Assembly: GCF_900635455.1 (NCBI RefSeq)
Contig: NZ_LR134116.1
Coordinates: 4,526,001-4,590,000, forward strand
Reading direction: 5' to 3'
Length of the DNA: 64,000 nucleotides
From: Yersinia intermedia
GTDB taxonomy: Bacteria > Pseudomonadota > Gammaproteobacteria > Enterobacterales > Enterobacteriaceae
Shown here piece after piece: positions 1 to 64,000 of this stretch. Made by a program: the position numbers and the translations under genes. Position 1 is the first letter of the stretch. Every line of letters begins with the position of its first letter. The notes beneath the pieces are model-generated. The model had not been told where the DNA came from. It did no database searches and was given only the letters and a program-made list of their open reading frames with translations.

Positions 1-505
1 CGCCGGGAGTTCTGGTCCAGACCAAAGATTGTGCGGCATCATTGGGATTACCGACCAAACCTGTGGGACGGAAGAACAATTTAATACGGGAACGGTATGC
101 CATCTGTAAATAGTTCTGGCTGCTACTCGTATCCGCTTTAGCCGGTATCTCTAATACATTTAACCAAAAAACAGATTCTTTATCTTTTGGTAAAGCAGAA
201 CCGGTATAACTGATTCGCAGTGTCTGGCTTTTATTCGGCTCAACCCGATTAATTGGTGGCGTCAGAACAAAAGGCACTTTCAGCATTTCTGGGCGGGCAT
301 TCACATCCCCGTTATCAATCCAGCTTTGTAATACTACTGGGCCGGTGCCGGTGTTATTGACTCTTACCGTCACTTCTTTTTGTTTTTCGGGATAAATTAC
401 CCGGGTTCCGGTAATAACAACACTGGCCTGAACAGAGTGACCGACAAATAAAATCAAGAGCAAGGCTGAAAATACAGTGAAAAAAAGACGGTTAGTGCTG
501 TTCAT
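1..505 (-). CDS. Periplasmic fimbrial chaperone (PapD/FimC family), 3' end cut by window edge
   Basis: Reading from the ATG at 505, the frame stays open to base 1. It begins with a hydrophobic signal peptide and then shows PapD-family features: a 'VVITGTRVIYP' opening strand, a 'VVLQSWIDNGD' segment, 'PFVLTPPINRVEP' and 'SVFWLNVLEIP'. PapD-like chaperones hold pilin subunits in the periplasm by donor-strand complementation and hand them to an outer-membrane usher. It lies downstream of the pilin gene at 610-1152 on the same strand, so the order is pilin then chaperone, and an usher gene is expected just outside the window. The C-terminal domain is missing only because of the window edge. Confidence 0.93.
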   Translation of the reverse strand, partial: MNSTNRLFFTVFSALLLILFVGHSVQASVVITGTRVIYPEKQKEVTVRVNNTGTGPVVLQSWIDNGDVNARPEMLKVPFVLTPPINRVEPNKSQTLRISYTGSALPKDKESVFWLNVLEIPAKADTSSSQNYLQMAYRSRIKLFFRPTGLVGNPNDAAQSLVWTRTPG

Positions 506-561
506 AACAACCTCGACACTTATTGAATGTGTGCATGCTTAATTTTAGTTCTTATCGTCAA

Positions 562-583
562 AAAGGGCAGATATCTGCCCTTT
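562..583 (-). terminator. Intercistronic hairpin between pilin and chaperone genes
   Basis: A perfect 22-base palindrome (AAAGGGCAGATATCTGCCCTTT) lies between the pilin stop and the chaperone start. Such hairpins after the major-pilin gene commonly reduce read-through or protect the pilin mRNA, so that pilin is made in excess over chaperone and usher. There is no long U run in the minus direction, so partial termination or mRNA protection is more likely than full termination. Confidence 0.6.
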
Positions 584-609
584 AAAATTTATATATTACT
601 CGTTAATAC

Positions 610-1152
610 TTATTTGTATTGAATAGAGTAAACCACGTTGCTGACAACTGTACCGGCAGTGGTTGCACCATCAGCATAATATTGAACTGCATACGGCAGT
701 GAAGCAGAACCAGTAGTAGCATCAATATACGTCGTGCTGGTAGTCTGGTTGCTGTTACCGGCTTTAATTGGTGTCATTGCGTTAGACGCATCCAGCAGTT
801 CCAGACTAACCTGACCGGCAGTACCGCTTACATTTTTCAGGTGGCCGGTAACCACATCGACACTTGGGCCTGCTTCAAAGAAAGCAGAAACTGTTTTCAG
901 AGTGCCAGCACAGTTGCTCAGTGCCATGCCAAAGCTGGTGCTGCCTGCAACCTGGTTAGCAGAAGTCAGTTGGTTAGTACCTACTGTCGGCAGTACAACT
1001 GTTGCGTCTGCGCCTTGACCATCAACGGATACATCACAAGTGGAAGCCGTCAGTTCACCATTAAAGGTGATGGTACCGGTAGAAGCAGCTTGAGCAGCGT
1101 TAACACCAGCGAATGCAGCAACGATTGAGGCAATAATAGCTAATTTTTTCAT
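610..1152 (-). CDS. Major fimbrial subunit, type-1 (FimA-like) pilin
   Basis: This 180-residue secreted protein has a signal peptide of about 22 residues ending 'NAAQA' and a mature start 'ASTGTITFNGEL'. It carries the two pilin cysteines, in 'ASTCDVS' near residue 39 and 'LSNCAGT' near residue 81. The C-terminus ends in the alternating hydrophobic beta strand with a penultimate tyrosine ('VVYSIQYK') that chaperone-usher pilins use for chaperone binding. It would polymerise on the cell surface into a fimbrial rod. The chaperone gene follows after a hairpin. It is clearly different in sequence from the island pilin at 42412, so the window holds two fimbrial systems. Confidence 0.93.
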   Translation of the reverse strand: MKKLAIIASIVAAFAGVNAAQAASTGTITFNGELTASTCDVSVDGQGADATVVLPTVGTNQLTSANQVAGSTSFGMALSNCAGTLKTVSAFFEAGPSVDVVTGHLKNVSGTAGQVSLELLDASNAMTPIKAGNSNQTTSTTYIDATTGSASLPYAVQYYADGATTAGTVVSNVVYSIQYK

Positions 1153-1945
1153 TTATATTTCCGATTAATAATAGATGTATGAGTTAAATAACTCGGTACT
1201 GTTATGTGTTAATTCGATTGTGGCTATTCCACAAGAATTCATTAGATATTTATTTATCGCTGCTGGGCAATAAGTCCAGTTAATGAGTTATTTCAATAAT
1301 CCAATTAATGTCAAAGCTCAATGTATATATTTGGTAGCGAAGACGATATTTTAAATATCTTTTATATAGTGGGAGTAAGGCGGGTTTCTAATATTCACAA
1401 TGTCCGTGCTGTATATTAAACCTAAAACATCCTTGTCGCTGTGCTCACTTGCTATGGATTAAAGTATACGCGATCGATTCATCTAGTAAACACCGATATC
1501 ACAGATCAATGGTCTACATGCAATATTATCTTTCAGTGCATTATGCTAAATACTATCTTTGACGAAGATTTTTAGATCGTCTACATATAAAAAAGTAATC
1601 GTTAATGTGGATTAAGATCATTTTAGTAGATTATCATGTTTTTATTTTAATAAATAAAATAGTCCATTTCTATTTGCGGGGAGTAAACAATCTGAACCAC
1701 CCCGTATTTAAGGCTACAAATAAAAATAAAATTCCTACGCCGGTGTGGGAATTTTATTTTTATTTGCCGGTGTAAGTACATTCACACTACACTCACCCCA
1801 CTTAATTCTCGATAAATACAAACTAACGTCATGCCTTTTTATAAAGACATAAGGCTAACTTTTTTGGTAATTAGCAAATAGCCAGTAGTGATAAACTCAG
1901 CGTTCTTTTGGTGGAAAGGACAGTTCAGGAATCCTTTCCATGATA
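1153..1945. other. Pilin upstream region, no gene recognised
   Basis: This stretch upstream of the pilin is AT-rich and should hold its promoter and regulatory sites. I see no protein-coding frame with a ribosome binding site. Its one clear structure is the inverted repeat at 1717-1766. I looked for long inverted repeats flanking the promoter, as in a fimS-type invertible switch, and found none by eye. Confidence 0.5.
1717..1766. repeat. 19-bp perfect inverted repeat, terminator-like
   Basis: Two perfect 19-bp arms (1717-1735 and 1748-1766) flank a 12-base loop. The arms are A/T-rich on the outside and end in the pair TTCC/GGAA next to the loop. The octamer GCCGGTGT occurs at 1739-1746 and again at 1766-1773, just outside the right arm. 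It could serve as a bidirectional terminator, or be the remains of a small palindromic insertion. No gene next to it clearly needs a terminator here. Confidence 0.6.
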
Positions 1946-2089
1946 GCTGACTCAAGTCATTGATTTGGATGACAAATCTTCCGGGAGCAGATTTGAACGC
2001 TGCTTGCAGCGGCCTCAACGAGGCGAGGCCCAAGGATGGGCCGAGTATACGAGTGCAGCTAACAACGCTGCGGCGTCAAGGACGAAGGA
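1946..2089. repeat. 144-bp intergenic repeat, copy 1
   Basis: This sequence is almost identical to 2219-2362, with the same length and only a few mismatches near the left end. It contains small internal inverted segments such as GGCCTC...GAGGCC. Spread, non-coding, partly palindromic repeats of this size are typical of Yersinia intergenic DNA. I cannot assign it to a named family from memory. A more diverged fragment of the same type lies between the two copies, around 2135-2165. Confidence 0.85.
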
Positions 2090-2218
2090 AACAGCCAAAG
2101 TCATTGTCGTTGCAGCTAGGCAGCCAGCAAACGACAAATTGGTCGGGAACCGATTTGGACAGCATTTATGCTAGCCCGTAGGGTGAGCCTCAAGGATGAG
2201 GCTCATTCATCCCGATGA

Positions 2219-2362
2219 GCTGACTCAAGTCAGTGATTCGGGTGACAAATCTGCCGGGAGCAGATTTGAACGCTGCTTGCAGCGGCCTCAACGAGGCGAG
2301 GCCCAAGGATGGGCCGAGTATACGAGTGCAGCTAACAACGCTGCGGCGTCAAGGACGAAGGA
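2219..2362. repeat. 144-bp intergenic repeat, copy 2, overlapping the hmsP 3' end
   Basis: This is the second copy of the repeat at 1946-2089, in the same orientation. Its last 14 bases (2349-2362) overlap the end of hmsP and supply the last codons and the TGA stop of that gene. Beyond 2362 the two copies diverge (GATGTAG here, AACAGCC after copy 1), which marks the repeat edge. Confidence 0.85.
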
Positions 2363-4352
2363 TGTAGCGCGCCTCAAACACCTCTCGCGGTAACGGCTCT
2401 GAAAACAAAAACCCCTGCCCACAGTAGATGCCATGTTTTAGCAACCATTGACGTTGCTCATCTGTCTCGATACCTTCGGCCATTACTCGCAGCTTTAATG
2501 CTTCTGAAATAGTGGCGATAATGCGCGCCATTACGTCATCTTCTGGCAAGTGTTTCACAAAACATTTATCTAGCTTAATCATGCTGATTGGCAGGCCTTT
2601 CAGATGATTGAGATATTGAAGACTTGAATACCCCATACCAAAATCATCCAAAGCGATCGACAAACCCAGCCCCTGTAATTCGCGCAGTAGCCCGAGAGCT
2701 TCATCCAGATTCTGAATACGGGCGGTTTCGGTTATTTCCAGTAATAACTGGCGCGGATCGATTTGATACTGATTAATGATGGTTTTCAGATGCGGTAAAA
2801 ACTGATCACTCTGCACCTGCGACCCAGAAATATTCACTGCCAGCGATAGGGTAATCCCTTGCGCTTTCCAGTCAGCCAGAATACGGCATGCCTCTTCCAG
2901 TACCCAGTTACCCAGTGGCATCATCACGCCCCCCTCTTCCGCACCAGGGACAAACTCTGAAGGGGAACGATAACTACCATCCGGCTGAGGCCAGCGTAAC
3001 AACGCTTCTGCGCCGATAACCCGCTGATCTTGCATATTCCATTGGGGTTGTAAAAACAGCCGGAAGTCGTGATTTTCAATTGCCTGTAAAATGTCATTCT
3101 CCTGAGTCAGCCGCTTTTGCGTTTTCTCAGTCAAATGCGGCTCAAACACGATAATCTGGTTTCGCCCCTGATGGTGAGCAGCCATCATCGCAGTGCTGGC
3201 ATTACGCATCAGAGACTCGGCTGTCTCATCCTGGTATTGGTAATCAGTAATCCCAATACTGGCGCTGGGGCGCAATTGCATATTGCCAAAGACCAAGGGT
3301 TGGGTAATTTGCAGCATAATCTGCCGTGCCAACTGCATTGCCGGGAACGGGCGACTGATCCCTCTGGCGAGTACTGCAAACTCAGTTTTACTCAGTTGCG
3401 CCAGCAGGCTGTTTTCATCAATACACTGCTCAAGTTGCTGTGCCATCGTCAGTAAGAGCTGCCGGTGCTGCTCTTCACTCATTATGCCGGAAACTTCTTG
3501 CAATGTTTCAATGCCAATAACTAGCAGGTGGAATTTCTCAGCATGCATACCAGCCGCAATTTCCTGCTCAAGTAGAGCCATAAACAACGGGCGGTTGGGG
3601 AGTTCAGTTACTGGGAAACGGGTATTTATACGGGTCATATCCGTATAGGCTTCGGCTAATAGCTGCTGGTTACGGTTGTAATTGTGTACCAGCACGCCTA
3701 ATTCATCATCCTGATGGTGGGCAGGTAAGGTCAGTTGGTGGTTAAGTACACCTTGCTGACCGATCTTTTCCAGCTCTTTAGCCATCGCCCGTAGCGGATG
3801 GATAATCAGGCGGTTAATACACCAGGCGATAGAGACTGAAAGTACCAATGCCAGTAACAAATAGGTCGATAACATGGCCGACAACGCACTGAGAATGAAC
3901 TGATACATACGGAATGAGTCGGCACGCAACACTAAATGTGCCAGCGGCTGCGGATTTGCGGATACCCGCTCCAGAGCATACAACGGCACGGTTATCTGTA
4001 CTGGCAGGGAAAAAATGCGCTTAGCCCAGCGAGGAACAGGCCGTTCCGTGGGGAAGTTGGCATGTAATACCTGAATCTGATTCGGCAATATCACTTCAGC
4101 ACGACTGAGAATACCAATCGGTAACAAGCTATTGAGGATTTTTTTGGCTTGTGGGACATCGACACTTAATATGGCTGCTGACAACGGTTGGCGAACTGAA
4201 TATGCGATGCTCTCCAACTGCTTGGCGTAGTCATCTTTGCGCTGCTGCACAAAGTGGAACAACTGAAGGACGATAAAAATACAAATGGTTACCAGTGCTA
4301 CAACTGCCACTGCTGCCATTTGTTTAATCGTTAATGAACGCCTTACCTGCAA
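2349..4352 (-). CDS. hmsP: c-di-GMP phosphodiesterase HmsP (PdeK/YhjK-like; degenerate GGDEF plus EAL)
   Basis: This inner-membrane protein of 667 residues likely hydrolyses c-di-GMP and so limits biofilm polysaccharide production. It has a transmembrane helix at about 12-34, a periplasmic stretch to about 150, a second helix at about 152-180, a HAMP-like linker, a GGDEF-like domain at about 250-400 and an EAL domain at about 415-660. The GGDEF signature is replaced by 'SKTEF', so cyclase activity is not expected. The EAL domain keeps 'GAEALLRW', 'LLEITE', 'DDFGMGYSSL', 'IKLDK' and 'AEGIET', which argues for an active phosphodiesterase. HmsP of Y. pestis has almost the same length and map position beside bcs. 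The stop codon comes from the adjoining 144-bp repeat. Confidence 0.93.
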   Translation of the reverse strand: MQVRRSLTIKQMAAVAVVALVTICIFIVLQLFHFVQQRKDDYAKQLESIAYSVRQPLSAAILSVDVPQAKKILNSLLPIGILSRAEVILPNQIQVLHANFPTERPVPRWAKRIFSLPVQITVPLYALERVSANPQPLAHLVLRADSFRMYQFILSALSAMLSTYLLLALVLSVSIAWCINRLIIHPLRAMAKELEKIGQQGVLNHQLTLPAHHQDDELGVLVHNYNRNQQLLAEAYTDMTRINTRFPVTELPNRPLFMALLEQEIAAGMHAEKFHLLVIGIETLQEVSGIMSEEQHRQLLLTMAQQLEQCIDENSLLAQLSKTEFAVLARGISRPFPAMQLARQIMLQITQPLVFGNMQLRPSASIGITDYQYQDETAESLMRNASTAMMAAHHQGRNQIIVFEPHLTEKTQKRLTQENDILQAIENHDFRLFLQPQWNMQDQRVIGAEALLRWPQPDGSYRSPSEFVPGAEEGGVMMPLGNWVLEEACRILADWKAQGITLSLAVNISGSQVQSDQFLPHLKTIINQYQIDPRQLLLEITETARIQNLDEALGLLRELQGLGLSIALDDFGMGYSSLQYLNHLKGLPISMIKLDKCFVKHLPEDDVMARIIATISEALKLRVMAEGIETDEQRQWLLKHGIYCGQGFLFSEPLPREVFEARYILRP

Positions 4353-4693
4353 ACTCGCTCTCCGCCAATGCCGACTGAATAAAATAAAATGGTGCCATTA
4401 TGATATGGCGACTCACCGATGCTGTCTGAGTATACCCTTCTTGCTTGAAGTTGTTGCGATGTTAGCGACTCCTCACTCACGAAGCACTAACCAGCCTCAG
4501 CTCATGGCTCGCTCGCAGCGGCCAGTGACTTCGAGTGTATGATACTCGATCGCGCTCAGATTTTATCTTGTGAAACCAAACCGGAGGGGAAGAATACCGT
4601 GGGTTTCAGTCTTTTCCTATTAGGATCGCAACGTCAGAGTGCTATTTCTCACTCTAACGTTGTTTTTCCATGCGAATCTGTGCGACTCAGTGG
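4353..4693. other. hmsP-bcsC intergenic region with partial repeat
   Basis: No gene is seen here. From 4431 it begins TATACCCTTC, the same left-end sequence as the 126-bp element at 23343, but no matching right end is present, so it may be a diverged or truncated element. The sequence around 4500-4560 contains several short inverted words. A promoter for hmsP is expected at 4353-4430. Confidence 0.45.
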
Positions 4694-7600
4694 CTACTTG
4701 AAATCGGAGTAAGGCACCAAGGGCTGTGGTGGCATATCCAGTGAGCCTTGCCAGCCAGCCATAGAGTAACGCAGGTAGATAAGCGCATGGCTTGGGGTAT
4801 AGTCCTTCGCCTGCTGGATATCGACCCCGGCCCCCAATGTCCAATGCGAACTCAAACGGCGTTCGATCAAGGCGCGCAAGGTATAACCCACCCCATTGCT
4901 GCTACCACCATCATCGGGTTCATACCGATCTGGAATAGGTTGGATGCTGTTATTAAGCAGATTTTGCAGTGGATAACGCGCTCGTGAGCTGGTTGCAGAA
5001 TGTGAAACAGACACCGACCCACCCAACTCCCACGACCAGTTATCTGTCCGCTGCCGATAGTTTACCGGAATAGCCAGTGACAAATACTTTTGCGGGCTGT
5101 AATACCCGCCCTGGCCTAGCGTATAACCGCTGAGGTCTTTTTGATAATGCCACCACATACCGTTCAAACCGACGGTAACACGGCGGTTATCTTCATTGAT
5201 TAGCTTGTAGTAATAGCCTGTCATAAAACGCAGGCGCTGGTTATCTGCTACATTTTTGCCAGTCAGATAATGATAGCTTAAATCGCTCCACACTCCGTTG
5301 GCTTCACCACGATCGTAACTGGCTCCCAGACTGACGCCGTTAGCACGCACGCCCCCCCAAGTCACATTGGTATTCGGATCTTTGGCTCCGGCAAAAGACA
5401 GCATCGAGCTGGATATTGGTCGACGTGATGCCGTGGCAGTCCAGCCAATATGATTCCAACTATTGCTGTATGCCAGCCCACCGACCACATCAACAACGTC
5501 AAACCCCATCGGCGTAGTACCGATATCGGTTTGCCAACTGTCATTTTGCCAACCCACAGCAACACTGGTGCCCGTTGCCTGTTGATGCAGATTAGTCTGA
5601 CATGGATTTTCTGTCTGGTAGCAGGTACCGGCTTTATATCGAGTATTCTTGTCAAAGGTCCCGGCATCCATCTGCACCGTATCCGTTCTGAAGAACGCCC
5701 GACCATCAGCTAACGAGGTATCGACCTGCAACATCGTGTTGTGCGCACGGAGGTCTGAAATCCCTTCAGTGCCACTTGACCGCAGATAGTCGTGATCGAG
5801 AGTGATGCGGGTATCCTGCTGACGATAAAGGTCAGCGGCATCAGAACGAACACCCCGCTTAAGCCAGTCATCCGTGGCCTGATTGCGGGTCAGCAAGGTA
5901 TAACTGTCGTTATCAGCCGGGAGCGTAGGTGTGATACCACTGGCTACCATGGCATGTTTGAAATCATCCTGCGCCGCAGCAGGTTGCCCCTGTAATTTGG
6001 CTAACCGGCCTGAGTCACGGAATATCAAGGCATTATCCTGTGAAGGAACACCTTTGGCAGCCACCAGCTTCAAACGTTGGAAAATATCTGCTGCTTTTTG
6101 TGGCTCCCCTACGCTGCGCCACGCATTGGCTATCCGGCGCTGAGTGTTCAAGCTGGCCCCTTCATCGGAAAGTGGCTTATGTTGTAAATTTTGATGAGCA
6201 TCACTGAGGCGGCCTTCAGCAATATAAGCCTCAATCTCACCCAGTATGGCATCAGGGTTTTGTGGCTCGCGCGCCCGAATTCGCTGATAACCCGCCAGTG
6301 CTTCCTGATAGTCGCCACGCTCCAGCGCCCAATCGGCAAGCGTCAGGTCAATTCCGGTGTTGGCTGGCTGCTGACGTAATACGGTTACCGCGCCCGCTTC
6401 ATCACCACTTGCCCGCAGTTGGCGGGCCGCGGCCAGTACCTGTTCCAATTTCAAGCGCTGGTCTAAAGCGCGGATATTATCAGTCCATTGCAGGGTTGGC
6501 AGCGTTGCCAAATGCGCCAATGCCTGACTATCACGCCCCGTGCTGGAGAAATACAGTGCATAGGCATATACCTGTTCGGGATCTCCCGGCTTACGGCTTG
6601 CTAGCCGGTGGAACTGGGCATCAGCCTCCGCCAAATGATCCTCTTGCGCTAACGCCTGTGCCAGCCGATAAGTTATCCAGACATCGTCCGGGGCCATCTT
6701 TAGCGCCTGCCGATATTTTTCTGCCGCCTGACGCCATTGTTGCTGCGCCGCCAGATTTTCGGCTTGTTGTTTCAGCATATCTATTTGCAGGCTATCTAAT
6801 GTGTCACGCATTTTGGCTTGTTGACTGCGTGGCAAACTGTTCAGGTAACTCAATGCTTTTTGCGGCGATTCACGCTGGTAGATATTACTTAGCCCACGCA
6901 CTGCACTGTCGTTTGATGGGTCCAGACGTAGCGCTTGCTGATAATACTGTTCGGCTGTTTTATCATCATGGCGGGCCACGGCAACATCAGCTAAGCCAAT
7001 CAATGCATAGCTGTCGCTGCCGTCAATGTGCCGTGCCTGCTGGTATTTCTGTTGCGCCACGCCGGTATTACCCGCTTTCAGCGCTTTATCTCCCTCGTCA
7101 TTTAGCAGCCAGTAGCGATTGGTTTTTATCAGGCTGATCCACTTGTCGCTTTTCAGACCATCTTTATCTGATTTTTGCGCCTGCTCAAACAAGCGCAGCG
7201 CTTGTGCGCGGTCACCGCTACGGGCATATGCCAGGCCCAACGCGCCGAGTATTTCGGGGTCATTAGGTGAGGCAGCCAGTGCCTGTTTTAGCGCAGGGAT
7301 CGCTGCCACACCACTGCCGCTATCTACTTTTGCCAATCCGTTTAAACGCGCTTGATAAGTCGGTGAAGCCAGCATGGCCTGCTGGTTTGCCAATGCCTGA
7401 CGGGCAAGATTAGCTTGAGGGCCAGACGAGAAGACGTCGAGGAAATGAGTCAGTGCCGCGACACTTTGTGGGCTAACAGTCATTGCCTTGATTGTTTCCA
7501 TCCACAAATCTGCGGCTTGTGAAGCTCCCACAGGGTCCGAGGCCACTTTCTCCAACATGGCATAGCCTTGCGTGGCGTTTTGCTGGCTGAAATACAGGCG

Positions 7601-8176
7601 GGCCAAGGCCATTCGCAGCGCGACATTGCCGGGGTATTGTTGATCAAGTGCGGCTAACTTCTGGGTAGCGAGGGCTTCCTGCCCCGGAACACGTGCGACC
7701 AACCGCCAGTATTCCACAGCAAGATCCAGCGTCGGCGGTTTTCCTTGCAACAATTGATCATATTGCGCTTTGGCCTCAGCAATCCGCCCGGCAGTCGCCA
7801 ACAGACGCGCTTGTTGCAACTGTTGCCGCACCTCCGGTTTAGTCAGCGCCAACATCAGTTTCGCTCGCTGATAAGTATCTGAATCAGGTGCCAGTTGTTG
7901 CAGTTTATCCAACTGTTGTTGTGCTTCGGCCAAATTACCCTGTCTCAGGGCTTGGCGCATACTTGCCGCCACTACATCTGGGTTATTTGGGTCCATCATA
8001 TTCAGGCGATATAATGATTGCTTAACCAATTCGTCTCTATTGGTCGCTTCCCCTAACCGTACCTGTTCCAGTAAAAACTGGGTTGGTGAGACCGGTTCCG
8101 CGCCCAGAGCCATACCGGTAAAGGCTTGAGGCAACAGCGCCAGGCTTAAGAGCCAGTATCTTTTAATGTTGCGCAT
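4694..8176 (-). CDS. bcsC: Cellulose synthase outer-membrane channel BcsC
   Basis: This protein of 1160 residues exports the cellulose chain across the periplasm and outer membrane. After a signal peptide ending 'GMALGA' (about residue 25) comes a long alpha-solenoid of TPR repeats to about residue 800. Typical units are 'NDPEILGALGLAYARSGD' and 'SYALIGLADVAVARHDD'. The C-terminal 300 or so residues form the BcsC beta-barrel and end with an aromatic-rich strand. Its length matches E. coli BcsC (about 1157). The start at 8176 lies inside bcsZ (31-base overlap), which implies translational coupling. It is intact, unlike bcsA. Confidence 0.96.
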   Translation of the reverse strand: MRNIKRYWLLSLALLPQAFTGMALGAEPVSPTQFLLEQVRLGEATNRDELVKQSLYRLNMMDPNNPDVVAASMRQALRQGNLAEAQQQLDKLQQLAPDSDTYQRAKLMLALTKPEVRQQLQQARLLATAGRIAEAKAQYDQLLQGKPPTLDLAVEYWRLVARVPGQEALATQKLAALDQQYPGNVALRMALARLYFSQQNATQGYAMLEKVASDPVGASQAADLWMETIKAMTVSPQSVAALTHFLDVFSSGPQANLARQALANQQAMLASPTYQARLNGLAKVDSGSGVAAIPALKQALAASPNDPEILGALGLAYARSGDRAQALRLFEQAQKSDKDGLKSDKWISLIKTNRYWLLNDEGDKALKAGNTGVAQQKYQQARHIDGSDSYALIGLADVAVARHDDKTAEQYYQQALRLDPSNDSAVRGLSNIYQRESPQKALSYLNSLPRSQQAKMRDTLDSLQIDMLKQQAENLAAQQQWRQAAEKYRQALKMAPDDVWITYRLAQALAQEDHLAEADAQFHRLASRKPGDPEQVYAYALYFSSTGRDSQALAHLATLPTLQWTDNIRALDQRLKLEQVLAAARQLRASGDEAGAVTVLRQQPANTGIDLTLADWALERGDYQEALAGYQRIRAREPQNPDAILGEIEAYIAEGRLSDAHQNLQHKPLSDEGASLNTQRRIANAWRSVGEPQKAADIFQRLKLVAAKGVPSQDNALIFRDSGRLAKLQGQPAAAQDDFKHAMVASGITPTLPADNDSYTLLTRNQATDDWLKRGVRSDAADLYRQQDTRITLDHDYLRSSGTEGISDLRAHNTMLQVDTSLADGRAFFRTDTVQMDAGTFDKNTRYKAGTCYQTENPCQTNLHQQATGTSVAVGWQNDSWQTDIGTTPMGFDVVDVVGGLAYSNSWNHIGWTATASRRPISSSMLSFAGAKDPNTNVTWGGVRANGVSLGASYDRGEANGVWSDLSYHYLTGKNVADNQRLRFMTGYYYKLINEDNRRVTVGLNGMWWHYQKDLSGYTLGQGGYYSPQKYLSLAIPVNYRQRTDNWSWELGGSVSVSHSATSSRARYPLQNLLNNSIQPIPDRYEPDDGGSSNGVGYTLRALIERRLSSHWTLGAGVDIQQAKDYTPSHALIYLRYSMAGWQGSLDMPPQPLVPYSDFK

Positions 8177-9285
8177 TGACTATTCCATGAGGGCTGAAGC
8201 TCACCCTGACGATTAAAACGATAGCGCTGCTGTACCCATCCCTGACCAAACAGCGTCAGCACAGTACTGTAATAAGCATTCGCGGACGGTGGAGTATCTT
8301 GCACACGCTGTTGTTGCCCATTAAAGGTTTGCTGATTATAGGGTTGAGGACTGCTGGCTAAAAATGGCAGTAATGCTGCCGAGAACCCTTCCGGCCCCTT
8401 GCCACTGGTTTTGCCGTTACTGGTATCCACATTTTCCGGTGGCACTCCTTGCTGTTGAGTTACCGCCACCATCGGCTGGAATCGCTGGATTAACGCCGCC
8501 TTTTGTGGGCTGTTATTGGACAACATGCCAACCCACAAATAGACACGTATCGCGTCGTAGCTACCGATATCGGGCCGTGTTTCATCAGATTGCCAACCTT
8601 TCCCTTCTTGCCAAACGACCCAATCAGGGGAGAAACCATGGGGTGCCGTTTCAAGCAATAAGCGCTGATTGACTTTAGCCATCGCTTTCCATGGCCCCGC
8701 CAAAGAGGCAAAGCGTGCCAACAGTTGTGGCGGCAGATAACTCGGGTTGAGCCGCCAACGGTCATTATCGTTAAAGCCAATTTTCCCCGGTAATAACATC
8801 TCGCCAAGGCCCGGAATATTCACCACTTCTTCTTGGGCAATACGTTGTAGCAACAAGGTGCCCATCGTCTGGTAACGGCGACTATCCCATAGCCGCCCCG
8901 CTTCCAATAAGCTGTATGCAATCCATAAGTCCGAATCAGAGGCCGAGTTTGGATCCAGAACGTCCCAATTATTATCCTTACGTTGCCCCCATAACCATAC
9001 GGGCAAACGTGCAGTCAAATCCCCCGCAGCCAGATTGTTTTCCGTCCAGGACAATAATTGGTCAAAAGCGTCCCGATCATTGGCAACCAGAGCAAAAAAC
9101 AACCCATAACTCTGCCCTTCAGACGTGGTTACTTTCCTCGCGCTACTGGGATCAATAACTCGCCCAGCATCGCTGACATAGTCATGTTTGAACTGCTGCC
9201 ATGCCGGCCAATCACATGTTGCCGCGCTACCAAAACTGACCAGCAGCAGCAGGGCACAGAGCCGCCGTTTAAACATCACGACCAT
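8146..9285 (-). CDS. bcsZ: Periplasmic endo-1,4-beta-glucanase BcsZ (GH8)
   Basis: This 379-residue GH8 cellulase trims nascent cellulose in the periplasm. It has a signal peptide to about residue 22 ('GSAATCDWPAW'). The likely catalytic acid is in 'TTSEGQSYGLFFAL' (Glu near residue 56), and the conserved 'SASDSDLWIAYSLLEAGRLW' carries the second acidic pair. 'LLPGKIGF' and 'NPSYLPP' are also shared with E. coli BcsZ. An alternative ATG three codons in (9276) is closer to the E. coli start. The gene sits between bcsB (5-base gap) and bcsC (overlap) in the bcs operon. Confidence 0.95.
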   Translation of the reverse strand: MVVMFKRRLCALLLLVSFGSAATCDWPAWQQFKHDYVSDAGRVIDPSSARKVTTSEGQSYGLFFALVANDRDAFDQLLSWTENNLAAGDLTARLPVWLWGQRKDNNWDVLDPNSASDSDLWIAYSLLEAGRLWDSRRYQTMGTLLLQRIAQEEVVNIPGLGEMLLPGKIGFNDNDRWRLNPSYLPPQLLARFASLAGPWKAMAKVNQRLLLETAPHGFSPDWVVWQEGKGWQSDETRPDIGSYDAIRVYLWVGMLSNNSPQKAALIQRFQPMVAVTQQQGVPPENVDTSNGKTSGKGPEGFSAALLPFLASSPQPYNQQTFNGQQQRVQDTPPSANAYYSTVLTLFGQGWVQQRYRFNRQGELQPSWNSQCATLKDTGS

Positions 9286-9290
9286 CAGCG

Positions 9291-11576
9291 TTAATCTCTT
9301 TCATCGGGTGATAACCGGCGGCGGCTGATCAGACGTAATACGCGCCAGACCATCATTGCAGCCATAACCACAACCAATACTGCCACGCCAGCCAGCAGCA
9401 CCGGATGGGTAGATAAGGCATACCAGATACGTTCCCACCACGGTAGGTGGCCGACCTCATAGGTCTCGCCAACCCGTAGACTGTTGACACCTGACTCACG
9501 AATAACCGCGACCGAGCCAAAGATAGCCTCGCGCTTGCCGGTATCGAGCAGTGCATTGTTCAACAAGCTATAGCCACGCGAGCCATCCGCCAATAACGCC
9601 ACAATACTGCGCTGAGAGAAGTGAGGTGATTGCATGCCGATGATAGCGGACATTGCGCCTTCAGAGCTTATCGTCGCTTGGCTGTCTGCCATCCAGTCTG
9701 ATTGTGGTGCCATTATGGTCGGTAAGTCCGTTTGCCGATTTGGCATTTTCAGCCAACTCAGCGTCTGTTCCACCAGCACGTTAATCTGCCGATCATTGCG
9801 CAGTTCTGGCGGAATTGTGCCAATAATCAACACATCGGCATCTTTTTCCTTCACCTGTGACCAATTATCAGTGATGTTAATACCGACGGCTGGGTAGCCC
9901 ACCTGCGCCCCGATATTACCCACTGCATTGAGCAGGGTTGTTATCTGTGCCGGAGCCGGTTTTGGTGGTACCAGAACCAGCGTTTCAGAGAGATCAGCCA
10001 TGCGGCTGAAGGGGAATCCAGCATTGGCAAATGCCCGCAGATCAGGCATTTCCATAAAGTGACGGTAGCCGGAAAAATCGATAGTAGAGTTACCGTCAAT
10101 CACCGCGTGATTCGGCGCGGTAGAATAGGTTTCACATCGCCCTTCGACACCGCTTGCCAACAAGGTGCTGTAATCAAAATCAAAGCGCAGTTGGTTGATA
10201 GCACCCAGTTTCAAGGCCGGAATGCTTAGCCTTTTGGTGGCATCCTGTAAGCCTTGTAACAGTGGCATGCGCAGGATCTTACTGTCTTCTGGCATATTCG
10301 GTGACAGTGGGTAATCCTGCACAAACTGATTATTCAAGCTGATACTTAAGCGGGAACCATCCATCAGGCGTGTTGAGGTGTAGCGATATTTCAAACGCAT
10401 ATCGATACCGGCACTGCGAATCAAGAACAAATCCGGTGGCAGATTCATCGCTAATGAAATCGGCGGTGGCAGTAATCCCGAGGTTTGCAGTTGATCAGGA
10501 TATTGCTGTAACTCAGCAAACGTCATCGGGCGATCGGTACGTACCCAATTTGGCGCGTCATAAGGCAGGCGAGGCGCTAATTGCTCAACCTTATCCACGG
10601 TGACGTTCTGGCCACGGAACAGAATATTGCCTTGCGCGATCCCCTGTGCGGCAGTAATCAGATCATTATCATCGCGCCCTAGAATCAGTAGCAATTTCAC
10701 ATACGGGTTATTCGGATGGCTGATGATTTCCACCGTTGGCGCTTTCACCGGCGGGTAATCTTTCAGGAAATCAGGCCGTTGTGAATTGGTCGCGAACACC
10801 ACGCCATGCTGAGTAGGCAGTTGGTTGTACAATACCGGGAAGCTCTGCCCACGCCATTGCGCCTTAGCACCAAACCATGATGCCAGAATAGCGGCAGCCC
10901 GCTGTTGTGACACATCAGGTGCAGCAGCAAATATCACGGGTAGAGTCAGCGGGCGATTATCCCTGCCATCAAAAAATGGCTCAGGGAAGTGGGACAAATC
11001 ATTTTTAACCAGCAGCGATTGATAGCGCAAATCCAGCGAGCTGGATTTACTGACATCCAGCCACAATGTATTGCTCGCCGGGTTCTCACAGATATTTTGA
11101 TAGTGGCCGACAAAAACCAACCGCAACCGGTTGAAATCAGTGATATAACGTGGATCAATCGGTAATTGCAGATGGGTGGGTTGACCAAGCTGATCTTTGG
11201 TGATCGCCGTGACGCCCATCAGTTCGTCATTCAGGAAGATCTTCACCTGCGACTCCACCGGGATCAGTGAAGGTGACGGCGTAAACTCAAGATTCAACGT
11301 CGCATTAGTCACTACCTCATCACTGCGCACACCGAACTCAAGTTGGCCTTCAGGGTTAGTACCACGCAAGGAAAATGTCCCCGGCGGCGGAGCGATTTTG
11401 GCGAACGGGTACTTCACGTCACGCAGCGGCGCATCACCCAATGCTGCGGGAACCAGCACCGCGTCACCGGTCATGACCGCCGATTGAGTTGGTGGCGCAG
11501 CCGGAGTTTCAGCATGGGTGAATGGCGTCAGTCCCAAAGCCAATGCGGTAAACCAGGTTATTTTTCTCGTCATCAT
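9291..11576 (-). CDS. bcsB: Cellulose synthase periplasmic subunit BcsB
   Basis: BcsB (761 residues) binds the emerging glucan in the periplasm and anchors to BcsA through one C-terminal helix. A signal peptide is visible ('FTALALGLTPFTHA'), followed by two carbohydrate-binding plus flavodoxin-like modules. Near the end is a transmembrane helix ('VLLAGVAVLVVVMAAMMVW') followed by basic residues. Family segments such as 'LPYDAPNWV' and 'RWLPTDRP'-type loops ('PNWVRTDRPMTFAEL') are present. It lies seven bases after the PilZ fragment of bcsA. It appears full length. Confidence 0.95.
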   Translation of the reverse strand: MMTRKITWFTALALGLTPFTHAETPAAPPTQSAVMTGDAVLVPAALGDAPLRDVKYPFAKIAPPPGTFSLRGTNPEGQLEFGVRSDEVVTNATLNLEFTPSPSLIPVESQVKIFLNDELMGVTAITKDQLGQPTHLQLPIDPRYITDFNRLRLVFVGHYQNICENPASNTLWLDVSKSSSLDLRYQSLLVKNDLSHFPEPFFDGRDNRPLTLPVIFAAAPDVSQQRAAAILASWFGAKAQWRGQSFPVLYNQLPTQHGVVFATNSQRPDFLKDYPPVKAPTVEIISHPNNPYVKLLLILGRDDNDLITAAQGIAQGNILFRGQNVTVDKVEQLAPRLPYDAPNWVRTDRPMTFAELQQYPDQLQTSGLLPPPISLAMNLPPDLFLIRSAGIDMRLKYRYTSTRLMDGSRLSISLNNQFVQDYPLSPNMPEDSKILRMPLLQGLQDATKRLSIPALKLGAINQLRFDFDYSTLLASGVEGRCETYSTAPNHAVIDGNSTIDFSGYRHFMEMPDLRAFANAGFPFSRMADLSETLVLVPPKPAPAQITTLLNAVGNIGAQVGYPAVGINITDNWSQVKEKDADVLIIGTIPPELRNDRQINVLVEQTLSWLKMPNRQTDLPTIMAPQSDWMADSQATISSEGAMSAIIGMQSPHFSQRSIVALLADGSRGYSLLNNALLDTGKREAIFGSVAVIRESGVNSLRVGETYEVGHLPWWERIWYALSTHPVLLAGVAVLVVVMAAMMVWRVLRLISRRRLSPDERD

Positions 11577-11583
11577 ATCATCA

Positions 11584-12090
11584 TCAATGTTGAGCCACTG
11601 TCTGGCTTTGGCTGCTCGGAACCTGATTTTTACCTACGCCATGGGGTACAAATGACGCTATCCAGGCAATCAGGGAAGTAAATCCTACCAATACATTTCG
11701 TATTACCGGCGGTGCATAGCTGGCCATACGGACATATCCTCTAAAGCCCAGCGCCAACACATCACGCAGACTTTCAATTGGCTTATCTTCAGGGAAACCA
11801 TCCTGCCACAGCGCCCAAGTATCGGCGCGGGCAAATGTGCACTGTATAAAATCAATATGTTGGGCCACACTCAGTTGATGCATTCGCATCCCGGCTTTAG
11901 TACCGAAGGCACGGGTCACCTCACAGGGGAAGGTGTACTCTTGCGCCCCACGTTTAAGCAGTAAGTGTACCGCCTCACCCTCTTGCAGTAATCCAACGTC
12001 ACGCATCTCAATCCCCACGCCCCCATCGGAATAGTCGCGCAGTGTACAGGAGAACAAGTGACCATCAGCGCGTGCGACTGCGGCTGGCAT
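11584..12090 (-). pseudogene. bcsA: Detached PilZ domain of BcsA (downstream of premature stop)
   Basis: This frame continues the bcsA frame exactly: only seven codons separate the TAA at 12112-12114 from this ATG. It encodes the PilZ domain and the C-terminal tail that normally complete an approximately 870-residue BcsA. The PilZ motif DxSxxG is seen as 'DYSDGG' near residue 19, and the tail ends with an amphipathic helix like that of E. coli BcsA. The second Arg of RxxxR is in the seven lost codons (SHRVEIA). Translation could restart at 12090, but I see only a weak purine stretch upstream. With the stop read through, the whole reading frame 11584-14211 would give 875 residues. Confidence 0.9.
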
Positions 12091-12111
12091 GGCTATTTCG
12101 ACCCGATGTGA

Positions 12112-14211
12112 TTAGCGCACTTGTTTGGCTTCAACCGCCACCGCAACGGCACCGCCTAAAATCGTCATGTTATAAATCACCCACACCAGGCTGATAACCA
12201 CCGTCATAATTTCATTCGACGGGCCATGACCTAAACGCCACAACCCCGCAATCAAACCCGCAAGGTTAAGCAAAACCAGCGTCATATACGGGCGGGTGAT
12301 CACCCAATCCACATGCTGTTCTTCAACCAGCCCCCCTTTCGCCGTGACGTTAAACGTCCCTTTGTGCGGATTGAGGAGTGCTATGGTGGTCGGCCGGGCG
12401 ATATACCACGCCAGCACCGTTTCATAGATTTCACTCCAGAAGGAATGGCGGTATTTCCCTTGCAGACGTGAGTTGGTCAGACTGGCATGGATCATATGCG
12501 GCAACACATAGAGTGCGATCGCCAATGCTGGAGCAAAAATAATGTAAGCATGCAGTAGCAGGAAAGCCAGCGGAGCGGTTAAGAAGATCAACCTTGGTAC
12601 GCCAGATAAGAAGTGCAACATGGCATTGACATAGCATAGACGCTGTACCCATCTCAGCCCTTTGCCAAACAACGGGTTATCTAACCGGAAGATTTGTACC
12701 ATACCCCGCGCCCAACGAATGCGTTGACCAATATGGGCCGACAAACTTTCGGTCGCCAGCCCAGCGGCCTGCGGAATACGGATATAGGCGGAGGAGTAGC
12801 CTTTACGGTGCATACGCAGCGAGGTATGGGCATCTTCAGTCACTGTTTCTACCGCAATACCGCCAACAGCATCTAACGCACTGCGGCGCAGCACCGCACA
12901 AGAACCACAGAAGAAGGTGGCATCCCACATATCGTTACCGTCTTGCACCAAACCATAAAACAGCGTGCCTTCATTCGGTGTCTGACGAAAACGCCCCAGA
13001 TTTCGCTCAAAGGGGTCGGGAGAGAAAAAGTGATGTGGCGTCTGGAGTATGCCTAGCCTGGTATCTTTAAAGAACCAGCCCAACGTCAATTGCAGGAAAG
13101 AGCGGGTCGGTACGTGGTCGCAGTCAAAAATGGCGACAAACTCCCCGTGAGCCTGTTTCAACGCATGGTTTATGTTCCCGGCTTTGGCATGCTCGTGAGT
13201 CGGTCGGGCAATGTAATGCACCCCAACCTCAGCGGCGAACGCTTTAAACGCAGGCCGGTTACCATCATCCAAAATATAGATATTGATTTTATCTTTCGGC
13301 CAATCAATACCAAGAGCGGCATAAATGGTTGGTTTGACCACGCCGAGGTCTTCGTTGTAGGTCGGCACCATCAAATCAATGGTCGGCCAACTATTGATAT
13401 CATCTGGCATTGCCACCGGCTGGCGGTTGAGCGGCCAAATAGTCTGGAAGTAACCTAAGACAAGCACCACCCAGGCGTAAGTCTCAGCAAACAGCAACAA
13501 TAATCCGCATACCAGACTAACCGGGTCATCCCAGTTCAGCGTTTCGGTATAGCGCCACCATAGATAGCGGCAGGAGACGGTCAACGACAGCACGATAAGC
13601 ATTAAAGTCGGTAAGCGCCCCGGCACGCGCCGCATCACCATCGCCAACGCCCAAAGCAGCAGCACAAAAACGAACTGCGCCATCATGCCAAACGGCTGAG
13701 AAATACACAGCAGCGCTAATATGCCGGTGAAGATACCCAAAATAATAAACATAACCCGGCGGGTGCGCTTTGAAGACGGGGTTAATCGGGTGATCAGAGA
13801 TTGCTCCAGCCGCTGGAGTTCAAAGCGTTCAGGTATGTTCCCCAGCCAACGGATATAACCTTGTCTTTTATGTTTTACCCATTTCTTGCCGGCGGTGGCA
13901 GGTTGGTGCCTCTTCTCATCGCGCGATTCAGGATAGGTCAGTAGCAGCCAAAGCCCTTGCAAGAGATACCGTAGGCCATCGCCAAGCCGTGGGCGAGTAG
14001 GTGAAATCTGTGGGAACCAGTAAGTGCGGTTTTGTATCACACGCTGCCAACTGGGTGACTCAAAACGTAGAAAAATCCAGCACAACGGCAGAGCTAATGT
14101 GGTCAGAAAAGCAGTGAGCACGGTGCAGCCTTGCTGCATATACAGATGATAGCGTCGACGCATCCCTTGATAAACGGGGGTCAGAAATAATACCCGTATC
14201 AGGCTATTCAT
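12112..14211 (-). CDS. bcsA: Cellulose synthase catalytic subunit BcsA, truncated by an in-frame TAA
   Basis: BcsA polymerises UDP-glucose into cellulose and extrudes it across the inner membrane. This 699-residue product keeps the N-terminal helices and the GT2 domain: DDG at about 315-317, DCDH at about 363-366, TED at about 458-460 and QRIRW at about 496-500. It also keeps the later helices and the gating loop 'FNVTAKGG'. It ends '...VAVEAKQVR' and stops at TAA (12112-12114), exactly where E. coli BcsA has Gln in the c-di-GMP motif RQSHR. The codons after the stop read S-H-R in frame. A single C-to-T change (CAA to TAA) explains the split. Loss or alteration of c-di-GMP control of cellulose synthesis is expected. 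A sequencing error cannot be excluded. Confidence 0.93.
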   Translation of the reverse strand: MNSLIRVLFLTPVYQGMRRRYHLYMQQGCTVLTAFLTTLALPLCWIFLRFESPSWQRVIQNRTYWFPQISPTRPRLGDGLRYLLQGLWLLLTYPESRDEKRHQPATAGKKWVKHKRQGYIRWLGNIPERFELQRLEQSLITRLTPSSKRTRRVMFIILGIFTGILALLCISQPFGMMAQFVFVLLLWALAMVMRRVPGRLPTLMLIVLSLTVSCRYLWWRYTETLNWDDPVSLVCGLLLLFAETYAWVVLVLGYFQTIWPLNRQPVAMPDDINSWPTIDLMVPTYNEDLGVVKPTIYAALGIDWPKDKINIYILDDGNRPAFKAFAAEVGVHYIARPTHEHAKAGNINHALKQAHGEFVAIFDCDHVPTRSFLQLTLGWFFKDTRLGILQTPHHFFSPDPFERNLGRFRQTPNEGTLFYGLVQDGNDMWDATFFCGSCAVLRRSALDAVGGIAVETVTEDAHTSLRMHRKGYSSAYIRIPQAAGLATESLSAHIGQRIRWARGMVQIFRLDNPLFGKGLRWVQRLCYVNAMLHFLSGVPRLIFLTAPLAFLLLHAYIIFAPALAIALYVLPHMIHASLTNSRLQGKYRHSFWSEIYETVLAWYIARPTTIALLNPHKGTFNVTAKGGLVEEQHVDWVITRPYMTLVLLNLAGLIAGLWRLGHGPSNEIMTVVISLVWVIYNMTILGGAVAVAVEAKQVR

Positions 14212-14944
14212 GGCCTTTTTTCGCCATATTAATCAAACACCAATTTGCCAGTGTGATGACCTCTTCGGCAGCCAGACTTTGCGCACTGTATTCACCCAAT
14301 GGCTGTTTGGCCGCCAACGCTTCAGCAACCGCTTCATCGCGATGAATAAATATGGGTAATAAGTTATCCAGGCTTTGTAACCAAAGCTGATGTAAATCCT
14401 GTTGTAGATGGCTGCTGGCAGAAAATTGGTTCAGCAGGAAATGGCAGTTAGCAGGCAGATTTTGCTGATGCAAGCGAATATGACAACTGGCATCGGCATG
14501 GATCAATACCAGCACCTTATCAGCCAGCGCTAACATCTGACGCGTGAAAGTGCTGTCCCCCGCAGGGATATCCAATAGAATCCAGCAACTGGGCGTGCTG
14601 GCCTGCAACACAGCCAGATTTTCCCGCCACAGGTTGGGATGCTGTTGTAAAGAGGTGTGCAATTGCTCAGTTTCAGTGAGGGTTAACTGGCCAAAAGGCA
14701 GAAAGTCCAACCGTTCGGAATAGCGCATCGCCCCTTGCTGCCAACCTTCGCCCGCGATTTCAGCTTTGGCCCAACCACGAGGTTGGTCAAACGGCATATT
14801 GAAATGCAACCGCAGTAAGTTATCCGGTGAAAAATCGATCACCAGAACTGATTCTTTCAGTTGCTGCAATGCCCAAGCAAGAGCGGCGGCTACCGATGTA
14901 GTACCAACCCCACCTCTTATCCCTTGTAATGCCAGTACCGGCAT
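14204..14944 (-). CDS. bcsQ: Cellulose biosynthesis protein BcsQ (MinD/ParA-like ATPase)
   Basis: BcsQ (246 residues) is a SIMIBI-class NTPase. It joins BcsR and BcsE at the cytoplasmic side of the cellulose secretion complex and helps place it at the cell pole. The P-loop is 'QGIRGGVGTTS' near residues 7-17, with Thr in place of the usual Lys-Thr as in E. coli BcsQ. 'VLVIDFSPDNLLRLHFN' follows, and the C-terminal 'HRDEAVAEALAAKQPLGEY' is strongly conserved. It overlaps the bcsA start by eight bases and follows bcsR by three bases. There is no early stop of the kind known in E. coli K-12 bcsQ. Confidence 0.94.
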   Translation of the reverse strand: MPVLALQGIRGGVGTTSVAAALAWALQQLKESVLVIDFSPDNLLRLHFNMPFDQPRGWAKAEIAGEGWQQGAMRYSERLDFLPFGQLTLTETEQLHTSLQQHPNLWRENLAVLQASTPSCWILLDIPAGDSTFTRQMLALADKVLVLIHADASCHIRLHQQNLPANCHFLLNQFSASSHLQQDLHQLWLQSLDNLLPIFIHRDEAVAEALAAKQPLGEYSAQSLAAEEVITLANWCLINMAKKGHE

Positions 14945-14947
14945 AAA

Positions 14948-15139
14948 CTATTCTCTCCCTGTAGATTGGGCCAGTTCAGCCAGCAATGGCCAGCGAGCCA
15001 TCATCTGAGTTAATCGTTCCTGACGAACGATATCAATATAACTTAACGTTGGTAATGAGAAAGCCTGAGCTAATGCTAGTAGATCATCCTGAGATTCGAG
15101 TAATGTTTTGGCGTGAAATCGATTTATTATGGCTTTCAT
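14948..15139 (-). CDS. bcsR: Cellulose biosynthesis small protein BcsR
   Basis: This 63-residue protein matches BcsR/YhjR in length, position and sequence, including 'DDLLALAQAFSLPTLSYIDI' and 'RWPLLAEL'. BcsR partners with BcsQ and regulates assembly of the Bcs complex. It is the first gene of the minus-strand bcsRQABZC operon. The divergent bcsEFG operon starts about 200 bases away, so 15140-15335 should hold both promoters. Confidence 0.92.
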   Translation of the reverse strand: MKAIINRFHAKTLLESQDDLLALAQAFSLPTLSYIDIVRQERLTQMMARWPLLAELAQSTGRE

Positions 15140-15335
15140 TTTATCCGCCTTCAGAAAATAGGCTATGGTAATTAATTATACCGATAATTAGAGTATACTT
15201 TCTCCCAACAGGATGAGTCTTAGATTATTATCACGGTAAAGACATTGGTTAATGATTATTGCAATGTTACAATTGTTCAATGAATTTATCCAGTAATTGG
15301 CCCAATCGTATTTTAACCAAGCAGATAAAAAATCT

Positions 15336-16892
15336 ATGCCACGATCTTTCACATTAGGTGTTCGAAAAATCTGGGATGAATTAGCCGTGATGCAGGCGCC
15401 TGGGTTTTATTGGGTCAATATTGAACGTCAAATTGATGCTAATTTATTCTGTCAGCAACTTATTCGTAACCAGCCTGAAAATACGCGGGCCGCGTTGATT
15501 TGTTCCGGGCTAAAACCGGAGAAGTTACTGGCAAGTCTTGTGGGTTATGGCCCTAACAAATTGCCACTCTTTACGCTCCCTGCGCAAAGAAAAGCATTGC
15601 TCCATTTAACTCACGATTTAATGCGTTCATTACGGCCGCAACAGCGACTGTTCATTCTGTTGGCGCCGGCCAGTTTATGGCAAACATTCACTGGCGAAGA
15701 GATGCAGCAGTGGCTACAACATATTCAACAATGGTTGGGCGAACAGAACTGTACGTTAATCGTGATTTGCCACAGTGCTGGCATTAATAAAGTTAAGAAT
15801 CAACTAGTTAGCCAGCATCGTTATTTGCAAGGGTTAGCTTGCCTGCAATGGCAGCAAGATAATGCGCAGTATGTTGTCTCTTGGTGGAGCACTGAAAAAG
15901 GGGTTACTGCCAATCAGTTAGTTCTGTTGAAAGCCGATGAACAAGGCTGGAGCATGGCGGATGAAGTTCAACAGGCACTACCGCCTTCACGTAATGATGA
16001 GCATCTGTACTTAGCGGAAACCACCATTCTGGAGGGAGCACCACCACTTTCTGCCAACTGGCAATTGTTTGATAGCAACGCTGTATTGGCTCAACGGGCA
16101 ATCAATGCCCATACCGCCACATTGATTTTTGCTCTTGATCAAAGTGAACAAATAGACGACTTAGCACATCAGATCCATAACATTCGCCGCCAACGCGGTG
16201 ATGCTGTCAAAATTGTAGTGCGCGAAATGAACGCCAGCCTGCGTTACAGCGATGAACGTTTGTTGCTGGCCTGCGGCGCGAATCTGATTGTGCCTCACAT
16301 CGCACCGCTGTCACGCTTTCTTACTATGCTGGAAGGTATTCAGGGCCAACGTTTCTCTCGGCATGTTCCTCAAGATATCAATACATTATTAGAGGCTTTA
16401 CGCCCGTTCCAGCTTAAAGGTTATTTACCTCCTGCCGAGTTCTGCCACTCTGTTTTGCAACTGATGAACAACACGCTGCTGCCCGAAAATGGCAAAGGTG
16501 TCATGGTTGCTCTGCGGGCAGTCCCTGGGTTACAGGCAAAGCAAGCCCTAACACTGTGCCATCTACGCCGCTATGGTGATGTGGTAACAGTAGCTGATAA
16601 CCACTTAGTATTATTTCTTTCCACCTGCCGTATCAATGACTTAGACACTGCTCTGAATTATATATTCCGTTTGCCGGCTGCTGAAGTTTTCAGTAATCAA
16701 CGGGTGTGGTATCAGGATCAAGCCATTATCGCTGAGATTAACCGGATGAATACCCCCAATGCCTGGCAAATGACCGGTGACAAAAAATCCTATACGCAAG
16801 AAGTTGATGCCCCTGAGCAAGCCGAAGTTAGCCGACGAATACCTGTGCCTCTGGCGCTGGATGTCGGGCAGAACAAGGATAGAACACAATGA
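15336..16892 (+). CDS. bcsE: c-di-GMP-binding cellulose protein BcsE (GIL domain)
   Basis: BcsE is a cytoplasmic c-di-GMP receptor that raises cellulose output through BcsF, BcsR and BcsQ. I chose the ATG at 15336, giving 518 residues, because its 'MPRSFTLGVRKIWDEL' lines up with the E. coli BcsE start. An in-frame TTG at 15297 would add 13 residues but has no family support. Conserved pieces include 'VLEGAPPLSANWQLF', 'RYSDERLLLACGANL', 'MVALRAVPGLQ' and 'CRINDLDTALNYIF'. The GIL-domain motif RxGD is present as 'RRYGDVV'. It overlaps bcsF by four bases (ATGA). Confidence 0.94.
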   Translation: MPRSFTLGVRKIWDELAVMQAPGFYWVNIERQIDANLFCQQLIRNQPENTRAALICSGLKPEKLLASLVGYGPNKLPLFTLPAQRKALLHLTHDLMRSLRPQQRLFILLAPASLWQTFTGEEMQQWLQHIQQWLGEQNCTLIVICHSAGINKVKNQLVSQHRYLQGLACLQWQQDNAQYVVSWWSTEKGVTANQLVLLKADEQGWSMADEVQQALPPSRNDEHLYLAETTILEGAPPLSANWQLFDSNAVLAQRAINAHTATLIFALDQSEQIDDLAHQIHNIRRQRGDAVKIVVREMNASLRYSDERLLLACGANLIVPHIAPLSRFLTMLEGIQGQRFSRHVPQDINTLLEALRPFQLKGYLPPAEFCHSVLQLMNNTLLPENGKGVMVALRAVPGLQAKQALTLCHLRRYGDVVTVADNHLVLFLSTCRINDLDTALNYIFRLPAAEVFSNQRVWYQDQAIIAEINRMNTPNAWQMTGDKKSYTQEVDAPEQAEVSRRIPVPLALDVGQNKDRTQ

Positions 16893-17083
16893 ATTTCAAC
16901 GATATTTGGCAACTCCTGCTGTTCAGTGCGGTTATCTTTTTCCCATTAGGGTATGTGGCGCACCGTTGGTTTCCACGCTGGTGGGAAAAAAGACAACATC
17001 TGTTCTTATCGGCACGATATTTAAAATCAGAAGGGGTTTGGTTGCGTAATGGCTCCTCTTCACAGACGAAGAAACAACCATGA
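16889..17083 (+). CDS. bcsF: Cellulose biosynthesis membrane protein BcsF
   Basis: BcsF (64 residues) is a single-pass inner-membrane protein that recruits BcsE to the membrane. The N-terminal helix 'IWQLLLFSAVIFFPLGYVA' is followed by a basic, aromatic cytoplasmic tail ('HRWFPRWWEKR'). It overlaps bcsE and bcsG by four bases each, so the three genes are translationally coupled. Confidence 0.92.
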   Translation: MNFNDIWQLLLFSAVIFFPLGYVAHRWFPRWWEKRQHLFLSARYLKSEGVWLRNGSSSQTKKQP

Positions 17084-18750
17084 ATGCAAAGAATAAACTG
17101 CAAGAATCGCCAAACCCGTGGCGTTATTGGCGTGGCCTTGGCGCATGGAACTACTATTTCCTGCTAAAATTTGCCCTGCTATGGTTTGGGTACCTGAACT
17201 TCCATCCGCTGGCTAACCTGATATTTATTGCTTTCCTACTCTTCCCGATCCCAGCATACAGAGTCCACCGTTGGCGTCACTGGATTGCGATACCGATAGG
17301 TATTGGCGTGTTGTATCACGACACCTGGCTGCCGGGGCTTAACAGTATTCTAAGCCAAGGATCGCAGGTTACGAGCTTTAGTTTTAGCTATCTGGTTGAA
17401 TTATTTGGCCGTTTTATTAACTGGGCCATGATAGGAACTGCCTTTGTTATCTTGGTGGGCTACCTGTTTATTTCACAATGGATTCGGGTGACTGTTTTTG
17501 TCGTTGCAGCCATTATTTGGTTGAATATTGCCAGCATCGCTGGCCCCGCATTTTCGCTAACACCGGCGGCTGAAACGCCGGTAACCGCTGCCGCGATAAC
17601 ATCAGCCGCGATAACACCGGGGGGCGAGCCGCCAGCGCCCAGTAGCAGTCAGGTAGTAGCCAGTGCCCCGCCAACCGATGCCAATCTAACGGCTTATCTG
17701 AATGCATTTTATGAGCAGGAGAAGACCCGCCGTACGGCTTTCCCGGCCTCCCTGCCAGCAGATGCACAACCTTTTGATTTATTAATTATTAATATCTGCT
17801 CACTGTCTTGGTCAGATATTGAAGCCATCCAACAGGATAAACATCCGCTGTGGAATAAGTTTGATATTCTGTTCAAGAATTTCAACTCTGCCACCGCCTA
17901 CAGTGGCCCGGCATCGATACGGTTACTGCGCGCCAGTTGTGGTCAATCATCGCACAAAGATCTCTATCAGCCGCAAGAGCAACAGTGTTATCTATTTGAT
18001 AATTTGGCGAAACTTGGCTTCACATCTCAGTTGATGCTGGATCACTCTGGGGTATTTGGTAATTATCTGCAAAACATTCAAGACGACGGCAATATGCGCG
18101 CGCCGCTCATGTCACAAAAAGGTATCAGTAATCAATTGGCATCCTTCGATGGTGAGCCAATTTACAATGATTTGGAACTGCTCAACCGCTGGCTGGAACA
18201 GCAGCAGAAAGGCGGAGATACCCGTAGCGCAACCTTCATGAATATCATACCGTTACATGATGGTAACCGCTTCGCCGGTACCAATAAAACGGCTGATTAC
18301 CGCGCTCGCGCCCAAACGCTATTTGACCAATTGAACACGTTTTTAGAGGAATTGGAAAAATCAGGTCGCAAAGTCATGGTGGTAATCGTACCGGAGCACG
18401 GTGCTGCGCTGGTAGGCGATAAAATGCAGATGTCCGGCCTGAGAGATATCCCCAGCCCAAGCATCACGCATATCCCTGTTGGGATTAAGCTAATAGGTAT
18501 CAAAGCGCCACAGCCCGCCAGCCCGGTGACTATCAACACGCCAAGCAGTTATCTGGCTCTCTCTGAATTAGTATCACGCATGGTCGATGGCAAAGTATTT
18601 ACTGCGCCAACTATCGATTGGCAGACCCTGACACAAGGATTGCCACAAACAGCCGTAATATCTGAAAACGATAATGCTATTGTGATTCAATATCAGGGAA
18701 AACCTTATATTCGATTAAATGGCGGTGACTGGGTACCTTACCCACAATAA
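17080..18750 (+). CDS. bcsG: Cellulose phosphoethanolamine transferase BcsG
   Basis: BcsG (556 residues) adds phosphoethanolamine from phospholipid to cellulose in the periplasm. It has several N-terminal transmembrane helices (to about residue 165), a Pro/Ala-rich linker, and then an alkaline-phosphatase-like domain. The nucleophile Ser is in 'TAYSGPASIRLLRASCG'. 'LIINICSLSWSDIEA' holds the zinc-site Cys, and 'VVIVPEHGAALVGD' the metal-binding Glu and His. Length and motifs match E. coli BcsG (559). It is the last gene of bcsEFG and is followed by a strong terminator at 18781. Its presence implies that modified cellulose was made before bcsA was interrupted. Confidence 0.95.
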   Translation: MNAKNKLQESPNPWRYWRGLGAWNYYFLLKFALLWFGYLNFHPLANLIFIAFLLFPIPAYRVHRWRHWIAIPIGIGVLYHDTWLPGLNSILSQGSQVTSFSFSYLVELFGRFINWAMIGTAFVILVGYLFISQWIRVTVFVVAAIIWLNIASIAGPAFSLTPAAETPVTAAAITSAAITPGGEPPAPSSSQVVASAPPTDANLTAYLNAFYEQEKTRRTAFPASLPADAQPFDLLIINICSLSWSDIEAIQQDKHPLWNKFDILFKNFNSATAYSGPASIRLLRASCGQSSHKDLYQPQEQQCYLFDNLAKLGFTSQLMLDHSGVFGNYLQNIQDDGNMRAPLMSQKGISNQLASFDGEPIYNDLELLNRWLEQQQKGGDTRSATFMNIIPLHDGNRFAGTNKTADYRARAQTLFDQLNTFLEELEKSGRKVMVVIVPEHGAALVGDKMQMSGLRDIPSPSITHIPVGIKLIGIKAPQPASPVTINTPSSYLALSELVSRMVDGKVFTAPTIDWQTLTQGLPQTAVISENDNAIVIQYQGKPYIRLNGGDWVPYPQ

Positions 18751-18780
18751 AAACCGAACAGTATTACCTGTAGCTATTCG

Positions 18781-18809
18781 ATAAAGGGTGCATTTATTGC
18801 ACCCTTTAT
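18781..18809 (+). terminator. bcsEFG terminator
   Basis: A perfect 12-bp stem (ATAAAGGGTGCA / TGCACCCTTTAT) with a five-base loop lies 30 bases after bcsG. The A/T ends of the stem give an intrinsic-terminator form, although the U run is short. Confidence 0.8.
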
Positions 18810-19060
18810 CATTCATATCCAAACAGGAAATGTTTACAATGGTAGGATTGCATTGCCCAATTTAACTAAAAAAATGTGATCTATATCATTTTAAGGTAAT
18901 GTCAGCCTCGGCCTAAATAACCGTAGCACTCAGTTATTAACTCATCCCCAGCAATATTTAATTGTCCCGTAATTATTTATTTACAAGATAACGATCACAT
19001 TTACAGCAATTACTTTTCAAATAACGTTATAAATAGTCCGTGGAAATCTATTTTTAGTTA
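18810..19060. other. Intergenic stretch between bcsG and dppF, no gene seen
   Basis: This is AT-rich DNA between the convergent bcsEFG and dpp operons. I find no open frame with a start signal and no clear repeat. Confidence 0.5.
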
Positions 19061-19088
19061 TAAAAAAACGCCGAATTATCGGCGTTGT
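19061..19088 (-). terminator. dpp operon terminator
   Basis: On the minus strand the sequence AACGCCGA, a four-base loop and TCGGCGTT are followed by seven T residues. This is a classic intrinsic terminator about 65 bases beyond the dppF stop. Confidence 0.9.
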
Positions 19089-19151
19089 TATAATTGATAT
19101 CATCTTCATTAGGTTTGGCCCCAACCAACAGCGCTGAAGCCTTAACCTGTA

Positions 19152-20174
19152 TTAACTGGCTTTTTCAGCTTCATCCTGATCAACCGCAAAACAGGCGACC
19201 ATTTGATCACCGTATTGCTTCAGTTGTGGCTGCAACTGGGTACAAGTCCCAAATGCCCGACGGCAACGAGCATTGAACGCGCAACCCGGTGGCGGGCTCA
19301 TGGGGCTAGGTAACTCGCCCGTTAGCTTAATTCGCTCACGGCGCATATCAGGGTTCAACCGAGGGGTAGCAGATAGCAACGCCTGCGTATAAGGGTGGCG
19401 GGGATTATTAAAAATGGCTTCTTTACTGCCTTTCTCAACACAGCGCCCCAAATACATCACCATCACTTCATCAGCAATGTGCTCAACCACTGACAAATCA
19501 TGGGAAATAAAGACATACGACAGCCCCAGTTCCTGCTGCAAATCCATCATCAGGTTCAATACCTGCGCCCGCACTGACACATCCAGTGCAGAAACCGGCT
19601 CATCGGCAATCACTACATCGGGATTCAACATCAGCCCACGGGCAATGGCGATACGCTGGCGCTGACCACCAGAGAACATATGAGGATAACGGTCATAATG
19701 CTCGGTTTTTAGGCCGACCTTCGCCATCATCGCCAATGTTTTCTCACGCCGCTCTTTGCTGTTGAGCTTAGTATTGATTTGCAGCGGCTCCTCCAGAATC
19801 TGCCCCACTTTCTTACGTGGATTCAGCGAACCATAAGGGTTCTGGAACACAATCTGGATCTTCTGACGCCGCAGTTTTTCCGCACTTTCATCCGGCTTAA
19901 GCAAATCCTGGCCCTGGTAGTAAAGCTCACCGCCAGTTGGGATCTCTATCATGGTCAGCAAGCGGCCCAGTGTGGATTTACCACAACCAGACTCCCCAAC
20001 TACCGCCAATGTTTTGCCCCGCTCCAAGGTGAACGAAACCCCATCCAGTGCTTTAACCAGACGCTCTGGCGCAAATAAACCTTTTTTGACCGGATAGTAT
20101 TTTTTCAGGTCGATAGCCTGTAATAGCGGCTTGGATATCTGTGATTCTTTTTTCATATCAGTTGGTTGGCTCAT
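19152..20174 (-). CDS. dppF: Dipeptide ABC transporter ATP-binding protein DppF
   Basis: DppF (340 residues) is one of two ATPases that power dipeptide and heme-precursor uptake. Walker A is 'GESGCGKST' near residue 59. Also present are '[16 protein letters not shown]', Walker B '[12 protein letters not shown]' and the C-terminal Opp/Dpp extension with cysteines ('[18 protein letters not shown]') that form an iron-sulfur site in this group. It overlaps dppD by four bases (ATGA) and is the last gene of the operon. Confidence 0.95.
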
Positions 20175-21151
20175 AAGGTCGGCCTCCCCGCATCATCGAG
20201 CGGTGTATGACATTTAACCTGACGCCCCGCTGGCCCCAGCAGTTCTGGTTCTTCGCGGCGGCAGCGATCATTGGCATACGGGCAACGTGGGTTCAGCAGG
20301 CACCCGTCAGGGCGGTCATACTTACCTGGTACTACACCCGGTAATGACGCCAGCCGCGCTTTATCCTGCGCAAACTCAGGCAGTGCACGCAGCAATGCCT
20401 GCGTATACGGATGACGCGGTGCACGGAAGATTTCCGAGGCTTTACCGGTTTCCACTACCTGACCGGCATACATCACAATAATATGATGAGCGGCCTCGGC
20501 CACCAGTGCCAGATCATGGGTTATCAACAACAGCGCCATATTTTCACGCTGCTGTAACTCCAGCAGCAATTCAATGATCTGGGCCTGAATGGTCACATCC
20601 AGTGCGGTAGTAGGCTCATCGGCAATCAGCAGTTTAGGCCGACAGGCAATGGCCATGGCGATCATCACGCGCTGGCTCATCCCACCGGAAAGCTGATGCG
20701 GATACACATCCAGCCGTGAAGCGGGATCAGGAATGCCCACCAGAGTCAGCAAATCTACCGCCCGCTGATGGCGGGTTTTACGGTTGCCACCCTGATGCAC
20801 CTTCAGCGCTTCCATAATCTGAAAACCGACGGTATAGCACGGGTTCAAACTGGTCATCGGGTCTTGGAAGATCATTGCCACTTCCGAACCCACTAACTGA
20901 CGCCGTTCTTTCTCAGAAATCTTGGTCAGGTCACGGCCATTAAATTCCAGCTTGTCAGCCATCACTTTGCCGGGGTAATCAATCAGCCCCATAATCGCCA
21001 GTGAACTGACCGACTTACCGGAACCGGATTCACCCACAATCCCTACCACCTGCCCTTGCTCAATGCTGTAGCTAATACGGTCTACGGCCTTGAACGGCGC
21101 ACCTTCGTCACCGAAGTGCACCGACAATTTATCTACATTTAAAAGTGCCAT
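20171..21151 (-). CDS. dppD: Dipeptide ABC transporter ATP-binding protein DppD
   Basis: DppD (326 residues) is the partner ATPase of DppF. It has Walker A 'GESGSGKS' near residue 39, signature '[18 protein letters not shown]', Walker B '[13 protein letters not shown]', and the Cys-containing tail '[15 protein letters not shown]'. It starts 15 bases after dppC and overlaps dppF, consistent with one dppBCDF transcript. Confidence 0.95.
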
Positions 21152-21166
21152 CTCTCTCTACCTCTG

Positions 21167-22069
21167 TTACTGCTTGAGTTTGGGGTCGAGAGCATCACGC
21201 AGGCCGTCCCCCATCAGGTTAAACGCCAGAACCGTCAGCAAGATCGCCACACCGGGGAAGGTCACGACCCACCAGGCGCTTTGGGCGAACTGCAACACGT
21301 CAGAGAGCATGGTGCCCCATTCCGGTGTTGGCGGCTGCGCACCCATGCCGAGAAAGCCGAGAGCCGCCATATCCAGAATGGCGTTAGAGAAGCCGAGAGA
21401 AGCCTGCACGATTAACGGCGCAAGGCAGTTTGGCAGGATATTGATAAACATCTGGCGCATCGCACCCGCCCCAGCCACTCTTGAGGCTGTTACGTAGTCG
21501 CGGTTAACTTCAACCAGCACTGCGGCACGGGTTAAACGGACATAATGCGGTAAGGCCACAAAGGTGAGTGCCAATGAGGCGTTAACAATGGAAGGCCCGA
21601 ATACCGCCACCAGCACTAATGCCAGTAACAGGCTTGGCAGTGCCAGCATGATATCGACAACACGCATGATGATGGCATCAACGATACCGCCAAAATAACC
21701 GGCCAATAAACCGAAAATCACGCCCATCACCAGTGACAGCACCACCACCAGGCAACCCACCAGCAACGAGAGGCGAGCACCGTACATCAGGCGAGATAAG
21801 ACATCACGACCCACATCATCGGTACCCAGCAGGAATTTCCAACTGCCCCCCTCTTCCCAGACCGGCGGTTTCAGTAACGCATCACGAAATTGCTCTGCCG
21901 GGCCGTGCGGGGCAAGCCAGGTAGCACCGGCGGCAATCACTAGCATGATAATAATGTAGAACAGGCCGATAACAGCCCCTTTATTGCGCTTGAAATAGTG
22001 CCAAAACTCCTGCAATGGAGTCATCGGCTTCGGCGCACTTTTTACTGTAGACTCAGTAAGTTGAGACAT
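21167..22069 (-). CDS. dppC: Dipeptide ABC transporter permease DppC
   Basis: DppC (300 residues) is an inner-membrane permease with an N-terminal helix near residues 33-53 and the BPD-transport domain after that. 'LLGTDDVGRDVLSRLMYGARLSL' is the classic DppC/OppC segment, and the EAA loop is seen as 'AARVAGAGAMRQMFINILPN'-like sequence ('TASRVAGAGAMRQMFINILP'). It pairs with DppB and lies ten bases after it. Confidence 0.94.
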   Translation of the reverse strand: MSQLTESTVKSAPKPMTPLQEFWHYFKRNKGAVIGLFYIIIMLVIAAGATWLAPHGPAEQFRDALLKPPVWEEGGSWKFLLGTDDVGRDVLSRLMYGARLSLLVGCLVVVLSLVMGVIFGLLAGYFGGIVDAIIMRVVDIMLALPSLLLALVLVAVFGPSIVNASLALTFVALPHYVRLTRAAVLVEVNRDYVTASRVAGAGAMRQMFINILPNCLAPLIVQASLGFSNAILDMAALGFLGMGAQPPTPEWGTMLSDVLQFAQSAWWVVTFPGVAILLTVLAFNLMGDGLRDALDPKLKQ

Positions 22070-22079
22070 TCTGCGCCCC

Positions 22080-23099
22080 TTATTTCTTGTGACGAATACG
22101 CGGGTTAACTACGCCATAGAGCACATCTACCAGCAAGTTAACTAAAATAATCATGATTGCGACCAGCAACACGCCCCCCTGTACCACGGGGTAATCACGG
22201 CGTTGCAAGGCATCCATCAGCCAGCGCCCTAACCCCGGCCAGGAGAAGATGGTTTCGGTCAGAATTGCACCAGCCAGCATGGTACCAACCTGTAAACCAA
22301 TCACGGTAACCACCGGCAGCAAGGCATTACGCAGTGCATGGACCACAATCACCCGCATGCGGCTCAGGCCTTTCGCCCGCGCAGTACGGATATAATCTTC
22401 ACCCAAGACTTCCAGCATTGAGGAGCGAGTCATACGCACGATAACGGCAAGAGGGATAGTCCCTAAAACGATGGCAGGCAAAATCATATGCATCACCGCG
22501 TCTTTGAAATCACCCGGTTCACCCCAAACAAAGGTGTCAATCAGCATAAAACCGGTCAACGGCAGGCTGTCATCAAGGAACACCGTATCACTGACGCGCC
22601 CGGATACCGGGGTCAGGTTCCATTGGACCGAGACCAACATAATCAGCATGATGCCCCACCAGAAGATAGGCATCGAATAGCCGGTAAGGGAGATCCCAAC
22701 AGCGGTGTGATCGAATATTGAACCGCGTTTAACTGCCGCCAGCACCCCCACCGGAATACCCACCGCGATAGCAAATAGCATCGCGCAGATCCCCAGTTCC
22801 AGTGTCGCTTTAAAGCGTGGGACGAACTCTTCCCAGACAGCAATACGGCTTTTCAGCGAGATGCCGAGGTCGCCATGTAATACGCCATTCACATAATGGA
22901 AGTATTGTTGATAGAGAGGCTTGTCCAGCCCCATTTCCGCCATGATTTGAGCATGGCGCTCGGTGGAGATACCGCGTTCCCCAGCCATGATGGTCACCGG
23001 GTCACCCGGGATCATATGGACAAAAGCAAAGGTCAGCAAAGTAATGCCGATAAACGTTGGGATAACTAACCCCAAACGTCGGAGTATGAACTGCAACAT
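22080..23099 (-). CDS. dppB: Dipeptide ABC transporter permease DppB
   Basis: DppB forms the second membrane channel subunit. I place the start at 23099 ('MLQFILRRLGLVIPTFIGIT'), giving 339 residues, the same as E. coli DppB. A longer frame to 23165 adds 22 residues without family support. It has six transmembrane helices, with the EAA motif in 'YIRTARAKGLSRMRVIVVHA'. A 430-base gap with a repeat element and a hairpin separates it from dppA, as is usual in this operon. Confidence 0.95.
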   Translation of the reverse strand: MLQFILRRLGLVIPTFIGITLLTFAFVHMIPGDPVTIMAGERGISTERHAQIMAEMGLDKPLYQQYFHYVNGVLHGDLGISLKSRIAVWEEFVPRFKATLELGICAMLFAIAVGIPVGVLAAVKRGSIFDHTAVGISLTGYSMPIFWWGIMLIMLVSVQWNLTPVSGRVSDTVFLDDSLPLTGFMLIDTFVWGEPGDFKDAVMHMILPAIVLGTIPLAVIVRMTRSSMLEVLGEDYIRTARAKGLSRMRVIVVHALRNALLPVVTVIGLQVGTMLAGAILTETIFSWPGLGRWLMDALQRRDYPVVQGGVLLVAIMIILVNLLVDVLYGVVNPRIRHKK

Positions 23100-23342
23100 A
23101 TCCCGAACTCTCTGTGTAGAATGCCGGGCTGCTCGTGGGCAACCAGGCTTATTAAACCGTCCCAATCAGCTATTTTACGGGGCATGTTGAGACAGGGCAG
23201 TGCTCATCACTGTTACGTAGCCATGATTTACAAGGTCATGGTGTCCGCTCCAGTGCTTGCGCGCTGTCCATGCTCAAAATTCCTGCGACAATGACACTTA
23301 TTGGGAGAGGTTATATGGCTCACATCTGTATCTGTTTTAACC

Positions 23343-23468
23343 TATACCCTTCATACTTCAAACTGCATGTGCGTTGGCTACACTCAATCACCCGAATCAC
23401 TTACTTCAGTAAGCTCATCGGGACTCATTCGCTTGCCGCCTTCCTGCAATTCGAATTATTTTGGGTAT
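23343..23468. repeat. 126-bp MITE-like element between dppA and dppB
   Basis: The element starts TATACCCTTCATACTTC and ends CGAATTATTTTGGGTAT. These form imperfect terminal inverted repeats (ATACCC...TTCAAACTGCA against TGCAATTCGAA...GGGTAT). It is non-coding. Elements of this appearance recur in Yersinia and related genera; I am not sure of the family name. It sits inside the dpp transcript and would fold in the RNA between dppA and dppB. Confidence 0.75.
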
Positions 23469-23473
23469 CAATA

Positions 23474-23513
23474 AGAAACCGGCGAACATGCTTTTACACA
23501 TACTCACCGGTCT
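23474..23513 (-). terminator. dppA-dppB intercistronic hairpin
   Basis: On the minus strand a stem of about ten pairs (GACCGGTGAG with TTCGCCGGTTT, two or three wobble pairs) starts about 16 bases after the dppA stop. It probably acts as a partial terminator or mRNA stabiliser, so that the binding protein is made in excess over the membrane parts. Confidence 0.5.
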
Positions 23514-23528
23514 TATGCACGGTTAAAA

Positions 23529-25136
23529 TTAATCCAGTGACACGTTCTCGAAATGGTGTTTACCCAACGGATCGACAACATAACCTTTCACTTCTTTACG
23601 CACTGGCTCATACACGGTTGAGTGAGCAACGATCAGCGCCGGAGCTTGATCATGCATAACAACCTGAGCTTGTTTGTAAAGTGCGACACGTTTGTCATGA
23701 TCAGATTCAGCACGAGCAGGCTGAATCACGTCTTCAAACGGCTTATAACACCATTTGGAGTAGTTGGAACCTTGCTTGGCCGCATCACAGCTAAACAGAG
23801 TGGCGAAGAAGTTGTCTGGGTCCCCATTGTCCCCGGTCCAACCCATCATCACTGTTTCATGCTCGCCGTCTTTAGCACGCTTGAGGTATTCGCCCCACTC
23901 GTAAGTCACTATCTTGGCTTTCACACCAATTTTCGCCCAGTCAGACTGGATCATTTCAGCCATACGACGGGCATTCGGGTTGTACGGACGCTGAACTGGC
24001 ATTGCCCACAGATCGATAGCGAAACCGTCTGGCAGGCCCGCTTCTTTCAACAGCTCTTTCGCTTTAGCCGGATCGTAAGCGTAATCTTTCACGTCGTTGT
24101 TGTAGCCCCACATAGTTGGTGGGATCAGGTTCTTAGCAGCTTGGCCAGCGCCCTGATAAACCGCATCGATAATCGCTTCTTTGTTAACCGCCATGGTCAA
24201 CGCCTGACGAACCTTCACGTTATCCAATGGTTTTTTCTCAACGTTGAAGGAGAGGTAACCGACGTTCAAGCCCGGTTGCTCCATCAGGTTGATGGTTTTG
24301 TCTTCTTTCATGCGAGCAATGTCAGCCGGGTTCGGGTAAGGCATAACCTGACATTCATTTTTCTGCAATTTAGCGTAACGGACTGACGCATCTGGCGTAA
24401 TAGAGAACACCAGGCGATCAATTTTCGGCTTGGTGCCCCAGTAACCGTCAAAGGCTTTGTACAGAATACGGGAGTCTTTTTGGTATTGTTGCAACTGGAA
24501 TGGGCCGGTACCGATTGGGTTCAAATCGACTTTTTCCGGGGTGCCCGCTTTCAGCATCTTGTCGGCATATTCAGCAGACAGGATAGAGGCAAAGTCCATC
24601 GCCAAATCGGCCAGGAATGGCGATTCAGGACGCGCCAATTCGAAGCGCACGGTGTTGTCGTCAACTTTAACCACATTGGTGATCAAATCACCCATCCCCA
24701 TACCCTGGAAGTATTCATAGCTGCCGCCAGACACTTTATGGTACGGATGTTTGTCATCTTTCTGACGCATGAAGGAGTAGATCACATCGTCAGCATTGAG
24801 ATCGCGGGTCGGTTTGAAGTCTTTATTATCTTGCCACTTCACGCCTTTACGCAGATGGAAAGTATAGCTTTTACCATCTGGGCTAACTTCCCACTTTTCA
24901 GCCAGACCCGGTTCAATTTCGGTAGTACCGAGTTTGAATTCAACCAGACGGTTATAGATGGGCACTGAGCTGGCGTCATACGTTGTGCCAGAGGTAAAGA
25001 GCTGCGGGTTGAAACCCTCAGGTGAACCTTCAGAACAATAGACTAATGTTTTTGCTTGAACACTGGCCGCCACGGTCAGTGCAATCAGCCCAATACCGAA
25101 TTTCAGTATCCCTGTTTTTCCCAAGGAAATCGTCAT
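23529..25136 (-). CDS. dppA: Periplasmic dipeptide-binding protein DppA
   Basis: DppA (535 residues) binds di- and tripeptides in the periplasm and delivers them to DppBCDF. The signal peptide ends 'ASVQA' near residue 28, and mature 'KTLVYCSEGSPEGFNPQLF' is the SBP-family-5 start. Further family segments are 'GLAEKWEVSPDGKSYTFHLR' and 'VNKEAIIDAVYQGAGQ'. It is the promoter-proximal gene of dppABCDF. The 5' leader has a CA-rich stretch that could bind GcvB RNA. Confidence 0.96.
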   Translation of the reverse strand: MTISLGKTGILKFGIGLIALTVAASVQAKTLVYCSEGSPEGFNPQLFTSGTTYDASSVPIYNRLVEFKLGTTEIEPGLAEKWEVSPDGKSYTFHLRKGVKWQDNKDFKPTRDLNADDVIYSFMRQKDDKHPYHKVSGGSYEYFQGMGMGDLITNVVKVDDNTVRFELARPESPFLADLAMDFASILSAEYADKMLKAGTPEKVDLNPIGTGPFQLQQYQKDSRILYKAFDGYWGTKPKIDRLVFSITPDASVRYAKLQKNECQVMPYPNPADIARMKEDKTINLMEQPGLNVGYLSFNVEKKPLDNVKVRQALTMAVNKEAIIDAVYQGAGQAAKNLIPPTMWGYNNDVKDYAYDPAKAKELLKEAGLPDGFAIDLWAMPVQRPYNPNARRMAEMIQSDWAKIGVKAKIVTYEWGEYLKRAKDGEHETVMMGWTGDNGDPDNFFATLFSCDAAKQGSNYSKWCYKPFEDVIQPARAESDHDKRVALYKQAQVVMHDQAPALIVAHSTVYEPVRKEVKGYVVDPLGKHHFENVSLD

Positions 25137-25154
25137 CGCTTGTGCTCCATTATG

Positions 25155-25173
25155 GTGATGTGTGTTGTGTGTA
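25155..25173 (-). promoter_or_regulatory. CA-rich leader of dppA, candidate GcvB sRNA target
   Basis: On the minus strand the bases just before the dppA ribosome binding site read ACACACAACACACATCACC. The G/U-rich R1 region of GcvB is known to pair with such CA-rich leaders in dppA and oppA of enteric bacteria. The site is seen; the pairing is inferred. Confidence 0.5.
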
Positions 25174-25180
25174 CGGCCAG

Positions 25181-25870
25181 CCCCTATAATTTTTTCGTCC
25201 GTGGACTGTACCGTTTTGGCTCATTAGCCACAGGGATGCGGGACTGAGATGTCGGATAAAAGCTATCACGACGGCAATTTTGAATGCATTAAATCACCCA
25301 AACTGCTCTCGATGACTCCCCCTGAGGGTACCAATTTGGCAACAGTTGGTGGCAACGTCAATACGGTCTGAAAGGATTTATCAAGACAATGAGAAACAGC
25401 ATGCAAACATAAAAAAAACTTCTCATTAACATTATTAGCATGAAAAATTATGCTAGCGACAATATGCCAGCGATATTGACTGGCTAAATAGAATAAAGCA
25501 GTCGCAACATCCAGTGACAAACGAAAAAACTTTGTTGCTAAATGATGCATATCTGGTCGGATTTTTTTGTAATATCGACAGAAAACAGAAGGAAATGCTG
25601 CCGTGACAGCCGATAAGTGACGTGTTCGTTGTCACATCCAGCCAGAATTTTAGACATCTTGCGTGTCGTTAAAAAAGCAAAATCAGCTTGCCTTCCTTCT
25701 CACCGCCCAAGAGATAGCAAGGCTTCATACGAAAGCGCACCATAATGGTGCCCCTTATGAGGGCATTGTCGCGCAACAGATATTATCGGTGACCAAATCA
25801 CGTAAATCAGGGGCAATTCAGTTGAGGGGCGAAGCGATATGGATATGCGAATTTGGCAGAAAAAACATGA
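25181..25870. other. dppA upstream region, no confident gene
   Basis: This region should carry the dppA promoter. An open frame of 74 codons on plus (GTG at 25663 to 25887) has no ribosome binding site and runs into the tRNA-Pro terminator, so I do not call it. No repeat or RNA gene was recognised between 25181 and 25870. Confidence 0.4.
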
Positions 25871-25899
25871 AAAAAAACCCTGACTGAAAAGTCAGGGTT
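25871..25899 (-). terminator. tRNA-Pro terminator
   Basis: The minus strand reads AACCCTGACT, a four-base loop, and the complementary AGTCAGGGTT, then seven T. It lies nine bases after the CCA end of the tRNA. Confidence 0.9.
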
Positions 25900-25907
25900 C
25901 TTAAATT

Positions 25908-25984
25908 TGGTCGGCGAGAGAGGATTCGAACCTCCGACCCACTGGTCCCAAACCAGTTGCGCTACCAAGCTGCGCTACTCGCCG
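25908..25984 (-). tRNA. tRNA-Pro, anticodon TGG
   Basis: This is a 77-base tRNA with encoded CCA. The acceptor stem CGGCGAG pairs with CTCGCCG. The anticodon loop is TTTGGGA with anticodon TGG in the stem ACTGG/CCAGT, and the T loop is GTTCGAATCC. In E. coli a proline tRNA also lies beside dppA. Confidence 0.97.
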
Positions 25985-26100
25985 AATCGGGGCGCATCTT
26001 ACTGCTACGATTTTTGGCCGTCAATCACTTTTTAACAAACGTTGAGTGACTGTTGTTAAAAGCATCATCAACGGCTAAAACTAACACACTTGAGCGTAAA

Positions 26101-27432
26101 TCAGGCTTGCGCTTGCTTTAACTCTGGCGATTGCGCCCGCAGGAATGGTAGCAAGAAGAAAGCAGATAAACAGGCCGCAATGGAAATAACCACAAAGAAA
26201 CCATTCCAGTGCCAAACCTCCATCACGCGGGCAATCGGGTAACCGGATAAAGCTGCACCTAAGTAGGCGAACAACCCAACAAAGCCCGTAGCAGCTCCCG
26301 CAGCATCCTTATGTGAGCATTCAGCGGCAGCCATACCAATTAACATCTGCGGGCCGAAAATGAAGAAGCCAATGGCAAAGAAACACCCTGCCTGCAAGAT
26401 GTAACTGACACCGGGCATAATCCACAACGATGCCACCGAGAGGAAAATACCAATAGCAAATATCAAGTTCATTGGCCCACGGTTACCACGGAACCACTTA
26501 TCAGAACCCCAACCCGCCACCAGCGAACCAATAAAGCCCCCGACTTCGAACAGTGAAATCGCCGAGTTGGCCGTCATCAATGAATAACCTTTCTCTTGCG
26601 TCAAATAAAGGTTACCCCAGTCATTGATAGCAGTACGAACGATATAAACCAGTACGTAAGATACCGCCAGCAACCAGATATATTTGTTAGTTAACACATA
26701 ACGCTTCACAATCTCTTTATTTGATAGACCTTGGCCTTCAGATTCCTGAACCAATTCCATCGCGTCATTGCGCCACTTACCCACACTCGGCAGCCCCATC
26801 GTGCTCGGCTTGTCGCGCAAGCGCCAACACATCAGTAAACCGATCACTACACCGATAATACCGGGGATAATCATGCCGTAGCGCCAGCTAAAGTGCAGAG
26901 AAATAAAGCCAACCAGCAGGGGAATCAGCGCACCACCAAAGTTATGCGAAGTATTCCACATCGCCCACCAACCGCCGCGTTCTGAGCGCGAATACCAACT
27001 GGTTAGGATTTTGGAACAAGGTGGCCAACCCCAGCCTTGGAAGAAAGCATTAAGGATCCACAAAGAGCCAAACACTAACAGTGACGAGCTCATGCCAAAC
27101 AGAATATTGATAACCCCGGTCATAACCAACCCAATGCCCATAAAGTAGCGCGGGTTTGAGCGGTCACTTATCATGCCGGAGATAAATTTAGAGCACCCAT
27201 ACGTTATATAAAAGAGTGTGCCTAAAATCCCGACATCCGACATGGTCAGCCCTAAATCGCTAAGCATTGCGGGCATGATGAAGTTAAAGCTTTTACGGGT
27301 GAAATAGAATGCGGCGTAGCCGATATACATCGTCCACATTAGTTGAATACGCCAATATTTATAAGACGAATCAATTTGCGCTTGATCCGTGACTGGCGGC
27401 ACGTTATCGCGGCTTTTGAGGAAAGACCACAT
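26101..27432 (-). CDS. uhpC: Hexose-phosphate sensor/membrane regulator UhpC
   Basis: UhpC is an MFS-type membrane protein that senses external glucose-6-phosphate and controls the kinase UhpB. I start it at 27432 ('MWSFLKSRDNVPP'), giving 443 residues, near the 439 of E. coli UhpC. A longer frame to 27507 is unsupported. It has about twelve helices. UhpC-like segments include 'GYAAFYFTRKSFN', 'RGGWWAMWNTSHNFGGALIP' and 'GFFIFGPQMLIGMAAAECSH'. It follows uhpB on the same strand. In E. coli the transporter gene uhpT comes next; here tRNA-Pro comes next. Confidence 0.93.
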   Translation of the reverse strand: MWSFLKSRDNVPPVTDQAQIDSSYKYWRIQLMWTMYIGYAAFYFTRKSFNFIMPAMLSDLGLTMSDVGILGTLFYITYGCSKFISGMISDRSNPRYFMGIGLVMTGVINILFGMSSSLLVFGSLWILNAFFQGWGWPPCSKILTSWYSRSERGGWWAMWNTSHNFGGALIPLLVGFISLHFSWRYGMIIPGIIGVVIGLLMCWRLRDKPSTMGLPSVGKWRNDAMELVQESEGQGLSNKEIVKRYVLTNKYIWLLAVSYVLVYIVRTAINDWGNLYLTQEKGYSLMTANSAISLFEVGGFIGSLVAGWGSDKWFRGNRGPMNLIFAIGIFLSVASLWIMPGVSYILQAGCFFAIGFFIFGPQMLIGMAAAECSHKDAAGAATGFVGLFAYLGAALSGYPIARVMEVWHWNGFFVVISIAACLSAFFLLPFLRAQSPELKQAQA

Positions 27433-27525
27433 GTGAACCTCAGAGAATTTTACAAGTACATTCATCATGTTCCCCACGTACAGAAAATCGATGGGAAAAA
27501 CACCCACTGAAAACGAGAATATTTC

Positions 27526-29058
27526 TTAGTTTTCATTAGCAGACGAAGAAACTGTGGGCAAGGTCGCATTTAAACACGTCCCGTTATCGACACTCAGCGT
27601 AAAATCGCCCCCTAAAGCACTGACGCGCGACTGCATGCCTCTTAACCCATAACCTGGGGTTAATGTGGCTAAATCAACACCTTTTCCATTGTCGCGAATA
27701 GTCAGTGTTATCCGCTGATCATTCTGCTGTGCATCAATTTCAATCCGGCTGGCAGTACCATGACGATAGGCATTGGTCACGCCCTCCTGACAGATACGGT
27801 ATAGAGTGATTTTCAGTGTTTCATCCATATCAGTATCACTGAGTTGCCAGTTAAGCACCCCTATCACCGACTGGTCCTGCGGAATAAGCTCACGCATCAA
27901 TGCAGCAATGGCCGCCGATAAGGGCAGATTATTTAATGCCGCCGGCCACAGTTTCGCCAAAACATCATGAACACCATCGTAAACCCGCAACGCCAGCGTC
28001 TCGACCATTTCAGCACTGGTCAAAACCTGTGGTTGGGTAGTTAACCGTTTGATAATACTGGCTTGAGTTCGGATAACCGTCACAGTCTGCCCAACCTCAT
28101 CATGCAGTTCACGTGCAACATCACGGCGGGCATGTTCTTCGGCCACCACCAATGCTTTAGCCAACTCACGATTTTCATTAAGTCGTAACTGTAATTGGTA
28201 ATTTAGCTCGCGCTGGCGCTGGATCCCCGCGCCTAATAATAAGCCGGTCAAACTCTGCGCCAATAACGACAACAACACATCACGGTGTGAGTCTAATTCT
28301 GCTGGCGTATTGATCAATAACACCATGCCATTGAGCAATGTGGCGACCACCGCCCCTTGCCAACCATAGCGATAAGACATAAATACAATCGGGATTGCCA
28401 AACAGAACGGCGCAAACAGATACAAATCTGACTCGGTGACATGATGTTGCAGCCAAATGCTCAAGGCAAATAGCAGCAGATACCACAGGATATGACGCAA
28501 ACGCAGATTAATAGGTTTATGAATCAGCCCCGGTTCCAGGGGAGTCCAGATTTGACGCGCCAAATAGTGCCACAACAGCAGGCAAATCGGCGCGATGGTA
28601 AAGCCACCAACCAACCCCAATAACAGCGCCATAGCACCCTGTTCACTGTTAATTTGCCATCCTAATGCTTGTATCAATGCAGCACCAAAGATCACCACAC
28701 CTTGCATCAACGGCCATTGCCATTCACTGCCGCTTTTCTGATTACGCAACAGCCAAGGGGAAGCGATAACCGCCAATAAAGTGGTCGCTAACAGTAAGGG
28801 AATAGCAGCCCACAACAAGCTATAAGGATAGCCAAACTGATCGGTCAGCAGCCACCACAGCAGAGCATCCCCCAACAAAATGCCCGGCCAATATTGACGT
28901 GGGCTTTGCAATAAAATGCCCATCCGCAAGCCAAACGGGAATAGCAGTAGTGCCTGCAATGGCCGATCAACCAATTGAGTGCCAACGGACCATAAACAGA
29001 AAGCTGCAGTGATATAAATAAAGAATAGTGCCAGCAGCATAATAAAACGCTGCATCAT
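27526..29058 (-). CDS. uhpB: Sensor histidine kinase UhpB
   Basis: UhpB (510 residues) autophosphorylates and passes phosphate to UhpA when UhpC senses hexose phosphate. It has an N-terminal MASE1-like block of about eight helices to residue 290. A HisKA_3 dimerisation segment follows, with the phospho-acceptor in '[18 protein letters not shown]', and then an HATPase with '[20 protein letters not shown]'. It overlaps uhpA by four bases. Confidence 0.95.
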
Positions 29059-29645
29059 AGATTCAATACCTGCTTAGCCAACTCGACGTTATTACTGACA
29101 CCGAGCTTGGAAAACAAATTAGCGCGATGGACATGCACGGTTTTCGGTGACAGGCCCAGTGACTCTGCTATCTCGCGCACTTCCATTCCTTGCGCCAACA
29201 ACAAAGCAACTTCTCGCTCACGTCGAGTTAAGGGATCAACAGCAATACGTGCCAATTGTTGGGCGATTTCAGGCATCAGATAGACGCCGCCACTGCCCAC
29301 GGTACGGACAGCCGAAACCAGATCTTCTGGCTTACAACGTTTGGATAGAAACCCCCGCGCACCGCGCTCCAACGCCATTTCCACTAGTGCCGGGCTGTCA
29401 TGCATCGAGAGCATAATGACCCCCATTCCTGAGGGGAGGTCTTTCAGTAAATCTAAACCACTCTCATCAGGCATCGAGATATCACAAATACAGATATTCG
29501 CCTGTAGGCTAGGTAACCCGACGCGTGCCTGTTTTGCCGAACTAAACTCTCCTACCACCTGAATATCGTCTTCCAGAGAAAGTAGCTGGGCAAAACCTGA
29601 GCGCACAATGTCATGATCATCAATAAAGGCAACACGGTAAGTCAT
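29055..29645 (-). CDS. uhpA: Response regulator UhpA (NarL/LuxR family)
   Basis: UhpA (196 residues) is the transcription activator of the hexose-phosphate system. The receiver domain has acidic 'DDHD' near residue 9 and phospho-acceptor Asp near residue 55 ('[12 protein letters not shown]'). The C-terminal LuxR helix-turn-helix is '[20 protein letters not shown]' followed by '[15 protein letters not shown]'. It is the first gene of uhpABC. Its known target in enteric bacteria is the uhpT promoter, which is not in this window. Confidence 0.95.
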
Positions 29646-29755
29646 GGAAGACTCCAGCCAGTAGGGATTAGAACTGGAGTATACCGTAACCTAAAAGTGA
29701 CGATGGGATTGGAATCAAAAATCATTCCGTATCAGATTATACTTGTGCTAAATGT

Positions 29756-31438
29756 TTATTTTGCAGGCCGCCCCGGTGCCTGACACCAGTTATTCTGGGC
29801 ATTAATGCCACCATCTGGTGAGGTATAACCTAAACAACCCATAATAGAATCAAACAATTCAACCTGACGATGGGTCTTACCCACCCGCTGCTCAGCCTGT
29901 AGTTGCTCAAAAGCCGTGAGGTGATCCGGTTGTGCCAGGAATTTGTCCGAGGCCCAGACCATCAATGGCACCCGGAACTGCTCAGGGGGTGCCATTTCAC
30001 GGGGGGTTCCGTGGAAGTGGGAGTTATCGTCGATTGACTCGCCATGATCCGAGGCATAGAACACCAAAGCCTTCTTATCACGCACCTGATCAATCACATT
30101 TGCGATAAACGAGTCGGTGTACAACACACTGTTATCAAAAGCATTCACCAGTTGCTGTTTACTGCAAAAGTCATCAACGCCCATACATTCAGGCTGATAG
30201 CGGGCATAACTGCGAGGATAGCGCTGGGAATAGAGATAATGTGAGCCTTTGGTATGCAATATTACCAAATGCTTACCTATCGGATAGCGCCCAAGTGATT
30301 CCTTTAATTCATCAACCAGTAGCATGTCATCTACCGGTTTATCATCGTTACGCTTCTCTGAAGCAATCAATTCACGGAACGAGTAATTGTCAGTGTTCGC
30401 ATTGTTGTAGAACCAGATTTCGCTCTGCATGGCGAACAGTTCAGAAGTGAAGCCCAATGATTTCATCACCGTGAATACATTTTGCTCTTTCAGCGTGCGC
30501 TGCGGATTATTTTCCGTGCCACCTTCACGTACAAACATACAGCGCAATGAAAGTTTGGTTGAGGTATCACAAGATGTGCCACGGAAAGCGACTAAATTTT
30601 TCTCTTTACTCAAGCGGGGGGTGGTATCACGCGGGTATCCCAGCAGCCCCATATGATCCCAGCGCGTCGTTTCACCGATGATAAACACAACATAGGTGTC
30701 ATCAATGCCAGCTGGAGCAACATAAGTATGGTGTTCAGTCGGGTTATATAATGTTGCCGCATCATAGCTCTCATTATATTGGGTATAAGCATATAAACCT
30801 AATGCCGCCAACCAGTTAGAGGGCAAATATGAGTGAGCAACTACGCCGCCGTAACTTGGTAAATCCACCGTTTTTAGTTGCTCATTAGCATCTTGTACAT
30901 TATCCAGATAGCGCAATGGCAACCAAACCAGCGCCACAGTAACCGCCATCAACAAAACAGGTTTAATCCGCTGCCCTGGCGTCAAAAATTGCTCAAGTAA
31001 GGTGAGCCGTAGGGTGTTTTTCCAGATAAGTAGCAGCGGCAATGCACTGACCAGCACCATCCAAATGACAAAATGTAGCCCGATGACTTCTTTTGACAAA
31101 TCTGTATCGGTGGTCAACACCGAAATAACAATGCCGTAGCCGATGACCACATTGAAAAAAGTCATGTAATAGCTGGCGGCGACAGAAATGAGTACCAGCA
31201 GGGTGGCAATAACACGGTAAAACCATCGGCCACCGAGGGAAACCACCCTCATAACAAAAAAGGTAAACAGAATAATGGCCATCACTTCGATGATAGCAGA
31301 TACGACTTTTATGCCTTGGATACCTTGGCTAAAGGAGTCAAAACGACGATAAAAGACAGATATATTCAGGAAAATACCAATATAAACAGCCAACAACAAA
31401 GAAATGCTTTGCTGTGATAAATATTTAACTCTGTCCAT
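29756..31438 (-). CDS. eptB: Kdo(2)-lipid A phosphoethanolamine transferase EptB
   Basis: EptB modifies the outer Kdo of LPS with phosphoethanolamine at the periplasmic face of the inner membrane. I choose the ATG at 31438 ('MDRVKYLSQQSISLLLA'), giving 560 residues, near E. coli EptB (563); the frame extends eight codons further. It has five N-terminal helices to about residue 165 and then a sulfatase-like domain. The domain has 'FIIGETTRWDHMGLLGY', catalytic Thr in 'CDTSTKLSLRCMF' and 'YASDHGESIDDN'. It is transcribed alone. Confidence 0.94.
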   Translation of the reverse strand: MDRVKYLSQQSISLLLAVYIGIFLNISVFYRRFDSFSQGIQGIKVVSAIIEVMAIILFTFFVMRVVSLGGRWFYRVIATLLVLISVAASYYMTFFNVVIGYGIVISVLTTDTDLSKEVIGLHFVIWMVLVSALPLLLIWKNTLRLTLLEQFLTPGQRIKPVLLMAVTVALVWLPLRYLDNVQDANEQLKTVDLPSYGGVVAHSYLPSNWLAALGLYAYTQYNESYDAATLYNPTEHHTYVAPAGIDDTYVVFIIGETTRWDHMGLLGYPRDTTPRLSKEKNLVAFRGTSCDTSTKLSLRCMFVREGGTENNPQRTLKEQNVFTVMKSLGFTSELFAMQSEIWFYNNANTDNYSFRELIASEKRNDDKPVDDMLLVDELKESLGRYPIGKHLVILHTKGSHYLYSQRYPRSYARYQPECMGVDDFCSKQQLVNAFDNSVLYTDSFIANVIDQVRDKKALVFYASDHGESIDDNSHFHGTPREMAPPEQFRVPLMVWASDKFLAQPDHLTAFEQLQAEQRVGKTHRQVELFDSIMGCLGYTSPDGGINAQNNWCQAPGRPAK

Positions 31439-31662
31439 ATAACGCCAGGTCTCCAGAGACACTATTTGCTACTTGAATCAATCAGACAGTGAACCCCTCC
31501 TCAGGTTCAGTGCGATATCAATAAGCACGCTATTGATTTTAATTACAAGAATTATCTTAGCAATTCTTAGCCAAGAAATACGCGAACTACTGCATACCCC
31601 CTAAAGGATATATTGGTATATTTATTTGAATTTACAGCAGAAAAGTCGGGGTAATGACATTC

Positions 31663-31688
31663 AGCCCACAAGATAATTCTTATGGGCT
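31663..31688 (-). terminator. Possible ohr terminator
   Basis: A ten-base stem with one mismatch (AGCCCATAAG with CTTGTGGGCT on minus) starts about 20 bases after the stop of the OsmC-family gene. The U run is poor, so this is tentative. Confidence 0.4.
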
Positions 31689-31707
31689 TCTGAGATAGGA
31701 TATTGGT

Positions 31708-32133
31708 TTATTTGATATTTAATGTCACATCGATATTGCCACGAGTGGCATTGGAATATGGGCAGACAACATGCGCCTTTTTCACCAAGTCTTCGGCAAC
31801 GTGACGCTCGATACCCGGCAAGCTGATATCGAGTTGAACTTCAATACCAAAGCCCGTTGGAATAGCACCGATACCCACGGTACCTTCAATGCTGGCATCA
31901 TCAGGCACTTTCACCTTTTCTTTTGCTGCCACAAATTTCAGAGCACCCAAGAAACAAGCTGAGTAACCCGCAGCAAATAGCTGTTCTGGATTAGTCACAG
32001 CACCACCCGCCCCGCCCATCTCTTTAGGGACGCCCAATTTCACATCTAATACGCCGTCAGAGGAGGTTGCCCGACCATCACGCCCGCCAGTGGCTTTAGC
32101 TTTGGCTCGGTATACGACTTTTTCAATAGACAT
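31708..32133 (-). CDS. ohr: Organic hydroperoxide resistance protein (Ohr/OsmC family)
   Basis: This 141-residue cytoplasmic thiol peroxidase reduces organic hydroperoxides through two cysteines. Cys-60 is in '[14 protein letters not shown]' and Cys-124 in '[12 protein letters not shown]', the two Ohr signatures. Size and motif spacing are those of Ohr rather than the longer OsmC. No OhrR-type regulator is beside it. Confidence 0.93.
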
Positions 32134-32201
32134 AGTACTTTCCTTCCCGAATCAGTAAATATGAAGAACAGATACGACTTGAAAGTATGGCACTTATTAT
32201 G

Positions 32202-32226
32202 AAAAAGCCCCCGATTCGGAGGCTTT
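32202..32226 (-). terminator. Terminator of the alpha/beta hydrolase gene
   Basis: On minus, AAAGCCTCCG, a three-base loop and CGGGGGCTTT are followed by T-rich sequence. The stem starts about ten bases after the hydrolase stop. Confidence 0.85.
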
Positions 32227-32235
32227 AAGACAATC

Positions 32236-33699
32236 TTATTTCGCTGGCGCGCCTATCTTGTCGTCTATCCGCTGCAACATATACGGATAGAATGGATTTG
32301 ATGAAATACGCATCAGTGAATCTAACCCAACAACCAGTACGGCACGCTCACCACGAGCGGCAAACGTCCCCAGGCTAATACCGTATTGGTCACGCGGTTC
32401 TGGATAGCGACCATACAGCGAATCACTCATTGGGAATGGTAATGCCACATGGGACAACGAGAAGATGTCCGGTGGGTAAATCAAACCAGTGGGTACTGAA
32501 GTCTCGTTAGTCTCACCCGCCAAGGTAGTCAGTGCCACGGTTTCATTACTTTGCGGCGAAACGTTAGTAATCACCGTTACGCTGTAATTACGCGGTGGCG
32601 GAGGTAACAAACGCGCCAGAGCAGTATAAGACGATGTTCTCAATAACGGGCCGAAACTGGCGGCACGGTTCAAGTCAAACAGCACCACTTCACTGCCATT
32701 CTTTGGCAAGTGGTTATAAAGAGCAGTAACGACCGCACGAGTACTGACCGTTGAATCCATTAACGACTGGAAGGTCAGAATTGGTGGCAACTCCGCCATC
32801 TTATTATTTCTGGCATCACGAGCAATTTGCTGTTGCAGCACAGATGTCAGTAAATACGACTGGCGGGCAGCATTCACTGGGAACGAGTTATATTTGAAAG
32901 GATTAAACTCCGGCACAATCCCCAACCAAGCGGCTTTAGCAAAAGCCGGGAAAATAGCGGGCCAACCAGCAATACCGGCAAAGCGCGCAAAACTGGTTAC
33001 GCCAATCATCGGGGAGATCAAGATAACCCGCGCCGGTTTCGCCAGTGTAGGATCATCCAGTGAATCCAGCGTATATTTCATTGCCAACGCACCGCCGTTG
33101 GAGAAGCCAACTACGTGTAGCGGTAAATCAGCGCCACTCAGTGCCTTAGCTTCACGCACGGCTAAGCGCGTTGCCGCCAACCAATCCTGCCATTCAACAT
33201 CAGTCAGTGCCCCAGGGACTGTTCCGTGAGCGGGCAGACGAATACCAATAGCAACATATCCACGCTGACGATAATTTTCAGCAATATGACGCAGGCTATA
33301 AGGGGTATCAGTTAAACCATGCAGTAATACCACCGCACCTTTAGGTTTACCTTCTGGTTCAAGAATATATGAACGATTCCAGTCATTTTTAAAATGTGGA
33401 GGGTAAATCGAGCTACCAGAGTAATAGCGATTTAATGGAATTTCATTTCTTGGTTCTAGTTTTTCGGTAACATTAATCCGCACTTCATCGAAAAGGTTAT
33501 TTTCAGCTTTGAGGTAATCCGCCCAACTGGCTTTATCAATCTCAGCCGCACGCATATCATGAGGAACAAAAGTGTGCCAAAGCTCGAGCTTAGGGCCACG
33601 TTGTGTATCGTAAATTCGAATCGCCAGTATGGTAACTGACATTACCACCAAGACCAGTACAATCCGTTTAATCCACCGCTTAACAGCTATGGCAGTCAT
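32236..33699 (-). CDS. Alpha/beta hydrolase with N-terminal membrane anchor, substrate unknown
   Basis: This 487-residue protein starts with one membrane segment ('RIVLVLVVMSVTILAIRIYD', about residues 11-30) and then an alpha/beta-hydrolase (serine aminopeptidase S33-like) domain. 'GAVVLLHGLTDTPYSLRHIA' supplies the oxyanion region and 'HVVGFSNGGALAMKY' the nucleophile Ser. A late acid and His are likely, with His perhaps in 'FSLSHVALPFP'. The domain would face the periplasm if the helix is a signal anchor. It is monocistronic with its own terminator. The natural substrate cannot be named from sequence. Confidence 0.75.
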   Translation of the reverse strand: MTAIAVKRWIKRIVLVLVVMSVTILAIRIYDTQRGPKLELWHTFVPHDMRAAEIDKASWADYLKAENNLFDEVRINVTEKLEPRNEIPLNRYYSGSSIYPPHFKNDWNRSYILEPEGKPKGAVVLLHGLTDTPYSLRHIAENYRQRGYVAIGIRLPAHGTVPGALTDVEWQDWLAATRLAVREAKALSGADLPLHVVGFSNGGALAMKYTLDSLDDPTLAKPARVILISPMIGVTSFARFAGIAGWPAIFPAFAKAAWLGIVPEFNPFKYNSFPVNAARQSYLLTSVLQQQIARDARNNKMAELPPILTFQSLMDSTVSTRAVVTALYNHLPKNGSEVVLFDLNRAASFGPLLRTSSYTALARLLPPPPRNYSVTVITNVSPQSNETVALTTLAGETNETSVPTGLIYPPDIFSLSHVALPFPMSDSLYGRYPEPRDQYGISLGTFAARGERAVLVVGLDSLMRISSNPFYPYMLQRIDDKIGAPAK

Positions 33700-33984
33700 G
33701 GGCTGCTACTCCGTAGGTATATAATTTTTCACAATTGAGATTAGTTTATCACCATCTGGCTACACCGCTACTTTAAACGCAAAACTTAATCTTGGTATAT
33801 AGTCGATCACAATAAAATGAATATATGATTATTACCGCTTACTCAACATCTTTAAATACGGTTAATTATCCATTCCTCATTGGAGCCACTCTAGGATTAA
33901 ATAGCCTGAAGCATTAAATAACGTGATTTAATTTTGTCGTAAACCGATCTCGACAGAATCATTCATCTACCGGGGTAACATATT

Positions 33985-34545
33985 ATGAAAAAAACCGAAC
34001 CCGTGACCGAACAGTCGCCACTACAAACACGTAAAGTCGACTATCTTCGCTTCCATCGCGCTTATGAACACTTATCAACCCCTTTCGGTAACAGTTGGTT
34101 TGCCCAGAAAGCAGAGGCTTTTGCACGTTTTTTCGGCACGCCAATCTTCCTTGGTGCACAAACACTCATTGTGGTGATCTGGATTAGCCTGAATGTGATG
34201 GGTATAGTCAAATTTGATATTTACCCGTTTATTTTGCTGAACCTGGCTTTTAGCTTACAGGCAGCCTACGCGGCACCCCTTATTTTATTGGCACAAACCC
34301 GTCAGGCAGAGCGCGATAAAGCGAATGCGCTAGCCGATGCACAACATCGTGAAGCATTAGCCATTGCGAATGAAGAAAGGCAAAAAATGGCTGCGCAAAA
34401 TGCGGATCAAATGCTGGAGTTACTGCGGCAGAATACAGAACTCACCGCCTTGACCAATCAATTAACCACTCGCCTCGAAACGATGGCGGTAGAATTACAC
34501 CAAAAGTTGGTGATCAATTTACTGGCACGCCCCCCACAGAGCTAA
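33985..34545 (+). CDS. DUF1003 family inner-membrane protein
   Basis: This 186-residue protein has two helices, at about 51-73 ('TPIFLGAQTLIVVIWISLNV') and 78-103 ('YPFILLNLAFSLQAAYAAPL'). A long charged coiled coil to about residue 165 follows ('RQAERDKANALADAQHREA'). This layout and the 'FDIYPFILLNL' segment fit DUF1003. The function is unknown. It stands alone and converges on the permease gene. Confidence 0.75.
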   Translation: MKKTEPVTEQSPLQTRKVDYLRFHRAYEHLSTPFGNSWFAQKAEAFARFFGTPIFLGAQTLIVVIWISLNVMGIVKFDIYPFILLNLAFSLQAAYAAPLILLAQTRQAERDKANALADAQHREALAIANEERQKMAAQNADQMLELLRQNTELTALTNQLTTRLETMAVELHQKLVINLLARPPQS

Positions 34546-34557
34546 AAAGCAGCAGTA

Positions 34558-34585
34558 TGGCCGCTGAACCGATTATCAGCGGCCA
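34558..34585. terminator. Bidirectional hairpin between convergent genes
   Basis: A perfect ten-base stem (TGGCCGCTGA / TCAGCGGCCA) with an eight-base loop lies between the ends of the DUF1003 gene and the permease gene. U runs are weak on both sides. Confidence 0.6.
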
Positions 34586-34592
34586 GTCGTTG

Positions 34593-36011
34593 CTAGGCCT
34601 CGCGACTTTCTATTTGTTTTTGCAGACTCTCTATAGGTTCCTGAAGGGATTGTGGTGGAGCCTTGCGTAACCAGACCCACCAGGCAAGTGTCATTAAGGC
34701 CACCCACGCCACCCCAACATACATGGCGATACGGGTATCAGGGAAATAACCTAAGACTGCGATAATAAACGCCATAAAGATAATGGTCAGAATCGGTGCC
34801 ACTGGCCAGAACGGTACCGGGAATGTCAGCCGGGCAATATTCTCTTTACTCATAGAGCGGCGCATCGCCACCTGCGATATCAAGATCATCAACCAAACCC
34901 AGACGGTGGCAAAGGTGGCAATCGAGGCAATAATAAGGAACACATTTTTCGGGATCAGATAGTTCAGTACCACACCACATAACAGTGCGATCGCCATCAC
35001 CAAAATAGTCATCCATGGTACGCCATTACGGGTCAGGCGGCTAAAGCACTTCGGTGCCAGCCCCTCTTGCGCCATGCCGTACATCATGCGGCCAGCACCG
35101 TAAATATCACTGTTAATGGCTGAAATAGCGGCAGTAATCACCACCAGATTCAGAATATTAGCGGCCGAGCTAATGCCTAAACTACTGAAAATTTCGACAA
35201 AAGGACTGCCATTTTGCCCAATGCTATTCCACGGATAAATAGCCATCAGCACAAACAAGGTCAAAACATAGAACAGCAGAATGCGCACCGGCACGGTATT
35301 AATGGCACGCGGTAGCACTTTTTCTGGGTTCTTCGCCTCACTGGCCGTGACGCCAATAATTTCGATCCCCCCAAAGGCAAACATCACTACGGCAAAGGAT
35401 GCAACCACCCCAGTGATACCGTTCGGCATAAACCCTTGATGAGACCATAAATTACTGACACCGGTACTCTCATGACCCGCACCAAAACCAAACATCATGA
35501 TGCCTAAGCCAGCAGCAATCATGGCAATAATTGCTGTCACTTTTAGCAGCGATAGCCAAAATTCCATTTCACCAAATACTTTGACCGAGCAGAGATTCAA
35601 CGCACCGATAAAGAAAATAATACTCAATACCCAAACCCACTGCGGTGCATCAGGGAACCATAACCCCATATAGATACCGAATGCGGTCACATCAGCCAAC
35701 GCCACAATAATCATCTCAAAGGTATAGGTCCATCCGGTGAGAAAACCAGCCAGTGGCCCGAGATAACGGCTGGCATAGTGACCAAAAGAGCCGGCAACGG
35801 GGTCATGTACTGCCATCTCACCCAAGGCCCGCATCACCATAAATACGGCTGCGCCACCAATAAGATAAGCGAGCAAAACCGCTGGTCCTGCCAGGCGGAT
35901 CGCCTCGGCCGATCCATAAAACAAGCCGGTCCCGATGGCAGAACCTAACGCCATAAACCGGATATGCCGGGCACTGAGGCCTCGTTTGAGCGTGGATGGA
36001 TCATTCTTCAT
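34593..36011 (-). CDS. Amino acid permease (ProY-like), likely histidine uptake
   Basis: This is an APC-superfamily transporter with about twelve helices. I start it at 36011 ('[20 protein letters not shown]'), giving 472 residues; an upstream in-frame start adds 24 residues that look non-coding. It is closest to ProY-type permeases ('[19 protein letters not shown]', '[20 protein letters not shown]'). It lies 160 bases after hutH on the same strand, so a role in histidine (HutT-like) import is a reasonable inference. Proline or another amino acid remains possible. Confidence 0.85.
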
Positions 36012-36112
36012 GGTACATTCTCGCAAAATTTGTGCCCTTTCAGGCAGGGGTTCAGAGAGGGTGATCCCGTGAATCGGGACCACCCATAAGTTGATGTAAT
36101 AGCTGGTTATCG

Positions 36113-36160
36113 TTGTTATTAGTAGATTAATTGTTATTAGTTGATGAACTGTTATTAGCG
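36113..36160. repeat. Three short tandem repeats of 18 bp
   Basis: The word GTTATTAG recurs at 36115, 36133 and 36151 within imperfect 18-bp units. They lie between hutH and the permease gene. They could be a variable spacer in the operon mRNA or have no role. Confidence 0.6.
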
Positions 36161-36172
36161 GATAAATTGCTG

Positions 36173-37717
36173 CTAAAGGCTTGGTAGCAGATGCGGAGGC
36201 ATCAGTTCATTCATATGACGCTGCGCGATAAGCTGACTTGCCGCTTCAATATCGGGGGCAAAGAAACGATCTTTCTCGTAGTAGGCCACATGTTGGCGCA
36301 ATAGCTGGCGCGCAGGTTCCAACGCATCCGAAGTTTTCAAACCTTTGCGCAAATCCAACCCTTGGCATGCAGCTAACCATTCAACAGCCAGAATGCCGCG
36401 CACGTTTTCGGCCATTTCCCATAAACGTTTGCCTGCACGTGGGGCCATAGAAACATGGTCTTCCTGATTGGCAGAAGTAGGAATGCTGTCAACACTGGAC
36501 GGGAATGCCAGCCCTTTATTTTCACTGGTTAATGCCGCAGCAGTAACTTGCGCAATCATAAAGCCAGAGTTTACGCCGCCATTTTCCACCAAGAATGGCG
36601 GTAACTGCGACATGTGTTTATCCATTAATAGCGAAATGCGGCGCTCGGCTAATGAACCGATTTCAGCCAATGCCAGCGCCAGATTATCCGCCGCCATAGC
36701 CACCGGCTCAGCATGGAAATTCCCCCCCGACAGCACATCGCCTTGATCAGCAAACACCAGCGGGTTGTCTGATACCGCATTAGACTCGATAGCCAGAACC
36801 TCTGCCGCCTGACGCATTTGAGTTAAGCATGCACCCATCACCTGCGGCTGACAGCGTAGAGAGTAAGGGTCCTGTACTTTGTCACAATTCTTATGAGACT
36901 CAGAGACTTCACTACGACTTCCCAGCAAGTGGCGGTAAGTATTGGCTGCGTCAATCTGACCACGCTGGCCCCGCACTGCATGAATACGAGCGTCAAACGG
37001 ACTACGGGAGCCTAATGCCGCTTCCACGGTGAGACTGCCAAAGACAGAGGCCGCAGCATAGAGATCTTCGGCTTCAAACAGGCCGCGTAGCGCATAAGCT
37101 GTCGAAACCTGAGTGCCATTGAGTAATGCTAACCCTTCTTTAGCTGCCAGGGTAAGAGGCTCCAAACCCGCTTTCGACAGAGCCGTGCGCGCATCAAGCC
37201 ATTCGCCCTGATAACGCGCTTTACCTTCACCCAACAACAGCAAGCTCATATGTGCCAGCGGCGCTAAATCACCGGAAGCACCCACGGAGCCTTTTAGCGG
37301 AATATGTGGATAGACTTCGGCATTAACCAACGTAATCAACGCATCAATGACTTCCCGCCGGATGCCTGAAAATCCACGGGCCAGGCTATTGATTTTCAAC
37401 ACCATAATCAGTCTAACAATAGCATCATCATTTGGTTCGCCAACACCGGCGGCATGGGACAGGACTATCGAACGTTGCAGGTTTTCCAGATCTTCGGTGG
37501 CGATACGAGTAGATGCCAGCAGGCCAAACCCGGTATTAATGCCATAGGCGGTACGTTTTTCTGCCAATATTGTCTGTACACACTTCACACTTTGCTCGAT
37601 AGGCACATCAGCACTTTCATCTAGCAATATATTGACCGGATATTGGTAAACATGTCGCAAATCTGCCAGCGTCATCTGCCCAGGGTGCAGCATCATTTTT
37701 TTATTGATTGTTTTCAT
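36173..37717 (-). CDS. hutH: Histidine ammonia-lyase HutH
   Basis: HutH (514 residues) converts L-histidine to trans-urocanate and ammonia. The Ala-Ser-Gly triad that forms the MIO cofactor is in '[16 protein letters not shown]'. Other family motifs are '[14 protein letters not shown]', '[14 protein letters not shown]', '[14 protein letters not shown]' and '[11 protein letters not shown]'. It starts inside the hutU stop (ATGA overlap), so the two are coupled. Confidence 0.97.
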
Positions 37718-39420
37718 GATTTTTTACCTTGAGTTGCAGCAACCATCGGCAGATTTAACCCCTGCTCTTGTGCACAATTAATCGCTATATCATAACCAGC
37801 ATCAGCATGGCGCATCACACCCGTGGCTGGATCGTTATGCAGTACTCTGGCAATGCGTTCAGCCGCATCATCAGTGCCGTCACAAACCACTACCATGCCG
37901 GAGTGCTGAGAGAAGCCCATCCCAACACCACCACCGTGGTGCAGAGAGACCCACGTTGCGCCACTGGCCGTATTCAACAATGCATTGAGTAGCGGCCAGT
38001 CAGATACGGCATCAGAACCGTCCTGCATCGCTTCAGTTTCTCGGTTAGGGCTGGCAACTGAACCGGAGTCCAGATGGTCGCGACCAATCACAATCGGAGC
38101 CGACAGTTCACCACTGCGAACCATCTCGTTAAAAGCCAAACCTAATTTAGCGCGCTGCCCCAAGCCTACCCAGCAAATACGGGCCGGTAGCCCTTGGAAA
38201 CTGATACGTTCGCGGGCCATATCCAACCAGTGATGCAAATGCTCATCATCAGGGATCAGCTCCTTAACCTTGGCATCGGTTTTATAAATATCCTCGGCGT
38301 CACCAGAAAGTGCCGCCCAGCGGAACGGGCCAATACCGCGACAAAATAGCGGGCGAATATATGCAGGGACAAAACCAGGGAAATCAAAAGCATGAGTGAC
38401 CCCCATGTCTTGTGCCATTTGGCGAATATTATTGCCGTAATCAAAGGTAGGGATACCCATATTATGGAAGGCCAGCATCGCTTCAACATGTTCCGCCATT
38501 GAAGTTTTAGCGGCATTAACCACCAGTGCCGGTTCGCTTTGGGCGCGCTGACGATACTCTTCCCAGTTCCAGCCTTTTGGTAGATAACCGTTTAGCGGGT
38601 CATGTGCGCTGGTTTGGTCGGTCACCATATCTGGGCGAACGCCACGACGAACTAGCTCAGGTAAAATGTCAGCCGCATTGCCACACAGTGCAATAGAAAC
38701 AGCTTCACCAGCCGCAGTATATTTTTTGATTCGCGCTAACGCATCATCCAGATCTGTGGCTTGCTCATCGACATAGCGGGTTTTAAGACGGAAATCGATG
38801 CGGCTCTGCTGGCACTCAATATTCAGAGAACATGCACCCGCCAAGGTTGCAGCCAGCGGTTGTGCGCCCCCCATTCCACCCAGACCGGCCGTTAATACCC
38901 AGCGCCCTTTCAGGCTACCACCAAAGTGCTGCCGACCGGCTTCGACGAAGGTTTCATAGGTACCCTGCACAATGCCTTGGCTACCGATATAAATCCAACT
39001 GCCTGCAGTCATCTGGCCGTACATCGCCAGCCCCTTGGCATCCAATTCGTTAAAATGCTCCCAGTTGGCCCAATGAGGCACCAAATTCGAGTTAGCAATT
39101 AATACCCTAGGGGCGTTACTGTGGGTTTTGAATACACCGACTGGCTTACCAGACTGAATCAGTAGCGTCTCATCGTCATTCAGATGGGTCAGGCTTTCAA
39201 CAATCTTGTCATAGCACTCCCAGTTGCGGGCAGCGCGGCCGATACCGCCGTAAACCACTAATTCTTTTGGATTCTCGGCCACGTCTGGATCAAGATTGTT
39301 CATTAGCATACGTAACGGAGCTTCAGTCAGCCAACTCTTGGCCGTAAGTTTCGTACCACGCGGGGCACGAATCTCAGTATCACGGAATCTATTTTGGGCA
39401 GTCACGGCAATTTCCTTCAA
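37714..39420 (-). CDS. hutU: Urocanate hydratase HutU
   Basis: HutU (568 residues) hydrates urocanate to imidazolone propionate with tightly bound NAD+. The dinucleotide-binding loop is '[20 protein letters not shown]', and '[13 protein letters not shown]' and '[19 protein letters not shown]' are typical. It is the first gene of the hutU-hutH-permease cluster. The next enzymes, HutI and HutG or HutF, are not in the window. Confidence 0.97.
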
Positions 39421-39805
39421 CCAGTTTTTCAGGTATCAACGACATTACTTAGCATAGGTATTTATTAACATATACTCGTATAGACAAGTACAATCAAGCT
39501 CTGGGAAAACGGTCATATTCTGCCGTGCCTTTAAAAAACAATAATACTAATAGTGTTTAAAATTAATTAGTTATAATTAATCTCATTCTGCATTAAGGCA
39601 GAGCGGGAGGATTTTCAACGTGGTTTTGCTAATGAAATCAGCATAAAATTGGTGTGTTTTTGCGCACGAAGTCACATATATGTCACATGGATTTTACATT
39701 GTGACACACTAAATATGCGATATCGCACCGTGTGTATTACGCAGCTTAGCGATTGACCCAACCAGGAACCGCTAAATATAAAATATATCCGTAGTTATCT
39801 ATAAT
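39421..39805. other. hutU upstream region
   Basis: No gene is present. Apart from the operator-like palindrome at 39474-39489 it contains AT-rich DNA around 39530-39600, where the hutU promoter is likely. Confidence 0.5.
39474..39489. promoter_or_regulatory. Candidate HutC-type operator upstream of hutU
   Basis: The sequence ACTCGTATAGACAAGT is an imperfect palindrome close to the ACTTGT(N4)ACAAGT form bound by GntR-family HutC repressors of hut operons. It lies about 55-70 bases before the hutU start, a normal operator position. No hutC gene is in the window. Confidence 0.5.
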
Positions 39806-40153
39806 TCATTGTTTATGGTGGGTCTGACTATCAACAGGCGCTTGCTCCCGCTCAGTTAAGCCGTAGTCCCGCACCACTGCGGCCACCCGCAGGCGGTAAC
39901 CGGCGAACACGCTCGCACGCCCCGCAGCTTGTGCGCAACGATGCTGTTCAATATTCCGCCACTGCTTAACCGCCTCTTCATCGCGCCAAAATGATAGCGA
40001 TAGCAACTTCTGCGGGTTAGTTAAACTCTGAAAACGTTCTACCGAAATAAAACCGTCCATTTTTTCTAATAAAGGTTTCAGTGCCGCAGCATAATCCAGA
40101 TACGCGTGGTATTCACCGTCTGCCGGTTCAACTTCAAAGATAACTACGATCAT
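39806..40153 (-). CDS. ABM (antibiotic biosynthesis monooxygenase) domain protein
   Basis: This 115-residue dimeric alpha+beta-barrel type protein starts 'MIVVIFEVEPADGEY' and has the ABM segments 'LLEKMDGFISVERFQSL' and 'KLLSLSFWRDEEAVKQW'. I choose the ATG at 40153 because GGAG stands eight bases before it; a start at 40165 would place that GGAG inside the gene. Members include quinol monooxygenases, heme-degrading enzymes and stress proteins, so no reaction can be assigned. The C-terminal tail is charged and probably flexible. Confidence 0.75.
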   Translation of the reverse strand: MIVVIFEVEPADGEYHAYLDYAAALKPLLEKMDGFISVERFQSLTNPQKLLSLSFWRDEEAVKQWRNIEQHRCAQAAGRASVFAGYRLRVAAVVRDYGLTEREQAPVDSQTHHKQ

Positions 40154-40557
40154 CTGTGGCTCCATCGAATAAAATGAAAGAAAACAATATTAAACGAAGC
40201 CATCGATGTATTTAAGACATTTATTTCCAATAAAAAAGCACTTAACAACATGACTAAACACGTCGATTAAATAATTTAACCGCATAACATTAAATTTAAA
40301 ATGTGATAAATCAACCAGTTAACTTTCAGAGCATTTACGCTTTTCTGGGGTTAGTTGGCAATTACATAGGATGTACATCACTTACTATGCCGGTAGGGAG
40401 CATATGCTGATGCGGGTTAAAATCTGCAGTTATTGATGGGGTTGGGGGGGGGGGCAATTGCCGCCCTCATGGCGGTTACTTTATTCTTATCGGGCTGAAA
40501 GCATTGGCTCACTCCGATAAAATTCGACAATACAAAACCTTATAAAGGCGCAATGAT

Positions 40558-40588
40558 AAAAGCCCCGACTATTGCAGTCAGGGCTTTT
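40558..40588. terminator. Bidirectional intrinsic terminator
   Basis: The sequence has the form AAAAGCCCCGACT, short loop, AGTCAGGGCTTTT, with A runs on one side and T runs on the other. It can stop transcription from either direction. No gene end lies close by, so the gene it served may have been lost. Confidence 0.8.
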
Positions 40589-40813
40589 AAGGTACTACAG
40601 ATTTAAAATTAAACATTAATCAACTTAATAACGTGACACTTATCTTAGTACTATTTATAAAGATGTACCTATTTCTACAGGAATATTTGGTGCTTACAAC
40701 TAACTATATCCTCCAATATATTAACTGAATGATAACATTTCCCGTTTGTTACATTTAGCCATGCTTATGATAAGACTGACTAAATTAGTACATCACCCTC
40801 GCGATATATACTC

Positions 40814-41239
40814 TTGTTACATGGCTTTACTTTCTTCGCGATATCCTCGACTTCATACTTACGTACACAAATCGCGAACATTACTATTAACAACAAAGCC
40901 TTAACTCATCGCGTTATCGTCCACATATGCGATCGTAAAAATTTATTACGTGGCCTGAAATCGTCATCGCACGAGTCAATTACTAAAAACCCATCGCGAA
41001 TCTCACATAAAAAAATATTTCGTGACCTTTATCGCATTATTTTAAATCAACTACATGGACACCGGCTAAATAAAGAGTTCGTTACTAATTGCACCGGTGT
41101 TGAATTCCAATCTACGTGTTCTGTACCAGATGTCAATACTGTTTTTAAGAACATGTTTTTATTATCAGTACTACTGAAGATAACCTGTGATTTTATTGAG
41201 TTAGAATCATACAAAATCATCCGTATCGAATCATCATAA
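40814..41239 (+). CDS. Hypothetical ORF, doubtful
   Basis: An open frame of 141 codons from a TTG start, with no ribosome binding site that I can see. The protein is basic and AT-biased in codon use, and I recognise no domain. The word TCGCGAT or its variants recurs along the first 250 bases. It could be the 3' part of a decayed gene or chance; it is listed because it is long for such AT-rich DNA. Confidence 0.25.
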   Translation: MLHGFTFFAISSTSYLRTQIANITINNKALTHRVIVHICDRKNLLRGLKSSSHESITKNPSRISHKKIFRDLYRIILNQLHGHRLNKEFVTNCTGVEFQSTCSVPDVNTVFKNMFLLSVLLKITCDFIELESYKIIRIESS

Positions 41240-41324
41240 CTTCAACAAACTGATTCTGCTTATTTTTAATACTTACTTAAAATAGAGATATTTTGTAAGT
41301 GCTGAGGAATCGGCAAAAAAAATT

Positions 41325-41346
41325 TTTGGCGGAAGATCACCGGAGT
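41325..41346. repeat. Direct repeat of the selC 3' end (putative island attachment site, left)
   Basis: The bases TTTGGCGGAAGATCAC match 58375-58390 exactly, in the same orientation. They are followed by one mismatch and a matching GGAGT, so 21 of 22 bases agree. That sequence is the 3' end of the tRNA-Sec gene. Integrases that use tRNA 3' ends leave exactly this kind of partial duplicate at the far end of an island. Confidence 0.8.
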
Positions 41347-42411
41347 AGGTATTACAAGATAACCATCTGTATCCATTATGTTTTAAAAATTTACTGTTGA
41401 AATATGTCCCCAAATACTGTTGCTTGATAGCTAGGGTGCTGAATTGAAACGGGCCGCGGTTGGTCCGTGAGTCCGTAAGAAGGGGGCTATCGTGTACATT
41501 TTTAAGATAATTTTCGACACATTAGTCGATGTGATTCATTGGCGTAAAAAGTTTTACTCATACACCAGTCAGTCTGGACAAATACAAGCGGCTCGCAGTT
41601 CTGGCATGTTGCAAAAGCGTCATTAATATAATGGGACTATTGCTGGTACAACTGGCATAGCACAAACACCATACATCTATTATGTACCTAGAACTCAAGC
41701 ACAACATCATCTACATACTTGATCGCGATAACGTCACCTTGCGTATGCCGCCCACACTTCATAGCGCCTAGCCAAAAAACCTTCAGACATCGAATCACCA
41801 CTCATTGTGCGAACCCGACAACATCGAAATGGATGAGCTTCATCCCCGCGGTTATTGACCCTGATGCAGTCATAAAGAAACGGCAACCATCGGTCTTAAT
41901 AATTAAAAATTAAATAAATACAATGAGTTACAGGAATAAAAGAAGTGTAAAAATCACCTATAGTTCCTGTACACAACATCTATCAAGATTTTTTGATTAA
42001 AGATCATTTTTAGGGATTTAATTTGATGATAATGCATATGGCGACATATGGAGTCGCAAACATATTTAATAATCCAGTCATTAAGTATTTCGCTACGTGC
42101 TTTATATTTTATCAATTTTCCCCTTTAATTATCAGTTGGCAGGCTGTCATAATAAGCACGCAATACGACGACTGAATAATTCATTCTTTATGAGTAGCAA
42201 TTAGAACTCACAAAATTACTTCATGGTTTGTTAAAAATTATGGCTTATTTTTGTGGCTAATTAAAAGCCCTTTATCGTTATTGCAATTTTTGGAATAAAA
42301 TCGTGAATGAGAGGAAGTTGTATATTCTTTTCTTAGGTGATGAATATATTTCAATAACCCCAACTACTCTCAGAAATAAAGACTATTTATCTATGCTCTC
42401 AAGAGGATTTT
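41347..42411. other. Island left end and fimbrial promoter region
   Basis: This is mostly AT-rich DNA with a GC-rich patch at about 41449-41490, followed by the small ORF at 41492. GATC sites occur at 41721 and 42002. The latter is about 400 bases before the pilin gene and could matter if this promoter is Dam/Lrp-controlled as in pap-like operons. No other gene is seen. Confidence 0.45.
41492..41626 (+). CDS. Possible 44-residue small protein
   Basis: A GTG-started frame with AGAAGGGGGC six to ten bases upstream. The product opens with a hydrophobic stretch ('VYIFKIIFDTLVDVIHW') and ends basic ('AARSSGMLQKRH'). I do not recognise it. The good Shine-Dalgarno sequence is the main support; the frame could still be chance. 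Confidence 0.3.
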   Translation: MYIFKIIFDTLVDVIHWRKKFYSYTSQSGQIQAARSSGMLQKRH

Positions 42412-42942
42412 ATGAAAAGTAAATTGATCGCTTTATCAATAATGATAGTTAGCGGCTCTACGTTATCAGTAGCAAATGCTGCCGATGGTACAATTAATTT
42501 TACAGGGAATATTATTGATCCAGCTTGTACAGTAAACCCTGCATCAGCCTCTCAAACAATTGCACTTGGTACAGTGAGTAGTAATGCTCTTGCAACATCA
42601 GGAGCGACAGCTGCGCCAACAGCATTTTCGATTGCATTAACAGATTGTGCTGTCGCTGGAAATGTTAGTGTTAAATTCGACGGTACACACAATACCAGTA
42701 ATCCAGATTTATTGGCCATAACATCCGGTGCTGGTGTAGCAACTAATGTAGGCATCGCATTATATGAACAAGATGGCACAACACAGATTCCACTGAATAC
42801 GGCTTCGGCTGCAAAACCTATCGTCGGTAGCAGTCCTACAGGAACAGCCACTCTAAACTACATCGCAAAATACATGGCAACGGGTCAATCGACCGCAGGT
42901 ATAGCAGATGGAGTGACCCAATTCTCCGTCATATACAACTAA
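42412..42942 (+). CDS. Island fimbrial major subunit (FimA/PapA-like pilin)
   Basis: This 176-residue pilin has a signal peptide ending 'SVANA', mature 'ADGTINFTGNIIDPACTV' with the first Cys, the second Cys in 'ALTDCAVAG', and a typical last strand ('GVTQFSVIYN'). The ribosome binding site AAGAGGA stands seven bases before the ATG. It is first in the operon pilin, chaperone, usher, adhesin. Codon use is AT-rich compared with the flanking core genes. Confidence 0.93.
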   Translation: MKSKLIALSIMIVSGSTLSVANAADGTINFTGNIIDPACTVNPASASQTIALGTVSSNALATSGATAAPTAFSIALTDCAVAGNVSVKFDGTHNTSNPDLLAITSGAGVATNVGIALYEQDGTTQIPLNTASAAKPIVGSSPTGTATLNYIAKYMATGQSTAGIADGVTQFSVIYN

Positions 42943-42985
42943 GTATTCGTGTATTTAACACTGTGATACTTATGTTTATTAAGTA

Positions 42986-43015
42986 AATAATAGGGGGTCA
43001 ACACTCCCTATTATT
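42986..43015 (+). terminator. Hairpin after the island pilin gene
   Basis: A perfect ten-base stem (AATAATAGGG / CCCTATTATT) with a ten-base loop is followed by CGATTTTT. It lies between pilin and chaperone genes, matching the layout of the first fimbrial operon at 562-583, and should lower chaperone and usher expression relative to pilin. Confidence 0.7.
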
Positions 43016-43030
43016 CGATTTTTATAAGCG

Positions 43031-43714
43031 ATGCATATCATGAACTATTCTAAAAAAATTTTTATATTTCTATATTTGATATTTATGGTTGCAACCATTT
43101 CTCATGCTGGTGTTATCGTTGGTGGTACGCGAATAATATATGACGCTAATAAAAAGGAAGTGTCTTTATCGGTAAAAAACCCCGATAACTTACCTTATCT
43201 CATTCAATCATGGATAGATAATTCATCAGAAAAAGACAGTAAAAAACCGCCATTTATTATTACACCACCATTGTTTCGTTTAAATATGGGACAAGAGAAT
43301 CTTTTACGTATTATCTATACCGATGACTCGTTACCAACCGATCGTGAATCCGTCTTTTGGCTTAACATTAAATCTATTGCAGCCACAGATAAAAAATTAA
43401 TCAATCGCTTGCAGATTTCAGTCAGAACTCGTATCAAACTTTTTTTCCGACCAGCCAAACTTGATGGTAATCCTCAAGAGGCCTATAAGCGCTTAACCTT
43501 TGTCCATTCCAATGGACTCCTGACTATTACTAATCCAACACCCTATTTTGTTTCTTTTTATTCATTACATGTGGGCAAGTATGAAATCAATAACCCTGGA
43601 ATGATTGCGCCTAAAAGCACGACTAGCCTGCCTCTTTCATCGTCAGAATCAGGAACGATCTCTTGGAAAGCAATTACTGATTATGGCGGCACCAGTGAAA
43701 CAGCGCAGCAATGA
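43031..43714 (+). CDS. Island periplasmic fimbrial chaperone (PapD family)
   Basis: This 227-residue chaperone has a signal peptide to about residue 27 ('ATISHAGVIVGGTRIIY'). The PapD signatures 'SWIDNSSEKDSKKPPFIITP' and 'RESVFWLNIKSI' are present, as is the N-terminal beta-strand Arg. A second in-frame ATG at 43040 is equally possible as the start. It escorts the pilin and adhesin to the usher encoded 24 bases downstream. Confidence 0.94.
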   Translation: MHIMNYSKKIFIFLYLIFMVATISHAGVIVGGTRIIYDANKKEVSLSVKNPDNLPYLIQSWIDNSSEKDSKKPPFIITPPLFRLNMGQENLLRIIYTDDSLPTDRESVFWLNIKSIAATDKKLINRLQISVRTRIKLFFRPAKLDGNPQEAYKRLTFVHSNGLLTITNPTPYFVSFYSLHVGKYEINNPGMIAPKSTTSLPLSSSESGTISWKAITDYGGTSETAQQ

Positions 43715-43738
43715 CGTTAAATATGGAAGGGCTTGCTC

Positions 43739-46294
43739 ATGAACAGAAAGTTTTATTTTTTTATAAAAACGTTTCCGCGCCTGTACGCTTTACATATTAC
43801 AGTATTAATCGGAGGCGTAATTCTATGTTCTCCCGTTTGGTCAGAGGATTACTTTGATCCTAATGCTATTGATTTACAAGATAATTCAAAATCAGTTGAT
43901 CTAAGTATCTTTTCTCAAAATGAGCAGTTACCTGGTATTTATCGGGTAGATATCTATCTTAATGGTAAACTTTATGACACCTCACGTGATGTCATGTTTG
44001 TTAAACAAGAAAAAAAACTGGTCCCAGAAATTACAGTGGCTGAATTAGATAAAATAGGTGTCAAAATTCATGATATCGCCGCATTTGATCGATTAAATCC
44101 CGATGCAGTGATTCTTGATTTAAATAAAATTATCCCTTCAGCCGATACAAACTTTGATTTTAGTCAACAGCGATTAGATATCAGTATTCCACAGGCTGTA
44201 TTAGATCTTCGCCCCCGCGATATGGTAGATCCAGCTCGTTGGGATCAGGGGCTACCCGCTTTATTTACTAACTATAACCTGAGCGGTGCAAATACCCAGC
44301 AGAAGAACAATGACGATAAGACTACTGATAACAGCATTTATCTGAATCTGAATAGTGGCCTAAATATAGGTCCTTGGCGGCTACGTAATTATTCTACTTA
44401 CACTGACAATGCTGGCCAATACGCAACTACCGAAAACACATCCAGCCCGAAACGTGAACGTCATTGGCAAAATATTAACACTTATCTTCAGCGTGATATT
44501 CAGTTCTTACGTGCCCAGATGGTCTTAGGGGAGAGTGCCACACCAGGTTACATTTTTGATAGCGTGCAGTTTCGCGGCATTCAGTTAGCATCTGATGACA
44601 ACATGTTACCCGATAGCATGCGTGGATTTGCTCCTGTTGTTCGCGGTATTGCTCGAACTAATGCACAAGTTACCATTCGTCAGAACGGCTATATCATTTA
44701 CCAAAGTTATGTAGCTCCTGGTGCATTTGCTATTCACGATCTGTATCCGACGGCAAACAGTGGCAACCTTGATGTCACCATTCGTGAAATGGATGGTAGT
44801 GAACATACATTTGTTCAACCTTTCTCGGCAGTATCAGTGATGCAACGGGAAGGGCAAATAAAATATGCTATTACGGGTGGGGAATATCGAACCTTGACCA
44901 AAGGGGCTAGTACACCAAAATTTATTCAATCTTATGCAGCTTACGGCCTCACTAGTTCAAGTACCGCTTATGCGGGTACTGAGATTTCAGATAATTATAG
45001 TTCATTCCTGTTTGGATGGGGACAAGGCTTTGGTGACTATGGATCGCTTTCTTTCGATATAACTCAAGCGAATACTACATTGAAAGATAATAGTAAGCAC
45101 GACGGCCAATCCTATCGTATGCAATATGCAAAAGATGTTTTCCAGAGCGGGACAACTTTTACTCTGGCCGGTTATCGCTATTCTACTGAGGGATTCTATG
45201 ACTTCAAAGAGGCAAATGAAATAGGGTTATGGGATACAAATAATCAAGTGTATCAATACAACAAGCGCAGTAAAATACAGATTCAAATAAACCAATCCTT
45301 GGACAGTTTTGGCAGTGCCTATATTACAGCCTACCAGCAAGATTATTGGCATCAAGAAGGGCACGAGCGCACTTTTAATGCTGGTTATAACTTAACGTTA
45401 AACAATATCAGCTATGGGTTGAACTATACTAATACAAAAATAAAGGGTCACGACTCAGATCAACAGATTGCATTCAGTGTGCAGATCCCACTCAGTAAAT
45501 GGCTTCCTAATAGCTGGGCCAGCTATAACGTTAATACCAGTAAGAATGGAACGACACGCAATCAGGTTGGTATTGCTGGAACTATGCTGGCGAATAATAA
45601 CTTGAGTTATTCCGTACAAGAGAGCTACGGCAATAAAGGGGAAGGCAATGGTGGTAATATAAATGCAGATTATAAAGGGAGCTATGGGGAACTCCGTGGA
45701 GGATATAACTACAATCGGAATTCTCAGCAGGAAAATTATGGTGTATCTGGTGGAATTGTAGTCCATCCATATGGTGTGACATTGAGCCAACCTCTGGGTG
45801 ATACCTTTGCGCTAGTCCGTGCTCCAAAAGCCAAAGATGTCAGCATTCAGAATCAAACAGGGGTTGCCACGGATTGGCGGGGATACACAATAGTACCATA
45901 CGTGAGTGCCTATCGTGAAAACCGCATTGCGCTTAATCCAGAGACGTTTAATGACGATATTGATATTGATACAGCAACACAATCGGTTGTACCAACTCAA
46001 GGAGCCTTGGTTTTAGCTGATTTTAATACCCGCGTGGGGAATAGAGTATTAATGACCCTCCACTATAAAAATGGAACAGTGCCTTTTGGTGCAATAGTAT
46101 CACTTCAGAGTGATAAAAATCTTATTACCGGTATCGTGGATGAGCATGGAGAAGTTTACCTTAGTGGCGTTTCGGATAAGAGTGTATTGAAAGTAACTTG
46201 GGGTAAAAACCAATGTATTGCAAATGTTACTCTACCCACACAACAAACAACGAAAAAAACAGTGATATATAAACTGACATCTATTTGTCAATAA
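43739..46294 (+). CDS. Island outer-membrane fimbrial usher (FimD/PapC family)
   Basis: The usher (851 residues from the ATG at 43739, with GGAAGGG upstream; a TTG two codons earlier is less likely) forms the outer-membrane pore for pilus assembly. The signal peptide ends near 'SPVWSEDYFD'. Next are the N-terminal chaperone-binding domain ('LPGIYRVDIYLNGK'), the barrel and plug ('RGFAPVVRGIARTNAQVTIR', 'SYVAPGAFAIHDLYPTANSG'), and C-terminal domains with a conserved Cys pair ('KNQCIANV', 'TSICQ'). It is full length and intact. Confidence 0.96.
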   Translation: MNRKFYFFIKTFPRLYALHITVLIGGVILCSPVWSEDYFDPNAIDLQDNSKSVDLSIFSQNEQLPGIYRVDIYLNGKLYDTSRDVMFVKQEKKLVPEITVAELDKIGVKIHDIAAFDRLNPDAVILDLNKIIPSADTNFDFSQQRLDISIPQAVLDLRPRDMVDPARWDQGLPALFTNYNLSGANTQQKNNDDKTTDNSIYLNLNSGLNIGPWRLRNYSTYTDNAGQYATTENTSSPKRERHWQNINTYLQRDIQFLRAQMVLGESATPGYIFDSVQFRGIQLASDDNMLPDSMRGFAPVVRGIARTNAQVTIRQNGYIIYQSYVAPGAFAIHDLYPTANSGNLDVTIREMDGSEHTFVQPFSAVSVMQREGQIKYAITGGEYRTLTKGASTPKFIQSYAAYGLTSSSTAYAGTEISDNYSSFLFGWGQGFGDYGSLSFDITQANTTLKDNSKHDGQSYRMQYAKDVFQSGTTFTLAGYRYSTEGFYDFKEANEIGLWDTNNQVYQYNKRSKIQIQINQSLDSFGSAYITAYQQDYWHQEGHERTFNAGYNLTLNNISYGLNYTNTKIKGHDSDQQIAFSVQIPLSKWLPNSWASYNVNTSKNGTTRNQVGIAGTMLANNNLSYSVQESYGNKGEGNGGNINADYKGSYGELRGGYNYNRNSQQENYGVSGGIVVHPYGVTLSQPLGDTFALVRAPKAKDVSIQNQTGVATDWRGYTIVPYVSAYRENRIALNPETFNDDIDIDTATQSVVPTQGALVLADFNTRVGNRVLMTLHYKNGTVPFGAIVSLQSDKNLITGIVDEHGEVYLSGVSDKSVLKVTWGKNQCIANVTLPTQQTTKKTVIYKLTSICQ

Positions 46295-46312
46295 TAGCCT
46301 ATTTCAGGGGGC

Positions 46313-47284
46313 ATGATGAAAAATGTAATATGTAGTTGTAATACGATCGCATACAGATTAAGTAAGATATCTATTTTATCTCTTCTTGCAATAGTCGGAG
46401 TAATACTATCGGTAAATGTATACGCAGCTTGCCCCGCCAAGGGAACATCGACAGGAACAGTTACCTTTGGTACGCAGACTGTCACCTCAACAGCAGTTGG
46501 TGGTCTTATTGCCACCAAGACAGTGTCTATTGGTAGTGGTAATATACTCAATATTGTGGGAACACTTTATTATAATTTAACCAGATTTACCTCTCTGAGC
46601 AGTTTGGGAAATGGTATTTATGATACAAACATCCCTGGGATCGGTATTAGAGTGTACGTTGCAAATACGAGTAGTGCCAATATGTTTCCTAAAGAAGAGG
46701 TTAGGAATGGAACTGGGTACACGCAACCAGCTCCTTATATAGTAGAGTTGTATAAAACAGCCGCTAGCGTACAAAGTGGCATTATTACAACAGGCCAGAT
46801 CGCCACTTTATCATGTGGAAGTCCGAGTACTAATATCTATAACGCAATAAATCTAAGTGCTGTCACTATTGTTGACTCAGCCTGTACAGTTAATTCTTCT
46901 GATATCACTGTACCTATCGGTAATGTGAATTCGTCCATATTTACCGCGGTAGGAAGCACAAGTAATGCAACGGCATTCACTATCCCTCTCACTTGCCCAA
47001 GTTCAGGGGTACAAGTCAAGATGCAATTGGATGGCAACACCGTGAATGGCTCAACCACTGCGTTGAGTCTAAATAATAGCGGCACCGATGGTGCTGCCAG
47101 TGGTTATGGTGTTCAGATTATCACAGGTTCTTCACCTATCGTTATCGGCACACCGACTGCAGTAGCCACAACTACGAGTGGTCAAGTAAGTATACCACTC
47201 AAAGCACGCTATATTAAAACATCAGCTATCAGTAATGGTGGCGTAGCAAATTCAACAGCAACGTTCACTATGACATATGAGTAA
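46313..47284 (+). CDS. Island fimbrial tip adhesin / minor subunit
   Basis: This 323-residue secreted protein has two parts. The N-terminal 165 or so residues form a putative receptor-binding domain ('NVYAACPAKGTSTGTVTFG', Cys also at 'TLSCGSPS'). The C-terminal pilin domain has the pilin Cys pair ('VDSACTVNSSDITVPIG', 'LTCPSSGVQV') and ends 'TATFTMTYE'. This two-domain form is that of tip adhesins such as FimH. The receptor cannot be deduced. It is last in the four-gene fimbrial operon. Confidence 0.9.
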   Translation: MMKNVICSCNTIAYRLSKISILSLLAIVGVILSVNVYAACPAKGTSTGTVTFGTQTVTSTAVGGLIATKTVSIGSGNILNIVGTLYYNLTRFTSLSSLGNGIYDTNIPGIGIRVYVANTSSANMFPKEEVRNGTGYTQPAPYIVELYKTAASVQSGIITTGQIATLSCGSPSTNIYNAINLSAVTIVDSACTVNSSDITVPIGNVNSSIFTAVGSTSNATAFTIPLTCPSSGVQVKMQLDGNTVNGSTTALSLNNSGTDGAASGYGVQIITGSSPIVIGTPTAVATTTSGQVSIPLKARYIKTSAISNGGVANSTATFTMTYE

Positions 47285-48238
47285 AAACACTGTAAATATG
47301 AACCATATAATGTCTCATATACATATTATTACTTGAAGTCGATGTTTTACGCACTTATTTTTATATATGAACTCAGATTCAGGCTTACCCTGATACTTAG
47401 TTTTTCTATCAGTAACCAGTACGGGAATAATTGTTTTGGTTATTTATTGTGTTGCAGAAGTCAAATTGAAAAATTATGACAAAAATAAGACCAACAATAT
47501 TAACATGTGTAATTCATCTAACTTTACTGCACCAAAGAATCAATCTAAATTATCACAACTAGTCATGCTATAAAATAATAATTTTTTGACATAAATTCAT
47601 AAAAATATGTTCCATCTAAAATATCATAATTTTATTTAACATCATAATATAACCCTACCTGCAGATCATTTACTTGTAAGTAGAGCTAACCATCATAAAT
47701 TAAATATATAAACCACTAACAACTCCCTTAGCCATTTCATTCTAATTATTGCTAACTCCCTATTACTAACAGGAATAATACCCATTATGAATCGCTATAT
47801 CTCCTCTTGATTTATTATTTAAAAACCTCAAAAAATCACTTGTACGAGTCGCAACTAACGAAAAAAGCACCCTACATAAAGATATATAAAATATAAGTAC
47901 CAAAAAGGTTGAAATTTATAAAAAATATAAGCACACCTTTAATATGAAAATATTGAATTTGCGACTTTTAGTATCGCATTAAAATAACAAGGCAGAGCTT
48001 AAGTTTGAATTTTTCATTTTTTTAAATTTATCGATCGTACAACTTTAAAATTCGATATAATAATCTGCGAATTGTCTTTATTACTACATTAATGATACTG
48101 AAACACGAGCACCAGACGGAAAGCCATATTCCCCAAAAAAGTGAATTATTGAATTCTTAATGGGTTTATTGAGTGTAAGAAGAAGCTTACTTATCCAGTA
48201 AATTTTAATTAACTGTAATATTTGGGTTAGGGTGCATA
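47285..48238. other. AT-rich spacer between fimbrial operon and HTH-EAL gene
   Basis: Some 950 bases of very AT-rich DNA without a credible gene. GATC sites lie at 47664 and 48033. The strong AT bias is typical of H-NS-bound, horizontally acquired DNA. The promoter of the HTH-EAL gene is expected in its last 200 bases. Confidence 0.5.
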
Positions 48239-49399
48239 ATGAAAAAAAACGCGAATGAAAGTAAGAAAATTGACGTTCTTAATGCCATTATTTCATTATC
48301 TCAAGACAGAAATATCCTCCCTGGTTCAGACTCTGAACTTTGGCCAAATACTCGACAGGTGGCAGAACTTTGCGATTTGACAATTTATAAAGCCCGCTAT
48401 CTTTTATTAAAACTAACGAATGAGGGTCTCGTTGATCTGGTTCCTCACGGCCTCCACAATTCCTTACACTGGAGGTTACATACACAAGAACCCGCACACA
48501 TTCGTGTCCTTGACATGAATCAGGACGGTATTCAGGATAATACAGCCTTTACTATGTTAGAAATCACAACCAACGAAAAAAAACTTTCAGATATAGAGTT
48601 ATCACCTGCACTTTCCTCGGATGAGCACCACCAAGAGTCTAACGGTTCTACGCTACTGGTGACTATCAGTGGCGTACGCTATTCATTGAATCTGGTTTTT
48701 GAACCACTCTATTCACCTAAAGGGGTATTAATCGCGCTTGAGGCCCTAACACGCCTGAGAAGTCATGATACGAGTAAGGACACTCTACTACCTACTGATT
48801 TCTATATGGCCGTGACCTCAAATGTAGCCTCGCAAATCCTTGACTGGCAACTACAATGCCTAATGATGCTCAAATCTTGGTTGGAACATCGTGGTGTGCG
48901 AGTTAGCTTAAACGTAAACCGGGTTCTTGCACATGCCTGTATAGACCAGGCTGATACGTTGAAAACCCTGTCTCCACTGCTGCGTTTGGAAATTAACGAA
49001 CACTTTTTCACCCAAAAAATCGTTCCAGACAAAGACCCATTACTACATTCACTGGCACGTATTTGTCCATTGTGGCTCGATGATTTTGGCATTGGGAGCG
49101 CCAACTTGCAGGCATTAATGACTCGACAGTTTGAAGCAATCAAACTTGATGCCAGTGTATTTCGCCGCCTGAATAATTCATTGAGCGGTCATTTATTCAT
49201 TGACGCTCTACGTCAGACTGCTGCTGAAGTCGGTACGCGACTAGTAATAGAGGGAGTGGAGACAGCGGAACATCTTGCAGAACTGAGTCAGAGCGGGGCT
49301 TGGGCCTTACAAGGCTGGTATTGGCCCGCGTTCAGCGCTGAAGATCTACTTAACAGCAATACTATAAAATCGATAACCCTTGGTAAGGATTTACTCTAA
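48239..49399 (+). CDS. PapI/FaeA-like HTH fused to EAL domain (fimbrial / c-di-GMP regulator)
   Basis: This 386-residue protein begins with a helix-turn-helix of PapI/FaeA type at about residues 10-65. Its 'TIYKARYLLLKLTNEGLVDL' parallels the PapI core 'DYQARYYLLLLEKEGMV'. After a linker (about 85-155) comes an EAL domain. The motifs seen are 'LEALTRLR' (ExLxR), 'SLNVNR', 'LEINEHF', 'WLDDFGIGSANL', 'IKLDASVF', 'VIEGVETAEH' and 'LQGWYW'. The metal-binding Glu, Asn and Asp-Asp, the Lys and the late Glu are kept, so phosphodiesterase activity is possible. It lies 950 bases downstream of the island fimbrial operon, same strand, and likely ties pilus expression to c-di-GMP. No membrane segment is seen. 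Confidence 0.85.
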   Translation: MKKNANESKKIDVLNAIISLSQDRNILPGSDSELWPNTRQVAELCDLTIYKARYLLLKLTNEGLVDLVPHGLHNSLHWRLHTQEPAHIRVLDMNQDGIQDNTAFTMLEITTNEKKLSDIELSPALSSDEHHQESNGSTLLVTISGVRYSLNLVFEPLYSPKGVLIALEALTRLRSHDTSKDTLLPTDFYMAVTSNVASQILDWQLQCLMMLKSWLEHRGVRVSLNVNRVLAHACIDQADTLKTLSPLLRLEINEHFFTQKIVPDKDPLLHSLARICPLWLDDFGIGSANLQALMTRQFEAIKLDASVFRRLNNSLSGHLFIDALRQTAAEVGTRLVIEGVETAEHLAELSQSGAWALQGWYWPAFSAEDLLNSNTIKSITLGKDLL

Positions 49400-49564
49400 A
49401 TTCCTTTTACGCGCAGCAAAATACTGTTATTCACCATGACTTCCCTTATACAAGGAAAGCACAACACACAGGTATCAAGATAGGCATGGGCCAGAGCACG
49501 ACGATAAACAGCGGTACGGACTTCAACGGGCAGATAGGATTGATTCAGGGTATTCAGTCAACTA
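49400..49564. other. Spacer with an unexplained minus-strand frame
   Basis: Between the HTH-EAL gene and the IS3-family remnant. On minus there is a short frame reading 'LPVEVRTAVYRRALAHAYLD' that looks protein-like but has no start. It may be the broken end of a gene in which the element landed. I cannot identify it. Confidence 0.3.
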
Positions 49565-50101
49565 AAGCCGGACACGGATTTAGGCACATTGCTGTAGTCG
49601 GCGTTCATATTCATCCGGCGGCATATTTCCCAGCCGATAATGCCGCCTTTTCAGATTATAAAAAATGTCAGTATAATCAATAACATCAATATTCCCCTGA
49701 CTTCGGGTTTTCTACCGCGTGGATAGCGACGACGCCCAGGGCGTTTATGTCGTTGTTCATTTCCATGGCGAAGAAGGCCGAAGCCTTTTTTAACCGGTCA
49801 TTGTCGCTCTGCAACTGCCGTACCTGTTTTTCAAGTTCCTGTATTCGCCGTTGTTCCGGTTTTATAGCACTGGCTATCAGTGTGTTCCCGCGAATCTCTC
49901 CGTGATACTGCCGTAGCCAGTGTTGTAAGGTTGAACGGTTGAAAAACCAACATTCATTGTTTCAACAGCCTGAGTCACCGGGTTCTTATGCTGAAGAGCC
50001 AGATTGAAGCACTCCTGTTTAAACTCATGAGTAAATGATTTTTTTTCGCATTTTCACCTCGTTAGTGTTGCTCATTATATCTCTAACAAAGTGTCCGGCA
50101 T
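49565..50101 (-). mobile_element. IS3-family insertion sequence remnant (internally deleted, frameshifted)
   Basis: On minus an OrfA-like frame starts at 50051 ('MRKKSFTHEFKQECFNLALQ', then 'NPVTQAVETMNVGFSTVQ'). It shifts frame near 49935 and goes on with 'LQHWLRQYHGEIRGN' and the leucine-zipper part 'IQELEKQVRQLQSDNDRLKK'. It then jumps to the tail of OrfB ('YNLKRRHYRLGNMPPDEYE', stop at 49580-49582). Short inverted ends GCCGGACAC lie at 49567-49575 and, inverted, at 50091-50099. At about 537 bp it is less than half of a full IS3-family element, so it cannot move by itself. Confidence 0.85.
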
Positions 50102-50218
50102 TGCGGGCAATCATGTTCTGTTGTGAGGAGGATAATTGCTGTTTAAGCTGTCTAATCTCGGTTTTAAGGTCAGTATGTCGGCACCAATGTTTAAGTCCTG
50201 AATGGGTTACTGACATAC
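50102..50218 (-). other. Unidentified fragment between IS remnant and ulaR
   Basis: A minus-strand frame reads 'HWCRHTDLKTEIRQLKQQLS', a coiled-coil-like segment that runs straight into the IS end. It may be the remains of another transposase or of the target gene. It is too short to name. Confidence 0.3.
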
Positions 50219-50977
50219 CTAGACGAGAATAACTTGTACGTTTTTGGCTCGGAGCTGCTGCACGACCTTTTGATCCGCATCTTTGCCGGTGATCAGAATG
50301 TCTATCTTGCTGGCTGAACAAAACAGAATGCCTGCCCGTTGCCCCACCTTACTGCTGTCGGCTAGTACCACCAGTCGGCCCCCATGATTGAGCATTTTCT
50401 GCTCTGCCATGGCGGTCAGCACATCCATCTTGTAGAGACCATCTGCGGTAACACCTTTACCGCTTGTGAATACCCAGTGCCCTGCATAGAGGGAAGATAT
50501 CTCGTCTTGCGGAGCCAGGGTGATGGATTGTGACTTATTGTATTGACCACCGATGATGACCACGCCGTCATGGTCATTCTCTATAAGATAGTTGGCAAGT
50601 GGGAAGTAATTGGTGATGACCTGGACATCCTGCCTGCAGATCTCCTGACCCAACATGAAAGCGGTGGATCCACAGTTGATTACCGCGCTCTCGCCCGGTT
50701 TGATCAGGGCTGCGGCAGCCTGGGCGATGCGCACCTTTTCGTTATGATTCAGGCTCTCGTTGCTGTCAAGGGGCGACCAGTGTGGCTTTCTCACTTGCAT
50801 CAATGCTTCAGCACCGTTACGCACCTTGCGCAGCTTGCCGGAATCATTGAGCTTGTTGATATCGCGACGAGCGGTTGCCGGCGAAATATCAAAGGCTTGC
50901 ATTATACTGCTGACCGAAAGGTGACGTTTCTGATCGAGCAATTCCAAAATGGCGTTATGGCGATGTGCTTCTGTCAT
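50219..50977 (-). CDS. ulaR: DeoR-family repressor of ascorbate utilisation, UlaR-like
   Basis: This 252-residue regulator has the DeoR helix-turn-helix ('[20 protein letters not shown]', residues 19-38) and a sugar-phosphate sensing domain with '[11 protein letters not shown]' and '[11 protein letters not shown]'. UlaR in E. coli represses ula genes and responds to L-ascorbate-6-phosphate. It is the last gene of the minus arm of the ula cluster (about 100 bases after ulaE), so it may have its own promoter there, where TATGATTAT-like words occur. Confidence 0.88.
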
Positions 50978-51010
50978 ATCATGCCTAATTATGATTTAAC
51001 TTGATTGGAG

Positions 51011-51019
51011 TATGATTAT
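51011..51019. promoter_or_regulatory. Candidate regulator-binding word TATGATTAT (ulaR upstream)
   Basis: The word TATGATTAT occurs here, and a related TATGATTT at 50990, just before ulaR. The same nine-base word occurs at 53761 and 54000 in the divergent ula promoter region. Recurrence only in the regulatory gaps of one regulon suggests an operator half-site. Confidence 0.35.
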
Positions 51020-51074
51020 ATCGCGCATAATTTTTAATGACAGCTACCTTGCAAATTCTTTTGGTGGCTAGATA

Positions 51075-51947
51075 TCAGGCAAGTGACAGACCGGCTTGTT
51101 GTCCCATCGTTACCAGTCGCGCTTTGGCTATTTTCAGGTTGTTGGTCCATTGCGCATCCTTGGCCCACATCTCCAGCACTAATGGCCCGCTGTAACCCAT
51201 TTTTGCCAAGGTTTTAAAAATGGCGGCAAAGTCAACCTCTCCTTCCCCGATGACCAGATCACGGAACTGTCCCTGGCTATTGCCCGATACCTTAAGAGTG
51301 TCTTTGAGATGGATCTGCACAATATGATCTGCACTCAATTGCAGTTCGGTGCAGGTGTCATAGTTCCAGCCCGTGATATTGCCGACGTCCGGATAGGCCA
51401 TAAAGTAGGGGGACGGTATCATCTTTTTCAGCACTTCAAATTTGCTCAGAGAGTTAAGATAGGGGGTATCCATGATCTCCACACCCAGCATGACACCAGC
51501 CCGTTCAGCCATTTTGGTCGCCGCTTTCATCCCTTGAATGAAATGTTGATGGGTTTCTTCACTTTGTGGCTCGTAATAGACGTCATAGCCTGCCAACTGG
51601 ATACAGCGAATACCAAGTTTATACGACAGATTGATCGCTTTTTGCATAATGAGCGCCGCCGTCTCGCGGATAGCTGGATCTCGTGAGCCAAATGGAAATC
51701 GGCGATGGGCGCTCAGGCACATGGATTGCAGCGGGAAGCTGTGCTTCTCGCATAGGTGTCTAAGTTGATAGATCTCGGCATCTGACCAATCCAGCCGTTG
51801 CAGCTTTTCGTCTGACTCGTCAATGGATATTTCGATAAAATCGAAGCCAAGCTCTTTGGCCGAAAGAATTTTCTCTTCCCAAGCTAGTGTGGATGGTATC
51901 GCTTTTTCATAAAGGCCAAGGCGAAAGGTATGGTCAAAGTTATGCAT
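51075..51947 (-). CDS. ulaE: L-xylulose-5-phosphate 3-epimerase UlaE
   Basis: This 290-residue TIM-barrel enzyme of the xylose-isomerase-like family converts L-xylulose-5-P to L-ribulose-5-P in ascorbate breakdown. Diagnostic pieces are 'RLGLYEKAIPSTLAWEEKI', 'FDFIEISIDESDEKLQRLDW', 'LGVEIMDTPYLNSLSKF' and 'YPDVGNITGWNYDT', with metal ligands in 'GVEIMD', 'YPDVGN', 'QIHLKDT' and 'VLEMW'. It appears intact and follows the HAD pseudogene by 15 bases. Confidence 0.93.
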   Translation of the reverse strand: MHNFDHTFRLGLYEKAIPSTLAWEEKILSAKELGFDFIEISIDESDEKLQRLDWSDAEIYQLRHLCEKHSFPLQSMCLSAHRRFPFGSRDPAIRETAALIMQKAINLSYKLGIRCIQLAGYDVYYEPQSEETHQHFIQGMKAATKMAERAGVMLGVEIMDTPYLNSLSKFEVLKKMIPSPYFMAYPDVGNITGWNYDTCTELQLSADHIVQIHLKDTLKVSGNSQGQFRDLVIGEGEVDFAAIFKTLAKMGYSGPLVLEMWAKDAQWTNNLKIAKARLVTMGQQAGLSLA

Positions 51948-51962
51948 ACAAGCTCCTGCATT

Positions 51963-52477
51963 TCAGATAGGAAAATAGGTGTTCAGCACATCAAGGATCC
52001 CGAGTTTGTCGTTACTCTCGGAGGTTACCCGATCGGCCATCCGCTTGACCTGTGACTCGGCATTGGCCATGGCAATGCTTGCGAGGCAAAGCATGGAGGT
52101 ATCGTTATGGTTGTCTCCGATGGCAACCAACTGGGCAGGATTGATCCCTTGCTGTTCGAGATATTCCCGCAGTCGCATCCGGGCAAAGTCAATCCGATTG
52201 GACCAAGACTGCTCGCCACTGAAGTGTTCACGAACCCAAGGATGGCTTGAGAAAGCCTGAATGGTCGCGATATCTTCCTCTGCGACGAACTTCCAGACAT
52301 GGAGACTGTTTGCCAACTCATCTTCAAAGGAGTGAACGCAGGCCATCTGTGGCCGGAGCGGAGGTGGAAAGCTGGTAGCCCATTGTTGCAGTGCGTCCAT
52401 GTAATGAACCGGATGATGGGATGAGCACTGGTCAACGTGGTGCCATCGAGGTCGAGGGCCAGGGCGAGATAGTTCAT
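51963..52477 (-). pseudogene. Cof/YidA-type HAD phosphatase, deleted and frameshifted
   Basis: The start at 52477 gives a normal HAD-IIB opening ('YLALALDLDGTTLTSAHPII'). The frame then fails, and the rest of the protein continues in another frame to 51963 ('VAIGDNHNDTSMLCLASIAM', 'AESQVKRMADRVTSESNDK'). Both catalytic motifs survive, but about 90 residues of the cap and middle part are missing compared with the usual length near 270. It would have dephosphorylated a sugar phosphate and was in line with ulaE and ulaG. Confidence 0.85.
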
Positions 52478-52509
52478 CGTCTGTTCTTCCTGGTGAGTGG
52501 TTAAGCAGC

Positions 52510-52549
52510 GGTGATTGATATGACACCTTGTTGGTACATATCAATCACC
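52510..52549 (-). terminator. Hairpin between ulaG and the HAD pseudogene
   Basis: A perfect 13-base stem (GGTGATTGATATG / CATATCAATCACC) with a 14-base loop. It lies within the minus ula transcript. It may reduce distal expression or protect the ulaG mRNA; no U run follows. Confidence 0.6.
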
Positions 52550-52572
52550 TTCCCTGGTGTTACTCGGAGGAT

Positions 52573-53640
52573 TTACAGGAAGGATTTGTAAGGCAATTCC
52601 GGCTCGTCAATAAATATGTCATCGAAACCGCGCGGGTGCTGGTAGTGTCGCTTGTTCTGGTCGGTCGGGAAGGTGTACTTGCCACCGACTTGCCAGAAGA
52701 AGGGGCTGAAACGATAGCCGAGACGCTCTTTTTTCATGTTCCAAAGTACTTCGATTTCACGGGGGTCACTCTGGAAGTTGGCCCAGATATCGTGATGGAA
52801 TGGGATCACTACTTTGGTATTGAGGGATTCCCCGGCACGCAAGATGTCTGATGAGGTCATTTTGTCGGTCACGCCGCGCGGATTCTCACCGTAGGAGAGT
52901 AGAGCCACATCGATCTGGTAGTCGTTGCCATGCTTGGCATAGTAGTTAGAGTAGTGAGAGTCGCCAGAGTGGTAGAGGTTACCGCCTGATGTCTTGACCA
53001 GATAGTTCACCGCTCGATCATCCATGCCATCAAGGATGCTCTTGTCTTGAGAAGATACGCCTGCCGGTAGAGTGACCAAGGCAGTACGGTCAAATGCATC
53101 AAGCACCTGGATAATGATATCCCCCACCGGGATCTCGTCACCGACATGAGCCACCACACAACGCTCGGCAGGGACTCCCCAGCGTTGCCACAGTTCGACA
53201 CAGGCTTTGGGGCCGATGAACTTCACATGCTCACCGCAGTTTTGCAGGACGGCAGCAGCCACATTGACGTCGATGTGGTCGGCATGATCATGGGTAGCGA
53301 GTACTGCATCTATCTGTTTGATACCGAAAGGATCGAGCACGAACGGAGAGGTTCTAAGGTTAGGTTGCAGCTTGCGGACTCCTCCCATCCGCATCATCTG
53401 ATGCTGCTTGTTCATATGGGGGTTGCCGTGGGTTCTCTTGCCCGTGCCACACCAGAAGTCGATGGCGATATTAGTATTGCCTTCAGACTTTAACCAGATA
53501 CCGGTACAGCCCAGCCACCACATGGTGAAGGTGTTCAGTTTTACATCTTCCTGCTCAATCTCTTCATTCAGCCAGGTGCCCCACTCGGGGAAGGTGCTGA
53601 GGATCCATGACTCACGGGTGATTTCATCAATCTTGCTCAT
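52573..53640 (-). CDS. ulaG: L-ascorbate-6-phosphate lactonase UlaG
   Basis: UlaG (355 residues) opens L-ascorbate-6-phosphate to 3-keto-L-gulonate-6-phosphate. It is a metallo-beta-lactamase-fold enzyme with the metal motif '[13 protein letters not shown]' and later ligands in '[12 protein letters not shown]' and '[12 protein letters not shown]'. The start '[20 protein letters not shown]' matches E. coli UlaG closely in form and length (354). It is the first gene of the minus arm, facing ulaAB across a 500-base regulatory region. Confidence 0.96.
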
Positions 53641-54142
53641 CTGACATACCTTTCTGGTTTGGATGATTCACACAGTTGTGATTCATCAGGTGATGACATG
53701 GCCTACATGGTTGCGAGCCAATGATTTGTTTTGATTTCTAATGACTATATATCTGCGCAATATGATTATCAATGATTGGCGTGATTTTTTTGTGACAACT
53801 GCAACAGTTTATCTCGATATAGAAATACAGCATCATTCAACACATTGAATTAATTGTTGTTTAACATTTTTATTTGACTTATGCGGATTTTTTGTATGGT
53901 TGCCATCATCCATTTAACCTAAATTTTACATTCGGATAATGCAGGGAATAGATTATCTCGACCAAGATCTTCATCACAATAAATCAAATAATGAGCATGT
54001 ATGATTATTTCAGATCTTGTAGTGAGTGGAGACAGTTGAATCTGCTCGCGGGGAGTCAGGTAAAGCAATGCCCATATGAACGGTTATATGTACACACCAA
54101 TCCAATAGCAATGAGTTGTCCTCATCTGGACGGAGCATAAAT
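53641..54142. promoter_or_regulatory. Divergent ulaG / ulaAB regulatory region
   Basis: About 500 bases with no gene between the two ula arms. It holds TATGATTAT at 53761-53769 and 54000-54008, a CRP-like half-site TGTGA near 53792, and a TTGTGAT near 53679. The E. coli ula promoters are repressed by UlaR and activated by CRP, so this is the expected control region. The exact promoters were not resolved. Confidence 0.55.
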
Positions 54143-55873
54143 ATGGAAACCCTCTACAACGTTTTTTTCATTTTTTACAGTCAAGTTATGACCAAAGCCC
54201 CCTTGCTGTTGGGGCTGGTGACCTGTATTGGCTATCTGCTACTCAAACAGGATGGTACCACTGTCATCAAGGGCACGGTGAAGACCATTGTTGGTTTCAT
54301 GCTTGTCCAGGTCGGTGCCAGCACCCTGGTGGCAGGCTTCAAGCCAGTAGTGGATAAGATTGCGGAGTATCATCATCTCACCGGTTCAGTGATTGATCCC
54401 TATACCACCATGATGGCCACCATGGAGACGATGGGAGAAAACTACTCTTGGGTCGGCTATGCCGTATTGCTGGCCCTGGCGCTCAATATTCTGCTGGTAT
54501 TGCTGCGCCGTTATACCGGGATCCGCACCATCATGCTGACCGGCCACATCATGTTTCAGCAAGTTGGTCTGATCGCGGTTTTCTACATGGTGATAGGGGC
54601 ATCGATGTGGGAAACCATTCTCTACTCTGCTGTCATCATGGCGCTCTATTGGGGGATCTCCTCCAACATCATGTTTAAGCCAACCCAAGAAGTTACAGGG
54701 GGGGCTGGTTTCTCGATTGGTCACCAGCAACAGGTTGCATCTTGGATCGCCACTAAGATTGCGCCCAGACTTGGCAACAAGGAGGAGAGTGTCGACCATC
54801 TGAAATTGCCCAAATGGCTGCACATTTTCCACGACAGCATCACGGCGACAGCCATCGTGATGACCATCTTCTTCGGCATAATCCTACTTTCGTTTGGTCT
54901 AGATAACCTGCAAAAGATGGCGGGCCAGACCCACTGGTCAATTTACATTCTTGAGACCGGTCTCAAGTTTGCGGTCGCGATTCAGATCATCGTTGTTGGT
55001 GTACGTATGTTCGTTGCCGAGCTATCCGAGGCATTCAAGGGGATCTCCGAGCGCGTCATTCCTAATGCCGTGCTTGCTATCGACTGCGCCGCCATCTACG
55101 CCTACTCGCCCAATGCCATGGTATTTGGCTTCATGTGGGGAGCCATTGGCCAGTTCCTTGCCGTGCTGACACTGCTGGCCTTCAAGGCGCCGATCATGAT
55201 CATTCCGGGCTTTATTCCCATGTTCTTCTCTAATGCCACCATTGGGGTGTTTGCCAACCACTTTGGCGGCTGGCGAGCGGTGATGAAGATCTGCTTTGTG
55301 ATGGGGATTATCGAAGTCTTGGGTTCTGCCTGGGCTATTCATCTGTTTGCGGTCAACGGTACCAGCTTCAATGGCTGGATGGGCATGGCTGACTGGGCGC
55401 TGGTATTCCCGGTGATCATGCAGGGCCTCTCGCTCTCTTCTCTGTTCTTCTTTGTGTTGCTGGCTGGTACTGGGCTTTATATGTACTTCGCATCCCGCAC
55501 CCTGCGTATGGAAGAGGATATGGCAGCACCCGGAGTGATCACAACAGAGGGGAAACCTGAAATTGTCAAAGGGAGAAATGCGGTACGGATCCTGGCAGTA
55601 TGCGGAAACGGACAGGGTTCATCCATGATGATGAAGATGAAGATCGGCAAGTTTCTTGAACAACATGGTGTGCCACATGTCATGGACTCCTGCGCCGTGG
55701 CAGATTACAAAACTAAGCTTCAGACCACCGACATTATCGTCTCTTCCAAGCATCTGGCTGGAGAGATGACTCCCGGTGAGGGCAAGTTCGTGCTGGGTGT
55801 GCAGAATATGCTTAACCCCAATTCATTTGGTGATGAACTGCTGGGCATCATCAAGCACAACTTTGCAAATTAA
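54143..55873 (+). CDS. PTS ascorbate transporter, fused IIC-IIB (UlaA-UlaB)
   Basis: This 576-residue membrane protein imports and phosphorylates L-ascorbate. I start it at 54143 ('[20 protein letters not shown]'), with GGACGGAG ten bases upstream; a TTG nine codons earlier is not needed. Residues 1-465 or so form the SgaT/UlaA channel ('[17 protein letters not shown]', '[20 protein letters not shown]', '[19 protein letters not shown]'). After a linker comes a IIB domain with phospho-Cys in '[19 protein letters not shown]'. In E. coli these are two genes; fused forms exist in other genera. It appears intact. Confidence 0.93.
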
Positions 55874-55918
55874 TCCAGAGAGAGCATTCTGCAAAAAGCA
55901 GTGGGCAAGGAGAAAAAT

Positions 55919-56395
55919 ATGAAATTCAAACAATCTTTAATCGAAAATGATTCGGTATTGCTCGGCGCTACAGCAACCGACTGGCGCAGTGCCATCAAAC
56001 TGGGCACTGACATGCTGATACGCTCGGGTGCCGTTGAGCCTTGCTATCACGATGCGATCATCAGCAGCATCGAAAAAATGGGCCCATATATCGTGATAGC
56101 GCCGCAGTTTGCGATGCCTCATGCACGGCCAGAAAATGGCGTAAATCGTACGGCTTTCGCGTTAGTAACGCTGTCTATCCCGGTCAAGTTTGAGGGGGAA
56201 GATGAGTTGGTGGACGTATTGGTGACTCTTGCCGGTAGCACTTCGGATGAGCACATGGAGGGGCTGATGGAGGTCACTCAGGTACTGGAAGATGAAAATA
56301 GCGAGAGCGGGATCAATCTTGACAAGCTAAGAAAATGCCACAGCAAGGCTGAAGTATTTAACGTCATTGACCAAGCGTTGGCTAAAATTATCTGA
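55919..56395 (+). CDS. ulaC: PTS ascorbate-type EIIA (UlaC-like)
   Basis: This 158-residue IIA protein passes phosphate from HPr to the IIB domain. The active His is in '[20 protein letters not shown]'. I start at 55919 ('[13 protein letters not shown]') with AAGGAG nine bases upstream; a GTG six codons earlier would place that site inside the gene. It lies 45 bases after the fused IICB gene. Confidence 0.93.
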
Positions 56396-56423
56396 GGTGC
56401 CCAAAGCGGCTCAGGAGAACGCA

Positions 56424-56755
56424 ATGTACAAGTTATTGAAAGAGGCTGTACTGGAGACCAACCTGCTGTTACCCCGATACGGTCTGGTTATTCCCGCCTT
56501 GGGAACCATGCATGCTGATTATTTTTATGGGAATATTCCTTGCACGCGCCCGCAGACGTTGCCTGGTGCGGTAATTACGGGGCATGCACTACTTTGCAGG
56601 GGCAAGAGTGCAACACGCACTGGTCTTGGAGGCAGTTGCCACGATGGCTCTTGCTACTAGGATCTTGAATCCGGCGATACATATCGCTCAGGAACTGTCT
56701 GACAAACACTATTTCAGAAAACATGGTAAAAAATGCCTATTACGGCCAGCGTTAA
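56424..56755 (+). pseudogene. ulaF: L-ribulose-5-phosphate 4-epimerase (UlaF/AraD family), deleted
   Basis: The start '[20 protein letters not shown]' is that of UlaF, but it joins directly to '[20 protein letters not shown]' from the middle of the enzyme, so about 100 residues including metal ligands are gone. After a further deletion and frame change, the C-terminus is seen as 'HNALVLE'-like sequence, '[20 protein letters not shown]' and 'RKHGK', with 'NAYYGQR' and TAA at 56753 in the old frame. It cannot be active. The pathway would need another epimerase such as AraD. Confidence 0.88.
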
Positions 56756-56882
56756 TTAGTCGATAAATTATTTAAACCGAACTGCTATTTATTTTTAGTG
56801 ACTTTTTGTTACGGCCTTTCTTCGGATTTAAATCAATAAGCCATTTAATCACCACAAGGTTTTAAATAAAGGGGAATATATT

Positions 56883-57527
56883 ATGACCAAGCCAATGTTA
56901 CAAATCGCTCTGGATTCAACCGACCTTGCTACAGCAGTTGATATTGCCGATCATGTTGCCGGTTATGTAGAGGTAATCGAGGTTGGTACTATTCTGGCTT
57001 TCGCTGAAGGGATGTCTGCTGTACGCACTATGCGAGAGCGCCACCCGAACCACATTATTGTTTGCGATATGAAGACCACCGATGGTGGTGCCATTCTGGC
57101 GCGTATGGCCTTCTCTGCAGGAGCAGACTGGATCACCGTTTCGGCCGCCGCGCACGTTGCCACCATTGCAGCCTGTAAAAAAGTGGCCGATGAGTTTGGC
57201 GGGGAGATCCAGATCGAGATTTATGGTAACTGGACGCTCAATGATGCCAAACAGTGGGTCGATATGGGGATCACCCAGGCTATTTATCACCGTTCGCGGG
57301 ATGCCGAGCTGGCCGGTATCAGTTGGACGCAGGCAGATTTGAGCAAGATGCGAGCGCTCTCCGAGCTGGGATTGGAGCTGTCGATCACCGGCGGCATTGT
57401 GCCGGAAGATATCCATCTGTTTGAAGGGATCCAAGCCAAAACGTTTATCGCGGGGCGCGCGTTGGCCTCTGAAAGCGGACAGGCAACCGCAGAAGCACTG
57501 CGTTGTGAGATAAACAAATATTGGTAA
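56883..57527 (+). CDS. ulaD: 3-keto-L-gulonate-6-phosphate decarboxylase UlaD
   Basis: This 214-residue TIM-barrel enzyme of the OMP decarboxylase superfamily converts 3-keto-L-gulonate-6-P to L-xylulose-5-P. The signature DxKxxD is seen as 'VCDMKTTDGGAILARMAF', and phosphate contacts are likely in 'ITGGIVPEDI' and 'FIAGRALA'. Hexulose-6-P synthases share the fold, but the ula setting favours UlaD. It follows the dead ulaF by about 130 bases, with the GGGG purine site before the ATG. Confidence 0.92.
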   Translation: MTKPMLQIALDSTDLATAVDIADHVAGYVEVIEVGTILAFAEGMSAVRTMRERHPNHIIVCDMKTTDGGAILARMAFSAGADWITVSAAAHVATIAACKKVADEFGGEIQIEIYGNWTLNDAKQWVDMGITQAIYHRSRDAELAGISWTQADLSKMRALSELGLELSITGGIVPEDIHLFEGIQAKTFIAGRALASESGQATAEALRCEINKYW

Positions 57528-57922
57528 GTTGATGGTGATGGCGATCAGTGGGTTCTGTCGCATTAGGATAGGAAAGTTAGCAAAATTTCGTGGCCACATT
57601 TTTAGGTAGCCAACAAATAAAATGGTTCCACTGGTGATAAACGGGTCCGCTTGGAAAACGGAATCTATAGTCACTCCCGTTTTTGCAACACTGATTTTGA
57701 AGATATTGTTGGCTTGCTTGAATCTATCCGGCGTCTGAATGAGCTTAATTGCCCGCACCTTGATGAGTTCTGGCCTGATGAACCTCTAGAAAATATACGG
57801 CTTCAGATGAGCCTTTCCGTTTTACAGGTTCTTCAACAGGCCAGTTGGCCGTTCATATCATCAATAATCAGTATTCGCAAAACTAGATAATTGGCTGTTT
57901 AAAATTATTATCCTCGTTGGCT
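57528..57922. other. Island right end, unidentified remnants
   Basis: Plus-strand sequence from about 57624 to 57887 is open without a start ('RLENGIYSHSRFCNTDFEDI', 'LNCPHLDEFWPDEPLENIR') and has gene-like codon use, but I do not recognise it. It probably is a fragment of a lost gene. No ribosome binding site precedes it. Confidence 0.35.
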
Positions 57923-58062
57923 TTAGGCATGGAACGTCTGTTGCCGTGCCGTCAGTGCCCAGGCTATTCTGTCAGCGTGTTTGCCAGAAATTCAAAGAGC
58001 TTTGGCCTGGTAAACTTTTTACCCAGACCCAGATCGATACCAATGAATTCAATGTCTTTCAT
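57923..58062 (-). mobile_element. IS110-family transposase remnant
   Basis: From an ATG at 58062 on minus the frame reads 'MKDIEFIGIDLG' followed by 'LGKKFTRPKLFEFLANT', then stops at 57964. The IGIDLG opening and the 'RPKLFEFL' block are typical of IS110-family transposases, with the residues normally between them missing. In the next frame 'RIAWALTARQQTFHA' and a TAA at 57923 look like the end of the same protein. The element thus keeps only its two ends. Confidence 0.65.
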
Positions 58063-58225
58063 GATGGTTCTCCAGTTTAAGCCTGCCCTCTGCATAGCGG
58101 TATTTCATACGCCAGTATTTCGCCCCACTGGCACTGACTTCGAGATATAACCCTCCCCCATCAGTCAACTTGTAGGATTTCTCTTTCGGCTTTGCAGTCT
58201 CTACCTGGCGGGCATTGAGTTTCAT
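58049..58225 (-). pseudogene. int: P4-type tyrosine integrase, N-terminal stub
   Basis: From the ATG at 58225 the minus strand encodes 'MKLNARQVETAKPKEK', 'YKLTDGGGLYLEV' and 'KYWRMKYRYAEGRL', the arm-binding N-terminus of P4-family integrases. It ends in a TGA at 58049-58051, shortly after running into the IS110 remnant. The catalytic domain is absent. It begins about 150 bases from the 3' end of selC and reads away from it, the normal place and direction for an island integrase. Confidence 0.88.
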
Positions 58226-58374
58226 TTGGGGGCATCTCTAAAATAACAGTATTTTTATGCCCCCTGTATAGGGTAGAAACCAGTAGACCACGGTAGATTC
58301 AGACAGACTACTTTCTCTATAACCATAGGATTATAAAAGGATTTATTGACGAAGAGAGAAAGCAGGAGATAGGC

Positions 58375-58396
58375 TTTGGCGGAAGATCACAGGAGT
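58375..58396. repeat. selC 3' end direct repeat (putative island attachment site, right)
   Basis: The first 16 bases are identical to 41325-41340, and 21 of 22 agree overall. This copy is part of the functional tRNA gene. Confidence 0.8.
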
Positions 58397-58471
58397 CGAA
58401 CCTGCCAGGGACCGCTGGCGGCCCCATCTGGATTTGAAGTCCAGCCGCCCCACCGGGGACGATGATCTTCC
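58377..58471 (-). tRNA. selC: tRNA-Sec (selenocysteine), anticodon TCA
   Basis: This 95-base tRNA has the long acceptor stem GGAAGATC/GATCTTCC, the anticodon arm GGACTTCAAATCC with TCA, a long variable arm, the T arm GGTTCGACTCC and encoded CCA. The TATAAT box on minus at 58498-58503 may be its promoter. Its 3' end is the likely integration site of the island to its left, and the gene remains whole. Confidence 0.96.
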
Positions 58472-58547
58472 ATTTGGAAGAGGATGTAAGGCGGTGATTA
58501 TAACGTGTTTATTGTATGGTGCTAGCCATTCAATAAACATGATAAAT

Positions 58548-58570
58548 AATCCCCTCAAGTGGGGGGAAGG
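58548..58570 (-). terminator. xylFGHR terminator candidate
   Basis: On minus CCCCCCAC, a short loop and GAGGGG are followed by ATTATTTATC, about 35 bases after the xylR stop. Confidence 0.6.
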
Positions 58571-58600
58571 TAAGAGATGTTAGTGGGAGCGCCAAATCAG

Positions 58601-59794
58601 TTAATAACTCACTTCGCCATACTTATCACGATGCTCTTTCGGGGTAATGGAATAGCCTTTTTTGAATACCGAATAGAAGTATTGTAGCGATGGATAGCCA
58701 CACATTTGCGATATTTCATTGATAGGCAAGGAAGTGGCAGCCAATAAGTTACGCGCCCGATCAAGCTTCTCTTCATGAATAACACCATGAATGGTCTGCC
58801 CGATATCATCCTTAAAGCGCTTTTCCAGATTTGAGCGCGACATTCCTACCGCATCTAATACCTGCTCGACCTTAATCCCCTTACAGGCGTGATGCCGGAT
58901 ATAATGCATCGCCTGAATCACTGCCGGATCCCGTAGCGAGCGGAAATCCGTTGAGCGACGGGCCATGACTTTAACGGGTGGCACCAGAATGCGCTGTAAT
59001 GGCGGTGCTTCTTGTTGTTTTTGGCGCTGATTAAGGCGTTGATGCAACAACTTGGCTGCCCGATAGCCCATCTGCCGCGTCCCCTGTACCACCGAAGAGA
59101 GTGCCACCCGCGATAAATAGCGAGTTAACTCTTCATTATCGATACCAATAACACTCAGCTTCTCTGGCACCGCGATATCCAGATGCTCGCACACTTGTAG
59201 CAGATGCCGCGCTCGTGCATCCGTCACAGCAATAACACCGGTCTGGTGCGGTAAGGCCTGTACCCAGTCCGCCAGGCGGTTTTGGGTGTATTGCCAGTTA
59301 GCCGGGGCGGTAGCCATACCTTGATAAACCACCCCTTGGTATTGTTCCGCCGCTACTAGCTGCCGGAAAGCGTATTCACGCTCTTGTGCCCAACGCTTAT
59401 CACTGCTGGCCGGTAAACCATAGAACGCAAAACGGTTTAACCCTTTCTCTTTTAAATGCATAAATGCAGCCTCAACCAGCGCTGCATTGTCAGTCGCAAT
59501 ATAATCGACTGGTGGATAATCTGCCGGTTGATGATAAGAACCCCCCACGCCGATTATTGGCACGTTAACATTTACCAGTAATTGCTCTATCTGCCGATCA
59601 TCAAAATCAGCAATAACACCGTCGCCCAACCAATCTCGAATATTATCGATACGGCAGCGAAAATCCTCTTCAATAAAGATATCCCAATCACATTGTGAAG
59701 CCTGCAAATACTCGCCGACCCCTTCCACCACTTGCCGGTCGTACACTTTGTTAGCGTTAAACAGCAAGGTGATCCGGTAGCGTTTCTCAAACAT
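58601..59794 (-). CDS. xylR: Xylose operon activator XylR (AraC family)
   Basis: XylR binds D-xylose and activates xyl promoters. I start at 59794 ('MFEKRYRITLLFNANKVYDR'), giving 397 residues, near E. coli XylR (392); the frame extends 13 codons further. Residues 1-280 or so form a LacI-like sensor domain ('GVIADFDDRQIEQLL', 'GIIAVTDARARH'-like 'GVIAVTDARARHLLQVCEHL'). The last 110 form the AraC double helix-turn-helix ('VEQVLDAVGMSRSNLEKRF', 'INEISQMCGYPSLQYFYSVF'). It ends the xylFGHR order as in E. coli. Confidence 0.96.
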   Translation of the reverse strand: MFEKRYRITLLFNANKVYDRQVVEGVGEYLQASQCDWDIFIEEDFRCRIDNIRDWLGDGVIADFDDRQIEQLLVNVNVPIIGVGGSYHQPADYPPVDYIATDNAALVEAAFMHLKEKGLNRFAFYGLPASSDKRWAQEREYAFRQLVAAEQYQGVVYQGMATAPANWQYTQNRLADWVQALPHQTGVIAVTDARARHLLQVCEHLDIAVPEKLSVIGIDNEELTRYLSRVALSSVVQGTRQMGYRAAKLLHQRLNQRQKQQEAPPLQRILVPPVKVMARRSTDFRSLRDPAVIQAMHYIRHHACKGIKVEQVLDAVGMSRSNLEKRFKDDIGQTIHGVIHEEKLDRARNLLAATSLPINEISQMCGYPSLQYFYSVFKKGYSITPKEHRDKYGEVSY

Positions 59795-59885
59795 GGAAAT
59801 GGCTCCTGAAATGGGTGGGATATCAAGGCTCAATAAGCAGAAAGATCAATGCAGTATGGCATTGATCTCCCAGCGGAAGGATGGA

Positions 59886-61070
59886 CTAAACCCGGCGTTT
59901 GGTTGCGGAATCCATCCATACAGCTAGCAACAAAATCGCACCTTTGACAATGTACTGCCAGAACGTGGGTACATCCAGCATACTCATCCCATTATCGAGA
60001 GAAGCCATAATAAATGCCCCCATCACGGCACCCGCCACACTGCCAATTCCCCCTGCAAGGCTGGTACCGCCAATCACACAAGCTGCAATAGCATCCAGTT
60101 CGGCAATATTACCGGCAGAAGGTGAACCAGCCCCCAAGCGGGAGCTAAGAATCAAACCGGCCATGGCCACCATCAATCCATTGATAGCAAATACCGCCAG
60201 TTTAGTGCGCTCTACGTTGACCCCAGATAAACGGGCTGCATCAATATTGCCACCAATGGCGTAGATCCGGCGGCCAAAAGCAGTCCGGGTAGCCATAAAT
60301 ATACCGGCCAGCATCAATGCCGTAAGAATCAATACCGGGGTAGGTACGCCGCGATAATCATTCAATAAATATATAGCCCCAAGAACTATTACAGCGGTAA
60401 TAGATTGGCGAGTAACATCTCCTTGTGGTGCCGCAACGGGCAAACCCAGCCGAATACGGTGACTGCGCCGACGCCATTGCCAGGCCACAAACAGCATCAG
60501 GCCAATAGCACCGATACCAAAACCGAATCCATTAGGCAGATAGCTTTGACCGATTTGTGACATCGCATTGCTGGTTGGCGATACCGTGGTACCGTTGGTG
60601 ATACCGATTAAGATGCCACGGAAAGCCAGCATCCCTGCAAGGGTGACAATAAATGAAGGAACCTTCCGATAGGCAACCCACCAACCGTTCCATGCTCCCA
60701 ACACCAGCCCCAAGCCTAGCGTAACCACAATGGTTAGCGGCAACGGCCAGCCAAGCCACACATCAAAAATCGCTGCCACACCGCCAAGCAACCCCATCAT
60801 CGAACCGACAGACAGATCAATCTCCGCGGAGATAATGACAAACACCATCCCCACCGCCAAGATGCCGGTGATCGCCGTTTGGCGCAGAAGATTCGAGATA
60901 TTTCTGGCGCTGAGATACGCCCCTTCAGTGGTAAAGGTGAAAAACAGCATAATAATGGCAATAGCAGCCAACATGACAAAGACTTGCAAATTAACTGATT
61001 TTAGCCGAAATAGCGGCTTTTTAGCGCCATTATCTGGCGAGTTCAGTTCTGACTGATTAGCTTGCGACAT
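59886..61070 (-). CDS. xylH: D-xylose ABC transporter permease XylH
   Basis: XylH is a ribose-type permease with about ten to twelve helices. I start at 61070 ('[15 protein letters not shown]'), with GGAG nine bases upstream, giving 394 residues; E. coli XylH has 393. A GTG three codons earlier is possible. Conserved pieces are '[19 protein letters not shown]', '[20 protein letters not shown]', 'NIEAARLSG'-like '[17 protein letters not shown]' and '[20 protein letters not shown]'. It overlaps the end of xylG. Confidence 0.96.
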
Positions 61071-62589
61071 GGGTTTCACTCCTGAGTGCGGCTTCCATGA
61101 CCTTTTCTTGGGTCAGGTTATGGTTAATAAGATCAGCTTTGATGCGCCCCTGATGCATGACCAACACCCGATCACTTAATCCCAAGACCTCCGGTAATTC
61201 AGAGGAAATCACAATGACCGCAATCCCCTGCTGGACCAATTGATTGATTAATTTATAAATTTCATATTTTGCGCCGATATCAATACCGCGCGTTGGTTCA
61301 TCGAGGATCAAAATTTGCGGGTTCAGTAGCAGGCATTTAGCCAGAATCGCTTTTTGCTGATTACCGCCGCTAAGGCGGGCAATTGCCAGCTCCGAAGAGG
61401 ACGTTTTCACTTTCAATCGGGCCAGGGACTGCACAATGGTGGATTGCTCTTTGGCATCATCCAGCATGCTAAAAGCGCCGGTAAAATCATCCAAGGCCGC
61501 CAGTGTGATATTAGCACCCACCCCCATCACCGGTACGATGCCATCTTTTTTGCGATCTTCTGGCACCATTGCAATGCCCAGCTTCATTGCTTGCTGGCAA
61601 GTGTTGATGGTCACCGGTTTACCATCAATAAAGATATCTCCCTGCCAACGGCCCGGATAGACGCCGAACAGACATTGCACTGTTTCGGTTCGACCTGAAC
61701 CTACCAACCCGGCAACACCTAAAATTTCGCCACGTTTTAATGTGAAAGAGACCTCATCAACCCTGCGAATATGGCGGTTGACTGGATGCCAGGCACAGAG
61801 ATTCTCCACTCGCAGAATTTCTTCGCCAATATGGTGGGCTTCATGGGGGTAAAGCTCTTTAAGCTCGCGGCCTACCATCATAGCGATAATGTCATCTTCA
61901 CTCATGGTCGCCGCCGGGCGGGTACCAATATGACGACCATCGCGGATCACACAGATATGATCGGATATCGCTTTAACTTCATTCAATTTATGCGAGATAT
62001 AGATACAAGCAATACCGTGGTTTCGCAGGTCACGGATAATATCCAGCAAAATAGCGGTTTCACTTTCAGTCAGTGAGGCGGTAGGTTCATCTAACACCAG
62101 TAGCCGCACTTGTTTATTCAGCGCTTTCGCAATTTCAACGAGCTGTTGCTGCCCAAGGCCCAACTCACCCACGGGAGTGTGAGGGTCGACGAGCAGTTTG
62201 ACCTGTGCCAGCATCCGCTGGCAGCGTAAATACATGGCATCGTAATCCATGATACCAAAACGCCCCCATTCAGAACCGAGGAACATGTTTTCCAGTACCG
62301 ACATTTGTTTCACTAACGCCAGTTCCTGATGAATTATTGCAATGCCCTTTTGCTCTGTTTCACGAATATTTTTGGCCTGTAACATTTCACCTGAAAAAAA
62401 TATTTCTCCTTGGTAAGAGCCGGTGGAATAAATACCACATAACACTTTCATTAGTGTGGATTTTCCCGAACCGTTTTCACCGCATAACGATAATACTTGC
62501 CCAGCCTCTAATGTCAGGCTGATATTATCTACGGCTTTAACCACACCGAATTGCTTGGTAATATTCTTCATTTCTAACAGGTAGGGCAT
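61057..62589 (-). CDS. xylG: D-xylose ABC transporter ATPase XylG
   Basis: XylG (510 residues) has two ABC domains, as usual for pentose transporters. The first has '[20 protein letters not shown]', '[16 protein letters not shown]' and '[12 protein letters not shown]'. The second has '[17 protein letters not shown]', '[15 protein letters not shown]' and '[16 protein letters not shown]'. A strong AAGGAGG site stands eight bases before the ATG. The length matches E. coli XylG (513). Confidence 0.96.
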
Positions 62590-62638
62590 AACCCCTCCTT
62601 AATACCGCTGATTTTATAGCATTGCGGCTACATTAAAT

Positions 62639-62673
62639 AACGGCCATGTTAATAAATTAAATAACTGGCCGTT
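62639..62673 (-). terminator. xylF-xylG intercistronic hairpin
   Basis: An eight-base stem (AACGGCCA / TGGCCGTT) with a 19-base loop lies 30 to 65 bases after xylF. It may protect xylF mRNA or limit read-through, so that the binding protein is in excess. Confidence 0.5.
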
Positions 62674-62703
62674 TATTACAAAGTCCAATCAGCAATATGC
62701 CAA

Positions 62704-63699
62704 TCAATAAACATCTGCTTTTTTGTGGAATCCGTCAGCAATGATAGTGCTATCAATATTACTTTTATCAACTTGAATAGGTGTTAATAAATAAGCGGGA
62801 ACATCTTTTATACCATTATTTAATTTACTGTTAGCTTTTGGCTCTTCACCTTTACCTAGTGTGACAGCAATTTCTGCCGCATCATTGGCTAATTTACTGA
62901 TTGGTTTATATACGGTCATGGTTTGTGTACCGGCAACAATTCGCTTTATTGCAGCCAAATCAGCATCCTGGCCGGAAATAGCAACCTTCCCTGCCAACCC
63001 TTGTGCGGCTAACGCCTGAATCGCCCCGCCAGCAGTTGCATCATTGGATGCCACCACAGCATCAATCTTGTTATTGTTGGCAGTGAGTGCATTTTCCATG
63101 ATTTTCAAGGCGTTTTCTGGTAACCATGCATCAACCCACTGGTCACCGACAATTTTTATTTTCCCGTCTTTTATCAGTGGATTAAGCACTGTCATTTGCC
63201 CTTGACGGAACAACTTGGCATTGTTGTCTACGGGTGATCCCCCCATCAGGAAGTAATTGCCTTGCGGCACCCGCTCAACCAGGCTTTTCGCCTGCAATTC
63301 ACCCACTTTTTCATTGTCAAATGAGATATAAAAATCAATATCAGCGTTATTTATCATACGGTCATACGCCAATACTTTTATCCCTTCCCGTTTAGCTTCG
63401 GCGATAACGTTACTTAATACTTGACCGTTATAGGGAATAATAACCAACACATCAACGCCACGGTTAATCATATTTTCAATTTGTGACATCTGTGTTTCTT
63501 CATTGCCATTTGCAGATTGAACAAATACTTTAGCGCCGAGTGATTCAGCTTTGTTAACAAAAATATCGCGGTCTTTCTGCCAGCGTTCAAGGCGCAGATC
63601 ATCTATCGCCATACCGATTTTAATTTCTTTACTGAATCCGGGCTGGCTAATCATCACCAGCGCGGCACATGCGGAGAGTAAAATGTTCTTAAATTTCAT
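62704..63699 (-). CDS. xylF: D-xylose-binding periplasmic protein XylF
   Basis: XylF (331 residues) binds D-xylose in the periplasm. It has a signal peptide to about residue 23 ('LVMISQPGFSKEIKIGMAID') and a peripla_BP_4 fold with 'DDLRLERWQKDRDIFVNKAE', 'VLAYDRMINNADIDFYISFD', 'VVASNDATAGGAIQALAAQG' and 'AISGQDADLAAIKRIVAGTQ'. It is the first gene of xylFGHR. Confidence 0.97.
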   Translation of the reverse strand: MKFKNILLSACAALVMISQPGFSKEIKIGMAIDDLRLERWQKDRDIFVNKAESLGAKVFVQSANGNEETQMSQIENMINRGVDVLVIIPYNGQVLSNVIAEAKREGIKVLAYDRMINNADIDFYISFDNEKVGELQAKSLVERVPQGNYFLMGGSPVDNNAKLFRQGQMTVLNPLIKDGKIKIVGDQWVDAWLPENALKIMENALTANNNKIDAVVASNDATAGGAIQALAAQGLAGKVAISGQDADLAAIKRIVAGTQTMTVYKPISKLANDAAEIAVTLGKGEEPKANSKLNNGIKDVPAYLLTPIQVDKSNIDSTIIADGFHKKADVY

Positions 63700-64000
63700 C
63701 TTTCGGTACCTTTCTTATTGTGCAAGCAGGGTAAGAGAAACGGTAAACATCAACTGCAATAGGGATTGTTGACGCTTATTTGCACATCGGCAATTACAGA
63801 TTTTAATCCGCCAATTATGTTTTTTGGTTTAATGTTAATTTTATGATAACGATCATGTTTTCTTCACCATAAAATGCATGATTCCAGCGGAAGTTGTTAT
63901 CCGCGCAATGAATATCTAAGCGTTTCTATAATTAAGCCGGTATTTATGAGATCTACGCCACAATTAATAATTCTCTGAATTTAAGTGTGAAATAACGTAA
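63700..64000. promoter_or_regulatory. xylF upstream regulatory region (right window edge)
   Basis: No gene is seen. In E. coli the xylA and xylF promoters are divergent and share XylR and CRP control, so xylA may start just outside the window. The AT-rich part around 63780-63860 is the likely promoter zone. I could not fix a site. Confidence 0.45.

What the first reader, a model, noticed from the sequence alone, without database searches (positions are those of the whole stretch)
12082..12125. In-frame ochre codon in bcsA falls inside the RxxxR c-di-GMP motif
The reading frame of BcsA continues unbroken through 11584-14211 except for one TAA at 12112-12114. The codons around it read Q-V-R-stop-S-H-R. 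In E. coli BcsA the same place reads R-Q-S-H-R, the first half of the PilZ c-di-GMP-binding motif. One C-to-T change (CAA to TAA) splits the catalytic membrane part from its PilZ sensor. In Rhodobacter BcsA, Arg residues of this motif take part in the switch that gates the active site, so the truncated enzyme could be dead or wrongly regulated. All other bcs genes look intact, which suggests a recent change. It parallels the early-stop inactivation of bcsQ known in E. coli K-12.
Basis: partly seen in the sequence, partly recalled or inferred. Interest (0 to 1): 0.8.

Follow-up and report, generated by a model that had tools for sequence, protein, structure and literature searches.

The report
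Broken cellulose synthase gene in Yersinia
The gene for the cellulose-making enzyme of this Yersinia strain carries a stop signal that cuts off its c-di-GMP sensor; it looks like a recent, ordinary gene-breaking mutation, and close relatives carry the same gene broken at other places.

Summary
bcsA (minus strand, 11584-14211) is open except for one TAA at 12112-12114, inside the RxxxR motif. The piece before it (699 aa) keeps the catalytic motifs and the gating-loop motif and ends on the first Arg. The piece after it keeps the second Arg and DxSxxG. At this place 97 of 97 related locus rows compared (88 distinct genomes) have a sense codon and an intact RxxxR. The other bcs genes are open. dN/dS against the nearest species is alike in both pieces (0.041, 0.043), so the stop looks recent. 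Another assembly, possibly of the same strain, ends BcsA at the same residue.

Best reading: a recent loss-of-function allele, one of several. Five other BcsA sequences 98-100% identical are cut elsewhere: three frameshifts, one deletion fusing BcsA to BcsB, one clean end that may be a contig edge. Y. frederiksenii ATCC 33641 has a stop at residue 85. Falling in the motif is then probably chance.

Recurrent loss of cellulose genes is known in E. coli, Shigella and Salmonella: a new member of a known kind. A c-di-GMP-blind synthase is not excluded but unlikely, as PilZ also docks BcsE-Q-R.

The parts
12112..14211 (-). bcsA first piece, 699 aa: membrane and GT2 part, ending on the first Arg of RxxxR
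   Evidence: ORF, 6 families; motifs DDG 315, DCD 363, TED 458, QRIRW 496, FNVTAK 620
12112..12114 (-). in-frame TAA, codon 700 of bcsA
12103..12117 (-). place of the RxxxR c-di-GMP motif, interrupted by the stop
   Evidence: intact in 97 of 97 related locus rows
12337..12354 (-). gating-loop motif FNVTAK (FxVTxK), kept in the first piece
11584..12090 (-). ORF of the cut-off C-terminal piece (168 aa from the ATG at 12088-12090), PilZ domain; this start lies after both Arg of RxxxR; no AGGAG-like site seen by eye in the 22 bases before it
12019..12036 (-). DYSDGG, the DxSxxG half of the PilZ motif
9291..11576 (-). bcsB, open
8146..9285 (-). bcsZ, open
4694..8176 (-). bcsC, open
14204..14944 (-). 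bcsQ, open
14948..15139 (-). bcsR, open
15297..16892 (+). bcsE, open
16889..17083 (+). bcsF, open
17080..18750 (+). bcsG, open
2349..4352 (-). hmsP, c-di-GMP phosphodiesterase beside the operon, open

Best explanation
A recent nonsense mutation has broken bcsA in this strain. Translation ends after residue 699, on the first Arg of RxxxR. What is made, if stable, is a membrane-bound GT2 synthase without PilZ. It cannot bind c-di-GMP through its own sensor to move the gating loop, and it lacks the surface on which the BcsE-Q-R complex docks, so cellulose synthesis is most likely lost. Restart at the ATG that begins 21 bases after the stop would give a PilZ fragment without either Arg of RxxxR, so it should not restore sensing. 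The allele is one of several bcsA breaks in near-identical alleles and in other Yersinia, the same kind of recurrent cellulose loss as reported for E. coli, Shigella and Salmonella. Shown: the stop, its absence at this codon in the relatives compared, open neighbours, unrelaxed dN/dS, other broken alleles in the protein collection. Inferred: absence of a working enzyme, loss of cellulose, independence of the breaks in living strains, and selection rather than drift.
For: Stop confirmed. Sense codon and RxxxR in 97 of 97 related locus rows. dN/dS against the nearest species: first piece 0.041, second 0.043. Other bcs genes open against that species. A 675-aa protein 100% identical over its length ends at the same residue and sits on a 123,751-base contig, i.e. 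another assembly than this 4,757,282-base one (P0058). Five further proteins 98-100% identical are cut elsewhere: P0065, P0067 and P0074 carry tails matching the shifted frame of this gene at the point of the break (3 of 3, 8 of 9, 47 of 49 residues; the first is too short to weigh much); P0145 is a deletion fusing BcsA 1-496 to BcsB 497-761; P0060 ends cleanly at 657. P0067, P0074 and P0145 are identical in protein up to their breaks yet broken in three ways. In the genus 2 of 18 species genomes with this type of bcsA have an internal stop (this one and Y. frederiksenii, residue 85). The genome search shows no second bcsA and one other PilZ protein. PilZ carries the c-di-GMP switch and docks BcsE-Q-R (passages of PMC8461298). 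Recurrent loss is known (PMC10881479, passages and section 7).
Against: No phenotype or protein data. Activity of BcsA without its C-terminal domain is called unknown in PMC5567048 (discussion passage). The number of intact alleles in this species is unknown: full-length copies are probably hidden in the 400-member cluster of P0059, so the frequency of breaks cannot be given. All six cut alleles are single sequences on single contigs; P0067, P0074 and P0145 come from one source (lgn) and could be assembly variants; P0060 could be a contig edge; P0058 could be the same strain. The matched alaS search lists no short allele among 25 rows with at least 97% identity, but 4 of its 120 rows are shorter than 800 aa, all at 95%. 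Across 50 genomes of the order, 4 bcsA hits hold a stop (one at residue 24, perhaps before the true start) against 0 of 49 for alaS and no internal one of 50 for bcsB; I ran no significance test, the numbers are small, and alaS, being essential, controls for sequencing error only.
Confidence: 0.78

Rival explanations
1. The truncated enzyme is active without c-di-GMP: removing PilZ frees the gating loop, giving unregulated cellulose.
For: The first piece keeps DDG, DxD, TED, QxxRW and the gating-loop motif. In Rhodobacter BcsA, breaking the Arg-Glu salt bridge gives a constitutively active enzyme, and PilZ is described as acting as a repressor without c-di-GMP (passages of PMC5567048).
Against: The Arg of that salt bridge is kept here as residue 699. 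PilZ is also the docking site of BcsE-Q-R (passages of PMC8461298). The other near-identical alleles are cut earlier, two before the gating-loop motif (496, 544) and three just after it (627, 639, 657), which points to loss as the common theme.
Confidence: 0.08
2. Working split enzyme: ribosomes restart at 12090 and the PilZ fragment acts in trans.
For: An ATG begins 21 bases after the stop, in frame, with 168 open codons; dN/dS of the second piece is low.
Against: The restarted piece lacks both Arg of RxxxR; no AGGAG-like site in the 22 bases before the ATG (printed, judged by eye); no special RNA fold (z 0.95). Among 57 hits of the second piece the closest are 87% (P0001, 140 aa) and 95% over 59% of it (P0019, 99 aa), so no near-identical stand-alone copy was found. 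Low dN/dS is expected if the stop is recent.
Confidence: 0.04
3. Sequencing or assembly error.
For: Only one genome was read here; reads were not available.
Against: A single-contig genome, 100% complete by the tool's estimate; no shift of frame is involved; P0058 from another assembly ends at the same residue, though it might be the same strain.
Confidence: 0.06
4. The stop is read through, giving enough full-length BcsA.
For: The gene is otherwise intact.
Against: UAA followed by U is a strong terminator (recalled). The two tRNAs in the window are tRNA-Pro and tRNA-Sec; the latter reads UGA. A whole-genome search for a UAA suppressor tRNA was not done.
Confidence: 0.03

Closest known systems
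Recurrent bcs loss-of-function alleles in E. coli ST95 (also Shigella, Salmonella), PMC10881479
   Same: Stops and frameshifts in bcsA and other bcs genes; that paper counts 27 independent mutations in 339 of 613 ST95 strains (section 7).
   Different: Another genus; here neither frequency, phenotype nor association with a source is known.
bcsQ early stop of E. coli K-12 (PMC5944007, passages)
   Same: One change makes a stop in an otherwise intact bcs operon; K-12 makes no cellulose.
   Different: Another gene, bcsQ, near its start; here the stop is late in bcsA and leaves the catalytic part.
BcsA of E. coli and Rhodobacter (PDB 9fmv, 7lby, 4p00)
   Same: Catalytic part of the first piece aligns with both; the second piece aligns with E. 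coli BcsA (no Rhodobacter hit for it at the default cut-off).
   Different: One polypeptide there; here cut inside RxxxR.
BgsA of Sinorhizobium meliloti, a synthase with a C-terminal tail but no PilZ (PMC5567048, passages)
   Same: GT2 glucan synthase without PilZ.
   Different: Its own tail binds c-di-GMP; this truncated BcsA has no tail beyond residue 699.

Membership tests
BcsA, UDP-forming cellulose synthase (NF008558) | GT2 core with D, DxD, TED, QxxRW | tested here: met
   (first piece; 1313.5 bits, cut-off 992)
BcsA, UDP-forming cellulose synthase (NF008558) | gating loop FxVTxK | tested here: met
   residue 620
BcsA, UDP-forming cellulose synthase (NF008558) | PilZ with RxxxR and DxSxxG in the same chain | tested here: not met
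   stop inside RxxxR
BcsA, UDP-forming cellulose synthase (NF008558) | makes cellulose under c-di-GMP control | not testable with these tools
   needs the bench
Recurrent bcs loss-of-function alleles | several distinct breaks in close relatives | tested here: met
   with doubts on P0060 and on single-source singletons
Recurrent bcs loss-of-function alleles | more breaks than in a control gene | tested here: inconclusive
   small numbers, unknown denominators, no significance test
Recurrent bcs loss-of-function alleles | no cellulose made | not testable with these tools
   needs the bench
Two-protein synthase with a separate PilZ partner (Alg8-Alg44 kind) | separate PilZ gene with its own start signal and complete motif | tested here: not met
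   no start-site motif seen, both Arg of RxxxR outside the restarted piece

The most novel reading that the evidence does not exclude
The allele is a natural c-di-GMP-blind cellulose synthase: cut exactly after the first Arg of RxxxR, it keeps the whole catalytic part and makes cellulose without the second messenger.
Probability: 0.07. Interest if true: 0.7.

Novelty: new member of a known kind. Interest (0 to 1): 0.3.

Why it matters
As a single mutation it is ordinary. Together with the other broken alleles it suggests that Yersinia, like E. coli, Shigella and Salmonella, repeatedly loses cellulose synthesis through bcsA, which can be counted in public genomes. The place of the cut also makes it a natural version of an experiment that PMC5567048 calls for (discussion passage): what BcsA does without its C-terminal domain.

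Tried and rejected
Special targeting of the c-di-GMP motif: rejected as the main cause, because other breaks lie elsewhere and the motif holds 2 of 236 stop-prone codons, 1 of 72 by transition.

A conserved split gene: rejected; 0 of 97 related locus rows has a stop there.

Rescue by a second synthase: the own genome shows no second bcsA; one distant GT2 protein (37% over residues 205-397) belongs to another locus.

Rows dropped: the 50 genomes used for counts are those with a match from residue 63 or earlier to 841 or later (my cut, out of 75 matching genomes). Left out by it: G311, whose two bcsA pieces are out of frame, and G084 and G111, partial or distant matches flagged with a stop (not looked into). 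The cut thus makes the bcsA count a lower bound. bcsB stops flagged in 2 of 50 genomes lie at residue 760 of 761, most likely the natural ends.

RNA fold around the stop and promoter scan gave nothing. Species naming failed: the nearest alaS rows are Yersinia sp. StPb PI strains and Y. aldovae, 98-99%, and the own alaS is not listed at 100%. Why P0060 and P0065, which the window does not encode letter for letter, show no source is unexplained.

Full report
What is there. The window is bases 4526001-4590000 of a single-contig genome of 4,757,282 bases. Named relatives place it in Yersinia; I could not name the species, whose nearest held species (G008) is 91% identical in bcsA DNA. The bcs region is complete and of the E. 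coli type: bcsR-Q-A-B-Z-C on the minus strand, bcsE-F-G on the plus strand, with hmsP beside bcsC. The bcsA frame 11584-14211 holds one internal stop, TAA at 12112-12114, codon 700.

Where the stop falls. The first piece (699 aa) has DDG 315, DCD 363, TED 458, QRIRW 496 and the gating-loop motif FNVTAK 620, and ends ...KQVR; the second begins SHRVE and holds DYSDGG. Against solved E. coli BcsA (9fmv_A) the first piece ends at residue 696 and the second starts at 698, so the stop is the second position of RxxxR. In 97 of 97 related locus rows tested the aligned codon is a sense codon and RxxxR is intact. These are the 80 named loci plus 17 same-genus loci; nine Yersinia species are in both (matched by coordinates), so 88 are distinct.

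Is it recent? Against G008, dN/dS is 0.041 for the first piece and 0.043 for the second; the other bcs genes lie between 0.091 and 0.185, and none has a stop over the aligned length, which is all or nearly all of each. The cut-off piece shows no loosened constraint, so the stop looks young compared with that divergence. This does not show that the second piece still works.

Is it real? P0058, 675 aa, 100% identical over its length (start at residue 25), ends at the same residue on a contig of 123,751 bases. That is another assembly, though possibly of the same strain.

Other broken alleles. The first piece has 7,041 hits among 7,996 scored candidates, of which 120 are listed. In that list six proteins are 98-100% identical and all six are cut short; the best listed full-length protein is 96% (P0059). 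The cuts differ: P0058 at 699; P0060 clean end at 657 (stop or contig edge, undecided); P0065 frameshift after 639 (a tail of only three residues); P0067 frameshift after 627; P0074 frameshift after 544; P0145 deletion joining BcsA 496 to BcsB 497. P0067, P0074 and P0145 are identical to each other in protein up to their breaks (0 differences over 544 and 496 shared residues), so three different breaks sit on one protein background. Caution: full-length alleles of the species may be members of the 400-member cluster of P0059, whose members I cannot see, so no frequency follows; all six entries are single sequences on single contigs, three of them from one source, and could include assembly variants.

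Control for artefacts. The same search with the first 699 residues of alanine-tRNA ligase from this genome lists 120 rows; 4 are shorter than 800 aa, all at 95% identity and three of them on contigs under 6 kb, and none of the 25 rows at 97% or more is that short. In whole genomes, 394 of the order were searched with an intact relative's BcsA and 75 matched; 50 of these match over nearly the full length (my cut). Of the 50, 4 hold a stop: this genome (residue 700), Y. frederiksenii (85), G253 (259) and G143 (24, perhaps before the real start). Outside the cut, G311 has bcsA in two pieces out of frame, and G084 and G111 were flagged with a stop but not looked into. For alaS it is 0 of 49 (50 searched, one without match). 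For bcsB, 2 of 50 were flagged, both two residues from the end of the query, most likely the natural ends. For bcsC within the genus, 1 of 18 matching genomes (25 searched) is split: G016, whose two pieces lie in different frames by their coordinates. These numbers point the same way but are small, and I ran no significance test.

Genus picture. Of 25 Yersinia species genomes, 18 have this type of bcsA, 4 have only a second type about 50% identical, and 3 show neither. Two of the 18 have an internal stop in bcsA. Among the 80 named loci, bcsA is broken in Y. frederiksenii ATCC 33641 (stop) and Serratia rubidaea NCTC12971 (frameshift); the other 78 have an open frame of 865 codons or more.

How it most likely works. 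PilZ holds the c-di-GMP switch that moves the gating loop, and also the docking surface for BcsE-Q-R (passages of PMC8461298; of PMC5567048). Losing it should leave an enzyme that cannot be switched on normally and is not assembled with its partners: no cellulose. The counter-argument is that PilZ acts as a repressor in Rhodobacter BcsA and that changing the first Arg gives constitutive activity; but that Arg is kept here. The activity of BcsA without its C-terminal domain is named as an open point in PMC5567048 (discussion passage), and my search for such a study listed one paper, on YcgR homologues. A restart product would begin at the ATG at 12090, after both Arg, so it should not sense c-di-GMP.

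Comparison with what is known. [quoted passage not shown] E. coli K-12 has the bcsQ stop (passages of PMC5944007). Y. enterocolitica BcsA, YE4074, is listed as a PilZ protein (passages of PMC2266911). My paper searches on Yersinia with bcsA, cellulose synthase or bcs operon listed 30 of 87, 8 of 8 and 12 of 65 papers; among these listings (titles and starts of abstracts) I saw none on bcsA breaks in Yersinia. PMC10333796 (passages) gave background on PilZ motifs only.

Verdict. Observation confirmed; interpretation partly supported. It is an ordinary recent null allele of a known kind, made somewhat more interesting by its company of other broken alleles.

Noticed in passing
G000:C1:1885000-1900000 (L180): Separate polysaccharide-like locus: carbohydrate phosphorylase, response regulator with SpoIIE phosphatase, nucleotidyltransferase, HATPase_c_2 protein, a 614-aa GT2 protein distantly like BcsA and without a PilZ match, and three DUF3131 proteins in a row. 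Matches of similar strength to the same stretch of BcsA occur in G001, G008, G009, G016 and G021.
   Followed up: partly
L026 / L178 (G010, Y. frederiksenii ATCC 33641): bcsA has an in-frame stop at residue 85; N-terminally shortened BcsA proteins named Y. frederiksenii (P0075, P0104) and, by eye, a frameshifted PilZ fragment (P0052) also exist.
   Followed up: partly
L179 (G016): bcsC split in two pieces in different frames near residue 556.
   Followed up: partly
P0145: Deletion fusing BcsA residues 1-496 to BcsB 497-761 in a near-identical allele.
   Followed up: partly
P0019: A 99-aa C-terminal BcsA fragment on 16 contigs that matches, by eye, the end of the 733-aa N-terminally shortened P0087 and P0088: another Yersinia group whose bcsA seems broken.
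   Followed up: no
G005, G008, G013, G014, G015: A second BcsA type, about 50% identical; in four of the five it is the only one.
   Followed up: no
window 43733-46294 and 54116-55873: Fimbrial usher and ascorbate PTS genes with no match in the 60-kb syntenic stretch of G008.
   Followed up: no
window 2237-2332 (+): Borderline Rfam match to Aggregatibacter sRNA 22 (40.3 bits, cut-off 39.8) beside hmsP.
   Followed up: no
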